Below the pieces are notes generated by a model. That model was given only the letters and a program-made list of their open reading frames with translations. It was not told the DNA's origin and searched no databases. Both the position numbers and the translations under genes were made by a program. Positions 1-64,000 of a DNA stretch of 64,000 nucleotides are shown here, in pieces. Each line of letters starts with the position of its first letter. Positions within the stretch are counted from its first letter, which is position 1. The DNA comes from Acinetobacter pullicarnis (GTDB lineage: Bacteria; Pseudomonadota; Gammaproteobacteria; Pseudomonadales; Moraxellaceae), in NCBI RefSeq assembly GCF_006352475.1, contig NZ_VCMZ01000001.1:3534001-3598000 (forward strand), read 5' to 3'.

Positions 1-53
1 TATTACCGTAGCTGGTAATAGCAGAGTAATATGCCTTCTACATCAACACCTGC

Positions 54-599
54 TTAGAGATAACTAAGTGTATATTCTGCAATACTGGTTACTTTACCGG
101 CGGTCGCAGCACCATCAACGGCAATATAGCGAACACCAAAAGTATGCTCTCCTGAAGTCTGATCTTTTTCCACAACCAAACCAGCAACTGGAGTCACATC
201 ATTCAATACCACTGGCGTTTCACCTTTTTCATCGGTTGTGAGCTGTAAAGCCACGTTTGTTGCAGCAGTTGGAGCTAAAGCCGTATTGACTAAATTTCCG
301 TTTTTAACGTTGCGGCCTAAAAACTTAGTTGTAATGTTCAGCGCATTGGTCGCATCGGCCGTGCAGTTTGCAACACTGATCGTAAATGGAGTAAGACCAG
401 TCACATCACCTATAGTCGCCAACTCACTTGAAGGCACCGTCGGAAGTAACACGACTGCATTGTCTTGACCATTAATTGATGGAGTACAAGTCTGGTCTGT
501 AACTTCACCCTCAAAAGTAATTGTTGGAGCTGCATTTACGACAGTCGAAAAAGCCATTACTGCGAAAGCGCTAGAAAGTAAAATTTTATTCAATTTCAT
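54..599 (-). CDS. Type 1-like fimbrial major subunit (orphan pilin)
   Basis: A 181-residue exported pilin of the chaperone-usher class. Residues 1-23 form a signal peptide ending VNA before APTITFEG. The mature protein starts with an alternating hydrophobic stretch, the donor strand used for subunit polymerisation. It has exactly two cysteines (about 38 and 79), the usual pilin disulfide, and ends in a beta-strand with a near-terminal tyrosine (YTLSYL) that a PapD-like chaperone would bind. It is similar in design to the pilin at 12748 but differs clearly in sequence. No chaperone or usher lies next to it inside the window; such genes could lie beyond the left edge, or it may use the machinery at 13-17 kb. 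The start at 599 is followed by a basic residue and a hydrophobic core. Family assignment is firm; the partner system is unknown. Confidence 0.88.
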   Translation of the reverse strand: MKLNKILLSSAFAVMAFSTVVNAAPTITFEGEVTDQTCTPSINGQDNAVVLLPTVPSSELATIGDVTGLTPFTISVANCTADATNALNITTKFLGRNVKNGNLVNTALAPTAATNVALQLTTDEKGETPVVLNDVTPVAGLVVEKDQTSGEHTFGVRYIAVDGAATAGKVTSIAEYTLSYL

Positions 600-1591
600 G
601 AGTAACCTCTTAACCTTTAATTTAGATGGGAGAATGAAAACAAGTTATTTGTTTCCTTGAATTCAAATTTAATATAATACTTTTCAACTATTTTAGTTTT
701 TCGAATTGTGACTGAGTTCTCATATTATATCCGTGTTTTTTTACTTTATTTTTTTAAAACATAGATTTATAATTTTATTTTTTTTACAATTGGTAAAATA
801 CCAGTAATATTAAACTAACGTATTTTCACACTATATTAAATAAAAACTTCATATTTACTGTTGTTATTATTTACCACTAGCAAGATCTTAAGAATTAATC
901 CCCCTGTATTTTAAATTTCACTTTAAAAACAAAATAATATTTGAAATAGATCAAAAAAAGAATGATTATTCGCATAATTAATCCACTAATGCTCAAATCC
1001 AGACATTTAAAAGCATAATATCGCCAAGCACACCAACCATTAAATATTTTAACTTACTAATATTTATTTATTTTATAATAACTTAATTTTAATAAAACAG
1101 CGTTTCCTCTTTATATACTGCATAAACTCAAATCAGAAATCTAAAATATTGCTCTATATCAGCTGCCATTACTCAAATTGGCATTTGCTTCTTTATGTTC
1201 GAATAACGATTGAAGCGGATTGAATACGCCGAGCCTGCACTCCATTTCCCTCGAACAATGCCTATTTTTCAAGATTATGCTTAGCTTCGCGATGCTTTCC
1301 AGACTGCTCAACTTGGTTACTTTCAAGCGACAACATACTTTAAAGGTATTTATATAAACTTTTTGAGTTATTGTTATCAGCAGCCTTATCCCTATAATAA
1401 AATTGATTAGATTATATAAAGCGCCGCTATCTCGCTCTGAAATCATTATTATTTCAAAACTAGCTGATGTTATGCTGACAACATTCATAGACGTTAAGCA
1501 CAATACCATTTAGCCAGATAGAAAAATAATATCTAATCAGAGTATGAAGTGATTTAAAGCGCTTATTTTTAGCATCATTAAGGAGAGAGTC
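600..1591. other. AT-rich intergenic gap between pilin and catA
   Basis: About 990 bases without a convincing gene. Roughly 600-1130 is very AT-rich with many A and T runs, as is common upstream of horizontally acquired fimbrial genes. The stretch 1150-1510 has a more balanced composition and holds a 116-codon minus-strand reading frame, but the translation has no recognisable family and no good ribosome binding site; it may be a gene remnant. The last 60 bases contain the catA leader with a strong Shine-Dalgarno sequence (AAGGAGAGAGTC before the ATG). Confidence 0.6.
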
Positions 1592-2527
1592 ATGAATGTA
1601 AAAATTTTTGATACAGAGGAAGTACAGAATTTTCTACGTCTAGCCAGCGGTTTAGAACAAGAAGGTGGCAATCCGCGCATGAAGCAGATCACGCATCGTA
1701 TTCTTTCTGATCTGTATAAGGCGATTGAAGACCTAGAAATTACTTCAGATGAATATTGGTCTGGCGTTGCTTATTTTAACCAGCTAGGTACCAACCAAGA
1801 AGCAGCATTGTTATCTCCTGGCTTAGGGATCGACCGTTTTCTTGATATGCGTATGGATGCCCAAGATGAAGCACTTGGCATAGAGGTGGGCACACCACGA
1901 ACCATTGAAGGGCCACTTTATGTTGTTGGGGCACCTGTAGAACAAGGCTTTGCACGCTTAGATGATGGCAGTGATCCAGATGGCGATCCGTTAGTCATGC
2001 ACGGCGTGATCTATGATGCCGATGGTCAACCCATTCCTGGTGCACAAGTTGAAGTTTGGCATGCCAACACCAAAGGTTTCTATTCACACTTTGACCCAAC
2101 AGGCGAGCAAGCACCATTCAACATGCGTCGCACGATTATTGCTGACGATCAGGGTCGCTATCGTTTTCAAAGTATTGTGCCTAAAGGCTATGGTTGCCCA
2201 CCAGAAGGTCCAACCCAACAATTCCTCAATCAATTGGGTCGTCACGGTAACCGCCCTGCGCATATTCACTTCTTTATTACTGCTGATGGTCATCGTAAAT
2301 TAACCACACAGTTAAATATCGAAAATGACCCATTTGTATATGATGACTTTGCTTATGCAACACGTGAAGGTTTGGTTGTGCCAATCGTTGAACATACAGA
2401 TGAAGCTGTTCTCAAAGCGAATGGCATGAGTGAACCATTTGGTGAAATGGAATTTGATTTCAAACTGAGTAAATTGGTTGAAGGCGTAGACAACCAAGTG
2501 GTTGAACGCCCTCGCTTACAAGCATAA
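1592..2527 (+). CDS. catA: Catechol 1,2-dioxygenase
   Basis: An intradiol ring-cleavage dioxygenase that opens catechol between its hydroxyls to give cis,cis-muconate, the entry to the catechol branch of the beta-ketoadipate pathway; cytoplasmic, non-haem Fe(III). The 311-residue length fits the family. An N-terminal helical dimerisation domain (about 1-100) precedes the beta-sandwich catalytic domain. The four iron ligands are visible as Tyr164 (KGFY), Tyr200 (PKGYGCP), His224 and His226 (RPAHIHF), the numbering known for Acinetobacter CatA. The start has a strong AAGGAG site. Unlike the classical ben-cat cluster, no muconate cycloisomerase, muconolactone isomerase or LysR regulator adjoins it, so it stands alone here, probably as an additional or relocated copy. 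A stem-loop terminator follows at 2571. Confidence 0.96.
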   Translation: MNVKIFDTEEVQNFLRLASGLEQEGGNPRMKQITHRILSDLYKAIEDLEITSDEYWSGVAYFNQLGTNQEAALLSPGLGIDRFLDMRMDAQDEALGIEVGTPRTIEGPLYVVGAPVEQGFARLDDGSDPDGDPLVMHGVIYDADGQPIPGAQVEVWHANTKGFYSHFDPTGEQAPFNMRRTIIADDQGRYRFQSIVPKGYGCPPEGPTQQFLNQLGRHGNRPAHIHFFITADGHRKLTTQLNIENDPFVYDDFAYATREGLVVPIVEHTDEAVLKANGMSEPFGEMEFDFKLSKLVEGVDNQVVERPRLQA

Positions 2528-2570
2528 GTTCGCCCTTGAACTTTTAATCAAAAGTTAAGTTTCAATCTAT

Positions 2571-2604
2571 AAATCTGGCTGGATCAGTTCAGCCAGATTT
2601 TTCA
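2571..2604 (+). terminator. Rho-independent terminator after catA
   Basis: A 10-bp perfect stem (AAATCTGGCT / AGCCAGATTT) with a 10-base loop, followed by TTC. It lies 43 bases after the catA stop and before the GTPase genes, so it likely separates the two transcription units. Confidence 0.75.
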
Positions 2605-2627
2605 TTAAGGAATACTGAGAATAAAAT

Positions 2628-3902
2628 ATGGATATGAAAATCGTTGATGAGGCCGTAGAACAAATTGCTCAAGTGCTTCCAGAAAGACAAATCGATTTGG
2701 TACGGCTCAAGGCCTTAGCCCCCATAGAACGACCGGCAACCGTTACCGTCATTGGTAAATATAATCACGGTAAAAGTCGATTACTCAACGAACTGATTGG
2801 CCATGATATCTTTTCAGTCGCAGACCGACGTGAAACCATAGCCCTCTCCGAACACACCCATCAATCTGAACACTTACAACAACCCGTCTCTTGGCTTGAT
2901 GCACCGGGCCTAGATGCCGATGTGGTTGGTGAAGATGACCGCCTTGCACAAGAAGCTTTATGGTGTAAATCAGATATCCGACTCTTTGTTCATTCGGTGA
3001 AAGAAGGCGAGCTTGATTCTGCAGAACACCCATTACTGCAACGACTCGATCAAGATACGCAACGCACCCAACGTCAAACTCTATTGGTATTAACCCAAGT
3101 CGATCAAGTTGCAGACCCTGCTGTACTCAGCCAAGTGATCAACACCATTGAGCAGCAAGTTCCACAACTCACTACTTTTCCAGTATCGGCAACACGCCAT
3201 CGCCAAGGTTTAGAGGGTGGAAAACAATTATTACTGCAACGAAGCGGTCTTACGGAACTTCGCGCAGCTTTAGATGCGGCTTTGGGCAATGTCCCGCAAG
3301 CAAGAGCACATGAAAAAGCCTTATTATTTACTGAAATAAATGAGGAGCTATTGCAGCGACATGATCGCTTGCAGCAGCAGCTACAAGATTTACGACAGAC
3401 CCAACACAGCCAACGCCAAGCCTTTGATGACGGTTTAGATGGTGTACTTAAAAAAGTCTGTGAGGATTTACAACCGACGTTAGACATGATCGACCACGAT
3501 GATGCTTTGGTTCCTGATTCTTTTGACAATATGTTTAAGATGACTGCAGGCAAACAAGAACGCGCCCGCCTCCAAGTTGCCTACTCGCTCGCTTGTATTG
3601 AGATTAATAGTCATCTGGTGCGCCACGGCGTGGTAAGTTTACCGGCACAGCAAAGAAGCAATGTGCGTAGTTTAGACACGGTTATGATTGCGGTATTGGG
3701 TGTCTCGGTGAAATCACGCAAAGACTTACGCAAAATTTTTGGCGAACGAACCGGACGTGAAAAATTACGCCATGGTTTTGCTCATTATTTTGAGTTGTCG
3801 AATGATCGTGTAGCACTTGCACAGCAGTTGGTCATGCTTGAAGCGGATCTGCTCCAAGCCGATCAAGCACGTACAGCACTGCATCGGTTAGGGGCTGCGT
3901 AA
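2628..3902 (+). CDS. Dynamin-like / Era-type GTPase, first of a pair
   Basis: A 424-residue GTP-binding protein. The P-loop is at 43-50 (GKYNHGKS), G3 at 91-94 (DAPG) and G4 at 156-159 (TQVD). After the G domain (about 38-215) comes a glutamine- and leucine-rich helical region (about 225-270) that looks like a coiled coil, then a helical C-terminus. No clear membrane segment is present. This fits bacterial dynamin-family or dynamin-like GTPases better than Era or EngA, which carry KH or other C-terminal domains. Its stop is only 2 bases before the next gene, a second, larger GTPase of the same kind, so the two are almost certainly co-transcribed and may work as a hetero-oligomer. Membrane remodelling or stress and defence roles are known for some relatives, but the function here is inferred only from architecture. 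Confidence 0.8.
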   Translation: MDMKIVDEAVEQIAQVLPERQIDLVRLKALAPIERPATVTVIGKYNHGKSRLLNELIGHDIFSVADRRETIALSEHTHQSEHLQQPVSWLDAPGLDADVVGEDDRLAQEALWCKSDIRLFVHSVKEGELDSAEHPLLQRLDQDTQRTQRQTLLVLTQVDQVADPAVLSQVINTIEQQVPQLTTFPVSATRHRQGLEGGKQLLLQRSGLTELRAALDAALGNVPQARAHEKALLFTEINEELLQRHDRLQQQLQDLRQTQHSQRQAFDDGLDGVLKKVCEDLQPTLDMIDHDDALVPDSFDNMFKMTAGKQERARLQVAYSLACIEINSHLVRHGVVSLPAQQRSNVRSLDTVMIAVLGVSVKSRKDLRKIFGERTGREKLRHGFAHYFELSNDRVALAQQLVMLEADLLQADQARTALHRLGAA

Positions 3903-3904
3903 TC

Positions 3905-5452
3905 ATGAATAACACCTCGATTCAAGATTTTATTTACAGACTGGATCAGTCGCACCAACACGCTTTTGCCGTAGATCGCTTATTGCAAGACCTGCACGAT
4001 TGGCGTAGCCAGTTCGGTTATGCCCTGCAACAGCATTTACAAGTTGTGGGCGGCTTTCAGCTTGAAAGCCCTTTACAAAAGCTGCAACTCGAGATGAACC
4101 AACAGCTTGAACTACACATGCAAGGCTGGGACGCACAATGGGCTGCTTTAGCACCTGCACAGTCCTTGGCTGAAGCCTTTGATGACAAAGTCATGCTCTT
4201 GGTCTTTGGCAAGTTTAATGCGGGTAAAAGTTCATTATGCAACTTATTAGCAGATAGCTTTCGCTTGCAGCAGCAGGCTGTAAAATATTTTCATCTTGAA
4301 AATGGGCAAGTGGTTTATCGCTTAGCCCCCTTGCGCGAGGGTGCGACTGAAACAACGGCAAGATTACAAGGGGTCTGTTTAGGCGAAAAACTTATTCTCC
4401 TAGATACCCCTGGCTTGCATTCTGTGACTGCTGAAAATGCAGCATTGACCCAACGATTTATTGATAGTGCCGATGGCGTACTGTGGTTAAGTAGTTCCTC
4501 CTCGCCAGGACAAGTCCAAGAATTGGATGCACTCGGACGTGAGCTACGTCGGCATAAACCGCTGCTTCCGATTCTTACCCGTAGTGATCAAGTTGAAGAA
4601 GATGAGGTCGATGGTGAAATTTGTAGCGTCCTGTGCAATAAAAATGCATCACAACGTGCGTTACAAGAAGCGGATGTCTACCAACGTAGTAAAGACAAAC
4701 TGCAAGAAATGGCAGTCGATCATCAGTTATTGCGTACCCCCGTGTCTATTTCTGCTCAAATGGTGCGTCAGGCTGACTTTGATCAGCAAGCAATGACTGA
4801 AGCAGGTGTTGATCAACTTTTTCATGCGTTGTTAGATTTGATCGAACCCGCACTGGATTATAAGCAACGTAAACCTGCTGAAATATTCATTCATTATTTA
4901 CAAGAACACATTCTTGAGCCGATACAGCACATTTTAAAACAGATGCTCGCGCAAATTGCACAGCTCAGCAGTGATATGCAAACTGCACTGCCAGTGTTAC
5001 AAGAGAAAGTGATTGCCAATACATGGCGTCACGTTGTACCTGAACTTGGCACACTCTTGGCACAGCATGCTGCAACACAAGATGTCGATATTGTCTGTAA
5101 AACCCTTGAAAACTGGGCAAACGAGGCTTTATCTCAGCAGCTAGCAGAACATTTGACTGACTACGCATTACCCAGTCTTGCACCAGTGACGCTGAATTTA
5201 GCAGCCCATATTCGCTACGAAGTCATCGCAGCACATCGGAGCACTGATGAGCCAACGATTGCGTATGATCAACTCCATGCAGAGCTTTCCAACCAATTAC
5301 AACAAAGTCTGAGCCAACCGCTTGCCCCCCTCTTTGCGGAATGCACTGCCTATCTGAATGCCCTCGATCACAGCCTGCAACAGCGACGTGAAATGCTAAT
5401 GCAGTTCACCCAAACCTTGGATCAGACCGCACAACAAATGCGGCTTGCCTAA
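3905..5452 (+). CDS. Dynamin-like GTPase, second of a pair
   Basis: A 515-residue GTPase whose G domain begins near residue 95, after an N-terminal helical region. P-loop at 102-109 (GKFNAGKS), a probable switch I Thr near 150-151 (ETTARLQG), G3 at 167-170 (DTPG) and G4 at 225-228 (TRSD). The C-terminal half (about 315-515) is rich in Gln, Leu and Ala with long predicted helices, as in the stalk regions of dynamin-like proteins. No obvious transmembrane helix is seen. It starts 2 bases after the partner gene, and a short hairpin follows the stop. Paired bacterial dynamins are known in other lineages, where the two proteins act together at membranes. That role here is inference. It shares little sequence with its partner beyond the GTPase motifs. 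Confidence 0.8.
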   Translation: MNNTSIQDFIYRLDQSHQHAFAVDRLLQDLHDWRSQFGYALQQHLQVVGGFQLESPLQKLQLEMNQQLELHMQGWDAQWAALAPAQSLAEAFDDKVMLLVFGKFNAGKSSLCNLLADSFRLQQQAVKYFHLENGQVVYRLAPLREGATETTARLQGVCLGEKLILLDTPGLHSVTAENAALTQRFIDSADGVLWLSSSSSPGQVQELDALGRELRRHKPLLPILTRSDQVEEDEVDGEICSVLCNKNASQRALQEADVYQRSKDKLQEMAVDHQLLRTPVSISAQMVRQADFDQQAMTEAGVDQLFHALLDLIEPALDYKQRKPAEIFIHYLQEHILEPIQHILKQMLAQIAQLSSDMQTALPVLQEKVIANTWRHVVPELGTLLAQHAATQDVDIVCKTLENWANEALSQQLAEHLTDYALPSLAPVTLNLAAHIRYEVIAAHRSTDEPTIAYDQLHAELSNQLQQSLSQPLAPLFAECTAYLNALDHSLQQRREMLMQFTQTLDQTAQQMRLA

Positions 5453-5468
5453 AAATGAAGTTGGATCA

Positions 5469-5500
5469 TGCCAAGTATGCTTTAAGTGTACTTGGCTTTA
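5469..5500 (+). terminator. Possible terminator after the GTPase pair
   Basis: An 8-bp stem (GCCAAGTA / TACTTGGC) with an 11-base loop lies 17 bases after the stop codon and is followed by only TTT. Weak by sequence. Confidence 0.45.
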
Positions 5501-5554
5501 ATGACTGGTTAATTTTAAAATAATCAGGATTTATTCAAGACGTATCGCACACAC

Positions 5555-5586
5555 TAAAACGCCAGTTCACCGCAATGAACTGGCGA
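5555..5586 (-). terminator. Terminator for the leftward FAD-linked dehydrogenase
   Basis: Read on the minus strand, a 9-10 bp stem (CGCCAGTTCA / TGAACTGGCG) with a short loop is followed by TTTTA. It lies about 30 bases past the stop of the gene at 5617. Confidence 0.7.
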
Positions 5587-5616
5587 TTAGAAATATGCTG
5601 TCTTTATAAAGTCAAA

Positions 5617-7026
5617 TTAAAGGTCAAATAATTTACCTGGATTCATAATTCCATTTGGATCGAAGACTTTTTTCAGGGCGCGCATATATTCAATTTCTTC
5701 GGCAGAGCGGGTATAGCCCAAATAAGGTTTTTTGGTCATGCCCACACCGTGTTCAGCAGAAATAGAACCATCATATTTTTGGACAGTCTCAAATACATAT
5801 TGATTCACCACCTGACATTTCGCAAAAAACTCATCTTTGCTAAGCTCTGCCGGTTTTAGAATATTCAAATGCAAGTTACCATCACCGATATGCCCGAACC
5901 AACAAATTTCAAAGTCAGGATAATTACTGCTGACAATCGCATCAATTTCTTCAATGAATGCTGGAATATGAGTAATTAAAACTGAAATATCATTTTTGTA
6001 TGGAATAAAGGGCGCAATCGACTCAGATATATCTTCGCGTAAACGCCATAAGCTTTGGACTTGCTCAAGACTTTGGCTCAAGACACCATCCAGTACCCAA
6101 CCCTGTTCCATGCAGTGCTCGAAGATTTCCATTGCAGCATCCATAATCGGTTCATAGGGTGCTTCAAATTCGAGTAATACATAAAACGGACATTCGCTCG
6201 CAAAAGGACGTTGCACATGACCACGATCCAATACTTTTTGCATCGCAAGTTCGCCAAAGAACTCAAATGCCGTTAGATCGATTTTATTTTGGAAGGCATG
6301 TAATACAGGCATAATCGCAGCAAAATCAGGAACACCGAGCACCATCACTTGTAAGTCATGCGGTTGACGTTCGAGTTTGATTTCTGCTTCAGTGACAATA
6401 CCCAACGTTCCTTCACCACCAATAAACAAATGCTGCAAAGCGTAGCCGGTAGCATTTTTAATCATGCCTTTGTTTAAACGCAGTACATCACCTTTACCAG
6501 TCACCACGGTCAAACCAAGTACCCAATTGCGGGTCATGCCATATTTGATGACTTTAATACCACCAGCATTGGTGCCGATATTGCCACCCATTTGCGATGA
6601 ACCAGCAGAAGCGAAATCAACGGGGTAATACATACCCTGTTCTTCGGCATAGTTTTGCAGCTGTTCGGTCACCACGCCTGATTGGATTCGAACCATGCGA
6701 TCTGCAGGGAAGAATTCCAAAATCTGGTTCATTTTATCGAGGCTAATCACAATCTCGCCATCGGCTGCAACAGCACCTGCCGACAATCCGGTACGGCCGC
6801 CACTCGGTGTAATCGCGATATTGAATTGATTGGCAAGTTTTACAATCGCTTGAACTTGTTCAGTCGTTGATGGAAATACAATCACGGACGGGTTTGGATC
6901 AAAATGTTTGGTATGATCGCGGCCCCAATTTTCGAGGCTATCCGCATCGGTTTTAATACGATTTTCACCGACTACGGCAGTTAATTGGGTTAACAACTCA
7001 GCTGTTAGAGCGACTGGAGCATTCAT
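5617..7026 (-). CDS. FAD-linked D-2-hydroxyacid dehydrogenase, probable D-2-hydroxyglutarate dehydrogenase
   Basis: A 469-residue flavoprotein of the GlcD/vanillyl-alcohol-oxidase group. An FAD-binding PCMH domain fills the N-terminal half (PSGGRTGLSAGAV, then SSQMGGNIGTNAGG), and the C-terminal cap carries the metal-binding motif HIGDGNLHLNI and EHGVGMTKKPYL. Related enzymes oxidise D-lactate, glycolate or D-2-hydroxyglutarate. The gene is divergent from serA. In Pseudomonas the same neighbourhood encodes D-2-hydroxyglutarate dehydrogenase, which removes the D-2-hydroxyglutarate that SerA makes while reducing 2-oxoglutarate and so pulls serine synthesis forward. That context makes D-2-hydroxyglutarate the best guess. 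The ATG at 7026 is preferred over an upstream TTG at 7044 because the extra six residues are unlikely and the ATG has AGG upstream. Confidence 0.88.
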   Translation of the reverse strand: MNAPVALTAELLTQLTAVVGENRIKTDADSLENWGRDHTKHFDPNPSVIVFPSTTEQVQAIVKLANQFNIAITPSGGRTGLSAGAVAADGEIVISLDKMNQILEFFPADRMVRIQSGVVTEQLQNYAEEQGMYYPVDFASAGSSQMGGNIGTNAGGIKVIKYGMTRNWVLGLTVVTGKGDVLRLNKGMIKNATGYALQHLFIGGEGTLGIVTEAEIKLERQPHDLQVMVLGVPDFAAIMPVLHAFQNKIDLTAFEFFGELAMQKVLDRGHVQRPFASECPFYVLLEFEAPYEPIMDAAMEIFEHCMEQGWVLDGVLSQSLEQVQSLWRLREDISESIAPFIPYKNDISVLITHIPAFIEEIDAIVSSNYPDFEICWFGHIGDGNLHLNILKPAELSKDEFFAKCQVVNQYVFETVQKYDGSISAEHGVGMTKKPYLGYTRSAEEIEYMRALKKVFDPNGIMNPGKLFDL

Positions 7027-7460
7027 CGTGTGTAGACCTGGCAAGAATTAACAAGACAATTAAACAAAGGAAATAAACGGCGTATTGAGGACGGTGTATA
7101 AGGCTATTTTCAAGACCAATCCCCTGCTCAATACAACGCACAGTATAAAGTATTTTGAATAGAAACCGTGGCTTTGCTCAAGATAAATCCGCGTGGCCAT
7201 AAAACATTTAGGAATGTGAGGCGCTGGTTAAAGAGCAAAGTTATTGAAATACCCTGTTGATTCAGCTTTATTTTAACAAGCACATCACAGTCCCAATTTA
7301 CTGATGTACATTAGCCTGCAGCTTAATCTCAGACCAATGTTGAGATTCTGATCTTATTAATTTTAAAAAATGCATCCGTATAAGCACAAAGCAAATGCCT
7401 ATAAACCAACGATTATGTTATGCTACCGCGACTAAATTTGGCCTTTGTAGCGGAGCCGTA
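7027..7460. other. Divergent control region between the FAD-linked dehydrogenase and serA
   Basis: About 430 bases between two divergently read genes, with no reading frame I can support. It must hold both promoters; I see no single clear sigma-70 promoter or operator. Confidence 0.5.
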
Positions 7461-8693
7461 ATGAGCCAACATCTTTCTCTACCAAAAGATAAAATTCGTT
7501 TCCTATTGCTTGAAGGTGTGCATCAAAATGCCATCGATACCTTGCATGCAGCAGGATATACCAACATTGACTATCACAAAACCGCACTTGAAGGCGATGC
7601 TTTAAAAGCAGCGATTAAAGATGCGCATTTTGTTGGTATCCGTTCTCGCACCCAATTGACTGAAGAGATTTTTGCTTCAGCCAACAAACTCATTGCTGTC
7701 GGTTGTTTCTGTATCGGAACCAACCAAGTTAATTTAGATGCAGCTATGGAACGTGGTATTCCAGTTTTCAACGCACCGTATTCAAATACGCGTTCTGTTG
7801 CTGAATTGGTTTTAGCAGAATCAATTTTACTCCTCCGTGGCGTGCCTGAGAAATCAGCATCTTGTCATCGTGGTGGCTGGAATAAATCTGCAGCGGGTTC
7901 ATTTGAAACACGTGGTAAAACATTAGGGATTGTGGGTTACGGCTCAATTGGCTCACAACTTTCTGTATTGGCTGAAAGCCTCGGCATGCACGTGATCTAT
8001 TATGATGCAGTGACCAAGTTGCCAATGGGTAATGCACGTCAAGTCGGTTCAATGGCAGAATTATTGGCCAGCGCTGATGTTGTGACGCTGCATGTACCAG
8101 ACGTTCCATCAACCCGCAACTTCTTTGGCAAAGCACAATTTGCACAAATGAAAGCAGGTTCAATCTTCATCAATGCGGCACGTGGTACCTGTGTGGTAAT
8201 TGAAGATTTAGCAGATGCGATTAAATCGGGTCATATTGCAGGCGCTGCAGTTGACGTATTCCCGAAAGAACCAAAAGCCAATGGTGAAGAGTTTATTTCG
8301 CCATTACGTGGTTTAGACAACGTGATTCTTACCCCGCACGTTGGTGGTTCAACCATGGAAGCGCAAGCCAACATTGGTCTAGAAGTGGCTGAAAAATTTG
8401 TTGCTTATTCAGATAAAGGCATGACTTTATCTGCAGTGAATTTCCCAGAAATCGCACTGCCGTTAACTGAAGGCAAACATCGTCTTTTACACATTCATCG
8501 CAATGTGCCGGGCGTTTTGTCTAAAATTAACAATTTATTTGCTGAACACGGTATCAATATCTCAGGTCAATCTTTAATGACCAAAGGTGATGTCGGTTAC
8601 TTGGTGATGGATGTCGATGCCACTGCATCTCAAGAAGCATTAGACACCTTGCATGAAGTTGAAGGCACCATCCGCGTTCGTATATTGTTCTAA
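7461..8693 (+). CDS. serA: D-3-phosphoglycerate dehydrogenase
   Basis: Catalyses the NAD-dependent oxidation of 3-phosphoglycerate to 3-phosphohydroxypyruvate, the first step of serine synthesis. With 410 residues it matches the shorter E. coli-type enzyme. The nucleotide-binding domain carries GYGSIG, the catalytic acid/base region has TPHVGGSTMEAQ, and the last about 75 residues form an ACT domain (HRNVPGVLSKINNLF), where serine feedback is sensed in the family. The E. coli-type enzyme also turns 2-oxoglutarate into D-2-hydroxyglutarate, which fits the divergent dehydrogenase. The ATG at 7461 (MSQHLSLPKDKIRF) is chosen over an in-frame ATG at 7395, because the extra residues are not family-like and CGGAGCC lies just upstream. 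Confidence 0.96.
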   Translation: MSQHLSLPKDKIRFLLLEGVHQNAIDTLHAAGYTNIDYHKTALEGDALKAAIKDAHFVGIRSRTQLTEEIFASANKLIAVGCFCIGTNQVNLDAAMERGIPVFNAPYSNTRSVAELVLAESILLLRGVPEKSASCHRGGWNKSAAGSFETRGKTLGIVGYGSIGSQLSVLAESLGMHVIYYDAVTKLPMGNARQVGSMAELLASADVVTLHVPDVPSTRNFFGKAQFAQMKAGSIFINAARGTCVVIEDLADAIKSGHIAGAAVDVFPKEPKANGEEFISPLRGLDNVILTPHVGGSTMEAQANIGLEVAEKFVAYSDKGMTLSAVNFPEIALPLTEGKHRLLHIHRNVPGVLSKINNLFAEHGINISGQSLMTKGDVGYLVMDVDATASQEALDTLHEVEGTIRVRILF

Positions 8694-8759
8694 TTACGAA
8701 ACAAAGATGACATAACTTGAGTGACGTTCACGTTGCTCAGGTCTGCGCTTTTCATAAAG

Positions 8760-8820
8760 AAACCACACTTATAGCTAAATAAAGTAAAATCTTTGTTTAA
8801 TGTAAGTTGTGGTTTTTTTA
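8760..8820 (+). terminator. Possible terminator after serA
   Basis: Arms AAACCACA-CTTA and TAAG-TTGTGGTTT pair with one bulge around a loop of about 30 bases, followed by a T run. The long loop lowers confidence. Confidence 0.4.
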
Positions 8821-8869
8821 TGATGAGTGCATTCACAGAATCGCGCTTGTCCGCAAATTTGGTGTATTG

Positions 8870-9763
8870 ATGCAAGCCTTAAAAAATCCATCCAATCTGC
8901 AAGCAGTACTGCTCCTCTTATTGGCGATGATCTGCCTCCAGAGTAGTGGCTCCTTAGCCAAAGTGCTGTTTAATGAATTTCCCGTGCTCACCGTTGGTGC
9001 CATGCGCTTGATGTTGAGTGCGCTGATTTTGGCTGTTATTTTTAAAGCTTGGCAAATCGATTTCAAAGCGATTCGCTGGAAAGCCATTCTCGGTTATGGC
9101 TGTGCGCTTGCAGGCATGAATATTCTGTTTTATAGCGCAATTAATCGACTCCCGTTGGGCATCGCAGTGTCATTTGAGTTTATTGGACCACTTGGCGTTG
9201 CATTGTATTACGCCAAGCAAAAATATGATTTCATCTGGGTTGGCTTGGCGATATTGGGCATGATTTTATTATTCCCATTTGATCAAGCAGCACAATCCCT
9301 CGATTTGGTTGGCATTGCCTATGCGCTGGGTGCAGGTGCATGTTGGGCCTTATATATTGTAGCCGGGCAAAAACCATCAGGTATTTCAGGTAATCATACC
9401 GTCTGTTTGGGTATGTTTATTGGCATGTTCATTATGCTGCCCTTTTTATTTTTCTCCCCAGTTTTGGCCAAAATCGCCACCTTACCTTATTTCTATTATT
9501 TTATTGCCTTAGCAATCTTGGCCAGTGCACTGCCTTTTAGCTTGGAAATGATTGCTCTCAGAAATATGACACCGCTCAGCTTTGGTACATTGACCAGCTT
9601 AGAACCTGCTGTCGCCGCCATGTCGGGTTTTATTTTCCTCAATGAATATTTGTTGTGGACACAATGGTTGGCCCTGCTCACCATTGTTTCAGCCTCTGTC
9701 GGCTGTACCATTACCACCCAACGTGCTCGCCTCGCGCGTGAGCAAAAACAGCTAGAGCAATAG
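8870..9763 (+). CDS. EamA/DMT-family permease, RhtA-like exporter (copy 1)
   Basis: A 297-residue inner membrane protein with ten predicted helices and two EamA repeats, close in style to RhtA, the threonine/homoserine exporter of E. coli. Family signs are the GxxF/LGPLGVAL region (EFIGPLGVAL) and GAGACWALYI in the second half. The start at 8870 (MQALKNPSNLQAV) is preferred to an upstream GTG at 8807, whose extension overlaps the serA hairpin region. It is followed, 119 bases later, by a paralogue with the same segments in the same order, which points to a tandem gene duplication. The actual substrate cannot be read from sequence; amino acid or metabolite export is the family expectation. Confidence 0.85.
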   Translation: MQALKNPSNLQAVLLLLLAMICLQSSGSLAKVLFNEFPVLTVGAMRLMLSALILAVIFKAWQIDFKAIRWKAILGYGCALAGMNILFYSAINRLPLGIAVSFEFIGPLGVALYYAKQKYDFIWVGLAILGMILLFPFDQAAQSLDLVGIAYALGAGACWALYIVAGQKPSGISGNHTVCLGMFIGMFIMLPFLFFSPVLAKIATLPYFYYFIALAILASALPFSLEMIALRNMTPLSFGTLTSLEPAVAAMSGFIFLNEYLLWTQWLALLTIVSASVGCTITTQRARLAREQKQLEQ

Positions 9764-9882
9764 CCAGATATTCGCTATAAAAATACATATTCGCTGAGAA
9801 ATACACTGCTGCAATACTCCAGTAAAGCTGAATCAGCACTTCTTCTTTTTTGTTGTTGAAACAAAGATTAAGCAAAGCGATC

Positions 9883-10797
9883 ATGCTAGAATTTCAAACC
9901 TTGATTGCTTTGTTTTCTGCTATGCCAAATACTCAATTCGCTGCGGTATGCTGCATGATTTTATCCATGGTGGCTTATCAAATCAGTGCCTCTTTTGCCA
10001 AGCAATTGATTGCGGTATTGGATCCGCTTACGGTGGTGACCTTAAGGCTTTGCTTTGCATCCATCATGATATTTTTCATGTTCCGTTCTTGGAAAATCAT
10101 CAAGCGACTACCGCATTTACATTGGCGTGACCTGCTGTGCTACACCGCAGCTGTTGCACTCATGAATGTCTTGTTTTATGCCTCTTTGGGCAAGCTACCA
10201 CAAGGTATTGCCGTAGGACTTGAGTTTCTTGGCCCACTCACCTTGGCCTTACTTTCGATCAAACAAAAATCCGATTATCTTTGGGTTGGCTTGGCTATTT
10301 TAGGCATTGCGCTCATGGTGCCGTGGCAGCAAACTGCACAGCAAAACTTCTCTTATCTGGGCGCGGCATTTGCCCTCGGTGCGGGTGTCTGCTGGGCATT
10401 TTATATTTATTTCGGTCAAAAAGTCGTGCGGCAAAATATTGGTTTACACGCACTGACCATTGCCATTGTCTTGTCTGCCCTGATGCTGCTCCCAGTCAGT
10501 CTGGTACACAATCCTCATGCACTGATTCAAACTGAATACTGGGGTTATGCCTTGGTGATTGCTCTGCTGGCAACAGCTATTCCTTATGCCCTCGATTTAA
10601 TGGCGCTCAAGCAACTAAGCAAACTCAGTTATGGCACACTGTCTAGTCTTTCTCCAGCCATTGCCGCTGTGGCAGGGATGTTATTGCTTAATGAGAAAAT
10701 CACGTTATTACAAACCCTCGCCTTGGTCTGCATTATGTTGGCATCGGTGGGTGTAACTTTACGCAGTCAAAAAAAGCCCCCGGTGCTGGTTGAGTAA
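9883..10797 (+). CDS. EamA/DMT-family permease, RhtA-like exporter (copy 2)
   Basis: A 304-residue ten-helix DMT transporter paralogous to the gene just upstream. Shared blocks include EFLGPLTLALLSIKQK with the following LWVGLAILGI, GAGVCWAFYIYFGQK and the C-terminal PAIAAVAGMLLLNE. The ATG at 9883 is preferred over a TTG at 9850. No hairpin is seen between the two copies, so they may form one transcript. Export of amino acids or related metabolites is likely from the family but unproven. Confidence 0.85.
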   Translation: MLEFQTLIALFSAMPNTQFAAVCCMILSMVAYQISASFAKQLIAVLDPLTVVTLRLCFASIMIFFMFRSWKIIKRLPHLHWRDLLCYTAAVALMNVLFYASLGKLPQGIAVGLEFLGPLTLALLSIKQKSDYLWVGLAILGIALMVPWQQTAQQNFSYLGAAFALGAGVCWAFYIYFGQKVVRQNIGLHALTIAIVLSALMLLPVSLVHNPHALIQTEYWGYALVIALLATAIPYALDLMALKQLSKLSYGTLSSLSPAIAAVAGMLLLNEKITLLQTLALVCIMLASVGVTLRSQKKPPVLVE

Positions 10798-10847
10798 AAC
10801 ATAAGCATGAGATGACTGCCCCTTTTTTAGTACTGAATGGATGATTA

Positions 10848-11126
10848 ATGAAACAATATTTATTTGGCCCTATTCCAAAACTCCCGGTTAAGAGCATCGC
10901 GTGGATCATGCCTCTCATTTTATCGGGCTTAATGAGTGCCTCACTCTCCTGTTTTAATATGTGGATGTATAGCGGATTCTTCGAAGGCTTCTTTCAGGCA
11001 TGGTTAAACAGTTGGCTGCTTTCATGGCTTGTTGCTTATCCACTTATTCTGATTTTCTTGCCTTTGGTTCGCAACTTTCTGTTGCAGATTACTGAAACAC
11101 CTCCAGTCAATAACCACAAAGAATAG
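10848..11126 (+). CDS. DUF2798 family small membrane protein (complete copy)
   Basis: A 92-residue protein with two hydrophobic helices (about 16-37 and 55-77) matching the DUF2798 family of small two-helix membrane proteins of unknown function. The start codon is the only ATG giving the full first helix; the ribosome binding site is weak. From codon 7 onward the gene and 33 bases past its stop are repeated at 18600-18893 with 10 substitutions in 294 bases. This copy has the intact 5' end; the other does not. It is the left boundary of the fimbrial island. Confidence 0.8.
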   Translation: MKQYLFGPIPKLPVKSIAWIMPLILSGLMSASLSCFNMWMYSGFFEGFFQAWLNSWLLSWLVAYPLILIFLPLVRNFLLQITETPPVNNHKE

Positions 11127-11159
11127 TCAGCTCAGTGCTTTAAAATGTGAATTATATTA
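10866..11159 (+). repeat. Left 294-bp direct repeat flanking the fimbrial island
   Basis: Matches 18600-18893 over its whole length without a gap. I count 10 mismatches, all transitions. It starts inside codon 7 of the DUF2798 gene and ends at TTATATTA. Immediately beyond the end, the left copy continues GGGTCTTTTGGC toward the decayed transposase, while the right copy continues ATATCATTTA toward the lipocalin gene. Confidence 0.93.
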
Positions 11160-12620
11160 GGGTCTTTTGGCATTTTTTAAGCAAAATAAAGTGAGGAAGT
11201 AAAATTCAATCGTCAAATTAAATTTACTTATCGCTATGCCTCGTACAATGCTAACTGATCAACACAGGTCAAAGCTAAAAACTATTTTCTGTAATTTTTG
11301 ATATTTATCTCAAACATAATTTACGTTTATTTATTGAAGCTATTCTTTATAGAAGAATAGGTTGCTCTTGGCGTGATTTAATTGATCTATTAGATCTAGA
11401 ATCAACTGAAACTTTATGTGCCGATAAAGGCTATGATTCTGAAAAATTAAGGGAACAAATTATAAACACAAAAACCAAGGCAAACATTCCAACGCAACTG
11501 AATACAAAATTGCGCAACGATGATATGGATTGGTATTTATATAAAATCAGACGCTTGGTCTAAATTTATTGAAAATGATGAAATACCTGTGAGTAAAGAT
11601 GAAAATATATTTTATTGAAAATTGAGGCTATAAATGAAACGGTGTATCTATATGCTTCATTAACAGACCAATAACAGCTTTATTTAATAAGTTGTATGAG
11701 GGGAGGAAAACCATAAATTCTTGTAGGTAACTGGGTATAATCTCAATAAAATGCTTGTATTTCAGATGCTAAGAAAAGCTGATCTCCAAAATGGAACGAT
11801 CATCAGATAATAGAAATATTTGAACAATTCAAATCCAGATTTAAGAAATAAAATAATGACTATTATAAATTCTAATAAGCTTAAAGCAGATTATTTAAAT
11901 CTTTTTTTGATTTTTGATTAAAGCTTTATTAAAAGGTTCATTAATTTTTTGTATAAATCATCCAGAATAATTAGAAAATATAGCTCATTAAAGTCTCACC
12001 TTATATTATTTTAAACCCACAACCAACACATTATGCACAAAGAGGCTTTTATACTTATTTATATATCAAAGTCAGGTTAATTACCAATTACAGATAAATT
12101 AAAATAAGCTTTCAATCAAAAACCAGAATATTGTCTAACCAAAACAAGAATTACTCCCCAAGTTATTTAAAAACTGAATCATCATTTAAATAACAATAGT
12201 CATTATATAAAAATTTCTCATGTCACGAGATTTTAAAGGTCAGATCAATGAGGTTTATTTTTGAATTACAGCATTAAATATTTACGCTGCATTAGTTCGA
12301 CCCAACACCCAAGTTGTATCCTAAATTATTGTGTTGGCAAAATACTACGGATTAAATATTTATGTAACAAAGCCATTTTACTCCATCCGAATGTTTTTTA
12401 TTCTCGCTGCAAATTATGAGTGTTTATTTTACCAAAAATTAAAAATAAATATAAAATTAATCAAATATAATCAATAATTTAATATTAGTTTTTTAAAAAC
12501 ATACCAACATTTATAACAAAAGATAAAAAAATAACCACTTTTGCTTGTTACAAAAAACAAGCAATTGCTAAGGTCTTGTTTGCTAAAAAAAATTAACACG
12601 CCATAACTTTAATTTAAAAA
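11160..12620. other. AT-rich gene-poor segment inside the fimbrial island
   Basis: About 1.46 kb with no intact gene. The first 400 bases hold a broken IS5-type transposase (separate entry). From about 11600 to 12620 the sequence is very AT-rich, full of stop codons in all frames, and I could not recognise any product. Such composition is typical of silenced, horizontally acquired DNA and of decayed mobile elements. Confidence 0.6.
11236..11563 (+). pseudogene. Decayed IS5-family transposase
   Basis: The translation starts MPRTMLTDQHRSKLKTIF, typical of IS5-family (IS427-like) transposases. After a frameshift near 11290 it continues with FIEAILYR and GCSWRDL. It then jumps directly to LCADKGYDSEKLREQI and DDMDWYLYKIRRLV. 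The catalytic middle part is missing by an internal deletion of roughly a hundred codons, so the element cannot be active. The sequence GGGTCTTTTGGC at 11160, exactly where the left 294-bp repeat ends, may be the old terminal end of the element. No right end was identified. Confidence 0.8.
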
Positions 12621-12626
12621 TTTAAC

Positions 12627-12655
12627 TTGACCTAAACAGTCGGATTTAATTTAAT
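12627..12655 (+). promoter_or_regulatory. Candidate sigma-70 promoter of the fimbrial operon
   Basis: TTGACC at 12627-12632 and TTTAAT at 12650-12655 are separated by 17 bases, near the sigma-70 consensus, about 92 bases upstream of the first pilin start. Confidence 0.6.
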
Positions 12656-12747
12656 GCGCTTGCAAAATGTGTTAAAAATCACATATTGCACTTTAAATAA
12701 GTAAAAATTGACTTATTAAACAGATAAATCTTTTGAGGAAATAGATT

Positions 12748-13287
12748 GTGAATAAATTATTCGTAGTATCAGCATTATTAATTACCGGTACAGTACAAGC
12801 GGCGACAACTGTAAATGGTGGTGCAGTACACTTTAGCGGTGAGTTTGTGAATGCAGCATGTGCTGTAAGTTCAGATACAGCTGATCAAACTGTTATTTTA
12901 GGTCAACACCGTACAGCGAATATTACTGCTGTTGGTCAATACACATCAAATAAACCTTTCACAATTAAATTAGTTGATTGTGATACAGCAGTTTCTAAAA
13001 CAGCACAAATTGCTTTCTCTGGTCCTATAGATTCAACTGATACCACTTTATTAAAAATTCATTCTGGTCCATCTTCAAATGCAACATCAGCTACTGGTGT
13101 TGGTATTGAGATTTCAGATAGTAAGGGTAATGTTTTAACTCCAGATGGTACGGTTTTATCTACCGCACAGACATTAATTGATGGTGATAATACCCTTAAC
13201 TTTATGGCTCGTTATAAATCTACAGCTGAAAAAGCAACTGCTGGTAAAGCATATGCAGATGCAAACTTTGTAGTTACATACGAATAA
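12748..13287 (+). CDS. Fimbrial major subunit, first gene of the chaperone-usher operon
   Basis: A 179-residue pilin. The signal peptide is about residues 1-18 (ending VQA). The mature N-terminus is an alternating donor strand (TTVNGGAVHFSGEF), and two cysteines (about 38 and 78) supply the pilin disulfide. The C-terminus has the chaperone-recognition strand (ANFVVTYE). GTG at 12748 serves as start, preceded by a good TTTTGAGGAAATAGATT site. It is the first gene of pilin-chaperone-usher-tip-pilin and is followed by a strong stem-loop, which would favour high expression of this gene over those downstream. It is likely the main shaft subunit. Family is certain; receptor and role (adhesion or biofilm) are inferred. 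Confidence 0.92.
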   Translation: MNKLFVVSALLITGTVQAATTVNGGAVHFSGEFVNAACAVSSDTADQTVILGQHRTANITAVGQYTSNKPFTIKLVDCDTAVSKTAQIAFSGPIDSTDTTLLKIHSGPSSNATSATGVGIEISDSKGNVLTPDGTVLSTAQTLIDGDNTLNFMARYKSTAEKATAGKAYADANFVVTYE

Positions 13288-13292
13288 TATAT

Positions 13293-13331
13293 AAGATGAT
13301 ACTTCTATTTATAGAAGTATCATCTTCTTTT
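13293..13331 (+). terminator. Intra-operon stem-loop between pilin and chaperone genes
   Basis: A perfect 14-bp stem (AAGATGATACTTCT / AGAAGTATCATCTT) with a 6-base loop, followed by CTTTTCTT. It lies directly after the major pilin stop. It probably acts as a partial terminator or 3' mRNA stabiliser so that shaft subunits outnumber chaperone and usher. Confidence 0.8.
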
Positions 13332-13365
13332 CTTAAAATGCTCATTACTCACTTTGGAAAATAAA

Positions 13366-14061
13366 ATGTTAATTAAATTAATACACCATAAATTTAAAGT
13401 TATTATCATATTTTTTTCTTTAATGAATATTTCATATGCATCGAATGGTGGGATTGCTTTGGGGGCAACAAGATTAATATATGAACAAGATAAAAAACAG
13501 GCATCAATGCCTGTTATTAATAGCACGAAAGAAAAAAGATTTTTAATTAATGCATGGGTTGAAGATGCATCTTCAAAAGCGACTAAGAGTGTAATTGTTA
13601 CCCCTCCTATGTTAGTGAGTGAACCAAAATCAGAAAACTCACTTCGTATTGTTAATACAAATCAGAATTTAGTTCAAGATCGAGAGACCTTGTATTATCT
13701 CAATGTACAGGCAATTCCATCTGTAAATCAGAAAGATTTAGAGGAAAATAATGTTTTGCAATTGGCAATTCTCTCTCGGATCAAAATGATGATGCGTCCC
13801 AAAAAATTATCTATTGCGGTTGAGGATGCTCCAGAAATAATTGATGCGTATCTTTTAGATAATAAAATTATAATTAAAAATCCGACACCTTACTTTATGA
13901 CACTAGTTAATATAAGTATTGATGGTATTAAACAAGATAATATGATGTTAGAACCATTTTCAGAAAAAAATTTAAATATTTCCGGTAAAAGTTTTTCATT
14001 TCAAACAATTAATGATTTTGGTGCATTCACTAAAGCAATTGAAAAAAAGATCGGTAATTAA
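13366..14061 (+). CDS. Periplasmic fimbrial chaperone (PapD/FimC family)
   Basis: A 231-residue chaperone that carries pilin subunits through the periplasm by donor-strand complementation. A signal peptide ends near ISYA before SNGG. The G1-strand region of domain 1 (LQLAILSRIKMMMRP) carries the conserved basic residue and hydrophobic alternation, and the domain 2 hallmark NPTPYFMTL is present. The start codon is the ATG at 13366, with GGAAA upstream; a TTG at 13354 is in frame but less likely. It is co-directional with, and 24 bases before, the usher gene. The Cys pair and long F1-G1 loop of CsuC-like chaperones are not evident, so this is a classical PapD-type system, unlike the Csu pili of Acinetobacter. 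Confidence 0.92.
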   Translation: MLIKLIHHKFKVIIIFFSLMNISYASNGGIALGATRLIYEQDKKQASMPVINSTKEKRFLINAWVEDASSKATKSVIVTPPMLVSEPKSENSLRIVNTNQNLVQDRETLYYLNVQAIPSVNQKDLEENNVLQLAILSRIKMMMRPKKLSIAVEDAPEIIDAYLLDNKIIIKNPTPYFMTLVNISIDGIKQDNMMLEPFSEKNLNISGKSFSFQTINDFGAFTKAIEKKIGN

Positions 14062-14085
14062 TAAAATTAATCAGGTTGAATCAAA

Positions 14086-16677
14086 ATGAAAAATATAAAA
14101 TTTTCAAAAAAAATATTTTATATTCACATTGTCTCTTTGCATGTTTTCTTATTTGGAAGTGTAGTTCATGCAAAAGAATATTTTAATCCTGCCTTATTGC
14201 TGAATACATCAGATTCCTCAGTTGCCGATCTATCAAAATTTGAAAGTGGCTACCAATTAGCAGGAATATATAAAGTTAATGTTTTCTTGAATGAGGATTT
14301 TATAGCATTTAAAGATTTTAATTTTGTGCAAACAGAAAAAAATGACATAATTTCAGGTGGTTTGACACCGTGTATCGATAGCAAATGGTTGCTTTCTATT
14401 GGTGTCAAAGTCTATGATTTTCCTGATGCTGAAAATTTAAATAATCAAAGCTGTATTGATTTAAAAAAATATATTCCAGAATCTAATATTTCTTACAATT
14501 TCTCATCCCAACGATTAGATATTAGTATACCTAATATCTGGGTGGAGAGTGAAGCACGCGGATATTTACCACCTTCAGAATGGGATGATGGTATTACTGC
14601 AGCTTCTCTAAACTATAATTTGACTGGTAGTAACTCCGAAAATAGTAATAATATATTTCTTTCTCTAAATACTGGCTTTAATATAGGTGGTTTTAGATTT
14701 AAAAATTTATCAAGTTATAATTACTTTCAACAAAAGCTAAATAATACCAATACGTCAAAATGGAATAATATTCAAACTTATGCCGAGAAATCAATCATTC
14801 CAATAAAGAGTGAATTGGTTCTGGGGGATAGTAATACGGATCACGCTATTTTCGATAGTGTTGGTTTTCGCGGTATACGCTTATATAGTTCAGATGCAAT
14901 GTTGCCCATCAGTAAACAAGGATATGCACCTGTTGTTCGCGGTATTGCCAATAGTAGAGGTGTACTTACTATTCGGCAAAATGGATATGTTGTTTATCAA
15001 ACCAATGTTGCAGCTGGTCCTTTTGCAATCAATGACTTAACTTCTATGTCTGGCAGTGGTGATTTAAATGTAACGATTGAAGAAAGTACCGGTGCCGTTC
15101 AAAACTTCATTATACCTTACTCTGGTGTACCCATTTTATTACGTGAAGGCCGTACAAAAGTTGATATAGCCATGGGTGAATTCCGAAGTGGTAATAATGA
15201 GCAAGGCACTCCTTTTTTTGTACAAGGTATTATTAGCCATGGTTTCGGTAAAGGCCTGACAGGGTATGGTGCTACACAGCTTGCTTCAGATTATAAAGCA
15301 ACGTTGATTGGCATCGGAAAAAACTGGGGCCGTTTTGGTGCTTTTTCTTTTGATGCCACTCAAGCAAACAGCACATTGGCGAATGGTGAGGAGCATAGTG
15401 GCCAATCCTATCGCTTACTTTATTCAAAATCACTAAATACCTTGGGAACAACCTTTCAACTTATGGGTTATCGTTATTCAACCAAAGGATTTTACACATT
15501 AAATGATGTTGCCTACAAATCGATGGAATCATTTCAGTTTGATCAAAATTATGATGATTTTGGAAACCCCTATAATGATCCATCTTCATACTATAATTTA
15601 AACTATAAAAGGCGAGGCAACTTTCAATTTAATGTCACTCAGAATTTAAATAGTTTTGGATCAATGTATGCATCGGTAAACTACCAGACTTACTGGAATG
15701 TACCAGAACCTTCTCGTTCTTATCAATTCGGTTATGCAAATACTATAAAAGCTATAACGTATTCACTTGCATGGAGTCTACAAGATTCTTTCAATGCTTC
15801 AAATACTTTAAATGCAAACAATAATTCGATTTCTGCAACGATTTCTTTTCCAATGAATGCTTTTTTCGGTTCAAGAGATCGAGTTAAAAATGAAATTTAC
15901 AGTAATAGTAATATTGTTCGAAATTCTTCTGGTGGGAATGTTATACAAACAGGTTTAAATGGTTCTTTACTCGAACACCAAGCATTAAATTACAGCATTT
16001 TACATGGTCAGAATACAGATACTGGTGGTTTCGGTACAGCAGCAGTGCGCTTAGATACTAAATATGGTAGCGGTGGTATGGCATATAACTTTGCTGAAGG
16101 TGGTAAAGATACAAGTATCAACTATGATTTATCTGGTGGGATGATTTTACATTCTGGCGGTTTGACTTTAGGTCAATCCTTAGGTGATACCAATATTCTA
16201 GTTGATGCGAAGGGTGCTAAAAATGTGAAAATTGAGAACTCACGTAACATACATACTGATTCACGTGGTTATGCAATTTTACCATTCGCTGATAATTATC
16301 GTATGAATCGCATTGCCCTGATCACCGATGATCTCGATCATAAAACAGAAATCTTAACCAACGTTCAGAATATTGTACCAATGAAAGGCGCAATTATTAA
16401 AGCCAATTTTGATTCACGTATTGGGCACAGAGCTTTGATTACGCTGAAACACTTAGATAATCACGTCCCATATGCTTCTGCTGTAACCGAAGAAAATCAA
16501 AAAATTAATAGTATCGTTGGTCAAGATGGTCAAACCTATTTAAGTGGTTTGGCAGATAAAGGCAGTCTAAAAATTGTATGGGGAACATCCGCAGCTGAAA
16601 GTTGTACAGCACCTTATACGATTGAAAAAGCAGATCAATATACGGGCCTAATTAATTTAGAACTAATATGTGAATAG
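14086..16677 (+). CDS. Outer membrane fimbrial usher (FimD/PapC family)
   Basis: An 863-residue usher that forms the outer-membrane pore through which chaperone-pilin complexes are assembled. A signal peptide of about 29 residues ends VVHA. The mature protein starts KEYFNPALL, the family-typical N-terminal chaperone-binding domain. A long beta-barrel follows, with GFRGIRLYSSDAMLP and QKG-type plug region motifs (ISKQGYAPVVRGIA). Two C-terminal domains end with a cysteine pair (ESCTAPY ... LELICE). Length is normal. It lies between chaperone and tip-adhesin genes, with 11 bases to the next start. Confidence 0.96.
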   Translation: MKNIKFSKKIFYIHIVSLHVFLFGSVVHAKEYFNPALLLNTSDSSVADLSKFESGYQLAGIYKVNVFLNEDFIAFKDFNFVQTEKNDIISGGLTPCIDSKWLLSIGVKVYDFPDAENLNNQSCIDLKKYIPESNISYNFSSQRLDISIPNIWVESEARGYLPPSEWDDGITAASLNYNLTGSNSENSNNIFLSLNTGFNIGGFRFKNLSSYNYFQQKLNNTNTSKWNNIQTYAEKSIIPIKSELVLGDSNTDHAIFDSVGFRGIRLYSSDAMLPISKQGYAPVVRGIANSRGVLTIRQNGYVVYQTNVAAGPFAINDLTSMSGSGDLNVTIEESTGAVQNFIIPYSGVPILLREGRTKVDIAMGEFRSGNNEQGTPFFVQGIISHGFGKGLTGYGATQLASDYKATLIGIGKNWGRFGAFSFDATQANSTLANGEEHSGQSYRLLYSKSLNTLGTTFQLMGYRYSTKGFYTLNDVAYKSMESFQFDQNYDDFGNPYNDPSSYYNLNYKRRGNFQFNVTQNLNSFGSMYASVNYQTYWNVPEPSRSYQFGYANTIKAITYSLAWSLQDSFNASNTLNANNNSISATISFPMNAFFGSRDRVKNEIYSNSNIVRNSSGGNVIQTGLNGSLLEHQALNYSILHGQNTDTGGFGTAAVRLDTKYGSGGMAYNFAEGGKDTSINYDLSGGMILHSGGLTLGQSLGDTNILVDAKGAKNVKIENSRNIHTDSRGYAILPFADNYRMNRIALITDDLDHKTEILTNVQNIVPMKGAIIKANFDSRIGHRALITLKHLDNHVPYASAVTEENQKINSIVGQDGQTYLSGLADKGSLKIVWGTSAAESCTAPYTIEKADQYTGLINLELICE

Positions 16678-16688
16678 GCGTTTATAAG

Positions 16689-17723
16689 ATGAAAAGAATG
16701 GTTACTAACTTGCTTAAGCTACGATTAAAATCGATATTGTTTGCTCTTGGCTTAATGGTGTCAACCCATGCATATTCCGTATCTTGTGTTCCTAGAAATA
16801 ATGCTCCTTACATCTATAATTATGATACTGATTTTGATTCCAAAGAAAATTATGTGGGTTATTCAACCAATTGGATCTCCTTAAACCGAGGAGGAACATA
16901 TACTTTACCAAGCCCCTGTAGTGGCAAATTGGGTCCAGTTTATTTTACGCTTTTGCCTGAAAATTCGCTCATATTAGCGGGTAATTCCGATAAAATGACC
17001 TATTGGTATGATATTCCAGAGAATGATTATTTACAGGTTGCCATGCAAGTGTATATTGGGGGCAACCGAGGAACGTATGAGCCAATCCCAACAAATGCGA
17101 TCAGCAATCAATGTAATAAATGTGGTCCTGAATGGGCATCTGGTGGAAAAATTAAAGTAAAATTAAGAGTTAAAAAGAAGTTTGTAGGACAGTCTTTTGT
17201 TGTAAGTCGTTATATCGGATTGATTTATGCCGCAACCTCAGCGAAGGATAAACCTACCGTGCCAATTTCTCTTATTCAATTGAATGCAACGATGACCGTG
17301 CCTCAATCATGTGTTTTTGATGTTGGAAGTGTGATCGAATTTGATTTTGGAAAAATCCCATCAAGTGGATTCTCTAATGTAGGTGTAGGAAACAAACCTG
17401 CTGGAGTAAATCCCATGATAAAAACCATCGGTATTGAGTGTAAAAATATAGATGCACAACAGATGTTATCGGCCCGCATTGAGGCTATAAATCCGAGTGG
17501 CAATATGATTAGATCCGATAACAAAGATGTTGGTTTTCTAATCGCAGATAAGAATGATCGTGTTTTAGTTCCTAATAATAGCTCAAGTTATATTCCTTTT
17601 AAATTAGATCAAAATTCACGGAGTAGCTTTGTATTAAAAGCATGGCCCGTGAGTCTGACAGGTGTTAAACCCAATGCAGGTCCTCTCAGCTCACAGGGAC
17701 ATGTGCGGATTGATTTTCAGTAA
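16689..17723 (+). CDS. Two-domain fimbrial tip protein (probable adhesin)
   Basis: A 344-residue exported protein, about twice the length of a pilin. After a signal peptide (about 1-30), an N-terminal domain with several cysteines (SCVPRNNAP, SPCSG, NQCNKCGPEW) has no family I can name. The C-terminal about 150 residues look like a pilin domain (NATMTVPQSCVFDVG, FDFGKIPSSGF, HVRIDFQ). This is the layout of tip adhesins such as FimH, with a receptor-binding domain joined to a pilin domain. It lies directly after the usher, as tip subunits often do. The CNKC motif in the N-terminal domain is unusual. The ligand cannot be predicted. Confidence 0.82.
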   Translation: MKRMVTNLLKLRLKSILFALGLMVSTHAYSVSCVPRNNAPYIYNYDTDFDSKENYVGYSTNWISLNRGGTYTLPSPCSGKLGPVYFTLLPENSLILAGNSDKMTYWYDIPENDYLQVAMQVYIGGNRGTYEPIPTNAISNQCNKCGPEWASGGKIKVKLRVKKKFVGQSFVVSRYIGLIYAATSAKDKPTVPISLIQLNATMTVPQSCVFDVGSVIEFDFGKIPSSGFSNVGVGNKPAGVNPMIKTIGIECKNIDAQQMLSARIEAINPSGNMIRSDNKDVGFLIADKNDRVLVPNNSSSYIPFKLDQNSRSSFVLKAWPVSLTGVKPNAGPLSSQGHVRIDFQ

Positions 17724-17747
17724 AGAATATTGCTTTAAAAAGATGAG

Positions 17748-18272
17748 ATGAGAATAATGAACATTATAAGGTTTCTTGTGATCAGTGGAATATTCTATTC
17801 AACTCCGTTATTTGCAGATCCCGTAGTTAGAATCAACCTGACTTTGAAAGCAACTATTTTTGAACAAACTTGTGTTGTATCACCAGGGAGTGAAGATATT
17901 ACTGTTGCACTTGGTACATGGATGACTCGAGGTATGTCTAATGTTGCGATGCGAACGCAATCAATACCTTTTTCAATTCAGTTGGCTGGTTGTACGTCAG
18001 ATACAGTTGCAATTTCATTTATAGGTGAATCTGATCCGACCAATGTAAAGTATTTAAGGTTAAGTGCTAGTTCGACAGCGAAAAATGTTGCAATAGAAAT
18101 CTTAGATAAAGATAAAAAAACCTTACCTCTAGGGACGTACTCCTCTATACAAAATGATACAGGGAGTGAGAATATTAAATTAGATTTTTTTGCTAATTAT
18201 ATTTCTACAGGTGAAAAGGTCTCCGCCGGTAAAGCAAATGCGACTGCTAATTTCTTATTAGAATATGACTAA
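17748..18272 (+). CDS. Fimbrial minor subunit
   Basis: A 174-residue pilin-like protein with a signal peptide (about 1-23, ending LFA), an alternating N-terminal strand (VVRINLTLKATIF), two cysteines (EQTCVVSP and AGCTSD) and a pilin-like C-terminal strand (ATANFLLEYD). It follows the tip gene by 24 bases and ends the operon. It could be an adaptor between tip and shaft, or a second shaft subunit. It shows the FxxxxTRGMSN / PFSIQLAGC pattern common in pilins and is only distantly similar to the pilin at 12748. Confidence 0.88.
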   Translation: MRIMNIIRFLVISGIFYSTPLFADPVVRINLTLKATIFEQTCVVSPGSEDITVALGTWMTRGMSNVAMRTQSIPFSIQLAGCTSDTVAISFIGESDPTNVKYLRLSASSTAKNVAIEILDKDKKTLPLGTYSSIQNDTGSENIKLDFFANYISTGEKVSAGKANATANFLLEYD

Positions 18273-18599
18273 ATGAATTCGCTGAATTTTGTAGTTACAG
18301 ATCTTTAAATAAGTTGAGAGAAATCTTCATTTGGCATCTGCAATGAATCCTGTTTATATCGTGACGTTTAAGATTGAGTAATAGAACTTGTTTCTTGAAC
18401 GCTGTAGTAAATAACTACCACTACATGCAAATCGCTGATTCTCAAATAGTCCTAAAATATCGAATTTATGAAAGAGAGTGATTTTAGTGGTTTAAACAAT
18501 CAAGTACAGTGAGGTGCATTATGTTTTATTTGTCTATATATAGATATCAGCAGCTTCAAGCCGCAAGTGTGACCGTATAAAACCAGCCACAACTTCATT
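18273..18599. other. Gap between the fimbrial operon and right repeat
   Basis: About 330 bases with no reading frame I can support and no clear terminator for the fimbrial operon. Sequence here does not match the DNA upstream of the left DUF2798 copy, so the right repeat's homology starts abruptly at 18600. Confidence 0.55.
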
Positions 18600-18860
18600 G
18601 GCCCTATTCCAAAATTCCTGGTTAAGAGCATCGCGTGGATTATGCCTCTCATTTTATCGGGCTTAATGAGTGCCTCACTCTCCTGTTTTAATATGTGGAT
18701 ATATAGCGGATTCTTCGAAGGCTTCTTTCAGGCATGGTTAAACAGTTGGCTGCTTTCATGGCTTGTTGCCTATCCGCTTATTCTGATTTTCTTGCCTTTG
18801 GTTCACAACTTTCTGTTGCAGATTACTGAAACACCTCCAGTCAATAACCACAAAGAATAG
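18600..18860 (+). pseudogene. 5'-truncated DUF2798 gene (second copy)
   Basis: Same reading frame as the complete gene at 10848, but the first six codons and the start ATG are absent: upstream in frame there is only TATAAAACC... back to a TGA. The first usable ATG (18642) would give a 72-residue product lacking the first part of helix 1. Changes relative to the complete copy are few (for example Met to Ile and Arg to His), and no stop codon has appeared, so the truncation is recent or the shortened form is still made. Confidence 0.7.
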
Positions 18861-18893
18861 TCGGCTCAGTGCTTTAAAATATGAGTTATATTA
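18600..18893 (+). repeat. Right 294-bp direct repeat flanking the fimbrial island
   Basis: Second copy of the sequence at 10866-11159, in the same orientation, with 10 transitions and no indels. Together the copies bracket about 7.4 kb (11160-18599). Confidence 0.93.
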
Positions 18894-18942
18894 ATATCAT
18901 TTATCTAGATTAATTCATCATTTCATTAAATGGACGAGCAGC

Positions 18943-19560
18943 ATGAATATCACTAAAGTCCTGATTAAAGTTAGCCTCGCTAGCACTCTTTTCTTGAGCA
19001 ATATATTAGCAGCGACATATGCACAACCTGCCCCGGTTCAAGCCGTTGATCATATTGAGCTGTCTAAATACTTAGGGACTTGGCATGAAATTGCTAGAAA
19101 ACCACTCAGTTTCCAAAATAAATGCGACCATAATGTCAGTGCAAGCTATGCTTTAAATAAAAATGGAAACATTGAGGTCACTAATCGCTGCTATAGCAAA
19201 GCTGGTAAGCTTTCGCAGGCAATAGGCGAAGCATGGGTACAAAACCCACCAGCCAATTCTAAACTCAAAGTCAGCTTCTTACCCAAAGCAATCCGCTGGT
19301 TACCTGTTGGGCGTGGAGATTATTGGGTATTAAAACTTGATCAAAATTATCAAACCGTGTTGGTCGGTGGCCCCAGCAAAAAATATATGTGGATTCTCTC
19401 GCGTACACAAAATCCAGATCCAGCCGCGATTCAAGCCTACCTCAATTATGCGCAAAGCATCGGTTATGATTTAGGTGATCTTATTCAAACCAAGCAAACC
19501 ACCAACCCAATGCTGATGATATTACCAACAAATGAAACCGAGGCAGGCAATCGGTATTGA
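18943..19560 (+). CDS. blc: Bacterial lipocalin (Blc family)
   Basis: A 205-residue lipocalin with an N-terminal signal peptide (cleavage likely near LAATYA) and the family blocks GTWHEIAR, VTNRCY, YWVLKLD and YMWILSR. Blc proteins bind lysophospholipids and fatty acids at the outer membrane. Most Blc are lipoproteins, but no lipobox cysteine is visible at the end of this signal peptide, so this one may be free in the periplasm. The C-terminus is about 20 residues longer than the lipocalin core. It stands directly right of the island; in the ancestral order it was probably next to DUF2798. Confidence 0.9.
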   Translation: MNITKVLIKVSLASTLFLSNILAATYAQPAPVQAVDHIELSKYLGTWHEIARKPLSFQNKCDHNVSASYALNKNGNIEVTNRCYSKAGKLSQAIGEAWVQNPPANSKLKVSFLPKAIRWLPVGRGDYWVLKLDQNYQTVLVGGPSKKYMWILSRTQNPDPAAIQAYLNYAQSIGYDLGDLIQTKQTTNPMLMILPTNETEAGNRY

Positions 19561-19711
19561 TGGCCTCACATATCTTTTGACTACCCGATTTAAATCTGGA
19601 TGCGCGCGCTATCAAATAAAAAGTAACCAATGCAGTCCATGCTGTATTAACGCAAGGTTTTTCTATTATAATGACACGCCTTTATAACTGTTCATTTTGC
19701 AGGGATCATTA

Positions 19712-20062
19712 ATGCTGTTACCAACATTAGAGTTGCCGGATGTTTTTGTTTTATATAACAGAGAAGATCATTTTGTCAAAATTGATGAAAGTGAAACAGA
19801 TATCGACTTTATTGAAGACCAAGAGGGCAAAAAATATATTGGAATCAGAATATCTGGCTTAGAAATCAACTCAAGTAATGCCTTCATTATTGATATTCTT
19901 CAGGAAAAAGATAGTGCAGGCGAACACCTTTATCAGGTATATGAGGTCAATAACGATGTGCAACTCAGTGACTATCTGTTGACTAAAGCCACGCTACTCA
20001 ACACCCAAATACAAAAACTAGAGCTTATGTTCTGCTCAAGCTATTTGTTTAACGAGATCTAA
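19712..20062 (+). CDS. Hypothetical protein
   Basis: A 116-residue acidic soluble protein with no recognised domain and no signal peptide or membrane segment. ATG at 19712 is chosen because GCAGGGA lies 9 bases upstream; a TTG at 19697 is in frame. Reading is even and codon use is like its neighbours, which supports a real gene. Confidence 0.6.
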   Translation: MLLPTLELPDVFVLYNREDHFVKIDESETDIDFIEDQEGKKYIGIRISGLEINSSNAFIIDILQEKDSAGEHLYQVYEVNNDVQLSDYLLTKATLLNTQIQKLELMFCSSYLFNEI

Positions 20063-20175
20063 TCGGTCTCGTCTTTTAGCGCGACTGTTTTGGCTTGGCT
20101 GACATTATAAAAGCGCTGTAACATCCAGTCGGACAGTAAGCCGACAACAAAACCAAAGCTAAAAAGAATAGGCAA
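20059..20175 (-). pseudogene. Possible 3' remnant of a small membrane protein gene
   Basis: A 38-codon minus-strand frame with a hydrophobic start (LFSFGFVVGLLSDWML) and a hydrophilic end (AKTVALKDETD). It opens only with TTG just after a stop codon and has no clear ribosome binding site. It looks like the C-terminal end of a membrane protein. Its first bases overlap the plus-strand remnant at 20172. Confidence 0.3.
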
Positions 20176-20375
20176 TTATTGCCAAAGCCTTATTCCTCTC
20201 CCCTTTACCCTTATTACTTATTACTTATTTTGGTTCCGTTCTTTATTTTTATGAATTGTGGAAAGGATTGAGTGATCTTCCAACCCTGTTTATGGCGCTC
20301 TTTCCTGGGCTCTGCTATTGGTTTTTTTTGATTAAGCTGCAAGCCAGAAAAATGGCGAAGGATAAAATAAACTGA
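20172..20375 (+). pseudogene. Possible remnant of a membrane protein gene
   Basis: A 67-codon open frame immediately after a TAG, without an ATG near its start. The translation is strongly hydrophobic with two helix-like stretches (ALFLSPLPLLLITYFGSVL and LFMALFPGLCYWFFLIKL) and a basic tail (QARKMAKDKIN). It looks like the 3' part of a two-helix membrane protein gene that lost its start. Confidence 0.35.
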
Positions 20376-20413
20376 CCTGATCTCGAGCGTATATGGCTAA
20401 GGTAGTTGCAGAT

Positions 20414-20443
20414 AAAAGCCGACGGATTCATCAGTCGGCTTTT
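20414..20443 (-). terminator. Terminator of the leftward small membrane protein gene
   Basis: AAAAGCCGAC / GTCGGCTTTT, a 10-bp perfect stem with a 10-base loop, with T-rich flanks on both strands. It lies just past the stop of the gene at 20471. Confidence 0.75.
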
Positions 20444-20470
20444 ATTATTTGACAGGGTTTAAAACAATTC

Positions 20471-20911
20471 TTACTGGATTTTTGAGCTTTCAGGTATTTG
20501 CTCAAACATAGCTTCAAGATCATGTTGATCTAACATGCCACCAATAACTACTTTACGCGCTTTCCCATCAGTCGAGGTATATTCAATGACATGAATACTT
20601 GATTTAAATGCCATAAAAAAAGCAGCGATGCCTTTTTTCTCGACAATTTTAAATGTCCCCGCATTAAACGGACAGCTCACTTTTTTAAAGATTTGTTTAA
20701 AGCTAATCTGATCTGCGAGAACCGAGTATTTAGGAAAGTTAATAAAATAAAATGCAATTGCCATCCCAAGTGCAGCACTAATACCCGGACCTGATTTCTG
20801 TCTGATTGCGGTCATAATTATAAATAAAATTGCGAGCAATAAAAAAGAAAGGAAAGAAGAAAGGATCTTACGTTTTTTCGGTGTTTCATAAACGTTTATA
20901 ACATGTGTCAT
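20471..20911 (-). CDS. Hypothetical inner membrane protein
   Basis: A 146-residue protein with two close hydrophobic segments (about 17-35 and 45-60) followed by a soluble domain of about 85 residues with beta character. The layout (short N-terminus, two helices, PH-like soluble tail) resembles small bacterial PH-domain membrane proteins, but I cannot assign a family. Start at 20911 (MTHVINVYE) is chosen for its strong GAGGG site 9 bases upstream; a TTG at 21013 extends the frame without such a signal. Confidence 0.65.
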   Translation of the reverse strand: MTHVINVYETPKKRKILSSFLSFLLLAILFIIMTAIRQKSGPGISAALGMAIAFYFINFPKYSVLADQISFKQIFKKVSCPFNAGTFKIVEKKGIAAFFMAFKSSIHVIEYTSTDGKARKVVIGGMLDQHDLEAMFEQIPESSKIQ

Positions 20912-21309
20912 GTGAAGCCCTCGATATCGGGAGATGAAATACCCTTTAATGGGTAAAGAAATAAAATTATTTTCAAATTGCTCAAGTCTTGGCTGGGAAA
21001 TAATCTGTGACAAGTATATTAACGAAATAGAATAGTTTAATATTAATTAAAAAACAAATGAATTAAATATAAATACTAAACAATATGGGTGAACAAAAAT
21101 GCTTTAACTCACTTAATATTTCAGTATTGCAGCATGATTTAGCCCATAAAATAAATGGATAAATTTCTAAAAAAAAAACTTCTAAAAATTCTAAGCTTTG
21201 GCATAATCAATTTTACTCTTGGAAAAAGGTCAACTTATATGGATCCCTCGCCTGCAAAAGGTATAAAAAAAACTTTGATTTCAGTTAACGCTTGCTGGAG
21301 TACAAATTA

Positions 21310-22833
21310 ATGGAGTTTTTATTAGACCCTGGCATTTGGGTTGGTTTACTCACCCTGATTGTTTTAGAAATTGTTTTAGGTATTGATAACCTCGTCTTTA
21401 TTGCCATTTTGGCTGAAAAACTTCCTCCAGAACAACGCGATAAGGCTCGTGTGATTGGCCTTTCTCTCGCTTTGATCATGCGCTTAGGCTTATTATTTGC
21501 GATCTCTTGGTTAGTCACTTTGACCAAACCACTTATTACACTCTTTGAGTTGACCTTCTCAGGTCGAGATTTAATTCTTTTATTTGGTGGTTTATTCCTG
21601 GTCTATAAAGCAGTCACTGAACTGCATGAAAAAATGGAAGGTAAACCTGAAATTAAGCTCACCACCAAAGTGGCTTATGCAGGTTTTACTGCAGTTGTTA
21701 CCCAAATCGTTGTATTAGATGCGGTCTTCTCTTTAGATTCCGTCATCACTGCCATTGGCATGGTCGATAATATTTATGTGATGATGGTCGCCATGATTGT
21801 GGCGATGGGCGTGATGTTACTGGCCTCTAAATCACTAACCGCTTTTGTCAATCGCCACCCAACCGTGGTTATTCTTTGTCTTAGCTTCTTATTATTAATT
21901 GGTATTAGTTTAATTGCAGATGGTTTTGGCTTCCATATTCCAAAAGGCTATATCTATTCTGGTATTGGCGTTGCCATTTTAATTGAAGCCTTTAATCAAT
22001 TTGGTCAACGTAATGTCGCCAAACACGAATCTAAAATCCCATTACGACATCGCACCGCAGATTCAATTCTCAAGCTGATGGGTGGCCGAATGGAGGCGTT
22101 AACAGACAACGCCCAACATGTTGAAGCTCAAAAAGCTTTTGCGGATGAAGAACGTTATATGATCGGTGGGGTATTAACCTTGGCAGAGCGTTCTGTTGCC
22201 TCCATCATGACACCACGTCGCCAAATTTCTTGGGTAAATTTGGATGACACTGCCGAGCAGATTCGTGAACGGATTTTATCTGTTCCACACAGTTTATTCC
22301 CCGTGTGTCGCGGTAATCTCGATAAAGTCATTTCAGTGGTTCGCGCTAAGGAACTGCTTGATGTTTTAGATAATGCAGAAGCACTTAAAGCCTTAATCAA
22401 ATTGCATCGCCCAATCTATATCTTTGAAAAAATGAAAGTCATTGATGCAATTAATACCTTACGCACGTCAAAAGGCTCATTGGTTTTGGTCAGTGACGAG
22501 TTTGGAAATATTCAAGGTTTGATCTCACCACTGGATGTATTTGAAGCGATTGCTGGAGAATTTCCCGATGCAGATGAGCAGCTTGATTTAATCCAAGTCG
22601 ACAACACCACATGGAAGGCATCGGGCATGCTCGATTTATACCAATTGGAGTTGGCACTTGGCTTTGACTTGGTTGAAGAAGATGTTAGTTATATCAGTGT
22701 TTCTGGTTTAATCCTCGATAAATGTAATGGCATCGTCGAAGTTGGCTCTCATATTGATTATCAAGGTCTACATTTTGAAGTGATTGAATTAGATGGTAAT
22801 TTAGCGAAAACAGTGATGATTACTTTAATCTAA
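21310..22833 (+). CDS. TerC-family integral membrane protein with CBS and CorC/HlyC domains
   Basis: A 507-residue inner membrane protein. Residues 1-215 form a TerC domain of seven helices with the acidic motifs [10 protein letters not shown] and [11 protein letters not shown], typical of TerC/Alx metal-ion transporters. A pair of CBS domains (about 290-410) follows, with [18 protein letters not shown]-terminal CorC/HlyC domain (about 425-507) completes it. It matches E. coli YoaE in architecture. Family members are linked to manganese or other metal export; the substrate here is inferred. ATG at 21310 with GCTGGAG upstream is preferred over a TTG at 21292. A strong terminator follows. Confidence 0.9.
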
Positions 22834-22854
22834 AACGCGACAACAGCCACCGTA

Positions 22855-22887
22855 AAGAAGACACCGCAAGCGGTGTCTTCTTTTTGC
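22855..22887 (+). terminator. Rho-independent terminator after the TerC/CBS gene
   Basis: A 13-bp perfect stem (AAGAAGACACCGC / GCGGTGTCTTCTT) with a 2-base AA between the arms, followed by TTT. Very strong. Confidence 0.9.
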
Positions 22888-23060
22888 TTTTTTGATATTC
22901 AACACTCCATCGTGTAGCACACTTTTTCGTTTGCCTAATGATTTCTCAGTGTGATGGTTTGCCTGCCGAATGATTCGTCTATGTTATTTGCGATGAATAG
23001 AGCCTGCCGCTATACTTTTGCAGCTTTTTTTGCCCGACCGCGAAATCCCAAGACCCCGTT

Positions 23061-23507
23061 ATGAATAAATTAGTTTATATGTTTGTCGCAGCCAGTTTAA
23101 TGTCCGCTTGCTCCGAACAGCCAAAGCAAAATGCTCCGCAAACCAATGCGCTCTCATCCGAGCATCATCCTCAATTGGCGGCATGGGTCGGTGACTATTC
23201 TGGGGTGATTCCCTGCGTGGGCTGTGTTTCTCGTTGTCCCGACTGTGAAAGCATGGCCATTGATTTAAAGATTACACCCGACCAGAAATTTATCCTGACA
23301 CGTACCAGTCTAAGTACTCAGGCTGCGCCTGAAGTACTGATGGGCACATTTTCATTTCTAGATCAGCAACAACTTAAAATTGAATTGTTAAATGTAAAAG
23401 ACAGAAGCAAGCTAATTTTAGGCAACGACTATATGGAAATTATAGACACCAAGTCGGATCAACCTTATCAGGCCTATCAGGACTTCCGCATCTATAAGCA
23501 AAGCTAA
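23061..23507 (+). CDS. NlpE N-terminal-like lipoprotein with a cysteine cluster
   Basis: A 148-residue lipoprotein. The lipobox LMSAC places the lipidated Cys at 17. The rest resembles the NlpE N-terminal domain (GDYSGVIPC, MAIDLKITPDQKFILTR, MGTFSF). NlpE takes part in copper tolerance and Cpx envelope signalling in E. coli. This protein lacks the C-terminal OB-fold domain of full NlpE. Distinctive are four cysteines at 52, 55, 59 and 62, a CxxC-x3-CxxC arrangement where NlpE normally has one CxxC; this would suit metal binding or redox chemistry. Single gene with no partner. Confidence 0.8.
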   Translation: MNKLVYMFVAASLMSACSEQPKQNAPQTNALSSEHHPQLAAWVGDYSGVIPCVGCVSRCPDCESMAIDLKITPDQKFILTRTSLSTQAAPEVLMGTFSFLDQQQLKIELLNVKDRSKLILGNDYMEIIDTKSDQPYQAYQDFRIYKQS

Positions 23508-23579
23508 CCTCGTGCGATGTTGATACACAACGGAATCGGTTTTTATTCGATATATAGTCAAAAAACAAACATCTATGGC

Positions 23580-24353
23580 TTAAATAAAATCCATCACAAT
23601 TTGATAGCCTAGACGGCAAATCAGAGCACTGACTAAAATTAAAAATAAAATTCGGATCAAACCACTGCCATATTTCAGTACCAACTTCACCCCAAGCACC
23701 GCACCCAGCACATTGGCTACGGCCATCATCAAGCCATAACCAAACAGCACATGCCCTGCCGGAATAAAAAAGCTCAATGCAGCGAAGTTGGTCATAAAGT
23801 TAGCGATCTTTGATAGCGCGGAAGCATGCAAGAAATCGACTTTTAAATAGCGGATAAAAAAGAAAATAAAGAAACTGCCCGTACCTGGGCCAAAAATTCC
23901 ATCATAGAAGCCAATTAACAGACTACCAAGCCCTGCCAAAACTAAAATTTTGCTGGTAAGCGCTTGGGTCACATGCACTTGCCCAAATTGCTTCTTAAAT
24001 AAGGTGTAGAGCGCAATCACGATCAGCATCACCAAAACAAATGGCTTTAAAATCGCGGTTGGCACCAGCGATACACAGGCGGCACCAACAAAAGAGCTGA
24101 TGAAGGCACAGACACCAATCACCAACAGCAGCTTCCACTGCAAAGAAACTCGCTTCAAAAAAGAAACACAGGCTGAAGCTGTCCCACAGATAGAGGCCAG
24201 TTTATTGGTCCCAAAGACCGTGGCAGGTGCGAGTTGTGGCAAGCTGCCCATTAGTGCAGGGATTTGAATCAAACCACCGCCCCCCACTGCAGCATCAATC
24301 GCACCGGCACAGAATGCAAAAAAGACCAAGCTGAGAATCAGTTCAATTTCCAT
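23580..24353 (-). CDS. TSUP-family (TauE/SafE) transporter
   Basis: A 257-residue inner membrane protein with about eight helices. It begins with the family motif around GAIDAAVGGGGLIQIP and has the second-half repeat GFYDGIFGPGTGSF. TSUP proteins export or import sulfur-containing organic anions such as sulfite, sulfoacetate or thiosulfate. Substrate unknown; neighbours give no hint. Confidence 0.9.
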   Translation of the reverse strand: MEIELILSLVFFAFCAGAIDAAVGGGGLIQIPALMGSLPQLAPATVFGTNKLASICGTASACVSFLKRVSLQWKLLLVIGVCAFISSFVGAACVSLVPTAILKPFVLVMLIVIALYTLFKKQFGQVHVTQALTSKILVLAGLGSLLIGFYDGIFGPGTGSFFIFFFIRYLKVDFLHASALSKIANFMTNFAALSFFIPAGHVLFGYGLMMAVANVLGAVLGVKLVLKYGSGLIRILFLILVSALICRLGYQIVMDFI

Positions 24354-24459
24354 ATCTAGATGCTTCTTTTTATAATTAAAATTTTACACTCCACCGCAAC
24401 CCTATCACGTATTGAAACAGACATGGCGCGGAAGAGTAGGCGCATTAAACATAGATTGT

Positions 24460-25371
24460 TTAACTTTCCAGATTCAATACACGTTTCGGCACCAAGCGTT
24501 TTTTATCGGTGATTTCAGCCAAACCCAAGCATAACTCAGCATCAAAAACCAAGACCTGTTCAGTGGCAACATGATCAATATTACTTTCCATACCATTACG
24601 GAAAAAATCAGCGCGACCTTCAGGCACTTGGATCTGCGGTAAATGCTGCACTGGCGCAAAAGCTGGCAACAACAACTGCTCTCTCTCTTGCTCCGTCAAG
24701 CTTTCTAAATATTCAATGGTATATTCAGGAATTAAGTCAAACGGCCCAGTTTGCACACGATGCAACTGCACCAGATGCCCAACAGTGCCAAGCGCTAAGG
24801 CAATATCTTCACCTAACACGCGAATATAAGTCCCTTTTGAGCAACTGATTTCTAAGCTGAGGGTATCTTCTGTGAAATCAATCAATGTCAACAAATCAAT
24901 ATGCACTGGACGGGGTTCACGCTCAACCTCTATCCCTTGACGCGCCAATTCATATAACGGGCGGCCTTGTTTTTTAAGAGCCGAATACATCGGTGGAATT
25001 TGCTGCGTATCGCCACGAAAGCCTTGCAATACTTGCTCAACCAGTGCTTCAGTTAGTGCTGGTACAGCTGACGTTGCAATGACTTCACCTTCAACATCAC
25101 CGGTTGAGGTCTGCTGCCCCAATTTCACCACAGTGCGATAGCGTTTGTTTGAATCTAATAAAAAGTGAGAGAACTTCGTGGCTTCGCCCAAGCAGATCGG
25201 CAATAAACCACTGGCCAATGGATCAAGCGCCCCCGTATGACCGGCTTTCTGCGCACGATATAAATAGCGTACTTTCTGTAGCGCCGAATTTGAACTAATC
25301 CCCAAGGGTTTATTCAATAAGAACACACCACTCAGATGACGACGCTGAATTTTAGGAGACGCTGCTTTCAT
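24460..25371 (-). CDS. truB: tRNA pseudouridine(55) synthase
   Basis: Isomerises U55 in the T-loop of tRNAs. With 303 residues it matches bacterial TruB. The catalytic aspartate is Asp50 in [30 protein letters not shown] near the N-terminus and [16 protein letters not shown] in the middle are conserved. A short PUA-like C-terminal part follows. It is not next to rbfA here; the genes nearby are unrelated. Divergent from the lipase operon. Confidence 0.96.
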
Positions 25372-25608
25372 AATTTTAAATGGGGATCAATTTTAACGGT
25401 TTATCTTAACAATCGCGGCACGATTTATATAGCCCTTCTCTGCCAAAGTATTTTTAAATACAAAACCACACCGCACAAATAAATGATTAATTATTAATGC
25501 TATGATTTAGCATTCATTGACCCAAAATAAAATAACTGCAGATTTAAACTGAAACCTTGCGATTCAAACGCTCAACTCGACAGCTGTCTATCCGGTGAAG
25601 GACTTTGA

Positions 25609-26628
25609 ATGTCTAAACAGAAAATAAAAAGTTTGATCTTAATCGTACTGATTGCCAGCGCCTGTCTGCTGTATTTGATTTTTTTTAAAACATCTACGCA
25701 ACATCCAGATAGTACGACTTCTGCGACATCTCACACACCGATGAATACACCTGTAAATTCAGCACCATCAAGCATAACTTGGGCAAGTCAAAGCCAGCAA
25801 GACACTGAGATTAACTGCCAGATTCAAATCAATAGTACCAATACTTTGAGAACGACCGAGCAGACCCGAGACTGTTTTGAATATTTCCTCAGTCAGTCTG
25901 GTGAAAAACCATTTCAACAAATTCAAAAAGATTTTAAAGCTTTCATACAAGCCAACTATCCAGATCCAGCACAGGGTCAAATTTTAGAATTATGGGGTCG
26001 TTATTTAAAGTATCGACAAGCTGCTGCCGAATTAACACCAAATGCCATTCAACAAAATGATTCGCGATATTTTCAACAGCTTTTCCTGCAAAACCAAGAG
26101 CTCAAAAAGCGTTATTTTTCTATCGCAGAAATTGAGGCGCTGTTTAAACATGAAGATGATTATCACCGCTATACCCTACAGCGGCTCGAAATCATCAACA
26201 ATGATCAACTGAGTACGGCAGAAAAAGCGCAGCAACTGAAACGACTCACCGAACAATTACCCAGCGACCTACACGCCAATCTCAAACAGCTGAGTCAGCT
26301 TGATGACCTACAACGCCTCAGTGCCGAAATTAAAGCACGTGGTGGCTCAGCAGCAGAGTTACAGCAAATGCGGCAGCAATTGGTGGGTGTAGAGGCAACC
26401 ATGCGACTAGAACGACTAGATCAGCAGCGTCGCCTTTGGAAACAGCAGGTTGAACAGTATTTAACGGAAAAAGATATCATTAGCCAAAGTAATCTAAGTC
26501 CATCAGCCAAACAAAAAGCCATCCAGCAACTGCGGGATCGGCACTTCATTAGCCCACAGCAACAGTTACGTTTAAAAAGTTATGAAACAGCACATCAACA
26601 AGGGCAGGCCTTGGACTTTGCGGAATAA
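25609..26628 (+). CDS. lifO: Lipase-specific foldase (Lif)
   Basis: A 339-residue membrane-anchored periplasmic chaperone that folds the secreted lipase encoded next. An N-terminal membrane anchor (about 7-25) precedes a Pro/Ser/Thr-rich linker (about 30-60), then the helical foldase domain. The Lif motif RxxFDY(F/C)LS is seen as RDCFEYFLS (about 86-94), with Glu for Asp. A good AAGGA site lies before the ATG. In Acinetobacter the foldase gene is upstream of the lipase gene, opposite to the order in Pseudomonas and Burkholderia, and that order is seen here. Three bases separate it from lipA. Confidence 0.93.
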   Translation: MSKQKIKSLILIVLIASACLLYLIFFKTSTQHPDSTTSATSHTPMNTPVNSAPSSITWASQSQQDTEINCQIQINSTNTLRTTEQTRDCFEYFLSQSGEKPFQQIQKDFKAFIQANYPDPAQGQILELWGRYLKYRQAAAELTPNAIQQNDSRYFQQLFLQNQELKKRYFSIAEIEALFKHEDDYHRYTLQRLEIINNDQLSTAEKAQQLKRLTEQLPSDLHANLKQLSQLDDLQRLSAEIKARGGSAAELQQMRQQLVGVEATMRLERLDQQRRLWKQQVEQYLTEKDIISQSNLSPSAKQKAIQQLRDRHFISPQQQLRLKSYETAHQQGQALDFAE

Positions 26629-26631
26629 ACC

Positions 26632-27606
26632 ATGATGACGTTAAAACATCTCTTTATTTATTTAATCGTCTTCGCGATATGGACACAGCGCGCTACAGCC
26701 GTTGAGGTACAGCAGGTCAACGCAGATTATGTCGCGTCAGATTATGCGCAGACCCAATACCCCATCGTGTTTAATCATGGCATGGCGGGCTTTGATCGAC
26801 TAGGCTCGGCACAGTTCGGCATCGACTATTGGTATCAAATTTTGCCAGATCTGGCACGTAATGGTGCCAGTGTCTGGGCCACACGGGTTTCTCCATTTAA
26901 CTCCACAGAAGTTCGTGGTGAGCAGTTACTGCGTCAGGTCGAGGATATTCTGGCGATTACTGGTGCTGAAAAAGTCAATTTAATTGGACACTCACACGGC
27001 GGGCTGACTATTCGCTATGTTGCTGGGATTATGCCTGAACGCATCGCATCGCTGACGACTATTGGTTCCCCACACTTGGGCTCGCCTGTGGCAGATTTCG
27101 CATTGCAAACCGAACACACCAAATTTGAAAGGCCATTACTTGCCGCAATCGACTTTTTAGCCACGGCGATCCAGCGTTCACAACAACTCGATCCAACACA
27201 GTTTCCACATGATCCTTTTGCTTCTGCGCGTAGTTTATCCACGGCAGGTGCAGCGCAATTTAATCAACAATTTCCAATGGGTTTATCGGCTTCAGACTGT
27301 AGTGAAGGCGCCTACGAGCAAGATGGTATTTTACTTTACTCATGGAGTGGGACATCAGTTGTCACCAATATTTTAGATCCAGACTCGGTATTACGCGCCA
27401 GCAGTAAACTGATCAATGCGGGTCATGACAATGATGGCCTAGTGGGTCGCTGTAGTGCTAAATTTGGTCATACCGTCCGTGATAACTACAACTGGAACCA
27501 TCTTGATGAGATTAATCAAATCCTAGGCTTACGCTCGATGCAATCCCCCAATCCCGTTGCGATCTATCGCCAACACGCCAATCGATTGAAGTTAAAAGGG
27601 GTCTAG
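26632..27606 (+). CDS. lipA: Secreted triacylglycerol lipase
   Basis: A 324-residue alpha/beta hydrolase of lipase family I. A signal peptide (about 1-24) directs Sec export; the mature protein is folded by Lif and leaves by a type II system. The oxyanion region is FNHGMAGFDRLG and the nucleophile Ser121 sits in GHSHGG. A probable acid and calcium ligands are in DNDGLV, and the catalytic His is likely in NWNHLDEINQ. Two cysteines (DCSEGAY and GRCSAKF) could form the family disulfide. Start may be either of two consecutive ATGs. It is the second gene of the lif-lipA operon and is followed by a bidirectional terminator. Confidence 0.95.
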   Translation: MMTLKHLFIYLIVFAIWTQRATAVEVQQVNADYVASDYAQTQYPIVFNHGMAGFDRLGSAQFGIDYWYQILPDLARNGASVWATRVSPFNSTEVRGEQLLRQVEDILAITGAEKVNLIGHSHGGLTIRYVAGIMPERIASLTTIGSPHLGSPVADFALQTEHTKFERPLLAAIDFLATAIQRSQQLDPTQFPHDPFASARSLSTAGAAQFNQQFPMGLSASDCSEGAYEQDGILLYSWSGTSVVTNILDPDSVLRASSKLINAGHDNDGLVGRCSAKFGHTVRDNYNWNHLDEINQILGLRSMQSPNPVAIYRQHANRLKLKGV

Positions 27607-27626
27607 CTCAGATAACAACAGACATA

Positions 27627-27655
27627 AAAAAATGCGCTAGATAGCGCATTTTTTG
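27627..27655. terminator. Bidirectional terminator between lipA and rplS
   Basis: An 8-bp stem (AATGCGCT / AGCGCATT) with a 4-base loop is flanked by an A run and a T run, so it can terminate lipA rightward and rplS leftward. Confidence 0.88.
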
Positions 27656-27677
27656 ACTCGTATAAAACTTAAGAAAC

Positions 27678-28052
27678 TTAAGCTTTAACTTTACGAGCTG
27701 GTAATTTTTCACGAATACGTGCAGCTTTACCAGATAATTCACGTAGGTAGTAAAGTTTAGCGCGACGAACGTCACCACGACGTTTCACTTCGACTCGAGC
27801 AACGATTGGTGAATGTGTTTGGAAAACACGTTCAACACCAACACCGCTAGAGATTTTACGAACGGTGAAAGCAGAGTTCAAGCCGCGGTTTTTCTTCGCG
27901 ATTACAACGCCTTCAAAAGCCTGAAGACGCTCACGCTCACCTTCTTTTACTTTTACTTGAACAATGACTGTATCACCCGGAGCAAATTCTGGAAGATCAG
28001 TTCTTAACTGTGCATTTTCAACAGCTTGTACTAAAGGATGTTTACCACTCAT
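27678..28052 (-). CDS. rplS: 50S ribosomal protein L19
   Basis: A 124-residue ribosomal protein at the 30S-50S interface. It shows the typical [19 protein letters not shown] and [15 protein letters not shown] blocks. Last gene of the rpsP-rimM-trmD-rplS operon, a conserved order in Gammaproteobacteria; 154 bases lie between trmD and rplS. Confidence 0.98.
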
Positions 28053-28206
28053 GTGGAATCTCCAATATGCGGGTCAGAAGAGGTCTGAATGCCGCTGGGG
28101 ATAGAGGCTAAAACGCATATCAACCCGATTATCTTTCCCTTTATTGTTGACCTTCTCAAGCAACAAAGAGCCTATTCTCAGAGACTTAAAGCTTATTAAA
28201 ATAAGT

Positions 28207-28947
28207 TCAAGTATTTAAATCTTTTAGCCATTTCTTTTGCTGCTTACTCAGTTCAACTTGTTCGACCAATTCAGGTCGGCGTTCAAGTGTGCGCTGATAT
28301 CGCTGCAAAAACCGCCACTTTTCAATATTGGCATGATGCCCAGATTTTAAAACCTCAGGCACATCCAAACCTTCAAAATGGTCTGGCTTGGTATATTGTG
28401 GGCAATCCAAAAGACCATCCACAAATGAATCTTGCACCGCAGATTGTTCATCTGACATCACATTCGGCAATCGTCGAATGATACTGTCCAATAAAACCAT
28501 CGCAGGAAGTTCACCACCCGACAAGACATAATCCCCAATCGACCATTCTTGATCGACATGTTTCTGGATTAGGCGCTCATCGACCCCCTCATAACGTCCA
28601 CACAATACAATTAGGCCGTCATAGTTGACGAATTGTTGTACCGCAGGTTCATTTAAGGTCTTTCCTTGTGGAGACATATACACCACAGGAACATGAACAT
28701 AACCTGCTTGCACTGCAAGCTGTTTGGCATGGTGAATCGCTTTTGACAGAGGTTCTGCCATCATCACCATTCCAGGACCACCACCAAATGGACGTTCATC
28801 CACTCTTTTGTAGTTGCCCTCAGCAAAATCACGTGGGTTAATACAATGAACTTGTACTAGATCACGTTTTGCCGCACGCCCGCTAATACCATAGGCTGTA
28901 ATCGCTTCAAACATTTCAGGAAAAAGCGTAATGACTGCAAAAAACAT
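28207..28947 (-). CDS. trmD: tRNA (guanine(37)-N1)-methyltransferase
   Basis: Methylates G37 next to the anticodon of tRNAs reading CNN codons, preventing frameshifts. The 246-residue SPOUT enzyme shows [10 protein letters not shown], the start [12 protein letters not shown] and the trefoil-knot SAM site ([26 protein letters not shown]). Third gene of the rpsP operon. Confidence 0.98.
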
Positions 28948-28989
28948 CGCAGACTCCTCTATTTTCCTGCTGCGTTTATCCTTAAAGGA

Positions 28990-29538
28990 TTAATAATCTA
29001 CGCCCCAATTTACGTAGATACGACCAGCTTCAAGATCAACTCGTTGTACCACATCACGGTGCCAAGGCACCATGCGCTCTTCGCCATCAACGCTTTCAGG
29101 TGTAGCGCGTACCACCATCACGTCATTGGCGCCTGTTTCAAACAACTCGTGGATTTGACCGAGATTAACTTCCTGCTCTTGATCGTCCAGACCTAATACA
29201 ATTAAGCCTTTTAAATCAGACCAGTAAAACTCGTCCACGCTTGGTTGAGGCAGTTGCGACTTGGAAATCCAAACATCTACGCCAACTAAGTTATCCGCAG
29301 CAGTGCGATCGCTCACACCTTTTAACGAAACAACTAAGCCTTTGCCATGTGGTTTCCAACGTTTTACTTCTACGGTTTGCCAACCTGCACTGGTCTCAAT
29401 GTACCAAGGTAAGTAGTCAAACACGTTGCTCATCGGATCTGTATTGGAATAGATCCAGAGCCACCCATTTAATCCATATGCTGAACGTAACTGTCCAATC
29501 TGAATACGATCTTCGGGAACATTCTGTGTTGGTGTCAT
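28990..29538 (-). CDS. rimM: Ribosome maturation factor RimM
   Basis: A 182-residue factor that helps 16S rRNA 3' domain and S19/S13 assembly of the 30S subunit. N-terminal RimM barrel (IGQLRSAYGLNGWLWI) and a C-terminal PRC barrel (FYWSDLKGLIVLG, MVPWHRDVVQRVDL). Second gene of the operon. Confidence 0.97.
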   Translation of the reverse strand: MTPTQNVPEDRIQIGQLRSAYGLNGWLWIYSNTDPMSNVFDYLPWYIETSAGWQTVEVKRWKPHGKGLVVSLKGVSDRTAADNLVGVDVWISKSQLPQPSVDEFYWSDLKGLIVLGLDDQEQEVNLGQIHELFETGANDVMVVRATPESVDGEERMVPWHRDVVQRVDLEAGRIYVNWGVDY

Positions 29539-29570
29539 GGGTTACCTACTACGATTACGTACAAAACGAC

Positions 29571-29828
29571 TTATGCAGTAGCTGTTGCTTTCTTCGCTTG
29601 AGCAGCTAAAGAAGCAACACGTTCAGACGGTTGAGCGCCTAAAGCTACCCAATGAGCAAAACGATCAGCATCTAAACGAAGTTTTTCTGCTTGACCTTGA
29701 GCTGTCGGGTTAAAGAAACCAATACGTTCGATGAAACGGCCATCACGCGCATTGCGGCTATCAGTTACAATAACTTGATAGAACGGACGTTTTTTAGCAC
29801 CACCGCGTGCTAGACGAATTACAACCAT
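29571..29828 (-). CDS. rpsP: 30S ribosomal protein S16
   Basis: An 85-residue ribosomal protein with the typical [17 protein letters not shown] start and [14 protein letters not shown] block. First gene of the rpsP-rimM-trmD-rplS operon; the upstream region to 29966 must hold the operon promoter. Confidence 0.98.
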
Positions 29829-29965
29829 GTTAATACTCTCACATGAAGGAAATACTTCTTAGATTCGGTTGAACCTAAAAAGGCGGATATTTTACGATAT
29901 TTTAACGATAAGGGAAAGCTCAAAATTTGAGTTATCCGCAAATAAGATTTTTTTGAATTCAAATC

Positions 29966-30415
29966 CTAGCGTTTATTCCACGTTGTCGTGGCATTTGGCT
30001 GGCAAATTTGACCCTCAACCCAACAGTTTTGACCCAAGTTATTCAGCACCAATGCACCATTGTTTTGTTGCATGCTGTCCGCTTTGGGAATCGCGCTAAG
30101 CGTCCACCCTTGTGCTGTAGCGCTGAGATTTAAGTCAAAATAGGCAGTGCCTGAATTGGGGTAAATCGCAGTAATACCCAAGTGCTGAAGCGTGGCACCC
30201 GTATAGTTTTGATTAATTGCGCGATATTGTTGTATCTGTCCAGCAATGCGCTGCATTTCAGCTTGCATATCGACACGATTAACTCGAATTTTGTAATTTA
30301 AATAGTTTGGATAAGCAATCCCAACCAATATTGCAATAATACTCATGGCAATAATCAACTCAACCAAGCTAAATGCTTTTATTTTTTTAATATTGCTTAT
30401 TTTTATAGCGTTCAT
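29966..30415 (-). CDS. pilE: Type IV minor pilin, PilE-like (ComF/ComE type)
   Basis: A 149-residue type IV prepilin. The class III signal and N-terminal helix are AFSLVELIIAMSIIAILVG, with the mature Phe1 and Glu5. Unusually the residue before Phe1 is Ala (IKA-F), where PilD substrates normally have Gly. After the helix comes a small globular domain with two cysteines near the C-terminus (NCWVEGQIC), a probable D-region disulfide. The ATG overlaps the previous gene's stop (TGATG), implying translational coupling; two GTGs just upstream are in frame. In A. baylyi two pilin-like competence genes (comE, comF) follow comC; this is one of the equivalents. Confidence 0.88.
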   Translation of the reverse strand: MNAIKISNIKKIKAFSLVELIIAMSIIAILVGIAYPNYLNYKIRVNRVDMQAEMQRIAGQIQQYRAINQNYTGATLQHLGITAIYPNSGTAYFDLNLSATAQGWTLSAIPKADSMQQNNGALVLNNLGQNCWVEGQICQPNATTTWNKR

Positions 30416-31029
30416 CACCACGGCTCACTTAAAATCGTTCCACAATCGTTCAGACTACTGACGACATTTGCCGTTTTAGTCATGCAACGCATGCCTTTGC
30501 TACTGATCAACAAATCATAATTATTGGGTTGTTTAATCTCGCCATTATTATTTCTGCTTCGCTCAACTTTCATGATCCAATCTAATCCTGTCACTGGCGA
30601 ATAACGACCACTCCCTGCTGTACTTGGGTTTACACTTAAATTTAATTTCTGTTTACTCTCAAAATCGAGCAAAGTAATCACATAATTTGCAGCGTCAGCA
30701 GGTTGCCCCAAAGGCAACAGCAACTGATTGCTCGCTGCATCATAACTGGGATAGATATCTGCCAAGTCAAAGCCCTGATAGCTATAATTACGTGCTTTAA
30801 ACCGTTCTAGCTCACTTGAAATTCGCAGCACTTGCTGTTTGGCTTCTGCCAGATCCTTACGTTCTAAATAGGCCTTATACCGTGGCACAGCGAAGCCCAC
30901 CAAAATACTCAGCAACATTAAACAAATGATTAATTCAATCAAACTAAAACCACCTAAGCCATAACCTCGGACTGGTGTGATTCGCTGAGACAAATCCCTA
31001 TTCGTCAGCCGGCTTCTACATTTTTTCAT
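30415..31029 (-). CDS. Type IV minor pilin, PilE/FimT-like
   Basis: A 204-residue prepilin. The leader ends YGLGG before FSLIELIICLMLLSILVG (cleavage Gly-Phe, Glu5). The leader is long (about 27 residues), and a shorter internal start cannot be excluded. The globular domain has a cysteine pair near the C-terminus (GMRCMTK, LNDCGTIL). Its ATG overlaps the pilY1 stop by the ATGA quartet. Likely equivalent of ComE/ComF, needed for type IV pilus priming, twitching and natural transformation in Acinetobacter. Confidence 0.85.
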   Translation of the reverse strand: MKKCRSRLTNRDLSQRITPVRGYGLGGFSLIELIICLMLLSILVGFAVPRYKAYLERKDLAEAKQQVLRISSELERFKARNYSYQGFDLADIYPSYDAASNQLLLPLGQPADAANYVITLLDFESKQKLNLSVNPSTAGSGRYSPVTGLDWIMKVERSRNNNGEIKQPNNYDLLISSKGMRCMTKTANVVSSLNDCGTILSEPW

Positions 31030-34000
31030 GAATCCGCTCGCTGTTCATACCAGCGTAAATGTTTGATCGTAACTTTAGACCTAAACAATTGGCATTCAGG
31101 ATTATTTTGATATTCGGGTTGCGTGCAGTTCTCTCCGATTTTTTCCCGATTCAAAATCATCCCAAGACTATCATCTCGATTGTTATAACCCTTGCCTAAA
31201 TGGGTTCCTAAGATTCCAGCACCAATTTTGACCCGATTGGGGACGCCCTCAACATTATATTTATACTGAGGCCGACATTTACCAGTCGGTAGACAGAATT
31301 GGAAGAGATAAGAATCGCCCAACACACTCGCACCACAACCACCGCCAAGGCCCTTGCCATTTCGGTCATAGACATTGGCATACAGCATATTGTCCAAGGC
31401 AAAGATTTCACTTAAGCCCTTATAATCGCCTTTAATCCTTGAGTACGGATACCACCAGCCAGTATTTGGGGCAACTCTTCGATTAATTTCAGTGAGTCGA
31501 GGAATACCTTTTACGGTATTCATCAAATGGAGTCGTCTAATATATTTATGATTCAATAAGGGTTTATCACTGTACAAATCACTGCGCGCAACATCATGAT
31601 CATAAATCACAAAAACACCATCTTGTGCGCTTAGCTCAGCGCTCGCCAGAGGTGAACTGAGATTGCCTGAAGTTAGGGCCACTACACCAAACAGCCCGAC
31701 CTTGTCTTTATGTACTGAAAAACTTGGCATTTCATAAAAACGTGGACTTAAACCGGTATCTAAATGCCCGTTATAAAGCTGTACCACGCGTTTGGCAAAA
31801 CCGGAAGTTGTCTGGGCAGTATTATCCAAATCAATCCTGAATGCTTGGCCGCCCAAATCACCAAAATAAAGTGTATCAACCAGGCCATCATTATCACGGT
31901 CAAGGGTATTGATTTGTGAGACAACGCTGTACTTTAAATTTGCATCATAGCTCGCCTCGACTGCTCCCCCTTTTTCTGTTGCCTGACGACTGCTCCACCA
32001 CAACAACTGACCGTTATTGGCATCAAACATATACACCCCGGCACCCACTGCATTGCTTTGCTCATATCTAGGGCACTCATAGCCTTGATTGTTATATTGA
32101 TTAAGCCGATCTGGCGGGGATCTAGGTTGATCATCGTTACCTATTTGCTCTGCGTCGGCTGCACCACACTGAAACTCACCAAAAGCATCGTAGCCGCCAC
32201 CAACAAACATCACCATACGTTTCACCCCACCCCACTTCACATAAGCAATGGTGGGTTTTGACCAACTTTGTCCCATAAACTGCAATGCTGGCACAGTCTT
32301 GTACACCTCTTCTAAGCCTGTACTGACAATACGTTGATGCGCTGGGTCAATCTGAAACTTCATTACAGGCCGCGTCAGATCAGTCAAATCAAGCGAATAA
32401 TAACTGCGCCCTCCCATTCGCAACCCACCATAAACCCATTGCATTCCTCTCGAACTTAATAACCCTCGTTGCTGATCTTGTGTTTGTCGCGTGGTGTCAT
32501 TCACGGTGAGTGTCCCATCCTTACTGGTGACATATTGGCTGCGAGCGGTCCAAGGGGCATCAATGCCATAAAATAATTTCTGTACCCCCCCCATACTGCT
32601 GTCTTCAGACAGAAATGCTTGTTTTTGCCGTTCCATCATTTCATAAGGTACAAAAGCAAGCACTTCCTTGCCTTGGTCATCAACCACATGCAATACCCCT
32701 TGAGTTGAACCAAACAATAAATAGTCTTGGCGATTGGCGCTCTTCATTCGGCCATTATCAACAAAAATACGCCCCGTCTGTGTCAATAAAATGGGTCTAG
32801 AATGCAATGAAGCCCCCAATTGACGCAGCTCCATTTTAGGTAAGGTTACTAAGCTATAATCTTGGCTGGTCTCTGGTACTCGAAAACCCAAAAGGTTCAA
32901 CCAATAGTTTTTATTTTGATCAGGTCGTGGTTTATCGAAACCTGCATGCTGTAGGAGTAAACTATCCAAGGTCACTTGACTGAGGGTTTCGGCAGCCTCA
33001 TAGCTTTGCTTATCGGCATCAAAACGACGGTTACTAAAGACTTTACGCATCTCGGTTATTTGCTGGGTGTCTGGATTTTTATAAAGTCCCAAAGGCAGTT
33101 TCATTTTAACGCCACCACCGCCCCACCCCCCTTGAGCGGCGCTATTTACCTCTCCTGTTGCCGCAATAAGTCGAATTCGTTTGTCTGCGCCAAATAATTC
33201 ACCGTTATGAATTGGATATTTATTTAAATTACCTAACCAAAGTTGAAAGCTGGTTTCAGGCTTTGGTACAAACGTCGCGTAATAACCAAAGGGATGCAGT
33301 TGAATGGGGTTTAGCGGATCAAGCGGGATACTGGGTATACCCGTAATCAATGGATCAAAATTGGGTTTAGATTCTTCAATAAAATTAACAATGCTGCTAA
33401 TCAACTCTCCGGTCAATTTGGCAGAGTAGAAGCCCCCCTCACCATAGCCGCCCACCCCCTCAATCGTCGGTGTCACCCCGTCAGCAAAGCGACTTTTCTC
33501 TCCCCAGTTACAGGCATTTCTTGCATCAACGGTTTGAATGGCATTGCAATTGTAATAGGTTCTTGTGCGTTGGGTTTTAGGGTCACTTAAGACCTGCTTC
33601 ACCTCATCATCCACATCGAAACTAGAACCAAAACCGACTACCGCAGTACGTAGTTTTGGATCAGAAACCGTTCCCAGTATGGCGGTTATTTTATCTGGAT
33701 CATTTAAATAACGTGCAAAAAGGCCAATCTCCCCCCAATACGAAAAATACGTTCCCGATCTATTATAGCGACCACCACTTAAGCCACTTTTGTCAGTAAT
33801 ATGATATTCATATATTTTTAAAGCATTCGCCATTAAGTTTTCATTGGGTGTTCTCACCGATTGTGGCTCGCCATCGGTGAGAAAATAAATCCCCTTTCCA
33901 TCACACTGGGTTTCGCTTAAATTCTCTTGGGAATCCCGATCTTTGGTTTGTTTAAGCGGACTCTGATAACGCCTTGAACTCCATTCACCCACAGTCAAAT

Positions 34001-34700
34001 TCGCTGAATAGCTTTGATCCGCAATATCAACACCACTAAAAGGCCCATCACCGGTATGGGTTCCCAACATATAGGCCGCAGCTTCGGCATAAGCCGCAGA
34101 GGTTGGCGTTGAACCCCGCCCAACAAAGTCATTACGGCGAATCAAATGCAAGACTTTACGACGCTGCTCTGAACCAACGACTCCCCATTGGTCTGCTGCA
34201 ATCCGCATATAGGCTCGCCTATTATTTTCCATTTGATTGGTTCGCGGTGCTCTCCCCGCATAAGGAAATGTTCCAATCCCTATTTTAGTATTCGGCTGAA
34301 TTGCACTGGAGGTCGCCAGCTCATATAAGGCCTCTTTTAAGCGACTGATTCGATCCAAATATTTAACCCCATTTTCGTCCAGACAATAATTCACTCGATA
34401 GCCTTTTTGGGGATCATCTGATTTTTTATTTAACTGCGGTCTCATCCCTTCCCATGACGCACTGCTGGGTAAATCACACGGTTCTAAACGGTTTCTAATC
34501 CCTGCGCCTAAATTCACCGTGTTATTTAAATCCATACTGCCTGAAGTATCCAACATCATGACAATGATGACTTCACCGGCCTTGGCTGCACTTTTATAAA
34601 TCTCAATATCACTGGCCTGACCTGACTGATAAGGCGTGATCACAACCATCAATAAGAGCAACACGGCAATATTGAACTGCTGTTTTTTAAATCGTGTCAT
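31026..34700 (-). CDS. pilY1: Type IV pilus tip-associated protein PilY1 / competence factor ComC
   Basis: A large exported protein of 1224 residues. After a signal peptide (about 1-30, ending GQAS), an N-terminal von Willebrand-like region carries the MIDAS motif DTSGSMD. The C-terminal half is the PilY1 beta-propeller (VVDDQGKEVLAFVPYEMM onward) with a calcium loop DRDNDGLVDTLYFGD. PilY1 sits at the pilus tip with minor pilins, controls extension and retraction, and mediates adhesion; the A. baylyi homologue ComC is needed for DNA uptake. ATG at 34700 has GATGAGG upstream and is preferred over one at 34712. It lies in the conserved place between pilX and the pilE-like genes. Confidence 0.93.
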   Translation of the reverse strand: MTRFKKQQFNIAVLLLLMVVITPYQSGQASDIEIYKSAAKAGEVIIVMMLDTSGSMDLNNTVNLGAGIRNRLEPCDLPSSASWEGMRPQLNKKSDDPQKGYRVNYCLDENGVKYLDRISRLKEALYELATSSAIQPNTKIGIGTFPYAGRAPRTNQMENNRRAYMRIAADQWGVVGSEQRRKVLHLIRRNDFVGRGSTPTSAAYAEAAAYMLGTHTGDGPFSGVDIADQSYSANLTVGEWSSRRYQSPLKQTKDRDSQENLSETQCDGKGIYFLTDGEPQSVRTPNENLMANALKIYEYHITDKSGLSGGRYNRSGTYFSYWGEIGLFARYLNDPDKITAILGTVSDPKLRTAVVGFGSSFDVDDEVKQVLSDPKTQRTRTYYNCNAIQTVDARNACNWGEKSRFADGVTPTIEGVGGYGEGGFYSAKLTGELISSIVNFIEESKPNFDPLITGIPSIPLDPLNPIQLHPFGYYATFVPKPETSFQLWLGNLNKYPIHNGELFGADKRIRLIAATGEVNSAAQGGWGGGGVKMKLPLGLYKNPDTQQITEMRKVFSNRRFDADKQSYEAAETLSQVTLDSLLLQHAGFDKPRPDQNKNYWLNLLGFRVPETSQDYSLVTLPKMELRQLGASLHSRPILLTQTGRIFVDNGRMKSANRQDYLLFGSTQGVLHVVDDQGKEVLAFVPYEMMERQKQAFLSEDSSMGGVQKLFYGIDAPWTARSQYVTSKDGTLTVNDTTRQTQDQQRGLLSSRGMQWVYGGLRMGGRSYYSLDLTDLTRPVMKFQIDPAHQRIVSTGLEEVYKTVPALQFMGQSWSKPTIAYVKWGGVKRMVMFVGGGYDAFGEFQCGAADAEQIGNDDQPRSPPDRLNQYNNQGYECPRYEQSNAVGAGVYMFDANNGQLLWWSSRQATEKGGAVEASYDANLKYSVVSQINTLDRDNDGLVDTLYFGDLGGQAFRIDLDNTAQTTSGFAKRVVQLYNGHLDTGLSPRFYEMPSFSVHKDKVGLFGVVALTSGNLSSPLASAELSAQDGVFVIYDHDVARSDLYSDKPLLNHKYIRRLHLMNTVKGIPRLTEINRRVAPNTGWWYPYSRIKGDYKGLSEIFALDNMLYANVYDRNGKGLGGGCGASVLGDSYLFQFCLPTGKCRPQYKYNVEGVPNRVKIGAGILGTHLGKGYNNRDDSLGMILNREKIGENCTQPEYQNNPECQLFRSKVTIKHLRWYEQRADS

Positions 34701-34729
34701 GCTGCACCTCATCGATTTATCGGACTGAC

Positions 34730-35416
34730 TCAGTCAGTTTGGTTCGGCTGTCCACCGACCACATAGTCGGCATGTTGAGTGTTATAGGGAACGTTGTATT
34801 GGTTAAAACACTGACTAACTTCGCTCGCTCTTTTTTTAAAACAAGCCTCTAACTGTGCGCTACTAATCTGGCTAAAACTTGGCAATACGGAGATCACCGT
34901 CACCCCTATTTGATGTGAGGCAATCGGCAAGAGCGACTGACCCAAACTGGTTCCTTGAATAAGCTGAGACAAAGGTGCAGAAGATTCGAGATTCTTTTTT
35001 AAATAGACCTGCGCCAAAATTGCGGCTCGGCCTGTAGCAAATTGATTGGCTTTACAAAATCCTTGTTCACCAATTTTGGTCGTTACCCCATTGGGAGTAA
35101 TCACACTGGCCTGATCAAGTCGAAAGAAATCAGTTGCCGCAGCGCGATAGCAGAACACCAATTCATCTTCGCCATTTTCCGATGCCGTAAAATAGCTATA
35201 CATGCCGTCTTGGGCTAATTGGCGTGCAACTAATCTGGGGTCTTCCATGTTAAATAAAGCTGCATCTGAGTTTTCCATCAGCAACGCTTGAATGTGACTA
35301 TTGGTCGCTACTTTTAACCCAACAATACTAGAACGTACCGCCAAGGTACTTACGGCCGTAATCAGCAGAATCAAAATCAACACGATGATTAGGGTCATCC
35401 CTTGCTGCCTATTCAT
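34730..35416 (-). CDS. pilX: Type IV pilus minor pilin PilX
   Basis: A 228-residue protein starting MNRQQGMTLIIVLILILLI, a class III signal with cleavage after Gly6 and a hydrophobic helix lacking the usual Glu5, as in PilX and GspK-like proteins. The body has no striking motifs but two or three cysteines. ATG at 35416 overlaps the end of pilW by 8 bases and fits the leader; the longer frame from 35449 would place the leader internally. Part of the pilVWXY1E set that primes pilus assembly. Confidence 0.85.
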   Translation of the reverse strand: MNRQQGMTLIIVLILILLITAVSTLAVRSSIVGLKVATNSHIQALLMENSDAALFNMEDPRLVARQLAQDGMYSYFTASENGEDELVFCYRAAATDFFRLDQASVITPNGVTTKIGEQGFCKANQFATGRAAILAQVYLKKNLESSAPLSQLIQGTSLGQSLLPIASHQIGVTVISVLPSFSQISSAQLEACFKKRASEVSQCFNQYNVPYNTQHADYVVGGQPNQTD

Positions 35417-36404
35417 ACGTATCAGTCCCCAGTGTATTTCTAAGGGCAATAACCTGACTGATCCGCTGACGCAGATACTGCTTTTCTGTATTTTGATTGT
35501 CTTTTAAACGCAAGGTGCTACCAGCGAGTTCAATATTTTCATTGGGATTCGGCAAAGAAATTTTACTCAGTGGTGTCGAGGCGCGAACCAAAAGATTTAA
35601 CTCAATGGAAACCACATTATAAAATGCTTCTTGGGCTGTCAGATCGTCAGGCATTAAAGCCAAATATTGATTAATACTGAGATAACGCAATTGACCATCG
35701 GGTGCTTTCACCCCCAAACGAATCTTAAAACTATCGACTCGTTTGATGATTTGCTGGCCGCCACTTGCTTTGAAGCCGCTGATTGCTGTGTCAGCCTCGG
35801 CATAGTAGCCACTTTGGCAAAATAATGAATAGGCTTCTGGCTCACCCAGTACTTGTTGTGGATCTTTTTTAATATAGTAGCGATTCACAATAATTTTTTG
35901 CCCGAAAGGCTGATTATCACCTTGATTTTCAGTGTTAAATTCTATTTTTTCACCTTCACAATTATAGCCCCCTTTATAAACCTCTCGCCGATTTGAGCCC
36001 TCCCCCTTATCGCCCTTGGTGTAGACCGGTTTGTATTGAATCAGAAGTTGATCACTTTTTAATTCGGTTGCTGCCTCAGTACGCTCTTGGCTGGTCCACA
36101 ACGCTTCGGTATTGTCACGCATCGATGGGGGAAAGTTTTGTGCATTAAAAATAATGCCTGAACCATTATTTTTATTATTGACCTGCTGCAAAGACAGTGT
36201 ATTTAAATTGCTCAAGCGCAAATCAGCAGCAATCAACGCCAGTCCCAAATTGGCATTTTGCTGCAATTCATCCATGGCATTTTGCAGTGCCAATATTCGA
36301 TTGCCACTGAGAAAGATTGCCAGTCCTGCGGCCACAATAATTAAGCCCAAGGTCAAGGCAATCATCAGCTCAACCAAGGTAAATCCCGTTTGCTTATTCG
36401 ACAT
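35409..36404 (-). CDS. pilW: Type IV pilus minor pilin PilW
   Basis: A 331-residue prepilin starting MSNKQTGFTLVELMIALTLG, cleaved after Gly7, with Glu5 in the mature form. The length and the position after pilV identify it as PilW (ComB-like in A. baylyi). ATG at 36404 has GGAGACC upstream and overlaps the pilV stop by 11 bases; the longer upstream frame is not plausible because the leader would be internal. Confidence 0.88.
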   Translation of the reverse strand: MSNKQTGFTLVELMIALTLGLIIVAAGLAIFLSGNRILALQNAMDELQQNANLGLALIAADLRLSNLNTLSLQQVNNKNNGSGIIFNAQNFPPSMRDNTEALWTSQERTEAATELKSDQLLIQYKPVYTKGDKGEGSNRREVYKGGYNCEGEKIEFNTENQGDNQPFGQKIIVNRYYIKKDPQQVLGEPEAYSLFCQSGYYAEADTAISGFKASGGQQIIKRVDSFKIRLGVKAPDGQLRYLSINQYLALMPDDLTAQEAFYNVVSIELNLLVRASTPLSKISLPNPNENIELAGSTLRLKDNQNTEKQYLRQRISQVIALRNTLGTDTYE

Positions 36405-36909
36405 TATTATAGGTCTCCACAATAATGCATTTCGAATTTGCGACATAGGCAGCACCACGGGTGCAATTTGGTGCTCCATCACCATTGGTTGGCGTGGTCT
36501 CATCCCAAGAAATATAAATACATTGGCGTCTTAAAGTGGTGGCTTGGCAATCTAGGATGGCGATTTGCATGGCAGATTGCTCGGCTTTTTTTCGCACCTG
36601 CTCATAATCATATTCGGCCATTTGCTGTGCTGTGCAAAAGCCTGCGGTACTGCCACTTTCTGTTACTGGTGCAGCACAATTTTGGGTCAACTCATTTACA
36701 GGTTTATAAAATCGAAAGCCGGCCCGATTGACTCGCATACGTTCTGCCAAATCTCGCGCCAGATTCATGGCTTGAATATTTTGCGTTGCATCTTGCGTTG
36801 CCGCCATGGCACGCAGTTGTAAGGCGCTATACCCCAGTACAGCAATGCTGAGTAGGCTTAGGGCCACCAAGACCTCAACCAGCCCAATTCCCTGCTGTGA
36901 GCACTTCAT
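36394..36909 (-). CDS. pilV: Type IV pilus modification / minor pilin PilV
   Basis: A 171-residue prepilin with leader MKCSQQG and mature IGLVEVLVALSLLSIAVLG (Ile1 rather than Phe1, Glu5). The arginine-rich LARDLAERMRVNRAGF region after the helix is typical of PilV. Several cysteines in the C-terminal domain (DCQATTLRRQC, NCTRGA, KCIIVE). Its ATG overlaps the stop of a 60-codon upstream gene (ATGA). Confidence 0.9.
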   Translation of the reverse strand: MKCSQQGIGLVEVLVALSLLSIAVLGYSALQLRAMAATQDATQNIQAMNLARDLAERMRVNRAGFRFYKPVNELTQNCAAPVTESGSTAGFCTAQQMAEYDYEQVRKKAEQSAMQIAILDCQATTLRRQCIYISWDETTPTNGDGAPNCTRGAAYVANSKCIIVETYNNVE

Positions 36910-37088
36910 GTGCGATATCCAGCCACATAACGCAATACCATCGATACAGCATCTGCACTTTTATTTTTTAAATGGCGTAATAAGGGAGGTGTAGCGACAA
37001 CAGCAAAAATCGAAAATACAATAAAACGCTGCACACGTTTTTGTCGTGCAACGCCTTTGCTCGCGAGTCTTTCGCCCTTCACGCTCAT
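36906..37088 (-). CDS. Small single-helix protein at the head of the minor pilin operon
   Basis: A 60-residue product with a basic N-terminus (KGERLASKGVARQKRVQR), one hydrophobic segment (FIVFSIFAVVATPPLL) and a basic tail. The ATG has a very strong GGAGGG site 6 bases upstream, and the stop overlaps the pilV start as ATGA, so it is very likely translated and coupled to pilV. In other Acinetobacter and Pseudomonas this place is normally held by a GspH/FimT-type pilin (fimU). This product has no pilin leader (no G/A before an F-T-L-x-E motif). It is either a different small membrane protein or a replacement or remnant of fimU. Unrecognised. Confidence 0.6.
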   Translation of the reverse strand: MSVKGERLASKGVARQKRVQRFIVFSIFAVVATPPLLRHLKNKSADAVSMVLRYVAGYRT

Positions 37089-37261
37089 CTTTAGCCCTCC
37101 ATCAAAAGAGCATAGATGAAATCATTCTGAAAACGCGTGACACTAGATAAAGGGTAGAGAAAAGCAGATGACTGTAACTTAAGAATTTAGCAATGTTGCT
37201 AAAACAGACAAACAAAAATATAGATACACGACTGACATTAAAAACCGTATAAAAAATGGCA
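37089..37261. promoter_or_regulatory. Upstream region of the minor pilin operon
   Basis: About 170 bases between the first gene of the pilin operon and the ettA terminator; it must carry the operon's promoter. No clear sigma-54 (GG-N10-GC) or sigma-70 site could be fixed by eye. Confidence 0.35.
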
Positions 37262-37263
37262 TA

Positions 37264-37298
37264 AAAAAAAGCCCCATTCATCAGATTGGGGCTTTTCT
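37264..37298 (-). terminator. Terminator of ettA
   Basis: On the minus strand GCCCCA ... TGGGGC with flanking A/T pairs (about 10 bp stem, about 10-base loop) followed by eight T residues. Confidence 0.85.
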
Positions 37299-37391
37299 AC
37301 ACAACATGATCTGCTGTGCGGGGGTTATGCAAAGTTCAAATCGTGTGGCGCTGCATATTTCACCGCGCCAGAAACGATATTGAACAATGGA

Positions 37392-39053
37392 TTAACCACC
37401 AATTTTTCTATATTTCTTGCCTTTTTGCTCAGCTTCATCACCGATACGAGACTGGCGATACGCTTCATATTCTTGGTAGTTACCAGTATAAAACTCAGGC
37501 TGCTCATTTTCGAATGACAAAATATGCGTTGCGATACGGTCTAAGAACCAACGGTCATGCGATACCACCATCACGGTGCCTGGGAAGACTAAAATTGCAT
37601 CTTCAAGCGCACGTAAGGTTTCAATATCAAGGTCATTTGATGGCTCATCCAGCAAGATAACGTTCGCACCTTGCTGTAAAATTTTAGCCAGTTGCAGACG
37701 GTTACGTTCACCACCAGACAAATCACCCACACGCTTCTGTTGATCTGAACCTTTAAAGTTAAAGCGACCAATATAAGCACGTGATGGAATTTCGTAATCA
37801 CCGACTCTGAGAATATCTAAGCCGCCAGAAACTTCTTCCCATACAGTTTTGCTGTTATCTAAGCTGTCACGAACCTGGCCGACATAAGCAACTTTAACCG
37901 ACTCACCCAAGGTAACCGTACCGGTATCTGGTTGTTGTTCGCCAGTCATCATGCGGAATAGTGTAGTTTTACCCGCACCATTTGGTCCCACGATCCCGAC
38001 AATCGCCGTTGGTGGTACTGCGAAGGTGAGGTTTTCATACAACAAACGACCATCAAAGGATTTGCTGATGCCTTCAACATCAACCACCTTGTTGCCCAAA
38101 CGTGGACCAGGTGGAATATAAATCTCTGATGTTTCATTACGTTGTTGGAATTCTTTAGAGTTCAACTCTTCAAAACGTTCCATACGTGCTTTATTTTTCT
38201 TTTGCTGACCTTTGGCATTAGAACGTACCCATTCCAATTCTTTTTTCAAGGCTTTCGCAAAAGATTCTTCTTGTTTGTTTTCTTGCTCTAGACGGGCATT
38301 TTTTTGCTCTAACCAAGAAGAATAGTTGCCTTGATAAGGAATACCATGTCCACGGTCAAGCTCCAAGATCCACTCGGCAACGTTATCTAAGAAATAACGG
38401 TCATGCGTAATTGCCACGATGGTGCCAGCAAAGTCTTTCAAGAAACGTTCTAACCAAGTCACGGACTCTGCGTCCAAATGGTTGGTCGGTTCATCAAGAA
38501 GCAACATGTCAGGCTTAGACAGCAATAAACGACACAATGCAACACGGCGACGTTCACCACCAGAAAGCAAAGAAACATCTGCATCCCAAGGTGGCAGGTT
38601 CAAGGCACCAGCCGCTTGCTCAAGTTGATTATTGAGGTTATGCGCATCCCAAGCATGAATAATACTTTCAAGCTTTTCTTGTTCTTTCGCCAACGCATCA
38701 AAGTCAGCATCTTCTGCTGCATACTCTGCAAAAACTTCATCTAAGCGCGCTAAAGCATCAAGTGGCTCACGCAAACCATCTTCCACGTTACCGCGGACAT
38801 CTTTGGCATCGTCTAAAGGTGGTTCTTGTTCGAGATAGCCAATTTTAATACCTGGTTGAGCGCGTGCTTCACCGGAAAAATCTTTATCAACGCCCGCCAT
38901 AATCCGGAGCAAGGTCGATTTACCTGCACCGTTTAAACCAAGCACACCAATTTTTGCACCAGGGAAGAATGATAAAGAGATGTCCTTCAGGATCTCGCGC
39001 TTAGGCGGAACCATCTTTGACACACGATTCATCGTGTAAATATATTGGGCCAC
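37392..39053 (-). CDS. ettA: Energy-dependent translational throttle protein EttA (ABC-F)
   Basis: A 553-residue ABC-F ATPase that binds the ribosomal E site and gates entry into elongation according to the ATP/ADP ratio. Two ABC domains: Walker A GLNGAGKST and GPNGAGKTT, signatures LLSGGERRR and DLSGGERNR, Walker B LLLDEPTNHLD and ILLDEPSNDLD. The linker (about 240-310) contains the arginine- and lysine-rich P-site tRNA-interaction motif. Length matches E. coli EttA (555). Single gene with its own terminator. Confidence 0.96.
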   Translation of the reverse strand: MAQYIYTMNRVSKMVPPKREILKDISLSFFPGAKIGVLGLNGAGKSTLLRIMAGVDKDFSGEARAQPGIKIGYLEQEPPLDDAKDVRGNVEDGLREPLDALARLDEVFAEYAAEDADFDALAKEQEKLESIIHAWDAHNLNNQLEQAAGALNLPPWDADVSLLSGGERRRVALCRLLLSKPDMLLLDEPTNHLDAESVTWLERFLKDFAGTIVAITHDRYFLDNVAEWILELDRGHGIPYQGNYSSWLEQKNARLEQENKQEESFAKALKKELEWVRSNAKGQQKKNKARMERFEELNSKEFQQRNETSEIYIPPGPRLGNKVVDVEGISKSFDGRLLYENLTFAVPPTAIVGIVGPNGAGKTTLFRMMTGEQQPDTGTVTLGESVKVAYVGQVRDSLDNSKTVWEEVSGGLDILRVGDYEIPSRAYIGRFNFKGSDQQKRVGDLSGGERNRLQLAKILQQGANVILLDEPSNDLDIETLRALEDAILVFPGTVMVVSHDRWFLDRIATHILSFENEQPEFYTGNYQEYEAYRQSRIGDEAEQKGKKYRKIGG

Positions 39054-39368
39054 TTAGGACTCCTCAAGCAAAAACCAAAACATCGCACATGCGAAAAAAT
39101 ACTTCGGCATTATACGATGAAAGTGTTGAAAAAATAAGGCGTGTATTTTTTATCTTTACAATCTGTTTTTTCTGACTGCACTTTCCAAATCTGACACTGA
39201 TCTAGTGGATTACGCTTTTAAAGTGCGCAGCATTTACCCGAGCCATAATGTTCAGAATATCTGTTTTTAATATCATTTTTTTATATAAGACAGTCATAAT
39301 TTAGACCTTTCATTCATAATGATAAATGCTAAACTCGCTGTAGAATGAAACACATAGATGATGGAACC

Positions 39369-40646
39369 ATGACTTATAAAGACGAAACTCTTGCCATACA
39401 CGCGGGTTATAGCCCAGAACCAACCACCAAAGCTGTTGCCGTACCCATCTATCAAACCACGTCTTATGCCTTTGATGATACTCAACACGGTGCAGACTTA
39501 TTTGATCTCAAAGTTCAGGGTAATATTTATACTCGAATTATGAATCCGACCACCGCTGTGCTTGAGCAACGTATTGCAGCATTAGAGGGCGGAATCGGTG
39601 CTTTGGCGCTTGCATCAGGAATGTCAGCCATCACTTATGCGATTCAAACCATTACTGAAGCAGGCGATAATATTGCGTCAGTGTCTACCCTCTACGGTGG
39701 TAGCTACAATTTATTTGCACACACTTTGCCAAAACAAGGTATTGAAGTGCGCTTCTTCGATTACCAAGACCCAGAAGCATTACGCGGCCTAATTGATGAA
39801 AAAACCAAATTGGTTTTTGTTGAATCTATTGGTAATCCATTGGGCAATATTATTGATCTTGAAGCGATTGCCAAAATTGCACACGAATATGGCGTTCCAG
39901 TGGTTGTCGACAACACTGTGGCCACTCCTGCACTGCTCAAACCCTTTGAGTTTGGCGCAGACATCGTGGTGCACTCGTTAACCAAATACATTGGTGGTCA
40001 CGGCAACAGTATTGGTGGTGCCATTGTCGACAGCGGCAAATTCCCTTGGGGTGATTATCCAGAACGTTTCAAAGTCTTGAATACACCAGATCCAAGTTAT
40101 CACGGTGTCAATTATGTTGAGGCCATTGGTGCAGCAGCCTATATCGCACGTGCACGCGTCGTGCCATTACGCAACACTGGTGCTGCAATTAGCCCACTCA
40201 GCGTGTTCCTGATCCTGCAAGGCCTCGAAACGCTGAACATTCGTATGGAACGTCATACTGAAAATGCACAGAAAGTTGCTGAATATTTGCAATCACATCC
40301 AAAAGTAAAATGGGTGAACTATGCGGGTCTAAAAGATCATCCACAACATGCGTTAGCGCAAAAATATGTTAAAGGTACGCCTTCTGCGATTTTATCCTTC
40401 GGTGTTCAAGATGGTCGTGAAGGCGGAACCCGCTTTATCGATGCACTTCAGTTGTTTACCCGCTTAGTAAATATCGGGGATGCAAAAAGCTTGGCTTGCC
40501 ATCCTGCAACCACCACACATCGCCAACTGAATGAAGATGAATTGAAAGCTGCAGGCGTCAGCATTGATATGGTCCGTCTTTCTGTCGGAATTGAACATAT
40601 TGATGACCTCATTGCAGACTTAGAACAAGCTTTAGAAACGGTGTAA
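39369..40646 (+). CDS. metY: O-acetylhomoserine sulfhydrylase (aminocarboxypropyltransferase)
   Basis: A PLP enzyme of the Cys/Met metabolism family, 425 residues, converting O-acetylhomoserine and sulfide into homocysteine (direct sulfhydrylation). The PLP lysine is in HSLTKYIGGHG. YSPEPTTKAVAVPIYQTTSY, YTRIMNPTTAVLEQRIAALEGG and SVGIEHIDDLIADLEQAL are typical of this group. ATG at 39369 (MTYKDETLAIHAGY) has GATGGAACC before it; an ATG at 39345 is in frame but less family-like. A strong terminator follows at 40711. Confidence 0.93.
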   Translation: MTYKDETLAIHAGYSPEPTTKAVAVPIYQTTSYAFDDTQHGADLFDLKVQGNIYTRIMNPTTAVLEQRIAALEGGIGALALASGMSAITYAIQTITEAGDNIASVSTLYGGSYNLFAHTLPKQGIEVRFFDYQDPEALRGLIDEKTKLVFVESIGNPLGNIIDLEAIAKIAHEYGVPVVVDNTVATPALLKPFEFGADIVVHSLTKYIGGHGNSIGGAIVDSGKFPWGDYPERFKVLNTPDPSYHGVNYVEAIGAAAYIARARVVPLRNTGAAISPLSVFLILQGLETLNIRMERHTENAQKVAEYLQSHPKVKWVNYAGLKDHPQHALAQKYVKGTPSAILSFGVQDGREGGTRFIDALQLFTRLVNIGDAKSLACHPATTTHRQLNEDELKAAGVSIDMVRLSVGIEHIDDLIADLEQALETV

Positions 40647-40710
40647 TTCATCCTGATAGAAGTGTAAGCTTGGTTTAAATCTAACTTACAACAATCTTGA
40701 GATACCTAAA

Positions 40711-40738
40711 AGAGGGAGCTAATCTCCCTCTTTTTTTA
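40711..40738 (+). terminator. Rho-independent terminator after metY
   Basis: AGAGGGAG / CTCCCTCT, 8-bp stem with a 5-base loop, followed by a T run. The next about 250 bases, up to the acr1 start, hold no gene; they are AT-rich and must contain the acr1 promoter. Confidence 0.88.
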
Positions 40739-40988
40739 ATAAAATTTTGCAAATACAATTTATTAGATACTTAAACTGAGGAAGAAGAAGAATTCAAACC
40801 GTAACGACAGAATTTAGGTTAGAATATAATCGCCAGAAATATTTTAAAATACACATGCTTTATCCTAGTAATTTTTCTATTTTTCGTTATTATTTTTGAG
40901 GTAAGTTTGATTGTCTTTTATTTTAAGGTTCGTGTTTAAAATAACAAATAAAACTCAATAACTTAGTTTCATTCATCAGGGAAATCAT

Positions 40989-41876
40989 ATGAATTTAAAA
41001 CTAGAGCAACTCTTTGAAGCAAAGGTTCAAGACAAAGTTGCATTGATCACAGGTGCGTCTAGCGGTATTGGCTTAACCGTTGCAAAAAAACTTGCTGCAA
41101 AGGGTGCGCATGTTCTTTTGGTTGCACGTACACAAGAAACCTTAGAGCAAGTACAAGCTGAAATCGAAGCCGCTGGCGGCAAAGCAACTATTTTCCCATG
41201 TGACTTAAATGACATGGCTGCCATTGATGCGGTATCTGAAAAGATATTGGCGTCGGTAGAGCACATCGATTTCCTCATCAATAACGCAGGACGTTCCATC
41301 CGCCGTGCAGTACATGAATCTGTAGATCGTTTCCATGACTTTGAACGCACCATGCAGTTGAACTACTTTGGTGCTGTCCGCTTAGTCCTCAACGTCTTGC
41401 CACAAATGATGAATCGACGTGATGGTCACATCATTAACATCAGTTCAATCGGCGTATTGGCGAATGCAACCCGCTTCTCTGCGTATGTGGCTTCTAAAGC
41501 TGCACTGGATGCTTTTAGTCGCTGCCTATCTGCTGAGGTACATTCACACAAGATTGCAATTACTTCGGTCTATATGCCTTTGGTTCGTACGCCAATGATT
41601 GCACCGACCAAAATTTATAATTACGTTCCAACCCTTTCACCTGAGCAAGCGGCAGATTTAGTCGCTTATGCGATTGTGAAACGTCCGAAAAAAGTAGCGA
41701 CAACACTTGGTCGCCTGGCTTCGATTACTTACTCTATCGCACCGGGGATTAACAATAAATTGATGTCAATTGGCTTCAACTTATTCCCAAGTTCAAGCGC
41801 TTCTGTGGGGAAACAAGACAAACTCAACTTTGCCCAACGTGCTTATGCAAGACTGTTCCCAGGCGAACACTGGTAA
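40989..41876 (+). CDS. acr1: Fatty acyl-CoA reductase Acr1
   Basis: A 295-residue short-chain dehydrogenase that reduces long-chain acyl-CoA to the aldehyde, the first committed step of wax ester formation in Acinetobacter. NADPH site TGASSGIG near the N-terminus, NNAG (about 97), and active-site Tyr-Lys in YVASK (after the Ser of NISSIG). The sequence from ARTQETLEQVQ through FLINNAGRSIRRAVHES to the C-terminal YARLFPGEHW closely follows the A. baylyi Acr1 protein as I recall it, including the identical end and length. No wax synthase gene adjoins. The ATG has GGGAAATCAT upstream. Confidence 0.93.
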   Translation: MNLKLEQLFEAKVQDKVALITGASSGIGLTVAKKLAAKGAHVLLVARTQETLEQVQAEIEAAGGKATIFPCDLNDMAAIDAVSEKILASVEHIDFLINNAGRSIRRAVHESVDRFHDFERTMQLNYFGAVRLVLNVLPQMMNRRDGHIINISSIGVLANATRFSAYVASKAALDAFSRCLSAEVHSHKIAITSVYMPLVRTPMIAPTKIYNYVPTLSPEQAADLVAYAIVKRPKKVATTLGRLASITYSIAPGINNKLMSIGFNLFPSSSASVGKQDKLNFAQRAYARLFPGEHW

Positions 41877-41904
41877 GCACAAATAAGCCCCAATAAACAT
41901 CAGT

Positions 41905-41942
41905 CCCCCGCTGCATATCTAAATATATACAGCGGGTTTTTC
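41905..41942 (+). terminator. Terminator after acr1
   Basis: CCCGCTG / CAGCGGG stem (7 bp) with an AT-rich 16-base loop, followed by TTTTTCTT. Confidence 0.75.
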
Positions 41943-41954
41943 TTGGCTAATGTT

Positions 41955-43070
41955 TTATGCATCTGATGTTTGCTGATCGACCCACAAAGTAGTCTTCGCA
42001 ATGACCGTCTCAACATCTGCTGCTTTGAGTTTCCACTGCTGCTCTAACTCGACCAGCTTACTTCTATCTAATACCTCTGTACGCAAAAAGTGTAGCATTT
42101 CAGCTGACATTTCCATCTTCTGTGCAAGCCAACGCCATTTCAACAACCACTGCAAAAACCAGAGTGGTACATAGTATTTTGGAGCACTTAACTTGAGTTG
42201 TGTTGCCATTAAATGCAGTAATTGATGTAAAGGGATCTGTTCTTCATCAGCAACCAATAACGTTTGATTACGCATCTGCGGATCCATACCGGCTTCCGCC
42301 ATCACTGCAACCAAATAGTTAATATTCACCAAGGGTAAATAATGGATTGCTGTCGCAGGTATAGCCATCATTTTTCCACGCTTTAATGCAGTAATCATTT
42401 GAGCAATTGCTTGTGACAATGGAATTTCACCAGTATGCATATCACCAGTCACTGTTGCGGGATGGATGATGCTCCAATCAAGAGCCTGACTGTCTGCCTG
42501 TTTTATCCAAGCAAAATGTGCTTGGATTTTTGATGCCTCATAAGCACCGAGCCTTGTATAAACCTGTACCCAATCTGTTGCGTCAATATCATCTAAACAA
42601 ATACCGACTTCTTGCAAATGCTCAGTTAACGTCAACATATAACCTGAAACATGCACAGCCCGTTGTAATTGACAATGCTCCCCCACACAGCGCAACAAAT
42701 TTACAGCCCCAAAAACATTTACCGCTTGTGCTTGTTGCATCGTCAAATCCCAAGCAAACCATGCTGCACAATTAAATAAACGTGTTACGCACGTTAACCG
42801 CTCCCAGTCAGCTTTAGACACGCCTAAGTCTTTCTTTGTCACATCTCCTTGTATCAATATTAGTTTTTCAACACTTACCCCACGCTGCCTCAACCACTCG
42901 GTCAGGCCTTGCGCTTGTGCTGATACATTTCTAACCAAAGCAAAAACAGGATAGCCCTGCTGTAATAGCTGTGCTGTAAGAAATTTGCCGACAAATCCAG
43001 TTGCTCCAACAACGAAAATGCTTTGACTTACAGTGAAATCTTGTACGATTGATTTTGAGCTTTGCATCAT
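41955..43070 (-). CDS. NAD(P)-dependent epimerase/dehydratase (extended SDR)
   Basis: A 371-residue extended short-chain dehydrogenase. Rossmann motif GATGFVGKFL near the N-terminus, and a YxxxK active site as YEASK (LGAYEASKIQ). A C-terminal variable domain of about 150 residues sets substrate specificity and does not reveal it. Related proteins act on nucleotide sugars, sterol-like substrates or acyl thioesters. The gene is divergent from a MerR-type regulator, with an overlapping operator at 43100-43131, which suggests regulator-induced expression. Start at 43070 or the next Met at 43067. Confidence 0.8.
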   Translation of the reverse strand: MMQSSKSIVQDFTVSQSIFVVGATGFVGKFLTAQLLQQGYPVFALVRNVSAQAQGLTEWLRQRGVSVEKLILIQGDVTKKDLGVSKADWERLTCVTRLFNCAAWFAWDLTMQQAQAVNVFGAVNLLRCVGEHCQLQRAVHVSGYMLTLTEHLQEVGICLDDIDATDWVQVYTRLGAYEASKIQAHFAWIKQADSQALDWSIIHPATVTGDMHTGEIPLSQAIAQMITALKRGKMMAIPATAIHYLPLVNINYLVAVMAEAGMDPQMRNQTLLVADEEQIPLHQLLHLMATQLKLSAPKYYVPLWFLQWLLKWRWLAQKMEMSAEMLHFLRTEVLDRSKLVELEQQWKLKAADVETVIAKTTLWVDQQTSDA

Positions 43071-43099
43071 CTTTAACGCTATTTAATCTACTTATAGAT

Positions 43100-43131
43100 A
43101 GGCTAAAGTATGGAGTACACTCTAGGGTCAA
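43100..43131 (-). promoter_or_regulatory. MerR-type promoter/operator of the epimerase-like gene
   Basis: On the minus strand TTGACC (43131-43126) and TAGCCT (43105-43100) are 20 bases apart, longer than the normal 17. The spacer contains the imperfect dyad GAGTGTACTC. A stretched spacer with a central dyad is the hallmark of promoters activated by MerR-family proteins, and the adjacent divergent gene encodes one. Confidence 0.7.
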
Positions 43132-43170
43132 GCCCTAATGAACCGTTTTGGGAAATAGAAGGAGCGAGCG

Positions 43171-43542
43171 ATGCTTATTGGTGCACTGGTCAAACAAACC
43201 AACTTAAGCCGAGATACCATTCGATTTTATGAAAAAATGAATTTAATTCAGTCAATTACACGAAATAATGGTTATAAAGATTACCCTGAACACAGCATTC
43301 AACAGCTACAACTCATTCTTCAAGCAAAATCTCTTGGCTTTAGCTTAGCTGAAATAAAGCAACTCTCTGATCTCGTGGCGCAAGCCGATATTCCTGCTGA
43401 GCAGATGCAACTGATTTTTCAGACTAAACTGTCTACCATCGATGAAAAGATCAACCAGCTCGAACAGATGCGTAGCATGCTCACACATTTAATGTTGGGA
43501 GACCCATGTCCTTTAAAACAGCAATGTGTCAAAGGTGTTTAA
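43171..43542 (+). CDS. MerR-family transcriptional regulator
   Basis: A 123-residue regulator with the N-terminal winged HTH (MLIGALVKQTNLSRDTIRFYE), a second HTH-like part (LILQAKSLGFSLAEIKQL) and a dimerisation coiled coil (about 82-105). A short C-terminal tail has CPLKQQC, two cysteines five residues apart, which might sense metal or oxidants as in related MerR proteins. Good AAGGAGCGAGCG upstream. It probably controls the divergent epimerase-like gene. Confidence 0.9.
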   Translation: MLIGALVKQTNLSRDTIRFYEKMNLIQSITRNNGYKDYPEHSIQQLQLILQAKSLGFSLAEIKQLSDLVAQADIPAEQMQLIFQTKLSTIDEKINQLEQMRSMLTHLMLGDPCPLKQQCVKGV

Positions 43543-43838
43543 AGTTAGCTTGATAAGCAGATTCTGAGTTTTAACCCTGCATTTTGGAGCAGTACTTTTC
43601 AACAAAGCAGCGCATGATACCTTCATCAATCAAGTGAATAAGTTCTACAAATTTTAATCACTCAAAAACCCTCACCAATAAAAAAACCTCCACTTGGGAT
43701 AATGCCAGTCAGTTAAGACAAATACAGCTATTTTTGATTGATTAATTATGTCTGAAAGCCCCGTCTCCCTTTGGGATGAGAAATATATTCCGCAAGTGGG
43801 AAAAGGGTGCTTTTAATCACTCAAAAACCTTCACCAAT
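43543..43838. other. Gap with a partly duplicated tex terminator sequence
   Basis: About 300 bases without a real gene. The segment 43652-43697 repeats the sequence found at 43811-43855 (TTTTAATCACTCAAAAACC onward, ending CACTTGGGA) with a few differences. The left copy lacks the right arm of the terminator hairpin. Between the copies a 22-codon frame from 43748 is too short to support. Confidence 0.6.
43652..43697 (+). repeat. Partial direct duplication of the tex terminator region
   Basis: About 45 bases are shared with 43811-43855, offset by about 159 bases. The copy stops inside the terminator (CCTCCACTTGGGA then TAATGCC), so the hairpin is incomplete here. Confidence 0.75.
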
Positions 43839-43867
43839 AAAAAACCTCCACTTGGGAGGTTTTTTAT
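43838..43867 (-). terminator. Terminator of tex (bidirectional)
   Basis: AAAACCTCC / GGAGGTTTT, 9-bp stem with a 5-base loop and A/T runs on both sides, 22 bases beyond the tex stop. Confidence 0.85.
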
Positions 43868-43888
43868 TCAACAAACTGAAATCAAAGC

Positions 43889-46252
43889 TTATTTAGAACC
43901 TTTGATGCCCGCTTGTAATAGCAATGCGCCTAAACCACCGATTTTGTTTTCTTGTGGTTTAGCTGCTTGAGGCTTATTACGTTGTGGACGATCACCTTGC
44001 GCTTGTGGACGTGCTTGTTGTGGGCGTTTGCCTTGCGGTTTTGCAGCTCCACGTTGTTCAGCGTTGTTATCACGGCGTGGCGCACGTTGCGCTTTCGCTG
44101 GTGCAGCAGAACCTTCTGGACGCATCGATAAGTTCACACGCTGACGTTCAGCATCAACTTGAATCACACGAACTTGTACGATTTGCCCTGGCTTAACCAC
44201 TTTATGCGGATCAGAAACAAATTCATTGGCCAATTCTGAGATATGAATCAAACCATCCTGATGTACACCCACGTCAACAAAAGCGCCGAAGTTGGTTACA
44301 TTGGTAATCACACCTTCAAGCTGTAAGCCTTCAGTTAATTGTGATACTTCTGTGATGTCTTCGCGGAACTTCGCAGTCCGGAATTCTGGACGTGGGTCAC
44401 GGCCTGGTTTATCCAATTCGCTTAACACGTCTTTAACAGTTGGTAGACCGAATTTATCATCAACAAATGCTTCAGCATCAACCTGACGAATAATTTCGCT
44501 ATTGCCAATAATATCTTTTACGGTGGTCGCTTTCGCGTTCACAATTTTCTCAACCAACGCATAGCTTTCAGGATGCACTGCAGATGCATCTAAAGGCTCA
44601 GAACCATCAAGTACACGTAAAAAACCTGCCGCTTGTTCAAAAGTTCGCTCGCCTAAACGTGGTACATTTTTCAATGCTTTACGGTTTTCGAAACGACCAT
44701 TTTCTTTACGGAAGTCAACGATTTGCTGTGCAATTGATTTGTTCAAACCTGCGATATAACCCAAAACAGCAGAAGAAGCAGTGTTCACATCAACACCAAC
44801 AGCGTTAACACAGTCTTCAACCACCGCATCCAGAGTTTTGGCTAAGCCAGTTTGATTGACATCATGTTGATATTGACCCACACCAATCGATTTCGGATCA
44901 ATTTTTACAAGCTCTGCCAATGGATCTTGTAAACGACGTGCAATTGACACTGCACCACGAATCGTCACATCCAACTCTGGCAATTCAGCTGAGGCCAACT
45001 CAGATGCAGAGTAAACAGAAGCACCTGCTTCACTAACCGTTACGCGGGTCAATTTCAAGTCTGCATTCGCAGCCATCATTTCAGCAATAACCGCTTCTGT
45101 TTCACGGCTTGCAGTCCCATTACCAATAGCAATTAAGTCAACGTTAAATTCGCGACATAAACGTGCCAGTTCAGCCATTGCGCCAGCTTTGTCATCTTTC
45201 GGTGCAAATGGATAAACCGTGCTATGTGCTACGACATCGCCTGATGCATTTACAACAGCAAGTTTTACACCTGTACGAATGCCTGGATCGACACCAAGTG
45301 TACAACGTGCGCCCGCAGGTGCAGACAGCAATAAATGACGTAAGTTTTCAGCAAAGACTTGCATTGCTTCCGCTTCAGCGGTCAAACGTTTTTCAGTCAA
45401 CAATGAATGTTCAACACTTGGACGTACTTTGCCCAACCAGAACAACTTCGCAATTTTTTTCAAATAGTCTTGACGGGTTTGTGGTTGAACCTGATCAAGA
45501 TTGTATTCCGTTTCAATACGTAATAACGCTTGTTCGTCTTCACCATCCACTTTTAAACCCAAGACATTTTCTTGGCGACCACGAAGCATGGCCAATAAGC
45601 GATGCGATGGTACTTTGTTTAAGTTTTCAGAGAACTCGAAGTAATCGCGGAATTTTTTACCGACTTCTTTTTTCTCTTCACTGGCGACAGCACTTTTTAA
45701 TGTCGCTGTTTTCGCAAACATCGCTTTAAGCTCAGTCGTCAAAGCAATATTTTGTGCCCAGTCATCAATCAGAATATGTTGAATCGCATCGAGCTGACTG
45801 TCTAAATCTGGATAGTCTTCATGGCTAAAATCAGCCAATGCTGCTTGTGGTTCAATCTCTTCACTGGCAATACGATCTGCAATTGGGCCTAAACCGGCTT
45901 CTTTGGCTTTAAACGATTTGCTGGTGCGCTTTGGACGATAAGGCGCATAGATTTCTTCTAAGGCATTTTTAGTCGCAGCTGCATTTACACGTGTTAATAA
46001 ATCATCCGATAATTTATCTTGCTCTTTCAGTGACTCAATCACTTTGTCACGTCTTTCGAATAAATCACGTAGATACGTTAATCGCGTATCTAATTGGCGT
46101 AACTGAGAGTCGTCCAAGCCTTGCGTCACTTCTTTACGGTAACGTGCGATAAACGGAACACTGGCACCCTCATCAATGAGTTTGATGGCAGCTTCTATTT
46201 GGTTTGGACTTACGGCAAGCTCACTTGCCAACTGCTGAACTAAGTCAGTCAT
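43889..46252 (-). CDS. tex: Tex family RNA-binding transcription accessory protein
   Basis: A 787-residue protein homologous to Tex/Spt6. N-terminal helical region with FIARYRKEVTQGLDD, a YqgF/RNase H-like domain (TLGVDPGIRTGVKL), helix-hairpin-helix repeats (NTASSAVLGYIAGLNKSIA, NVPRLGERTFEQAAGFL) and a C-terminal S1 domain (GVITNVTNFGAFVDVGVHQDGL). After S1 comes a tail of about 75 residues rich in Ala, Arg, Gln and Pro (AKAQRAPRRDNNAEQRG...), longer than in E. coli and probably disordered and RNA-binding. ATG at 46252 is preferred to a GTG at 46267. Tex is linked to transcription and RNA metabolism and stress tolerance. Confidence 0.95.
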   Translation of the reverse strand: MTDLVQQLASELAVSPNQIEAAIKLIDEGASVPFIARYRKEVTQGLDDSQLRQLDTRLTYLRDLFERRDKVIESLKEQDKLSDDLLTRVNAAATKNALEEIYAPYRPKRTSKSFKAKEAGLGPIADRIASEEIEPQAALADFSHEDYPDLDSQLDAIQHILIDDWAQNIALTTELKAMFAKTATLKSAVASEEKKEVGKKFRDYFEFSENLNKVPSHRLLAMLRGRQENVLGLKVDGEDEQALLRIETEYNLDQVQPQTRQDYLKKIAKLFWLGKVRPSVEHSLLTEKRLTAEAEAMQVFAENLRHLLLSAPAGARCTLGVDPGIRTGVKLAVVNASGDVVAHSTVYPFAPKDDKAGAMAELARLCREFNVDLIAIGNGTASRETEAVIAEMMAANADLKLTRVTVSEAGASVYSASELASAELPELDVTIRGAVSIARRLQDPLAELVKIDPKSIGVGQYQHDVNQTGLAKTLDAVVEDCVNAVGVDVNTASSAVLGYIAGLNKSIAQQIVDFRKENGRFENRKALKNVPRLGERTFEQAAGFLRVLDGSEPLDASAVHPESYALVEKIVNAKATTVKDIIGNSEIIRQVDAEAFVDDKFGLPTVKDVLSELDKPGRDPRPEFRTAKFREDITEVSQLTEGLQLEGVITNVTNFGAFVDVGVHQDGLIHISELANEFVSDPHKVVKPGQIVQVRVIQVDAERQRVNLSMRPEGSAAPAKAQRAPRRDNNAEQRGAAKPQGKRPQQARPQAQGDRPQRNKPQAAKPQENKIGGLGALLLQAGIKGSK

Positions 46253-46360
46253 CGTGTTTAATTCCACAAGGATAAGGACTAAAAGTTAGTGATTATAAAG
46301 ACCGAGACTATAAAATCCACAACTGTTTTATAGCTTGTTGCAAAATAAAAAGGTAAGTCT

Positions 46361-46774
46361 TTAATTTAAATCAGATTTTAGAGTACAAATTGGTAGAGAT
46401 TTTACAGCATCTTGCCCTAAATTTGGATAAATAACAACCTGACCCAATGACCATGTCGCACCTTTAGCACGTCCGCCACCAAAAGGCTGCGATAAACTAA
46501 TCCAACAACCTTGATAGCCATTTAAACGAACAGGCTCTGAAATATGCAAAGGAGGCGCTTCCATATATAAAAGTTCTTTCAACAGAAAAACATTATAACG
46601 TCGCTCTTTTAAACTAAAATAACCCTGAGCATCGCTGACTGTTTCTCCAATTTGCACGCCAACCAATGGCTGCCCTGCTAGATTGACCACTGTACCTATC
46701 ATCTGTGGACGCGATAAGCGACTAATGCAGGCAGTTAAAGCCAAACAAAGCATGATAATAGCGAAAATTTTCAT
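46361..46774 (-). CDS. Hypothetical lipoprotein with a carboxypeptidase-regulatory-like fold
   Basis: A 137-residue protein with lipobox LTAC (Cys16). The segment IGTVVNLAGQPLVGVQIGETVSDAQGYFSL resembles the beta-sandwich carboxypeptidase regulatory domain found in many surface proteins. No family name for the rest. Role unknown. Confidence 0.7.
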   Translation of the reverse strand: MKIFAIIMLCLALTACISRLSRPQMIGTVVNLAGQPLVGVQIGETVSDAQGYFSLKERRYNVFLLKELLYMEAPPLHISEPVRLNGYQGCWISLSQPFGGGRAKGATWSLGQVVIYPNLGQDAVKSLPICTLKSDLN

Positions 46775-47005
46775 TGGTAAAGTCTAATGTCCTGGTTAAA
46801 TAAGATCAGCGTGTTGAAGTTGTTCATGGATTCATCAAATGCCAATTCAAACAGCGCTTTTCACGCTGTAAGATGTTGTTTTTTGGTATTCTTAATATCA
46901 TTGAAATTGTAATTTTGAGCAAATTGATACATAGTCTTAACAACAATTTAGACAGTATACTAAGCTATACAATATTTATAAATTCACATATTTACGGAGT
47001 GCATC

Positions 47006-47770
47006 ATGAGTTTAGTTGTACCTGCTGAAAATACAGATGTCGTTCACCATGAAACGGATCGAGTTGAACGCATCTTGGTGGTCGATGATGATGTCCGTTT
47101 ACGCACACTTTTACAGCGATTTTTGGAAGATAAAGGGTTTGTGGTCAAAACAGCCCATGATGCAACTCAGATGGATCGTTTACTACAACGTGAATTATTT
47201 TCTCTGATCGTATTGGACTTTATGCTTCCGGTAGAAGATGGCCTGAGTATTTGCCGACGTTTACGTCAGTCCAATATTGACACCCCAATTATTATGCTTA
47301 CTGCACGCGGCAGCGACTCAGACCGTATTGCGGGTCTCGAAGCGGGTGCAGATGACTATCTACCAAAACCCTTTAATCCGAACGAATTACTGGCACGTAT
47401 TCGTGCAGTACTGCGTCGACAAGTTCGTGAAGTTCCCGGTGCGCCAAGTCAAAATGTTGAAGTGGTTTCCTTTGGCCCGTGGTCACTGGATCTTTCAACC
47501 CGCACACTGACACGTGAAGGCCAAGTCGTCACCTTAACCACAGGTGAGTTTGCCGTACTCAAAGCCTTGGTACAGCATCCACGTGAGCCGCTAACCCGTG
47601 ACAAACTCATGAACTTAGCACGTGGCCGTGAATGGGGAGCAATGGAGCGCTCGATTGACGTTCAAGTTTCACGTCTACGTCGCCTCATCGAAGAAAACCC
47701 AGCCCGTGCACGTTACATACAAACCGTATGGGGCGTCGGCTATGTTTTTGTTCCAGATGGTGCTGAATAA
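47006..47770 (+). CDS. ompR: Response regulator OmpR
   Basis: A 254-residue response regulator. The receiver domain has acidic residues VVDDD at 26-29, phospho-Asp71 (VLDFMLP), Thr in MLTARGS and Lys in LPKPFNP. The C-terminal winged helix has TTGEFAVLKALVQHPREPLTRDKL and RLRRLIEENPARARYIQTVWGVGYVF. It pairs with the sensor kinase 40 bases downstream. In Acinetobacter this pair influences osmotic tolerance, envelope and virulence. ATG with ACGGAG upstream. Confidence 0.95.
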   Translation: MSLVVPAENTDVVHHETDRVERILVVDDDVRLRTLLQRFLEDKGFVVKTAHDATQMDRLLQRELFSLIVLDFMLPVEDGLSICRRLRQSNIDTPIIMLTARGSDSDRIAGLEAGADDYLPKPFNPNELLARIRAVLRRQVREVPGAPSQNVEVVSFGPWSLDLSTRTLTREGQVVTLTTGEFAVLKALVQHPREPLTRDKLMNLARGREWGAMERSIDVQVSRLRRLIEENPARARYIQTVWGVGYVFVPDGAE

Positions 47771-47810
47771 CCCATAACATGACGCTCCAAAGGCGTGATG
47801 AGGACCAACT

Positions 47811-49271
47811 GTGAAACAAGAACCAATTGATATACAAGCATTTAATGATTTTGAGGCATATTCTGAGAAAAAACGAACCCGTTGGGAACGCTTTTTAGAC
47901 AAGATTAAGCCGCGATCAGCTGCCATGCGCACCACAGTGTTGGTGATTTTTGTGGTCTTTATCAGTTGGTTCACCACGCTTTGGTTTTTCTGGCGAACCC
48001 TTTACTTACCTGAACTACAGCAACATGCACGCTATATTGCCATGGAGCTAGAAGTCATTAACAATCCTGATGTCCGTGTCTTTAATAAAGGCGTTGAAAT
48101 CAATATTGATGACTGGTTAGAACAGCGGATCGGCATTGAATATGTCACCAATCCCAAAGAATATCCCAATGTTAAAGATAAACTCTTAGCAGACTACATC
48201 ACTGGGCATATTGAAGATAAAGTCGCCCAAGAAATGGCGATTAAAGATGTAACGGTCTACTTCCAATTCAAACCCAGCCCACGGATTTGGATTCAAACCC
48301 CTGCAATGAATGGTCATTGGGTCAGAGAACCCCTTAAAACCTATGCCAACTATAGCTCAGAACTTGTCTTTGGCTGGCTGCTGGGTGTGCCCATTCTCTC
48401 CTTTATTATTATTTTGACCTTGGTCCGACAATTAAACCGCCCTTTGCGACGTCTGCAAAACGCAGCCAATCAATACAGTAAAACCAGTAAAGCCCCTTAC
48501 TTGGAAACCAATCACGGTCCCCAAGAAATTCGAGAAGTGAATCAAGCCTTTAATCTCATGGTCTATACCCTCGATCAGGCTGAACGTGATCGCTTAATTA
48601 TGTTGGCAGGGATTTCCCACGATTTAAGAACCCCACTCACCCGCATTCGCTTAAGTGCTGAAATGATGCCAGATGACGATTTCCTCAAAGAAGGTCTGAT
48701 CTATGATGTCGAAGATATGGATGCGATTCTAAATCAGTTCATTTCTTATATGCGTGATGGTTCAGATGAAGAGATACAAGACACCAATATCAACAGCCTA
48801 CTCCAAGAGCTTGTGATTCAATTTAAACCGCTGGATATCCGCTTTCAAGCACAACCGCTTCCGATCATTGCTGCACGCTCATTGTCGTTAAAACGCCTCA
48901 TCGGCAACTTAATTAACAACGCAAAACGTTATGGTGCAGAACCAATCGAACTTGCTGCATTTATCGATGAAGAAAAACTCTTTATTCGCGTTTCCGACCA
49001 TGGCGAAGGCATTCCCGAAGATCAAATTGAAGATCTCATGCAACCTTTTGTCCGTGGCAATGCAGCACGAACCGTACAAGGCAGTGGACTGGGTCTCGCG
49101 ATTGTAAAACGTATTGTCGATATCCATCAGGGTGAAATATTAATTCACAATCGTGAGATCGGTGGTTTAGAAGTAACGATCTCACTCCCCCTCGCCAGTA
49201 CCGAACAAGAAGTCGCCACACCCAACACCGCACTCGGTAAAATTAAGCAAACACTCACTGAGCGTTTTTAA
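47811..49271 (+). CDS. envZ: Sensor histidine kinase EnvZ
   Basis: A 486-residue inner membrane kinase: TM1 about 41-62, a periplasmic domain (about 63-184), TM2 about 185-205, HAMP (RQLNRPLRRLQNAANQ), and a DHp domain with phospho-His270 in GISHDLRTPLTRI. The HATPase domain has N-box NLINNAKRYG, G1 DHGEGIPE and GSGLGLAIVKRI. GTG start with GATGAGGACC upstream. The periplasmic domain is larger than a minimal loop. Second gene of the ompR-envZ operon. Confidence 0.95.
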   Translation: MKQEPIDIQAFNDFEAYSEKKRTRWERFLDKIKPRSAAMRTTVLVIFVVFISWFTTLWFFWRTLYLPELQQHARYIAMELEVINNPDVRVFNKGVEINIDDWLEQRIGIEYVTNPKEYPNVKDKLLADYITGHIEDKVAQEMAIKDVTVYFQFKPSPRIWIQTPAMNGHWVREPLKTYANYSSELVFGWLLGVPILSFIIILTLVRQLNRPLRRLQNAANQYSKTSKAPYLETNHGPQEIREVNQAFNLMVYTLDQAERDRLIMLAGISHDLRTPLTRIRLSAEMMPDDDFLKEGLIYDVEDMDAILNQFISYMRDGSDEEIQDTNINSLLQELVIQFKPLDIRFQAQPLPIIAARSLSLKRLIGNLINNAKRYGAEPIELAAFIDEEKLFIRVSDHGEGIPEDQIEDLMQPFVRGNAARTVQGSGLGLAIVKRIVDIHQGEILIHNREIGGLEVTISLPLASTEQEVATPNTALGKIKQTLTERF

Positions 49272-49479
49272 TAAACGGACAAAATTAAAGCAGCTGTTTT
49301 ATCAACCAAACCAACTTTATACATATTTAAACGTTTTAATTCAGCAACTTAATAACCATCATTTAAATTTATATCGGTATTTATTTGAAAAATTAGACCT
49401 TAGCCTAATAGCTATGCAATTTAACTTGTGCGACGCGTACAATCGAGTCTAATTCTGAGTTTTTTATTGAGAGTAAATC

Positions 49480-50994
49480 ATGGCCTTAGACCGCATTCGT
49501 TTAGCTTCACTTCACGACAAAGTCATGAGTGCTGAGCAAGCTGCAACCTTTATTGAAGACGGTATGACCGTTGGTATGAGTGGATTCACCCGTGCTGGTG
49601 AAGCGAAAGCAGTTTCTTTGGCGCTTATTAAGCAAGCCAAAGCCAATCCACTAAAAATCACCCTGATTACGGGTGCGAGTTTGGGTAATGATTTAGATAA
49701 ACAATTTACTGAAGTCGGCCTACTTGCACGTCGTCTACCGTTCCAAGTTGATAATACGCTCCGTCGTGCCATCAACAATGGCGAAGTGATGTTTGTTGAC
49801 CAGCATTTGTCTGAAACTGTAGAGCAAATGCGTAATCAACAGCTCAAGCGTCCTGAAGTTGCCGTTATTGAAGCGATTGCAATTACTGAAGATGGTGGGA
49901 TTATTCCAACGACCTCAGTCGGTAACTCTGCTAGTCTTGCGCTGTTCGCTGATAAAATTATTGTAGAAATCAACACATCGCTTGATCCAGCATTTGAAGG
50001 TCTGCATGACATTTTCATTCCTGGTCAACGCCCAACGCGCCAACCTATTCCATTAACTCAAATTGATGAGCGCATTGGTACAACAGCAATTCAAGTTGAT
50101 CCGGCTCGCATTGTCGGTATCGTATTCAACGATACTGATGACTCACCTTCAACAGTGACTGCACCAGATGACGAAACACAAGGGATTGCCAATCACCTGA
50201 TTGCGTTCTTTGAAAAAGAAGTGGCCGCTAAACGCCTCCCTGCAAATTTAGGTCCATTACAAGCTGGTATTGGTTCGATTGCCAATGCTGTATTGACAGG
50301 CCTAAAAGATTCGAACTTTGAAAACCTTGTAATGTACTCTGAAGTATTACAAGACTGTACTTTCGAATTAATTGATGCAGGCAAAATGACTTTTGCTTCA
50401 GGCTCTTCAATCACGCTTTCCAAAGAATACGGTGACAAAGTCTTTGGCAACATCGAAGCTTACAAAGACAAATTGGTTCTCCGTCCACAAGAAATTTCAA
50501 ACCATCCTGAGCTTGTACGTCGTCTCGGTATTATTGGAATCAATACTGCACTTGAGTTTGATATCTACGGTAACGTCAACTCAACTCACGTTTGCGGTAG
50601 CAAAATGATGAACGGTATCGGTGGGTCAGGTGACTTTGCGCGTAATGCAAACTTGGCTATTTTTGTGACCAAAGCAATTGCAAAAGGTGGAGACATCTCT
50701 TCAATCGTTCCAATGGTTTCACACGTTGACCATTCTGAGCACGATGTAGATATTCTTGTGACTGAACAAGGTCTTGCTGATCTTCGCGGCTTAGCGCCAC
50801 GTGAGCGTGCACGCGCAATTATCGACAACTGTGCACACCCACTGTATCGCAATGCGCTAAACGATTACTTTGATCGTTCATGTGCTAAAGGCGGTCACAC
50901 ACCACACCTGTTGCGTGAAGCCCTCTCTTGGCATGCAAACTTTGAAGAAACAGGTAACATGTTGGTTGAAAAGAAAATTTCTCAACCTGCATAA
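49480..50994 (+). CDS. Succinyl-CoA:acetate CoA-transferase / acetyl-CoA hydrolase family
   Basis: A 504-residue class I CoA-transferase, similar in length and motifs to AarC and Cat1/ScpC enzymes. The catalytic glutamate lies in MYSEVLQD (about 288). Substrate-loop motifs are GIGSIANAVLTGL and GGSGDFARNANL, with TEQGLADLRGLAPRERA near the C-terminus. These enzymes move CoA from succinyl-CoA to acetate, giving acetyl-CoA and succinate, in acetate use or in a TCA shortcut. Whether this one is a transferase or a hydrolase cannot be settled from sequence. AGAGTAAATC precedes the ATG. Confidence 0.9.
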   Translation: MALDRIRLASLHDKVMSAEQAATFIEDGMTVGMSGFTRAGEAKAVSLALIKQAKANPLKITLITGASLGNDLDKQFTEVGLLARRLPFQVDNTLRRAINNGEVMFVDQHLSETVEQMRNQQLKRPEVAVIEAIAITEDGGIIPTTSVGNSASLALFADKIIVEINTSLDPAFEGLHDIFIPGQRPTRQPIPLTQIDERIGTTAIQVDPARIVGIVFNDTDDSPSTVTAPDDETQGIANHLIAFFEKEVAAKRLPANLGPLQAGIGSIANAVLTGLKDSNFENLVMYSEVLQDCTFELIDAGKMTFASGSSITLSKEYGDKVFGNIEAYKDKLVLRPQEISNHPELVRRLGIIGINTALEFDIYGNVNSTHVCGSKMMNGIGGSGDFARNANLAIFVTKAIAKGGDISSIVPMVSHVDHSEHDVDILVTEQGLADLRGLAPRERARAIIDNCAHPLYRNALNDYFDRSCAKGGHTPHLLREALSWHANFEETGNMLVEKKISQPA

Positions 50995-51068
50995 GCCGAT
51001 CAGGGCAATACTTTAAACTAAAGACTTTAAACCTAGAAATTTAAATCAAATCCTTAAAGTAAAAGACC

Positions 51069-51102
51069 AAAAAAATCCTCCTAAATTTAGGAGGATTTTT
51101 TT
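51069..51102. terminator. Bidirectional terminator between the CoA-transferase and the FadL-like gene
   Basis: AAATCCTCCTAAA / TTTAGGAGGATTT, 13 bp with almost no loop, flanked by A and T runs. Serves the rightward CoA-transferase and the leftward FadL-type gene. Confidence 0.88.
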
Positions 51103-51103
51103 A

Positions 51104-52366
51104 TCAATACTGATAAGCATAAGCCAAGCCCAATATATCCTGACTCATCTTCAAATTGGCCTCACCTCCACCAAAAGCTGCTGGAATTGACCCATTTCCT
51201 TTCAGGTCTTTTTCAAATGCATGGGTATATGCCACACTCCACGCTTGATGAGCATCGATCTCCCATGTTGCACCAATACTGGCATGGTCTTGTACAACAG
51301 CAGGTGCAAGGATATTTAAAAAGCTTTGACTGGCAGGTACTGGCTGATCACTATGACTATAACCGGCACGCAACAGCAATTTCGGATGCACCTGATAATT
51401 CACCGCAAGTTTATAGACATTGATATTATTCCAACCAAAGCCTGGCCCCTGTCGGTCCCCAAAGCGCTCACCCTGTTGTAACCGATTAATGTCAAAACGA
51501 TTACCAACAGAAATCAGATCGGCATAAAGAATTCGCTGTACATCGGCTGCTAGCGTTAACTGCGGTGTAACCTTGTAGGCGACACCAAGCGCATAATTTT
51601 CAGGGACATCAAAGTTGCCCTGATCCGCAAACAAGCCCTGGTATTCAGCAAAACGATCTGCTTTAATTTTAGAAGCATAGCTCGCCCCCAAACTTAGGCG
51701 TTGATCTAAAAATTTCCCAGCCCACCCCACACGCACACCAATTCCCGCAGCACTGTCCGCACCCTGATTACTCAAATGCTCAGGATCACGTGAAAAGCCA
51801 GCAAAACCATTTAAGCCTTTAGCATCAAAGCGCTGGTATAAAAAATTGGTAGCCACACCAATCGATTGATGAGCCGTATATTGCCAAGATACAGCAGGAG
51901 AAACAAAGACTTGGCTTAAATTCACCCCTGCACTACCCTGATTACCAAAAGCGGCAAAGGGATTAGATTTATAGCCAGTATTCATCCCACCATTGCCGTA
52001 AAGTGCAATCCCAAGCGCGACCTGATCATTAACCGCATGGCGATAGGCAAACTCTGGTATAACAAAATATCGACGAGCATTGCCATCATATTGTCCATTT
52101 GCACCCGCGGCATTTCCTTTAATTTCAGCTGAACGATCGGGTGAGAATAATGTGGCACCCAGATTAAATTGATTATTTACCCAACTTAATCCTGCGGGAT
52201 TACTGGCAATGCTTAAGGCATCTTGAAAATGAGCTGTGGCAGCTCCAGCATTACCCTGCGCCTTAACCCCAAAACTATGCATAAAATAACCGTTGGTTGC
52301 GTATGCCGGCAGACAAAAGCCAGACAACAACAAACTTAAAGTCAACGGTTGAACGACGGCTTTCAT
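51104..52366 (-). CDS. OmpP1/FadL family outer membrane transporter
   Basis: A 420-residue outer-membrane beta-barrel that in this family takes up long-chain fatty acids or other hydrophobic compounds. A signal peptide (about 1-24, ending AYA) is followed by the family hatch segment TNGYFMHSFGVKAQGNAGAATA and the ALSIASNPAGLS motif. The C-terminus ends in an aromatic residue context (GLAYAYQY) typical of barrel insertion. ATG at 52366 with AGTAGGTG upstream is chosen over a frame starting at 52414. Confidence 0.9.
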   Translation of the reverse strand: MKAVVQPLTLSLLLSGFCLPAYATNGYFMHSFGVKAQGNAGAATAHFQDALSIASNPAGLSWVNNQFNLGATLFSPDRSAEIKGNAAGANGQYDGNARRYFVIPEFAYRHAVNDQVALGIALYGNGGMNTGYKSNPFAAFGNQGSAGVNLSQVFVSPAVSWQYTAHQSIGVATNFLYQRFDAKGLNGFAGFSRDPEHLSNQGADSAAGIGVRVGWAGKFLDQRLSLGASYASKIKADRFAEYQGLFADQGNFDVPENYALGVAYKVTPQLTLAADVQRILYADLISVGNRFDINRLQQGERFGDRQGPGFGWNNINVYKLAVNYQVHPKLLLRAGYSHSDQPVPASQSFLNILAPAVVQDHASIGATWEIDAHQAWSVAYTHAFEKDLKGNGSIPAAFGGGEANLKMSQDILGLAYAYQY

Positions 52367-52482
52367 GGCTGCACCTACTTCATCCAAAGAACATTCAGAC
52401 CAATATAGGAGCATCCATCTAAGCTGTAATCGAAGATAATTTTTTATCTTTATTCTATTTACTCACAAGCCGAAAAATCAGC

Positions 52483-53214
52483 TCAATGTAGCTTCCCCAA
52501 ACGCAATAAAATCGGAAAATGTAACTCAATCAAATCATGATGTGCTGCGAGATAAGCACGAATCTCTGCGAAAGCATCTGTCACATGCTGCTGACGATAA
52601 TGCTTCAACGCAGACCAGGTATCCAAATAATTTAAAAGCTGCTCACCAGACCACGCATATTGCATTTGGTAGTCTGCTGTCGGTATCTCATTAAAAGGAA
52701 ACGGGATACTTTGATAGCACTCATCAATATAACTTCGCTCTGCGTCCCAATGACCTTTTAGCGTCTCATAATAAAGCTGTTGGACCAACTGATTTAATTC
52801 GGGTGTCTCAATCTCAATCAAACCATAGCCAACCACTGCAAACAGTCCATCTGGCTTTAAGCAGCGTTTCACTTCAGCATAAAATTTATCAAAATCAAAC
52901 CAATGAATTGCCTGTGCTACGGTAATGAGATCAAAGCTATGCGGAATAAAACTGGTTTTTTCTGCGGCCTGAACTTGATAGCTAACATTCTCAAGCGGTG
53001 GTGCCTGTTGCACTTGCTGTAAACTTAAATCAGTTGCAACCACGTGATCAAAATAAGGCGCCAATAACTGGGTAAACTGCCCAGAACCTGCACCACAATC
53101 CCAAGCCAAGGTGGTTTCAGCAACATGCTTAAGCAACTCTTTCACTATCGCTACGGGATAACTTGGTCTCGCCTGCTGATACAGCTGACTTCCTGTCGAA
53201 AATAAATCTTTCAT
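52483..53214 (-). CDS. Class I SAM-dependent methyltransferase
   Basis: A 243-residue cytoplasmic methyltransferase of the Methyltransf_11 type. Motif I is LAWDCGAGSGQFTQLL, the acidic end of strand 2 VVATDLS, and motif IV region FDLITVAQAIHWFDF. Substrate unknown. The HWF motif is typical of the group that includes trans-aconitate and other small-molecule methyltransferases. Confidence 0.88.
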   Translation of the reverse strand: MKDLFSTGSQLYQQARPSYPVAIVKELLKHVAETTLAWDCGAGSGQFTQLLAPYFDHVVATDLSLQQVQQAPPLENVSYQVQAAEKTSFIPHSFDLITVAQAIHWFDFDKFYAEVKRCLKPDGLFAVVGYGLIEIETPELNQLVQQLYYETLKGHWDAERSYIDECYQSIPFPFNEIPTADYQMQYAWSGEQLLNYLDTWSALKHYRQQHVTDAFAEIRAYLAAHHDLIELHFPILLRLGKLH

Positions 53215-53366
53215 TTTTGTTTGGTATCACTGACGATCGTTCATAAAAGCAACTATAACCGAACAACATGTAAGCATTGTGGATTTTCTCACTTCAGCCT
53301 AGATTGTAATGACTCACAAATACCACGTAGCCCACCTTACAAAGCGCAAAACTTTTTAACAGACGA

Positions 53367-53397
53367 AAAAAAGCCCCAAATTAATTGAGGCTTTTTA
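53367..53397 (-). terminator. Terminator of tRNA-Phe (left copy)
   Basis: On the minus strand AAGCCTCAA / TTTGGGGCTT with a short loop, followed by TTTTTTTC. Lies 6 bases past the tRNA 3' end. Confidence 0.7.
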
Positions 53398-53402
53398 AAA
53401 TA

Positions 53403-53478
53403 TGGTGGCGAGACCCAGGTTCGAACTGGGGACACACGGATTTTCAATCCGTTGCTCTACCGACTGAGCTATCACGCC
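53403..53478 (-). tRNA. tRNA-Phe (GAA), copy 1
   Basis: 76 nt including encoded CCA. The minus-strand sequence starts GGCGTGATAGCTCAGTCGGT, has the anticodon GAA in ACGGATTGAAAATCCGT, the T-arm GTTCGAACC and ends CGCCACCA. The acceptor stem pairs GGCG(T)GA with TC(T)CGCC around its variable middle. Confidence 0.97.
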
Positions 53479-53563
53479 GATGCGGTGTATTAAGCCGTAT
53501 TCACCGTAACTTGTCAATTAAAATCATCAAGTTTCCAAACGAGTGAATATTTTTTACCCAAAA

Positions 53564-53592
53564 AAAATCCCCGATTGGAATCGAGGATTGAA
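53564..53592 (-). terminator. Terminator of tRNA-Phe (right copy)
   Basis: On the minus strand AATCCTCGAT / ATCGGGGATT around CCA, followed by a T run. It separates the two tRNA genes, so each can be terminated on its own. Confidence 0.75.
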
Positions 53593-53615
53593 AACTGAAA
53601 ATACGTTTTAAAATA

Positions 53616-53691
53616 TGGTGGCGAGACCCAGGTTCGAACTGGGGACACACGGATTTTCAATCCGTTGCTCTACCGACTGAGCTATCACGCC
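53616..53691 (-). tRNA. tRNA-Phe (GAA), copy 2
   Basis: Identical to the copy at 53403-53478 over all 76 bases, anticodon GAA. The sequence just after the 3' end (ATATTTTAAAA on the minus strand) is also shared, pointing to tandem duplication. Confidence 0.97.
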
Positions 53692-53792
53692 AATGGGGCA
53701 CATTAAACAATGTTACATAATAATCGTCAAGCCCCAAATGCGGAAAAACACCACGTTCGCTTATTTTTAATGCAATACACGACGAAATCGTC

Positions 53793-54170
53793 TTAAATTT
53801 TGCCTAAGTGCGCCAAACAGCGATGGATTGCGCCACACCCTGGCTCAAAAGCCCTGACATTTTTCGCTTCTTCAAATCGGCAAACTTCTGCAACCAGCCT
53901 TTCTGCAACGCCTCGACCACGATTGGCAGGATGCACAACAATATTTTCCAATACTTTGGTTTCGCCTTGACCCGTACACCAAATTGCACCAATAATTTTA
54001 GAATTAAATTCTGCTGTGTAAACTAAGGTATACTGTGCAAGGTTTTGCTCAAGTTGCTCAATGGCGTCTTTCCCGTCACCAAACTCAGGACTGGTATCAT
54101 ATAATCGTTCCAATTGATCACGAATCTCATGTTTTTCAATTGAAGTGTAAGCATGTACGGTGATAGGCAT
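53793..54170 (-). CDS. GNAT-family protein, possibly PanZ/PanM-like
   Basis: A 125-residue small GNAT protein. The acetyl-CoA loop is RGRGVAERL after LENIVVHP. Its small size and the C-terminal CLAHLGKI resemble PanZ, the acetyl-CoA sensor that triggers maturation of aspartate decarboxylase PanD, but the match by eye is modest. A general N-acetyltransferase is equally possible. Not near panD here. Confidence 0.75.
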   Translation of the reverse strand: MPITVHAYTSIEKHEIRDQLERLYDTSPEFGDGKDAIEQLEQNLAQYTLVYTAEFNSKIIGAIWCTGQGETKVLENIVVHPANRGRGVAERLVAEVCRFEEAKNVRAFEPGCGAIHRCLAHLGKI

Positions 54171-54265
54171 TGATTAACCCTCCAGAGCAATCTAATATGC
54201 CGTGACTTTGTCACAGCCTATATTTTTAAATCAAGCATTTTTAACGTTTTTTGAGGGACTTGTCG

Positions 54266-54859
54266 ATGACACAGCGTATCAGTGAAGTAGTGAGAAACAC
54301 CAACGAAACCAAAATTCGAGTTCGTGTGAATCTTGATGGTACTGGTCAAGGCAGCCTCAATACCGGTGTTCCATTTTTAGATCATATGATCGATCAAATC
54401 AAGCGTCATGGTTTATTTGATATTGATATCCATTGTGATGGCGATGTTGACATTGATGATCACCACACCGTAGAAGATTGTGGCATTACCCTTGGTCAAG
54501 CCTTTGCACAAGCGCTTGGTGATAAAAAAGGCCTAAAACGTTATGGCCATTTTTACGCCCCACTTGATGAATCTTTAAGCCGTGTTGTGGTTGATTTATC
54601 TGGTCGTCCGGGCTTGTTCATGGATATTCCATTCACCCGTTCGCATGTTGGCCGCTTTGATGTCGATTTATTTTCCGAATTCTTCCAAGGCTTTGTAAAT
54701 CACGCCTTAATGACGTTACATATCGACAATTTAAAGGGCAAAAATAGCCACCACCAAATTGAAAGTGTATTTAAAGCCTTTGCCCGCGCCTTGCGTATGG
54801 CATGTGAAGTAGATCCACGTGCTGAGAATATGGTTGCGTCAACCAAAGGGACACTTTAA
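54266..54859 (+). CDS. hisB: Imidazoleglycerol-phosphate dehydratase
   Basis: Sixth step of histidine synthesis: dehydrates imidazoleglycerol phosphate to imidazole-acetol phosphate. 197 residues, the monofunctional form lacking the phosphatase domain of E. coli HisB. Metal-binding motifs [13 protein letters not shown] and GKNSHHQIE are both visible, and GVPFLDHM near the N-terminus. ATG at 54266 has GAGGGAC upstream; a TTG at 54251 is rejected. Its stop overlaps the hisH start (TAATG), so the two are translationally coupled. Confidence 0.97.
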
Positions 54860-55476
54860 TGACTCGGATTGCCCTCTTAGACTATGGCATGGGAAATCTG
54901 CACTCTGCCGCCAAAGCACTTGAGCATGTTGGCGCACGTGTCGATGTAACCAATGATCCCAAGCTTATTGCGCAAGCCGATAAAATCGTCTTCCCTGGTG
55001 TGGGTGCGATGCGTGACTGTATGCAAGGCATGCGTGAAGCTGGTATTGATGACGTGGTTAAAAACGCTGCCTTCAACAAACCCGTTCTCGCGATTTGTGT
55101 GGGTATGCAAGCCCTGATGCATCATTCTGAAGAAAATGGTGGCAGTGAAGCCTTAGGCATCTTTGACGGAACAGTCAAACATTTCCCAGATGTACCGCAT
55201 TTAAAAGTGCCGCACATGGGTTGGAATCAAGTGCAACAACACGATCCCGAACACCCGATGTGGCACAACATTGAGCAAAATAGCCGTTTTTATTTTGTGC
55301 ATAGTTATTATGTTAAGCCACAAGACAGTAGTATCGTTGCCGCACATTGCGATTATGCACTGCCATTTTGTGCTGCGATTCATAAAGACAATTTATTTGC
55401 GACTCAATTCCATCCTGAAAAAAGTCATACCGCTGGTTTACAGCTGTTAAAAAACTTTGTGGAATGGAAAATCTAA
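54859..55476 (+). CDS. hisH: Imidazole glycerol phosphate synthase, glutaminase subunit
   Basis: A 205-residue class I glutamine amidotransferase that feeds ammonia to HisF. The nucleophilic Cys is in [10 protein letters not shown]; the His and Glu partners are in [20 protein letters not shown] at the N-terminus is typical. Starts within the last base of hisB's stop. The partner hisF is about 4.7 kb away at 60146. Confidence 0.97.
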
Positions 55477-55502
55477 GCCAATTATTCAATCATTTATATT
55501 TA

Positions 55503-55528
55503 GATCAAGCCGGTTCGCTGGCTTGATC
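55503..55528 (+). terminator. Possible terminator after hisH
   Basis: GATCAAGCC / GGCTTGATC, 9-bp stem with an 8-base loop, but without a real T run after it. Confidence 0.4.
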
Positions 55529-55586
55529 CTTATCTGCTCGGTCTTTTAGTATTTAGTATTGAAATGACCCACAAGTCCAATATTAA

Positions 55587-56000
55587 CTACTTTGTACTTT
55601 CTGATTGATGAACGAAACCACCGGCGATCGGGGTGACCTGAATACTAATTTCGGCATTTAAATTTAATGCAGCATATCTGGCTTTGATTTCAGCCATCAA
55701 CTGTTCAACCGTTGCTAGGCTTAAATCGGCAGAGCATGGCCGTGGATCTTGATGAAAGGCCGTATTTTTCGATTCCTCTTTGCCTTCAAAGACCCAACGC
55801 TCACTCACTCCCAATATTTTTGCCAACTCAATTAAGTGTTGTGCAGACGGAATGCTTGAGCCTTGCAACCATTGCGTGACGGTCTTTTTAGAAACACCAA
55901 GCGCATCAACCAAGTCGATCTGTTTTAAGTTCTTATCTTTAATTAACTGCCTGATTCGCTTAACACCATCTAATAAGAGATCGTCGTACTTATCATCCAT
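55587..56000 (-). CDS. XRE-family (Cro/CI-type) helix-turn-helix regulator
   Basis: A 137-residue protein. The HTH lies at about residues 14-70 (KQIDLVDALGVSKKTVTQWLQGSSIP), as in phage-type repressors. The C-terminal about 60 residues have no peptidase motif (no LexA-like Ser/Lys pair), so it is not a self-cleaving repressor. It reads opposite to the his genes and sits between hisH and hisA. ATG at 56000 with GTGACG before it. Target unknown, possibly its own promoter. Confidence 0.85.
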   Translation of the reverse strand: MDDKYDDLLLDGVKRIRQLIKDKNLKQIDLVDALGVSKKTVTQWLQGSSIPSAQHLIELAKILGVSERWVFEGKEESKNTAFHQDPRPCSADLSLATVEQLMAEIKARYAALNLNAEISIQVTPIAGGFVHQSESTK

Positions 56001-56248
56001 CGTCACGCTTCCTATTTTAAATCGCTGGCTAAACCGTTCAACCCATTGACTGAATCAACAACGATTGAATGGACTTAAGGTGATATTTAACATTTAAATA
56101 TCATAGCCTAAAAGCCATTTTGAAACTGTAACTCTGCTTTGATCTCCTGAAAAAATAAAAAGCTGCCGCAGAGACTTAGCGATTAGAGAATACTTTGTTA
56201 ATATGTCACACAATTAATTCATGATGACAACAGCCAAGGAGCGCAAGC

Positions 56249-56980
56249 ATGCTGATCATCCCCGCAATTGACCTAAAAGATGGTCAATGTGTTCGTTTAA
56301 AACAAGGTCGAATGGAAGACAACACCGTATTTTCAGAAGATCCAGTGGCCACTGCACAGCATTGGGTGAATGAAGGAGCACGTCGCCTGCACCTTGTTGA
56401 TCTAAACGGTGCTTTTGCGGGTACGCCCATTCACAAGCCTGTGGTCGAAGCGATTGCGAAAGCACAGCCTGATCTACCAATTCAAATTGGTGGTGGAATC
56501 CGTTCATTAGAAACCATCGCGCATTATCTTGAAGCGGGTGTTTCTTTTGTGATTATTGGAACCAAGGCCGTACAAGACCCCGCATTTGTTGAGCAAGCCT
56601 GTAAACAGTTTGCAGGCCATATCATTGTCGGCATTGATGCGATCAATGGCATGGTTGCAACCGATGGTTGGGCCAATGTGACTGACGTGAAAGCGACTGA
56701 CTTAGCAAAACGTTTTGCTGATGCTGGCGTATCTAGCATTGTCTATACCGATATTGCACGTGATGGCATGATGCAAGGTGTAAACGTTGAGCAAACTGTT
56801 CATCTTGCTAAATATTCAGGTCTTCCTGTGATTGCTTCTGGTGGCGTCACCAATCTTGATGATGTGCGTCTACTGCAAGGTCAACCTGGCATTCTTGGTG
56901 CGATTACTGGTCGTGCGATTTATGAAGGTACGCTTAGCTTGCGTGAAGCACAATTGATTCTAGACCAATCATCATTCTAA
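56249..56980 (+). CDS. hisA: Phosphoribosylformimino-AICAR-phosphate isomerase
   Basis: Fourth step of histidine synthesis (Amadori isomerisation of ProFAR to PRFAR). 243-residue TIM barrel with Asp8 in [10 protein letters not shown], phosphate sites [10 protein letters not shown] and [11 protein letters not shown], and the second catalytic Asp in [27 protein letters not shown] lies before the ATG, a strong site. Terminator at 57002. Confidence 0.97.
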
Positions 56981-57001
56981 ATCATAAACTTATATCGTCT
57001 T

Positions 57002-57030
57002 GAAAGAGGCCAATGTGGCCTCTTTTTTGT
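57002..57030 (+). terminator. Rho-independent terminator after hisA
   Basis: AAAGAGGCC / GGCCTCTTT, 9-bp stem with a 5-base loop and a T run. It overlaps a TTG that could otherwise start the next gene, which supports the later ATG at 57072. Confidence 0.88.
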
Positions 57031-57071
57031 TCCTATTTTTTCTCCCCCTTTTATTAATATTTCGACAATTT

Positions 57072-57983
57072 ATGACCCAGCATCCCGCTCCTTGGTTTAA
57101 AACCAAAGCACCGCAATTAGCGCTGTTATTTATGACGCTAATTTGGGGTGGCACTTTTCTGATCGTTCAATATGGCCTAAATTATAGCTCGCCATTATTT
57201 TTTGTTGGCTGCCGTTTTGCCGCAGCGAGTATTGCCGTGGGATTGCTGTATTTCCGTCACTTAAAAGGTATACGCCTGAAGGATGTGATTGCTGGTGCCT
57301 GTATCGGTGCCACCATTGCCGCAGGTTACAGCACACAGACCATTGGCTTACAAACGATTAGCAGCAGTGAATCCGCCTTTTTAACCGCACTGTATGTGCC
57401 ACTGGTACCAGTTCTATTGTGGTTGATCTTCCGCAAAAGCCCAAACCTCATGACTTGGGTTGGCGTGATACTGGCCTTTATTGGTTTGATCATGCTGACT
57501 GGAAATGGCTTAGGCCAGCTCAATTTCAACTTTGGTCAAACCATTACCATGCTCGGTTCGATTGCCATTGCCTTAGAAATTATTTTAATTAGTTTTTTCT
57601 CGAATAAAGTTGATCTCGCCAAAGTCACAGTATTACAACTCGGCTTTGCTTCAATCATTTGCTTTGCGATGATGCCAATTGTCGGTGAACATGCGCCAAA
57701 CGAATTTTCATGGATATTGGTGGCGATTACGGTCGGACTTGGTCTTGCCAGTGCGTTTATTCAAATGGTGATGAATTGGGCACAACGCTTTGTCGATCCG
57801 GCACAAGCTGCGATTATTTATGCAGGCGAACCCGTGTGGGCAGGCATATTTGGTCGTATTGCTGGTGAGCGCTTGCCTTTTATCGCCTTATTGGGTGGGG
57901 CTTTGGTGGTGTTTGCTGTGATTATCAGTCAGTTAAAACCGAAGTTCCTTAAGTCTAAAGCTGTATCGAAGGATCTGTCTTAA
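57072..57983 (+). CDS. EamA/DMT-family permease
   Basis: A 303-residue ten-helix inner membrane transporter with two EamA repeats (LLFMTLIWGGTFLIVQYGL; FVDPAQAAIIYAGEPVWAGIFGRIAGERL). It is of a different subgroup from the RhtA-like pair at 8.9-10.8 kb. Substrate unknown; metabolite export is the family expectation. The upstream extension to TTG 57000 would read through the hisA terminator and is not used. Confidence 0.88.
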   Translation: MTQHPAPWFKTKAPQLALLFMTLIWGGTFLIVQYGLNYSSPLFFVGCRFAAASIAVGLLYFRHLKGIRLKDVIAGACIGATIAAGYSTQTIGLQTISSSESAFLTALYVPLVPVLLWLIFRKSPNLMTWVGVILAFIGLIMLTGNGLGQLNFNFGQTITMLGSIAIALEIILISFFSNKVDLAKVTVLQLGFASIICFAMMPIVGEHAPNEFSWILVAITVGLGLASAFIQMVMNWAQRFVDPAQAAIIYAGEPVWAGIFGRIAGERLPFIALLGGALVVFAVIISQLKPKFLKSKAVSKDLS

Positions 57984-58006
57984 TCGACTCCTGAGCGACT
58001 TGAATA

Positions 58007-58333
58007 TCAATGGCACTCCGTTTCAGACTTTGCATGCTTAAGTAAAATACGAGTTTGATAATATTCAACACTCGGCATTGGTGCATAGAAATGGTGTAGT
58101 AAGGCTTTCCACTCCAGATAAGCCGCTGACTGTCTAAAACCATGTTGATGATCCTCAATCCGTTCCCAAACAATCATTAAAATATAACGATCTGCTTGAG
58201 TCGCATGCTTGAGCAATTGCAGTTCATGAAAACCAGAGATGCCCGCAACTAAACCTTTGGCTTGCTGCATCGCTTGTTCAAAGGCCGTTGATTGATCTGG
58301 CTTAATCTGTAAATAAACGTGCTCAATAAACAT
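58007..58333 (-). CDS. ABM-domain (antibiotic biosynthesis monooxygenase-like) protein
   Basis: A 108-residue small ferredoxin-like fold protein. FIEHVYLQIKPDQSTAFEQAM, then RYILMIVWERIEDHQHGFRQSAAYLEWKALL, is the usual ABM pattern. Such proteins include quinol monooxygenases and haem-degrading enzymes, many with unknown function. ATG at 58333 has GATGGAGAC upstream. No Asn/Trp/His haem set is evident. Confidence 0.75.
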   Translation of the reverse strand: MFIEHVYLQIKPDQSTAFEQAMQQAKGLVAGISGFHELQLLKHATQADRYILMIVWERIEDHQHGFRQSAAYLEWKALLHHFYAPMPSVEYYQTRILLKHAKSETECH

Positions 58334-58406
58334 CAGTGTCTCCATCCTTGGAATCAAATATAAACAGCGCTGTGTGACTACCTTAAAATTTGCCTAAACA
58401 TTCGCT

Positions 58407-59039
58407 TTAAAATTTCAGCACGTTAAATGGGGAAATCATCCAAATCAACAATAAGAGATTAAAGACGATGGTCAACCGATAAATCTTTAAAAAAGGTTGT
58501 TTCTGAGTCTTATGACGCAGGCGCTGTTGTGCCAACCAAGCCGCTGGCCAACCCCCAAGGAAGGCCAAAACATGTAGAGTCTGTTCAGCAATGCGACGAC
58601 GACCGAGTTGTGCTGCTTCTTTGTCTTGGGCATAGCACCAATAGCAGATCAGATTGATCAATAGTAAAAATAACAGCAATAAACTCGGTAGCATGCCGAC
58701 TGCGGACAATATGCCAATCCCAATAATATAAGCTGCGATAAGGATCTGCATCGGCTGTAGACGTTGGCGATGACCTGAACTGGCATGTGGTGCAGGCTTG
58801 GGGGCTCTTTGCGTTTGGGTTTGTGAGGCTTTTAAATACACCACTTGACTGGCTCGATAACGCCCTTTGCCATCAATTACCGCTTTATATTCTAGAGCAC
58901 AACCAATAATTGGACGCGGCCCTTGCCGTGTAAAATCTTTGATATGCAAAAAAACCCGTGCTTTGGCGGCATCATCAGGTTGAATAAAACCATAACCTTG
59001 ATCATCAAACCACTCGACTAACCGACCTTGATCACGCAA
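58407..59039 (-). CDS. Cold-shock domain fused to DUF1294 membrane domain
   Basis: A protein of about 210 residues. N-terminal cold-shock fold (GRLVEWFDDQGYGFIQPD, VFLHIKDF) for nucleic-acid binding, a linker (QTQRAPKPAPHASSGHRQRL), and a C-terminal DUF1294 domain with four hydrophobic helices and the motif AQDKEAAQLGRRRIAEQTLH ahead of LAFLGGWPAAWLAQ. The start is uncertain: TTG at 59039 has AGGGGAAATGCA upstream; another TTG at 59057 adds six residues. The family fusion is known in Gammaproteobacteria; function unknown. Confidence 0.78.
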   Translation of the reverse strand: MRDQGRLVEWFDDQGYGFIQPDDAAKARVFLHIKDFTRQGPRPIIGCALEYKAVIDGKGRYRASQVVYLKASQTQTQRAPKPAPHASSGHRQRLQPMQILIAAYIIGIGILSAVGMLPSLLLLFLLLINLICYWCYAQDKEAAQLGRRRIAEQTLHVLAFLGGWPAAWLAQQRLRHKTQKQPFLKIYRLTIVFNLLLLIWMISPFNVLKF

Positions 59040-59081
59040 TGCATTTCCCCTTTTCAAACACCCAATGGGTTAAAGTTTCCA

Positions 59082-60032
59082 TTAAGCCAATACAGAATTT
59101 AAGCGTTCCATCAGCATATTACGCATTTCTAATGGATTTTTATGCAAGATATCATCACCCGTGCGGGCATGCATTTTATTTTTAAGCGCAACACCCAAAC
59201 GCATTAACCAAAAACGACATGCTGCAACGGCCAAATATACATCTAGACAGGCTGACTCATCTACTGTGAGTCGACGTATCGCCTGATAGGCAGTAAGAAA
59301 AGCATCTCGTTTCTCTAAATCTAATGTTACTGCTGGGAAATTGGTGCAGAAGTCATTGATACTGATCGCAATATCAAATAAATACTCATCTCGATTCAGT
59401 TCATAAAAATCTAAAATACCGCTGAGCCTGCCTTCTTGGAATAAGGTATTGTCCCGAAATAAATCTGAATGAATCAAGCCCTGTGGGCGATCTGGATGTT
59501 GTTGCTTTTTAACTTCAAATACGTCCATTAACTGGGTTAATAGCGCCCTATCTGCTGGCTGCATGCTGACTTTTAAATCCAGTGCGATCTGCTTCCAATA
59601 CTGATGATTGCGGTTAAATTCACGTTGTAACGGCAAGTCTTTGAGCGCCACATGCAATTGAGCTTGCGCACGAGCAACCGCTTGGACTTGTGCCAGTGTG
59701 GTCTGTTCTGGATGTGAACCATAAAGGCGTGGTGCAATTTGTGCAGGTTTGTCGGCCAAAGTATGAATCGCCTGCCCTGCATATTTTAATGGGCCTGCCA
59801 CTGGTAATCCATGTTGCGCCAATTGGTCAAGTACAGGCACAATTTCACCTGCTTGCGCCGCAGTCATCTCTTCAAAGACCGTCAAAACATACTGACGTTG
59901 ATCGGCACATTGCAGAAAGTAGTTGGTATTTTGAATGCCTGCTTGAATTGGAATCAGTTCAATCACTTTAAGTCCATAAGCTGCTGCAAATAATTGGACC
60001 TGCGCCAAACTTAAAGTGGTATACACCGACAT
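59082..60032 (-). CDS. thrB: Homoserine kinase (APH-like ThrB)
   Basis: Phosphorylates homoserine to O-phosphohomoserine for threonine synthesis. 316 residues of the choline kinase/aminoglycoside phosphotransferase fold used by Pseudomonas and Acinetobacter, not the GHMP-type ThrB of enterics. IQAGIQNTNYFLQC near the N-terminus; the catalytic loop is LIHSDLFRDNTLF, and the metal-binding motif is GILDFYELNRDEYLFDIAI. ATG at 60032 with GCAGG upstream; a longer frame to 60104 is rejected since it would reach into the hisF promoter region. Divergent from hisF. Confidence 0.93.
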   Translation of the reverse strand: MSVYTTLSLAQVQLFAAAYGLKVIELIPIQAGIQNTNYFLQCADQRQYVLTVFEEMTAAQAGEIVPVLDQLAQHGLPVAGPLKYAGQAIHTLADKPAQIAPRLYGSHPEQTTLAQVQAVARAQAQLHVALKDLPLQREFNRNHQYWKQIALDLKVSMQPADRALLTQLMDVFEVKKQQHPDRPQGLIHSDLFRDNTLFQEGRLSGILDFYELNRDEYLFDIAISINDFCTNFPAVTLDLEKRDAFLTAYQAIRRLTVDESACLDVYLAVAACRFWLMRLGVALKNKMHARTGDDILHKNPLEMRNMLMERLNSVLA

Positions 60033-60145
60033 AGAAAACCTGCGATAAAAATGAAATAAGTTTGATAGAATACTCGTTCCCACTCTGTAGGTGTAGCACC
60101 TCACGAGTAGAGTTACATAATCGCCTGTTATTTTTGGAAAAAATT

Positions 60146-60904
60146 ATGCTTGCTAAACGTATTATTCCTTGTCTCGACGTAGATAATGGTCGTGTGGTCA
60201 AGGGTGTACAATTTCTTGATATTCGTGATGCAGGCGATCCTGTTGAAGTGGCACGTCGTTATAACGAGCAAGGTGCTGATGAAATTACCTTTTTAGACAT
60301 CACCGCCACCTCGAATGGCCGCGATACCACCTATCGTACCGTTGAACGTATGGCAGAAAGTGTTTTTGTTCCGTTGACCGTCGGCGGTGGGGTGCGTAAG
60401 GTTGAAGATATTCGCCTGTTGCTAAACGCTGGCGCAGACAAAGTCAGCATTAACTCTGCTGCTGTGTTTACCCCAGAATTTGTTCAAGAAGCATCACAAC
60501 GCTTCGGTGCACAATGTATTGTGGTGGCGATTGATGCGAAAAAGACCGCTGAAAATAAATGGGAAATCTTTACCCATGGTGGCCGTAAACCCACGGGCAT
60601 TGATGCCATCGATTGGGCTGTTAAAATGGCCGAATACGGTGCTGGCGAATTGTTGGTTACATCGATGGATGCAGATGGTACCAAAGCGGGATATGATTTA
60701 GCCCTCATGCGCCAAATTAATGATCGCGTCAATATTCCAACCATCGCCTCAGGTGGTGTTGGTAATTTACAACATTTGGCTGATGGTATTCTCAAAGGCG
60801 GTGCCGATGCGGTGCTTGCTGCGAGTATTTTTCATTTTGGACAGCACAGTATTCCTGAAGCTAAACAGTATCTTGCAGCTCAAGGCATTGAAATGCGTCT
60901 CTAA
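60146..60904 (+). CDS. hisF: Imidazole glycerol phosphate synthase, cyclase subunit
   Basis: A 252-residue TIM barrel that turns PRFAR plus ammonia from HisH into imidazole glycerol phosphate and AICAR. Catalytic Asp11 in [12 protein letters not shown], and second Asp in [13 protein letters not shown]; phosphate motifs [12 protein letters not shown] and [14 protein letters not shown] at 60146 with TTTTTGGAAAAAATT upstream. It stands apart from hisH and hisA. Terminator at 60926. Confidence 0.97.
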
Positions 60905-60925
60905 TCGAACAATGTGTTGTTTAAG

Positions 60926-60955
60926 GACATCCGTACTCTGCGGATGTTTTTTTTG
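60926..60955 (+). terminator. Rho-independent terminator after hisF
   Basis: ACATCCG / CGGATGT, 7-bp stem, 7-base loop, followed by eight T residues. Confidence 0.88.
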
Positions 60956-61282
60956 GAAAGTACAAAATATTAAAGCGTTGAAAAAAAAACGAGCAAAAAA
61001 CCAAACCAGAGAAATATAAAAAAAACATAAAAAAAAGGAGCCCTTAGGAGACTCCTTATAAAGTGAGAAACTACAGCGCTTGTGTCACTCAATTTAAACT
61101 GATATGTGTATATTGCACATATTTAGTATAATACCTGTTTTTTCTATAATGTCGACAAAAAAATTAACTTTTTTTGTGTATTTAGCCCAAATATCACATC
61201 TATCTTGCTATTTATGTTTTTCAAGGAAAAAAATAAGAGGCTATATCAGCCCCATTGCTCATAAATTTAGCTTATTTTTCAA
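60956..61282. other. AT-rich gap between hisF and the hydroxylase-like gene
   Basis: About 330 bases without a credible gene. A small hairpin (AAGGAG at 61035 / CTCCTT at 61052) is present. A 62-codon plus-strand frame at 61104 is AT-driven and unsupported. Confidence 0.5.
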
Positions 61283-61894
61283 TCAATTATGAGGTTCCGG
61301 CAAGGCCTTCGCCACCCACTTGGCTGGAAAATAACGTTCGACAGCCTGATTCAATACTTTTGAAAATATGGCTGGCAAAGGTACACCCAAAGGATTTTTT
61401 TCTTGTAAATCAATAGATGAAATGACGCGTGTGCCCATCACATAATCAAACCATGGTTTAGTCACACACCAGTTGGCATCTTGATTGGCATTCATATGAT
61501 GATCATAGTGCCAAGGAATGGTTTTTTTGGCCCAACCAGGCTGCAAATGAGAACGTCGATGTACGTAATAGTAATTACAGGCACTATAAACGGCAGCAGC
61601 ACTCATGCCTTTGGAAATGGGATAAAAAATCAAGCCTGCTGCACTTGCAACCACAGCCAAAGAAATAATTTCATTCTTGGTCCGCCAGTTGCTAATCCCC
61701 TCAACATAGCCATCATCATGAAAATCCTGTTTCACCACTTCGCGATGATGCGCCCAATGTGATTTCATACTATGTGGCACAGGGCTATAACGGGGTTTTC
61801 CTGGTCGATGGGTACCATGCAAAATAAACTTATGTGCAACCCACTCAAACCCATTCGCCAAAACCAATCCAACTACAAATCCTTTTATCATCAT
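61283..61894 (-). CDS. Sterol desaturase / fatty acid hydroxylase family protein
   Basis: A 203-residue membrane protein of the FA_hydroxylase superfamily. Di-iron histidine boxes: HKFILHG, HSMKSHWAHHRE, HRRSH and HYDHHMN. Two or more hydrophobic stretches (about 4-20 and 82-105). Relatives hydroxylate fatty acids or desaturate sterol-like lipids; the substrate cannot be told. GTGGGAGATC precedes two consecutive ATGs. Divergent from an AraC-type regulator with about 140 bases between, so regulation by it is plausible. Confidence 0.88.
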   Translation of the reverse strand: MMIKGFVVGLVLANGFEWVAHKFILHGTHRPGKPRYSPVPHSMKSHWAHHREVVKQDFHDDGYVEGISNWRTKNEIISLAVVASAAGLIFYPISKGMSAAAVYSACNYYYVHRRSHLQPGWAKKTIPWHYDHHMNANQDANWCVTKPWFDYVMGTRVISSIDLQEKNPLGVPLPAIFSKVLNQAVERYFPAKWVAKALPEPHN

Positions 61895-62036
61895 GATCTC
61901 CCACTTGTTTTATGCTTAATATAGGCAATTCCATCGCAATGATATTGACTTTTAAAAGCATAAAAATTGACAAATCACGACAAAGCAGTAGGCTAAGTAC
62001 TTTGGCCTGATGAACTGATCTTTTCAGCACACTGCA

Positions 62037-63047
62037 ATGACTCAACTATCGACATCTAAAGCATTGAAAGACTATTCTGGTTCCGTCTATGGCGGACTTG
62101 GCCAGTTGCTGTATGGCTATTGTCAGGTAAAAGGCATCGCTATTTCCCCGCAATTACAACAACTTCAACAAGTGGAGCGCTTTGAGTTTAGTGTTTGGCG
62201 TGAACGATTAGATGAGATTGCGCAGCACAGCTCAAGTCCAGCACTCGGCCTTGAAATCGCTGAATACATTCAACCCAAGCATCTTGGGGTGATGGCCTAT
62301 ATTGCGATGTCCTGTCACACCTTGGCCGAAGCACTGGCGCGTTATCATCATTTCTATCGTTTGATTTATGATGGTAGTCATTTAGAAATTGAGGTTAAAG
62401 GTGCGCTGCTGCATATCCGTTGGGCTGAGCTTCCCGCACATTTGATTACCCCACTGACTGCTGAAATTGCGGTGGCACTCTTGGCACAGTTCTTAAAACA
62501 ATTTCTAGATATCCAAAAAATTTGTTTTGAGCAAGTCAATTTTGCCCATCATAGTAGAAAGACCCTCGTTTATGAGCAGTATTTTGGGTGCAGCGTAAAG
62601 TTTGGACAGGCGCATACTGAACTGATTTTACCGTTAAATATACTGCAACAACCGATTCGACAAGCCGATCCCACCCTAGAACAACTCTTGATGCAACAGG
62701 CACAAGCCTTATTAGATAAACTGCCACACAGCACTCAATTGGATCAGCGTTTGCAACAAGCCATTTTGCTGGGATTACAACGAAATAACTATCAGATTGA
62801 GCATATTGCGGATCAGCTTAAACTCTCGGTCAGACAACTACAACGTCATCTGCAACAGCAAAATAGCCGCTATCAACACCGCGTACAACAAGTCCGTCAT
62901 ATGCTCGCTGCGCAATATTTGCAAGACCCACATCTCAGCTTGCATGAAATTGCGCTGCTACTCAGTTATTCCGAACAAAGTGCTTTTCAACGAGCCTTTA
63001 AACAATGGACCGGACACACACCAAGGCAATGGCGAAAGCAGGTTTAA
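62037..63047 (+). CDS. AraC-family transcriptional regulator
   Basis: A 336-residue regulator of the ArgR/OruR-like AraC subgroup: N-terminal ligand-binding domain (about 25-205; LGLEIAEYIQPKHLGVMAYIAMSC) and a C-terminal double HTH (IEHIADQLKLSVRQLQRHL; SLHEIALLLSYSEQSAFQRAF, ending GHTPRQWRKQ). This layout is common in regulators of lipid and amino-acid catabolism. Divergent neighbour: the hydroxylase-like gene, likely its target. No good Shine-Dalgarno is visible. Confidence 0.9.
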   Translation: MTQLSTSKALKDYSGSVYGGLGQLLYGYCQVKGIAISPQLQQLQQVERFEFSVWRERLDEIAQHSSSPALGLEIAEYIQPKHLGVMAYIAMSCHTLAEALARYHHFYRLIYDGSHLEIEVKGALLHIRWAELPAHLITPLTAEIAVALLAQFLKQFLDIQKICFEQVNFAHHSRKTLVYEQYFGCSVKFGQAHTELILPLNILQQPIRQADPTLEQLLMQQAQALLDKLPHSTQLDQRLQQAILLGLQRNNYQIEHIADQLKLSVRQLQRHLQQQNSRYQHRVQQVRHMLAAQYLQDPHLSLHEIALLLSYSEQSAFQRAFKQWTGHTPRQWRKQV

Positions 63048-63053
63048 TCCGCG

Positions 63054-63299
63054 CTATAAAAATGGGTTTTCTATTTCACCTTGTTGTGCAGTTTCAATTT
63101 TCTCAGGCAAATGCTTTTCTTGTTCAAGTGCCGTCACCACATCATTAAAAAAAGCCTGTAAGGTCTTTGCAATTAGCAGGCCGTCTTGGTCTTTATTGAT
63201 TTGTAAATTGCCATACAGATTAATATGATCCAGATCATTTTCTAAAGTGAGATCATGGATCGCATGTGATTCGGTTCCTTTTTCAAATGGTTTAAACAT
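63054..63299 (-). CDS. Hypothetical protein
   Basis: An 81-residue acidic soluble protein with no recognised domain, no signal peptide. It reads HDLTLENDLDHINLYGNLQI, which suggests beta-strands, then a helix (LLIAKTLQAFFNDVVTALEQ). It converges on the AraC gene with a 6-base gap. A possible stand-alone small gene. Confidence 0.6.
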   Translation of the reverse strand: MFKPFEKGTESHAIHDLTLENDLDHINLYGNLQINKDQDGLLIAKTLQAFFNDVVTALEQEKHLPEKIETAQQGEIENPFL

Positions 63300-63417
63300 G
63301 CCATTCCCTCATCATTAATATTGAAGACCTAAGCGACTTTGACTACGTTGTAGCACAAAATAGAGTACCCCGCATAGCAACGCCAAGCATATAAATAAGT
63401 TGTTATTTAGGCAAGGA

Positions 63418-64000
63418 TTAACGGGAATCTTGCATAAGAGAACGTAAGGCCGCACTGATGATTTGTTTGACTAAATCCGTAATCGTTGACTCACCAGATG
63501 CTGTCGTTGTGCTAGGTGCTGTCGTTGTACTGATTTCTTTGGCGCCAGACTGCGGTTGAAATTGTTTTTGCAACGCTTTCATGTTGTCGGCAGATACCCC
63601 TTGGGCACATTGACTCTTACCATCCCAATGTGAATATGCAATTTTTTGATTGGGTTTAACTTGGCTGGCACTGAGTGGCAATTTATAGGTATTACGCTTT
63701 TTATCTTCGTTCAACTGCGGAAAAATATTAATCCCCAACTGCTCTTCTAGTTCACAGACACTAATGACCTTCACCTTTAACGAGTTATCATTTGGCGCAT
63801 AATAAGCACCGATTACACCGGTTTTGGGAATATAAATCGCTTTATAAACAGCTGTGGGTACAATCACTCCATTCCCAATGGTTTTTAATTTTTTCCCTGT
63901 AAAAACAGGACCAGTCACCACATAGACCTCTTGCTTCTGTTTGGTCACCAGCGCGCGGGTCGCCTCTTCCAGCTCACGCCACACTTGTTGGTTATTTTTC
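63418..64000 (-). CDS. DNA/RNA non-specific endonuclease (C-terminal part, cut by window edge)
   Basis: The frame stays open to the window edge (KNNQQVWRELEEATRALV), so the 5' part lies beyond 64000. The visible about 190 residues match the second half of NucA/EndoG-type (Endonuclease_NS) nucleases: WRELEEATRALV, VYVVTGPVFTG, KTIGNGVIVPTAVYKAIY, SVCELEEQLGINIFPQL. The catalytic DRGH would be upstream and is not visible. A Ser/Thr-rich tail (STTTAPSTTTASG) follows the domain, unusual for the core enzyme. The GTG at 63984 is internal, not the start. Confidence 0.85.
   Translation of the reverse strand, partial: KNNQQVWRELEEATRALVTKQKQEVYVVTGPVFTGKKLKTIGNGVIVPTAVYKAIYIPKTGVIGAYYAPNDNSLKVKVISVCELEEQLGINIFPQLNEDKKRNTYKLPLSASQVKPNQKIAYSHWDGKSQCAQGVSADNMKALQKQFQPQSGAKEISTTTAPSTTTASGESTITDLVKQIISAALRSLMQDSR

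Follow-up and report, generated by a model that had tools for sequence, protein, structure and literature searches.

A fimbrial operon of Acinetobacter pullicarnis lies between two direct copies of DUF2798 sequence whose inner edges are both remnants of insertion sequences (IS). As judged from its sequence, it is part of a block that was acquired and bears IS scars, located at a variable site of the Acinetobacter chromosome, the interval between the gene of an EamA-family exporter and that of a TauE/SafE-family permease. The simplest history, and the most likely one at a probability of roughly one half, would combine a single crossover in DUF2798 with one illegitimate joint, after an earlier gain of DUF2798 and lipocalin genes.

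A lineage-specific block in the exporter–TauE interval

The window, that is, the whole 64-kb stretch of DNA analysed, hosts the fimbrial block and covers positions 3,534,001-3,598,000 of contig 1; the genome measures 4.125 Mb in three contigs. A pilin gene is also seen at the left edge of the window. The flanks of the site, and the genes to the right of the repeat-bounded unit, are as follows; the last four genes are lineage-specific and missing at the site in 56/56 readable relatives.

9850-10797, + strand: EamA-family exporter, left conserved flank (Pfam EamA; ortholog beside the TauE gene in 56/56 readable relatives)
23580-24353, - strand: TauE/SafE-family permease, right conserved flank (PF01925, E 2.3e-45; orthologs 71-84% identical in 56 relatives)
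18943-19560, + strand: lipocalin, Blc-like (PF08212; Blc model below cut-off)
19697-20062, + strand: gene without Pfam match
20471-21013, - strand: gene without Pfam match
21292-22833, + strand: TerC-CBS-CorC protein (Pfam)
23061-23507, + strand: NlpE-like protein (Pfam)

We compared the site with 60 stretches around the exporter gene, one genome each and mainly from the top of the list of 171 genomes that matched the exporter (own genome included); searches of the genus covered 175 genomes, again with the own genome included. Both flanks were present in 56 of the 60 stretches. In all 56, the exporter and TauE genes are neighbours, their matches separated by 15 bp to 8.5 kb (with a median near 700 bp, measured from match end to match end), and in none does a gene of the insert lie between them (E 1e-5). 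The remaining four stretches, in which no insert genes were seen either, are L133, which stops at a contig end, and L222, L234 and L237, which have no TauE match. The lack of every insert gene between the flanks of 56/56 relatives thus defines a lineage-specific block of about 12.7 kb, and means that DUF2798, the fimbrial genes, the lipocalin gene and the TerC gene with its neighbours are all lineage-specific at this place. The original prediction had taken the 7.7-kb unit between the repeats for the whole insertion, which falls short of this extent. It had also expected relatives to show an empty site containing one DUF2798 gene: the insert is indeed missing in 56/56, but the DUF2798 target is missing there too. 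Neither two DUF2798 copies nor a fimbrial operon, either of which it had named as evidence against itself, was seen at the site in any relative.

What relatives carry at the site varies. Among 19 exporter–TauE intervals read by open reading frame (ORF), 11 encode a similar small protein and the other 8 are nearly empty or have different ORFs. The copy of the small protein in L130 has a hemerythrin domain; a search of the own genome with this protein gave no match, a null that by itself shows little. The species is isolated in the genus set, the best-scoring exporter match in another genome being only 77% identical at the DNA level. IS-scarred genomic islands occur at variable sites of Acinetobacter chromosomes. 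The block resembles them in its mosaic cargo and in that relatives carry other genes at the site, and nothing specific sets it apart. Carriage on known plasmids was considered and rejected: a near search with 10700-23700 returned five records, all matching the TerC gene or part of it only, and 19561-21300 had no match among plasmids.

The fimbrial operon lies inside the repeats, preceded by an AT-rich segment:

11560-12747, no strand: AT-rich stretch upstream of the operon (25% GC; no listed ORF of at least 60 aa)
12748-13287, + strand: major pilin, FimA-like (PF00419; NCBIfam NF011741 above cut-off)
13354-14061, + strand: periplasmic chaperone, PapD/FimC-like (PF00345, PF02753)
14086-16677, + strand: outer-membrane usher, FimD-like, 863-aa open frame (PF00577, PF13954, PF13953)
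16689-17723, + strand: tip adhesin-like, distantly FimH/LpfD-like (C-terminal PF00419; PDB 5afo, E 4.3e-20)
17748-18272, + strand: minor pilin or adaptor, FimF-like (PF00419)

By sequence, these five contiguous open frames are a complete type 1-like chaperone–usher set, with pilin, PapD-like chaperone, usher and adhesin side by side. The original prediction had placed such an operon, a decayed transposase and an AT-rich segment between the repeats; all are present, the transposase being the IS5-family remnant described below. As in other type 1-like operons, major pilin, chaperone, usher, a two-domain adhesin-like protein and minor pilin are contiguous and the FimA model is matched, whereas scores for the FimC, FimD, FimH and FimF models here stay below their cut-offs. 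The adhesin role of the 16689-17723 product is a prediction from its weaker similarity to FimH and LpfD.

Related operons occur at other sites in five genomes of the genus, where the ushers, the five best genus copies, are 62-65% identical to that of the window. The AT-rich segment shares one 26-bp match only with these five loci. One of the five genomes (L153) has a lipocalin relative (46%) about 5 kb beyond its operon. More distant ushers (27-30%) in L129, L139 and L140 lie a few kb outside the left flank and not in the site. The protein P0023, which stands for 17 sequences, differs from the window usher at 5 of 863 residues. Plasmids gave 2224 records for the usher, all below 60% identity.

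The direct repeat and the IS remnants at its inner edges

The repeat and its surroundings comprise five features:

10848-11126, + strand: DUF2798 gene, full copy 1 (PF11391, E 5.6e-16; N terminus as in P0001 and P0002)
10866-11159, + strand: direct repeat copy 1 (sequence alignment, repeat finder)
11164-11559, + strand: IS5-family remnant with its left terminus at 11164 (plasmid matches; alignment to elements in L199 and L200)
18549-18597, - strand: IS30-family element end of about 49 bp, including the 3' end of the transposase gene (left limit approximate; alignments to genus copies)
18600-18893, + strand: direct repeat copy 2, a DUF2798 sequence that lacks the first 16-18 bases (alignment, Pfam; internal ATG)

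As originally described, 10866-11159 and 18600-18893 are direct, gap-free copies of 294 bp with 10 mismatches; the repeat finder set the bounds at 10864-11163 and 18598-18897. A DNA search of the source genome with copy 1 found these two places only, and a protein search counted a third, weaker DUF2798 match. We judge a 97% identical, gap-free repeat of this length, present at two places only in the genome DNA, not to be a chance match and rejected that explanation. The repeat finder, run ungapped over 8000-22000, found no longer extension of the pair.

The description of one full copy and one lacking its 5' end also holds, copy 2 having lost its first 16-18 bases and with them the normal start. 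An internal ATG at 18642 opens a 72-aa frame, free of stops, that still matches PF11391 (E 5.7e-16), and the 68-aa homologue P0020 starts at the equivalent methionine. The two copies differ at seven coding positions, four of them amino-acid changing. At all four, the closest homologues, P0001 (97%) and P0002 (89%), have the residue of copy 1, and both keep the N terminus that copy 2 has lost. With only 3 of 92 residues different from copy 1, P0001 may be closely related to the protein of the window itself. Among 29 more distant genus homologues the four positions divide: codons 75 (R in 27/29) and 40 (M in 12, I in 5) favour copy 1, codon 12 more often has the copy 2 residue (F in 15) than that of copy 1 (L in 6), and codon 13 has H in 23 and P, as in copy 1, in 6. 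From its sequence, copy 2 is probably a decaying remnant, with room left for a short product; because the internal ATG keeps the 72-aa frame, the case for calling it a pseudogene is weakened. Most genomes of the genus (151 of 175, own included) have DUF2798 relatives, with identity of at most 62% among the matches listed. Matches on plasmids (50 records) come from Sinorhizobium, Ensifer and Acidovorax, all below 60% identity.

The inner edge of copy 1 is the terminus of an IS5-family element. A distant search of plasmids with 11164-12747 gave 141 matching records, all from Acinetobacter; among the 20 listed, all carry an IS5-type transposase annotation and 13 begin exactly at 11164. The reference elements in L199 and L200 begin with GGGTCTGTTGACATTT after TA and end before TA. 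Since the remnant likewise starts at 11164 after TA, an IS5 sits at a TA target directly after copy 1. In copy 2 the sequence runs uninterrupted across the same point, as TATATTA then ATATC, and so displays the unoccupied target. An internal piece of about 300 bp is missing from the remnant, as is its right end (the last ~154 bp of the reference element). It is placed in the IS5 family, from one end only, by its terminal sequence, the TA target and its resemblance to annotated IS5 transposase genes.

The inner edge of copy 2 is formed by an IS30-family remnant. Positions 18555-18597 are 86% identical to many genus copies, and a 368-bp query of the region matched 31 of 175 genus genomes (own included; a count in which not every match was checked). 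All 11 fetched loci of other genomes (L202-L212) align over 18555-18597. In L203 and L212, the two loci with ORFs listed, the aligned part falls at the 3' end of a transposase gene, and the L212 ORF scores 294 bits as an IS30 transposase in NCBIfam. Terminal sequence and transposase 3' end together assign the element to IS30, as a remnant only. Elsewhere, the own genome holds two copies of an IS30-type element with a 320-aa transposase frame; plasmids had no match to 18273-18660. The IS30 sequence ends at 18597 and DUF2798 resumes at codon 6, with 2-5 bp common to both parents depending on the IS30 copy compared. This joint looks illegitimate, and the shared bases would also fit a plain deletion.

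These edges change how the repeat should be read. The original prediction took them as the limits of homology carried by a donor, a reading that their anatomy does not support: copy 1 stops at an IS5 terminus, and copy 2 starts at an illegitimate joint within an IS30 remnant. As scars, the edges leave room for an originally longer repeat. It is conceivable that DUF2798 and its flanks were duplicated first, and that the pair was then trimmed to 294 bp by insertions of IS5 and IS30, by deletions and by the fimbrial genes coming in. The scars at both inner edges and the unoccupied IS5 target in copy 2 would both suit such a course. It requires more steps, however, and the ungapped search of 8000-22000 showed no longer extension of the pair; we regard it as possible but doubtful.

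A dedicated mobile element, be it an integrase island, a phage or an IS-flanked composite transposon, could also deliver a lineage-specific block with IS remnants. Yet no integrase or phage family was found in a scan of the block genes of at least 80 aa (DUF2798, the five fimbrial genes, the lipocalin gene and the four further genes; small overlapping ORFs lay outside it). Phage records matched only part of the TerC gene in a near search, and viral contigs contained no DUF2798 relative. Moreover, the IS remnants are of different families, each without one end, and 10781-10900 and 23481-23600, at the block ends, have no repeat of 8-19 bases in common, direct or inverted. With neither an integrase among the scanned genes nor shared end repeats, we rejected the idea that the repeats are attachment sites, and consider such an element very unlikely.

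Entry of the fimbrial operon

The arrangement has the hallmark of Campbell-type integration, a direct duplication of the target around foreign DNA, and in this respect its geometry is compatible with the single-crossover insertion originally proposed; the use that proposal made of the repeat edges, to set the limits of donor homology, is not supported. We infer the following order of events. The lineage would first have gained DUF2798 and lipocalin, with further genes, at the exporter–TauE site. Incoming DNA would then have carried the type 1-like fimbrial operon between a DUF2798 fragment with IS5 and an IS30 end, and would have entered by one homologous crossover in DUF2798. The illegitimate joint of the IS30 remnant to DUF2798 codon 6 could have been made in the donor molecule or during integration; if in the donor, recircularisation would have preceded Campbell-type integration. 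The left side would end up with a whole DUF2798 gene and the right side with a truncated remnant, IS5 losing its right end and an internal piece. A variant with linear donor DNA is also conceivable. No donor was found in the searches, nor any circular form or empty site of the same species.

A close precedent comes from Escherichia coli, in passages of PMC3240628. With a conjugated plasmid, 56 of 60 Lac-negative recombinants gave a PCR product of a partial duplication; 14 such duplications were sequenced and measured 109-950 bp, and they were explained by a single crossover of a circle lacking part of the homology. The present locus matches these insertions, as described there, in having a full copy on one side, a truncated copy on the other and foreign DNA between, and differs in that its duplication edges are IS scars and that no donor molecule was found for it.

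One homologous and one illegitimate joint are also what homology-facilitated illegitimate recombination would leave. This process has been reported from Acinetobacter baylyi, as cited in the same passages of PMC3240628, and the right joint here, which looks illegitimate with its 2-5 shared bases, is compatible with it; a homologous joint would look just like a duplicated copy. However, the product described in that text is a deletion of similar size, whereas here there is a duplication, with the joint at an IS30 remnant; and the partial duplications reported there were attributed to a single crossover and not to this process. Because it would yield the same end product as a single crossover with one illegitimate joint, the two cannot be separated from sequence alone. 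We consider it unlikely.

The earlier gain of DUF2798 and lipocalin belongs to the same history. An ancestral order exporter–DUF2798–lipocalin had been proposed, and relatives lend it no support: no DUF2798 match was found in 40 lipocalin loci, no lipocalin match in 15 DUF2798 loci (E 1e-6 in both cases), and neither gene in the 60 exporter-site loci. The lipocalin itself has its best relatives in Acinetobacter, which accounts for 26 of the 40 named loci. As relatives lack fimbriae, DUF2798 and lipocalin alike at this place, they do not display the state before the crossover, and the own lineage may still have held exporter–DUF2798–lipocalin just before the fimbrial block arrived.

Excision and biological meaning

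Between the repeat copies, identity runs of 59, 68 and 57 bp (longest 68) would make RecA-type excision of the 7.7-kb unit possible in principle. Apart from these two copies, the repeat is absent from the assembly, which therefore holds no separate excised form. We think it very unlikely that the DUF2798 copies act as a low-frequency switch, in which a RecA-dependent crossover would circle out the 7.7-kb unit and regenerate a single DUF2798–lipocalin junction; if they did, fimbriae would be gained and lost reversibly within a population.

Apart from its readable IS scars, the locus reflects ordinary genome plasticity, the uptake of a gene block. It serves as a warning against taking every clean direct repeat that flanks an island for a mark of donor homology or an attachment site. 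Its repeat bears IS remnants on both inner edges, and the locus can be read as a fossil of the entry of a surface-adhesion operon into an Acinetobacter chromosome.

Genes and AT-rich DNA within the block

The ~12.7 kb lineage-specific block, which lies between the EamA exporter gene (9850..10797, left flank) and the TauE/SafE permease gene (23580..24353, right flank), includes the following gene:

21292-22833, gene for a TerC-CBS-CorC protein

This gene was found at the site in none of the 56 readable relatives, that is, those with both flanks, and two small plasmids of Acinetobacter carry relatives of it that are 77% identical. A 1.2-kb segment with a GC content of 25% (11560-12747) precedes the fimbrial operon, and its comparison with five related fimbrial loci returned a longest match of 26 bp and nothing larger. 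By eye, the interval 20060-20460, between two small ORFs, resembles gene debris. A relative of the block's lipocalin (46%) occurs at L153, a locus in another genome of the genus, ~5 kb past a related fimbrial operon.

Variation at and beside the site

Inserts of 8.52 kb, agreeing in length to within 2 bp, occupy the interval between the same two flank genes at three loci of other genomes (L239, L241 and L246). The right flank is adjoined by lipase-related genes, assigned by Pfam:

25609-27606, lipase chaperone and lipase-like genes

The number of these genes varies between genomes; for the gene at 26632, the first 20 relatives fetched contain from 0 to 5 matched stretches at the equivalent place.

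Pilin gene at the left edge of the window

Another fimbrial gene is present at the left edge:

54-599, minus strand, second gene for a fimbrial pilin (Pfam match to PF00419, E 1.8e-12)

A few kilobases to the left of the site between the exporter and TauE genes, three relatives (L129, L139 and L140) carry a distant usher, 27-30% identical, whose assignment as an usher was confirmed by Pfam for L129. Because the L129 match to the 54-599 pilin adjoins a distant chaperone and usher, the pilin gene may belong to a second chaperone-usher operon that extends beyond the window's left edge.
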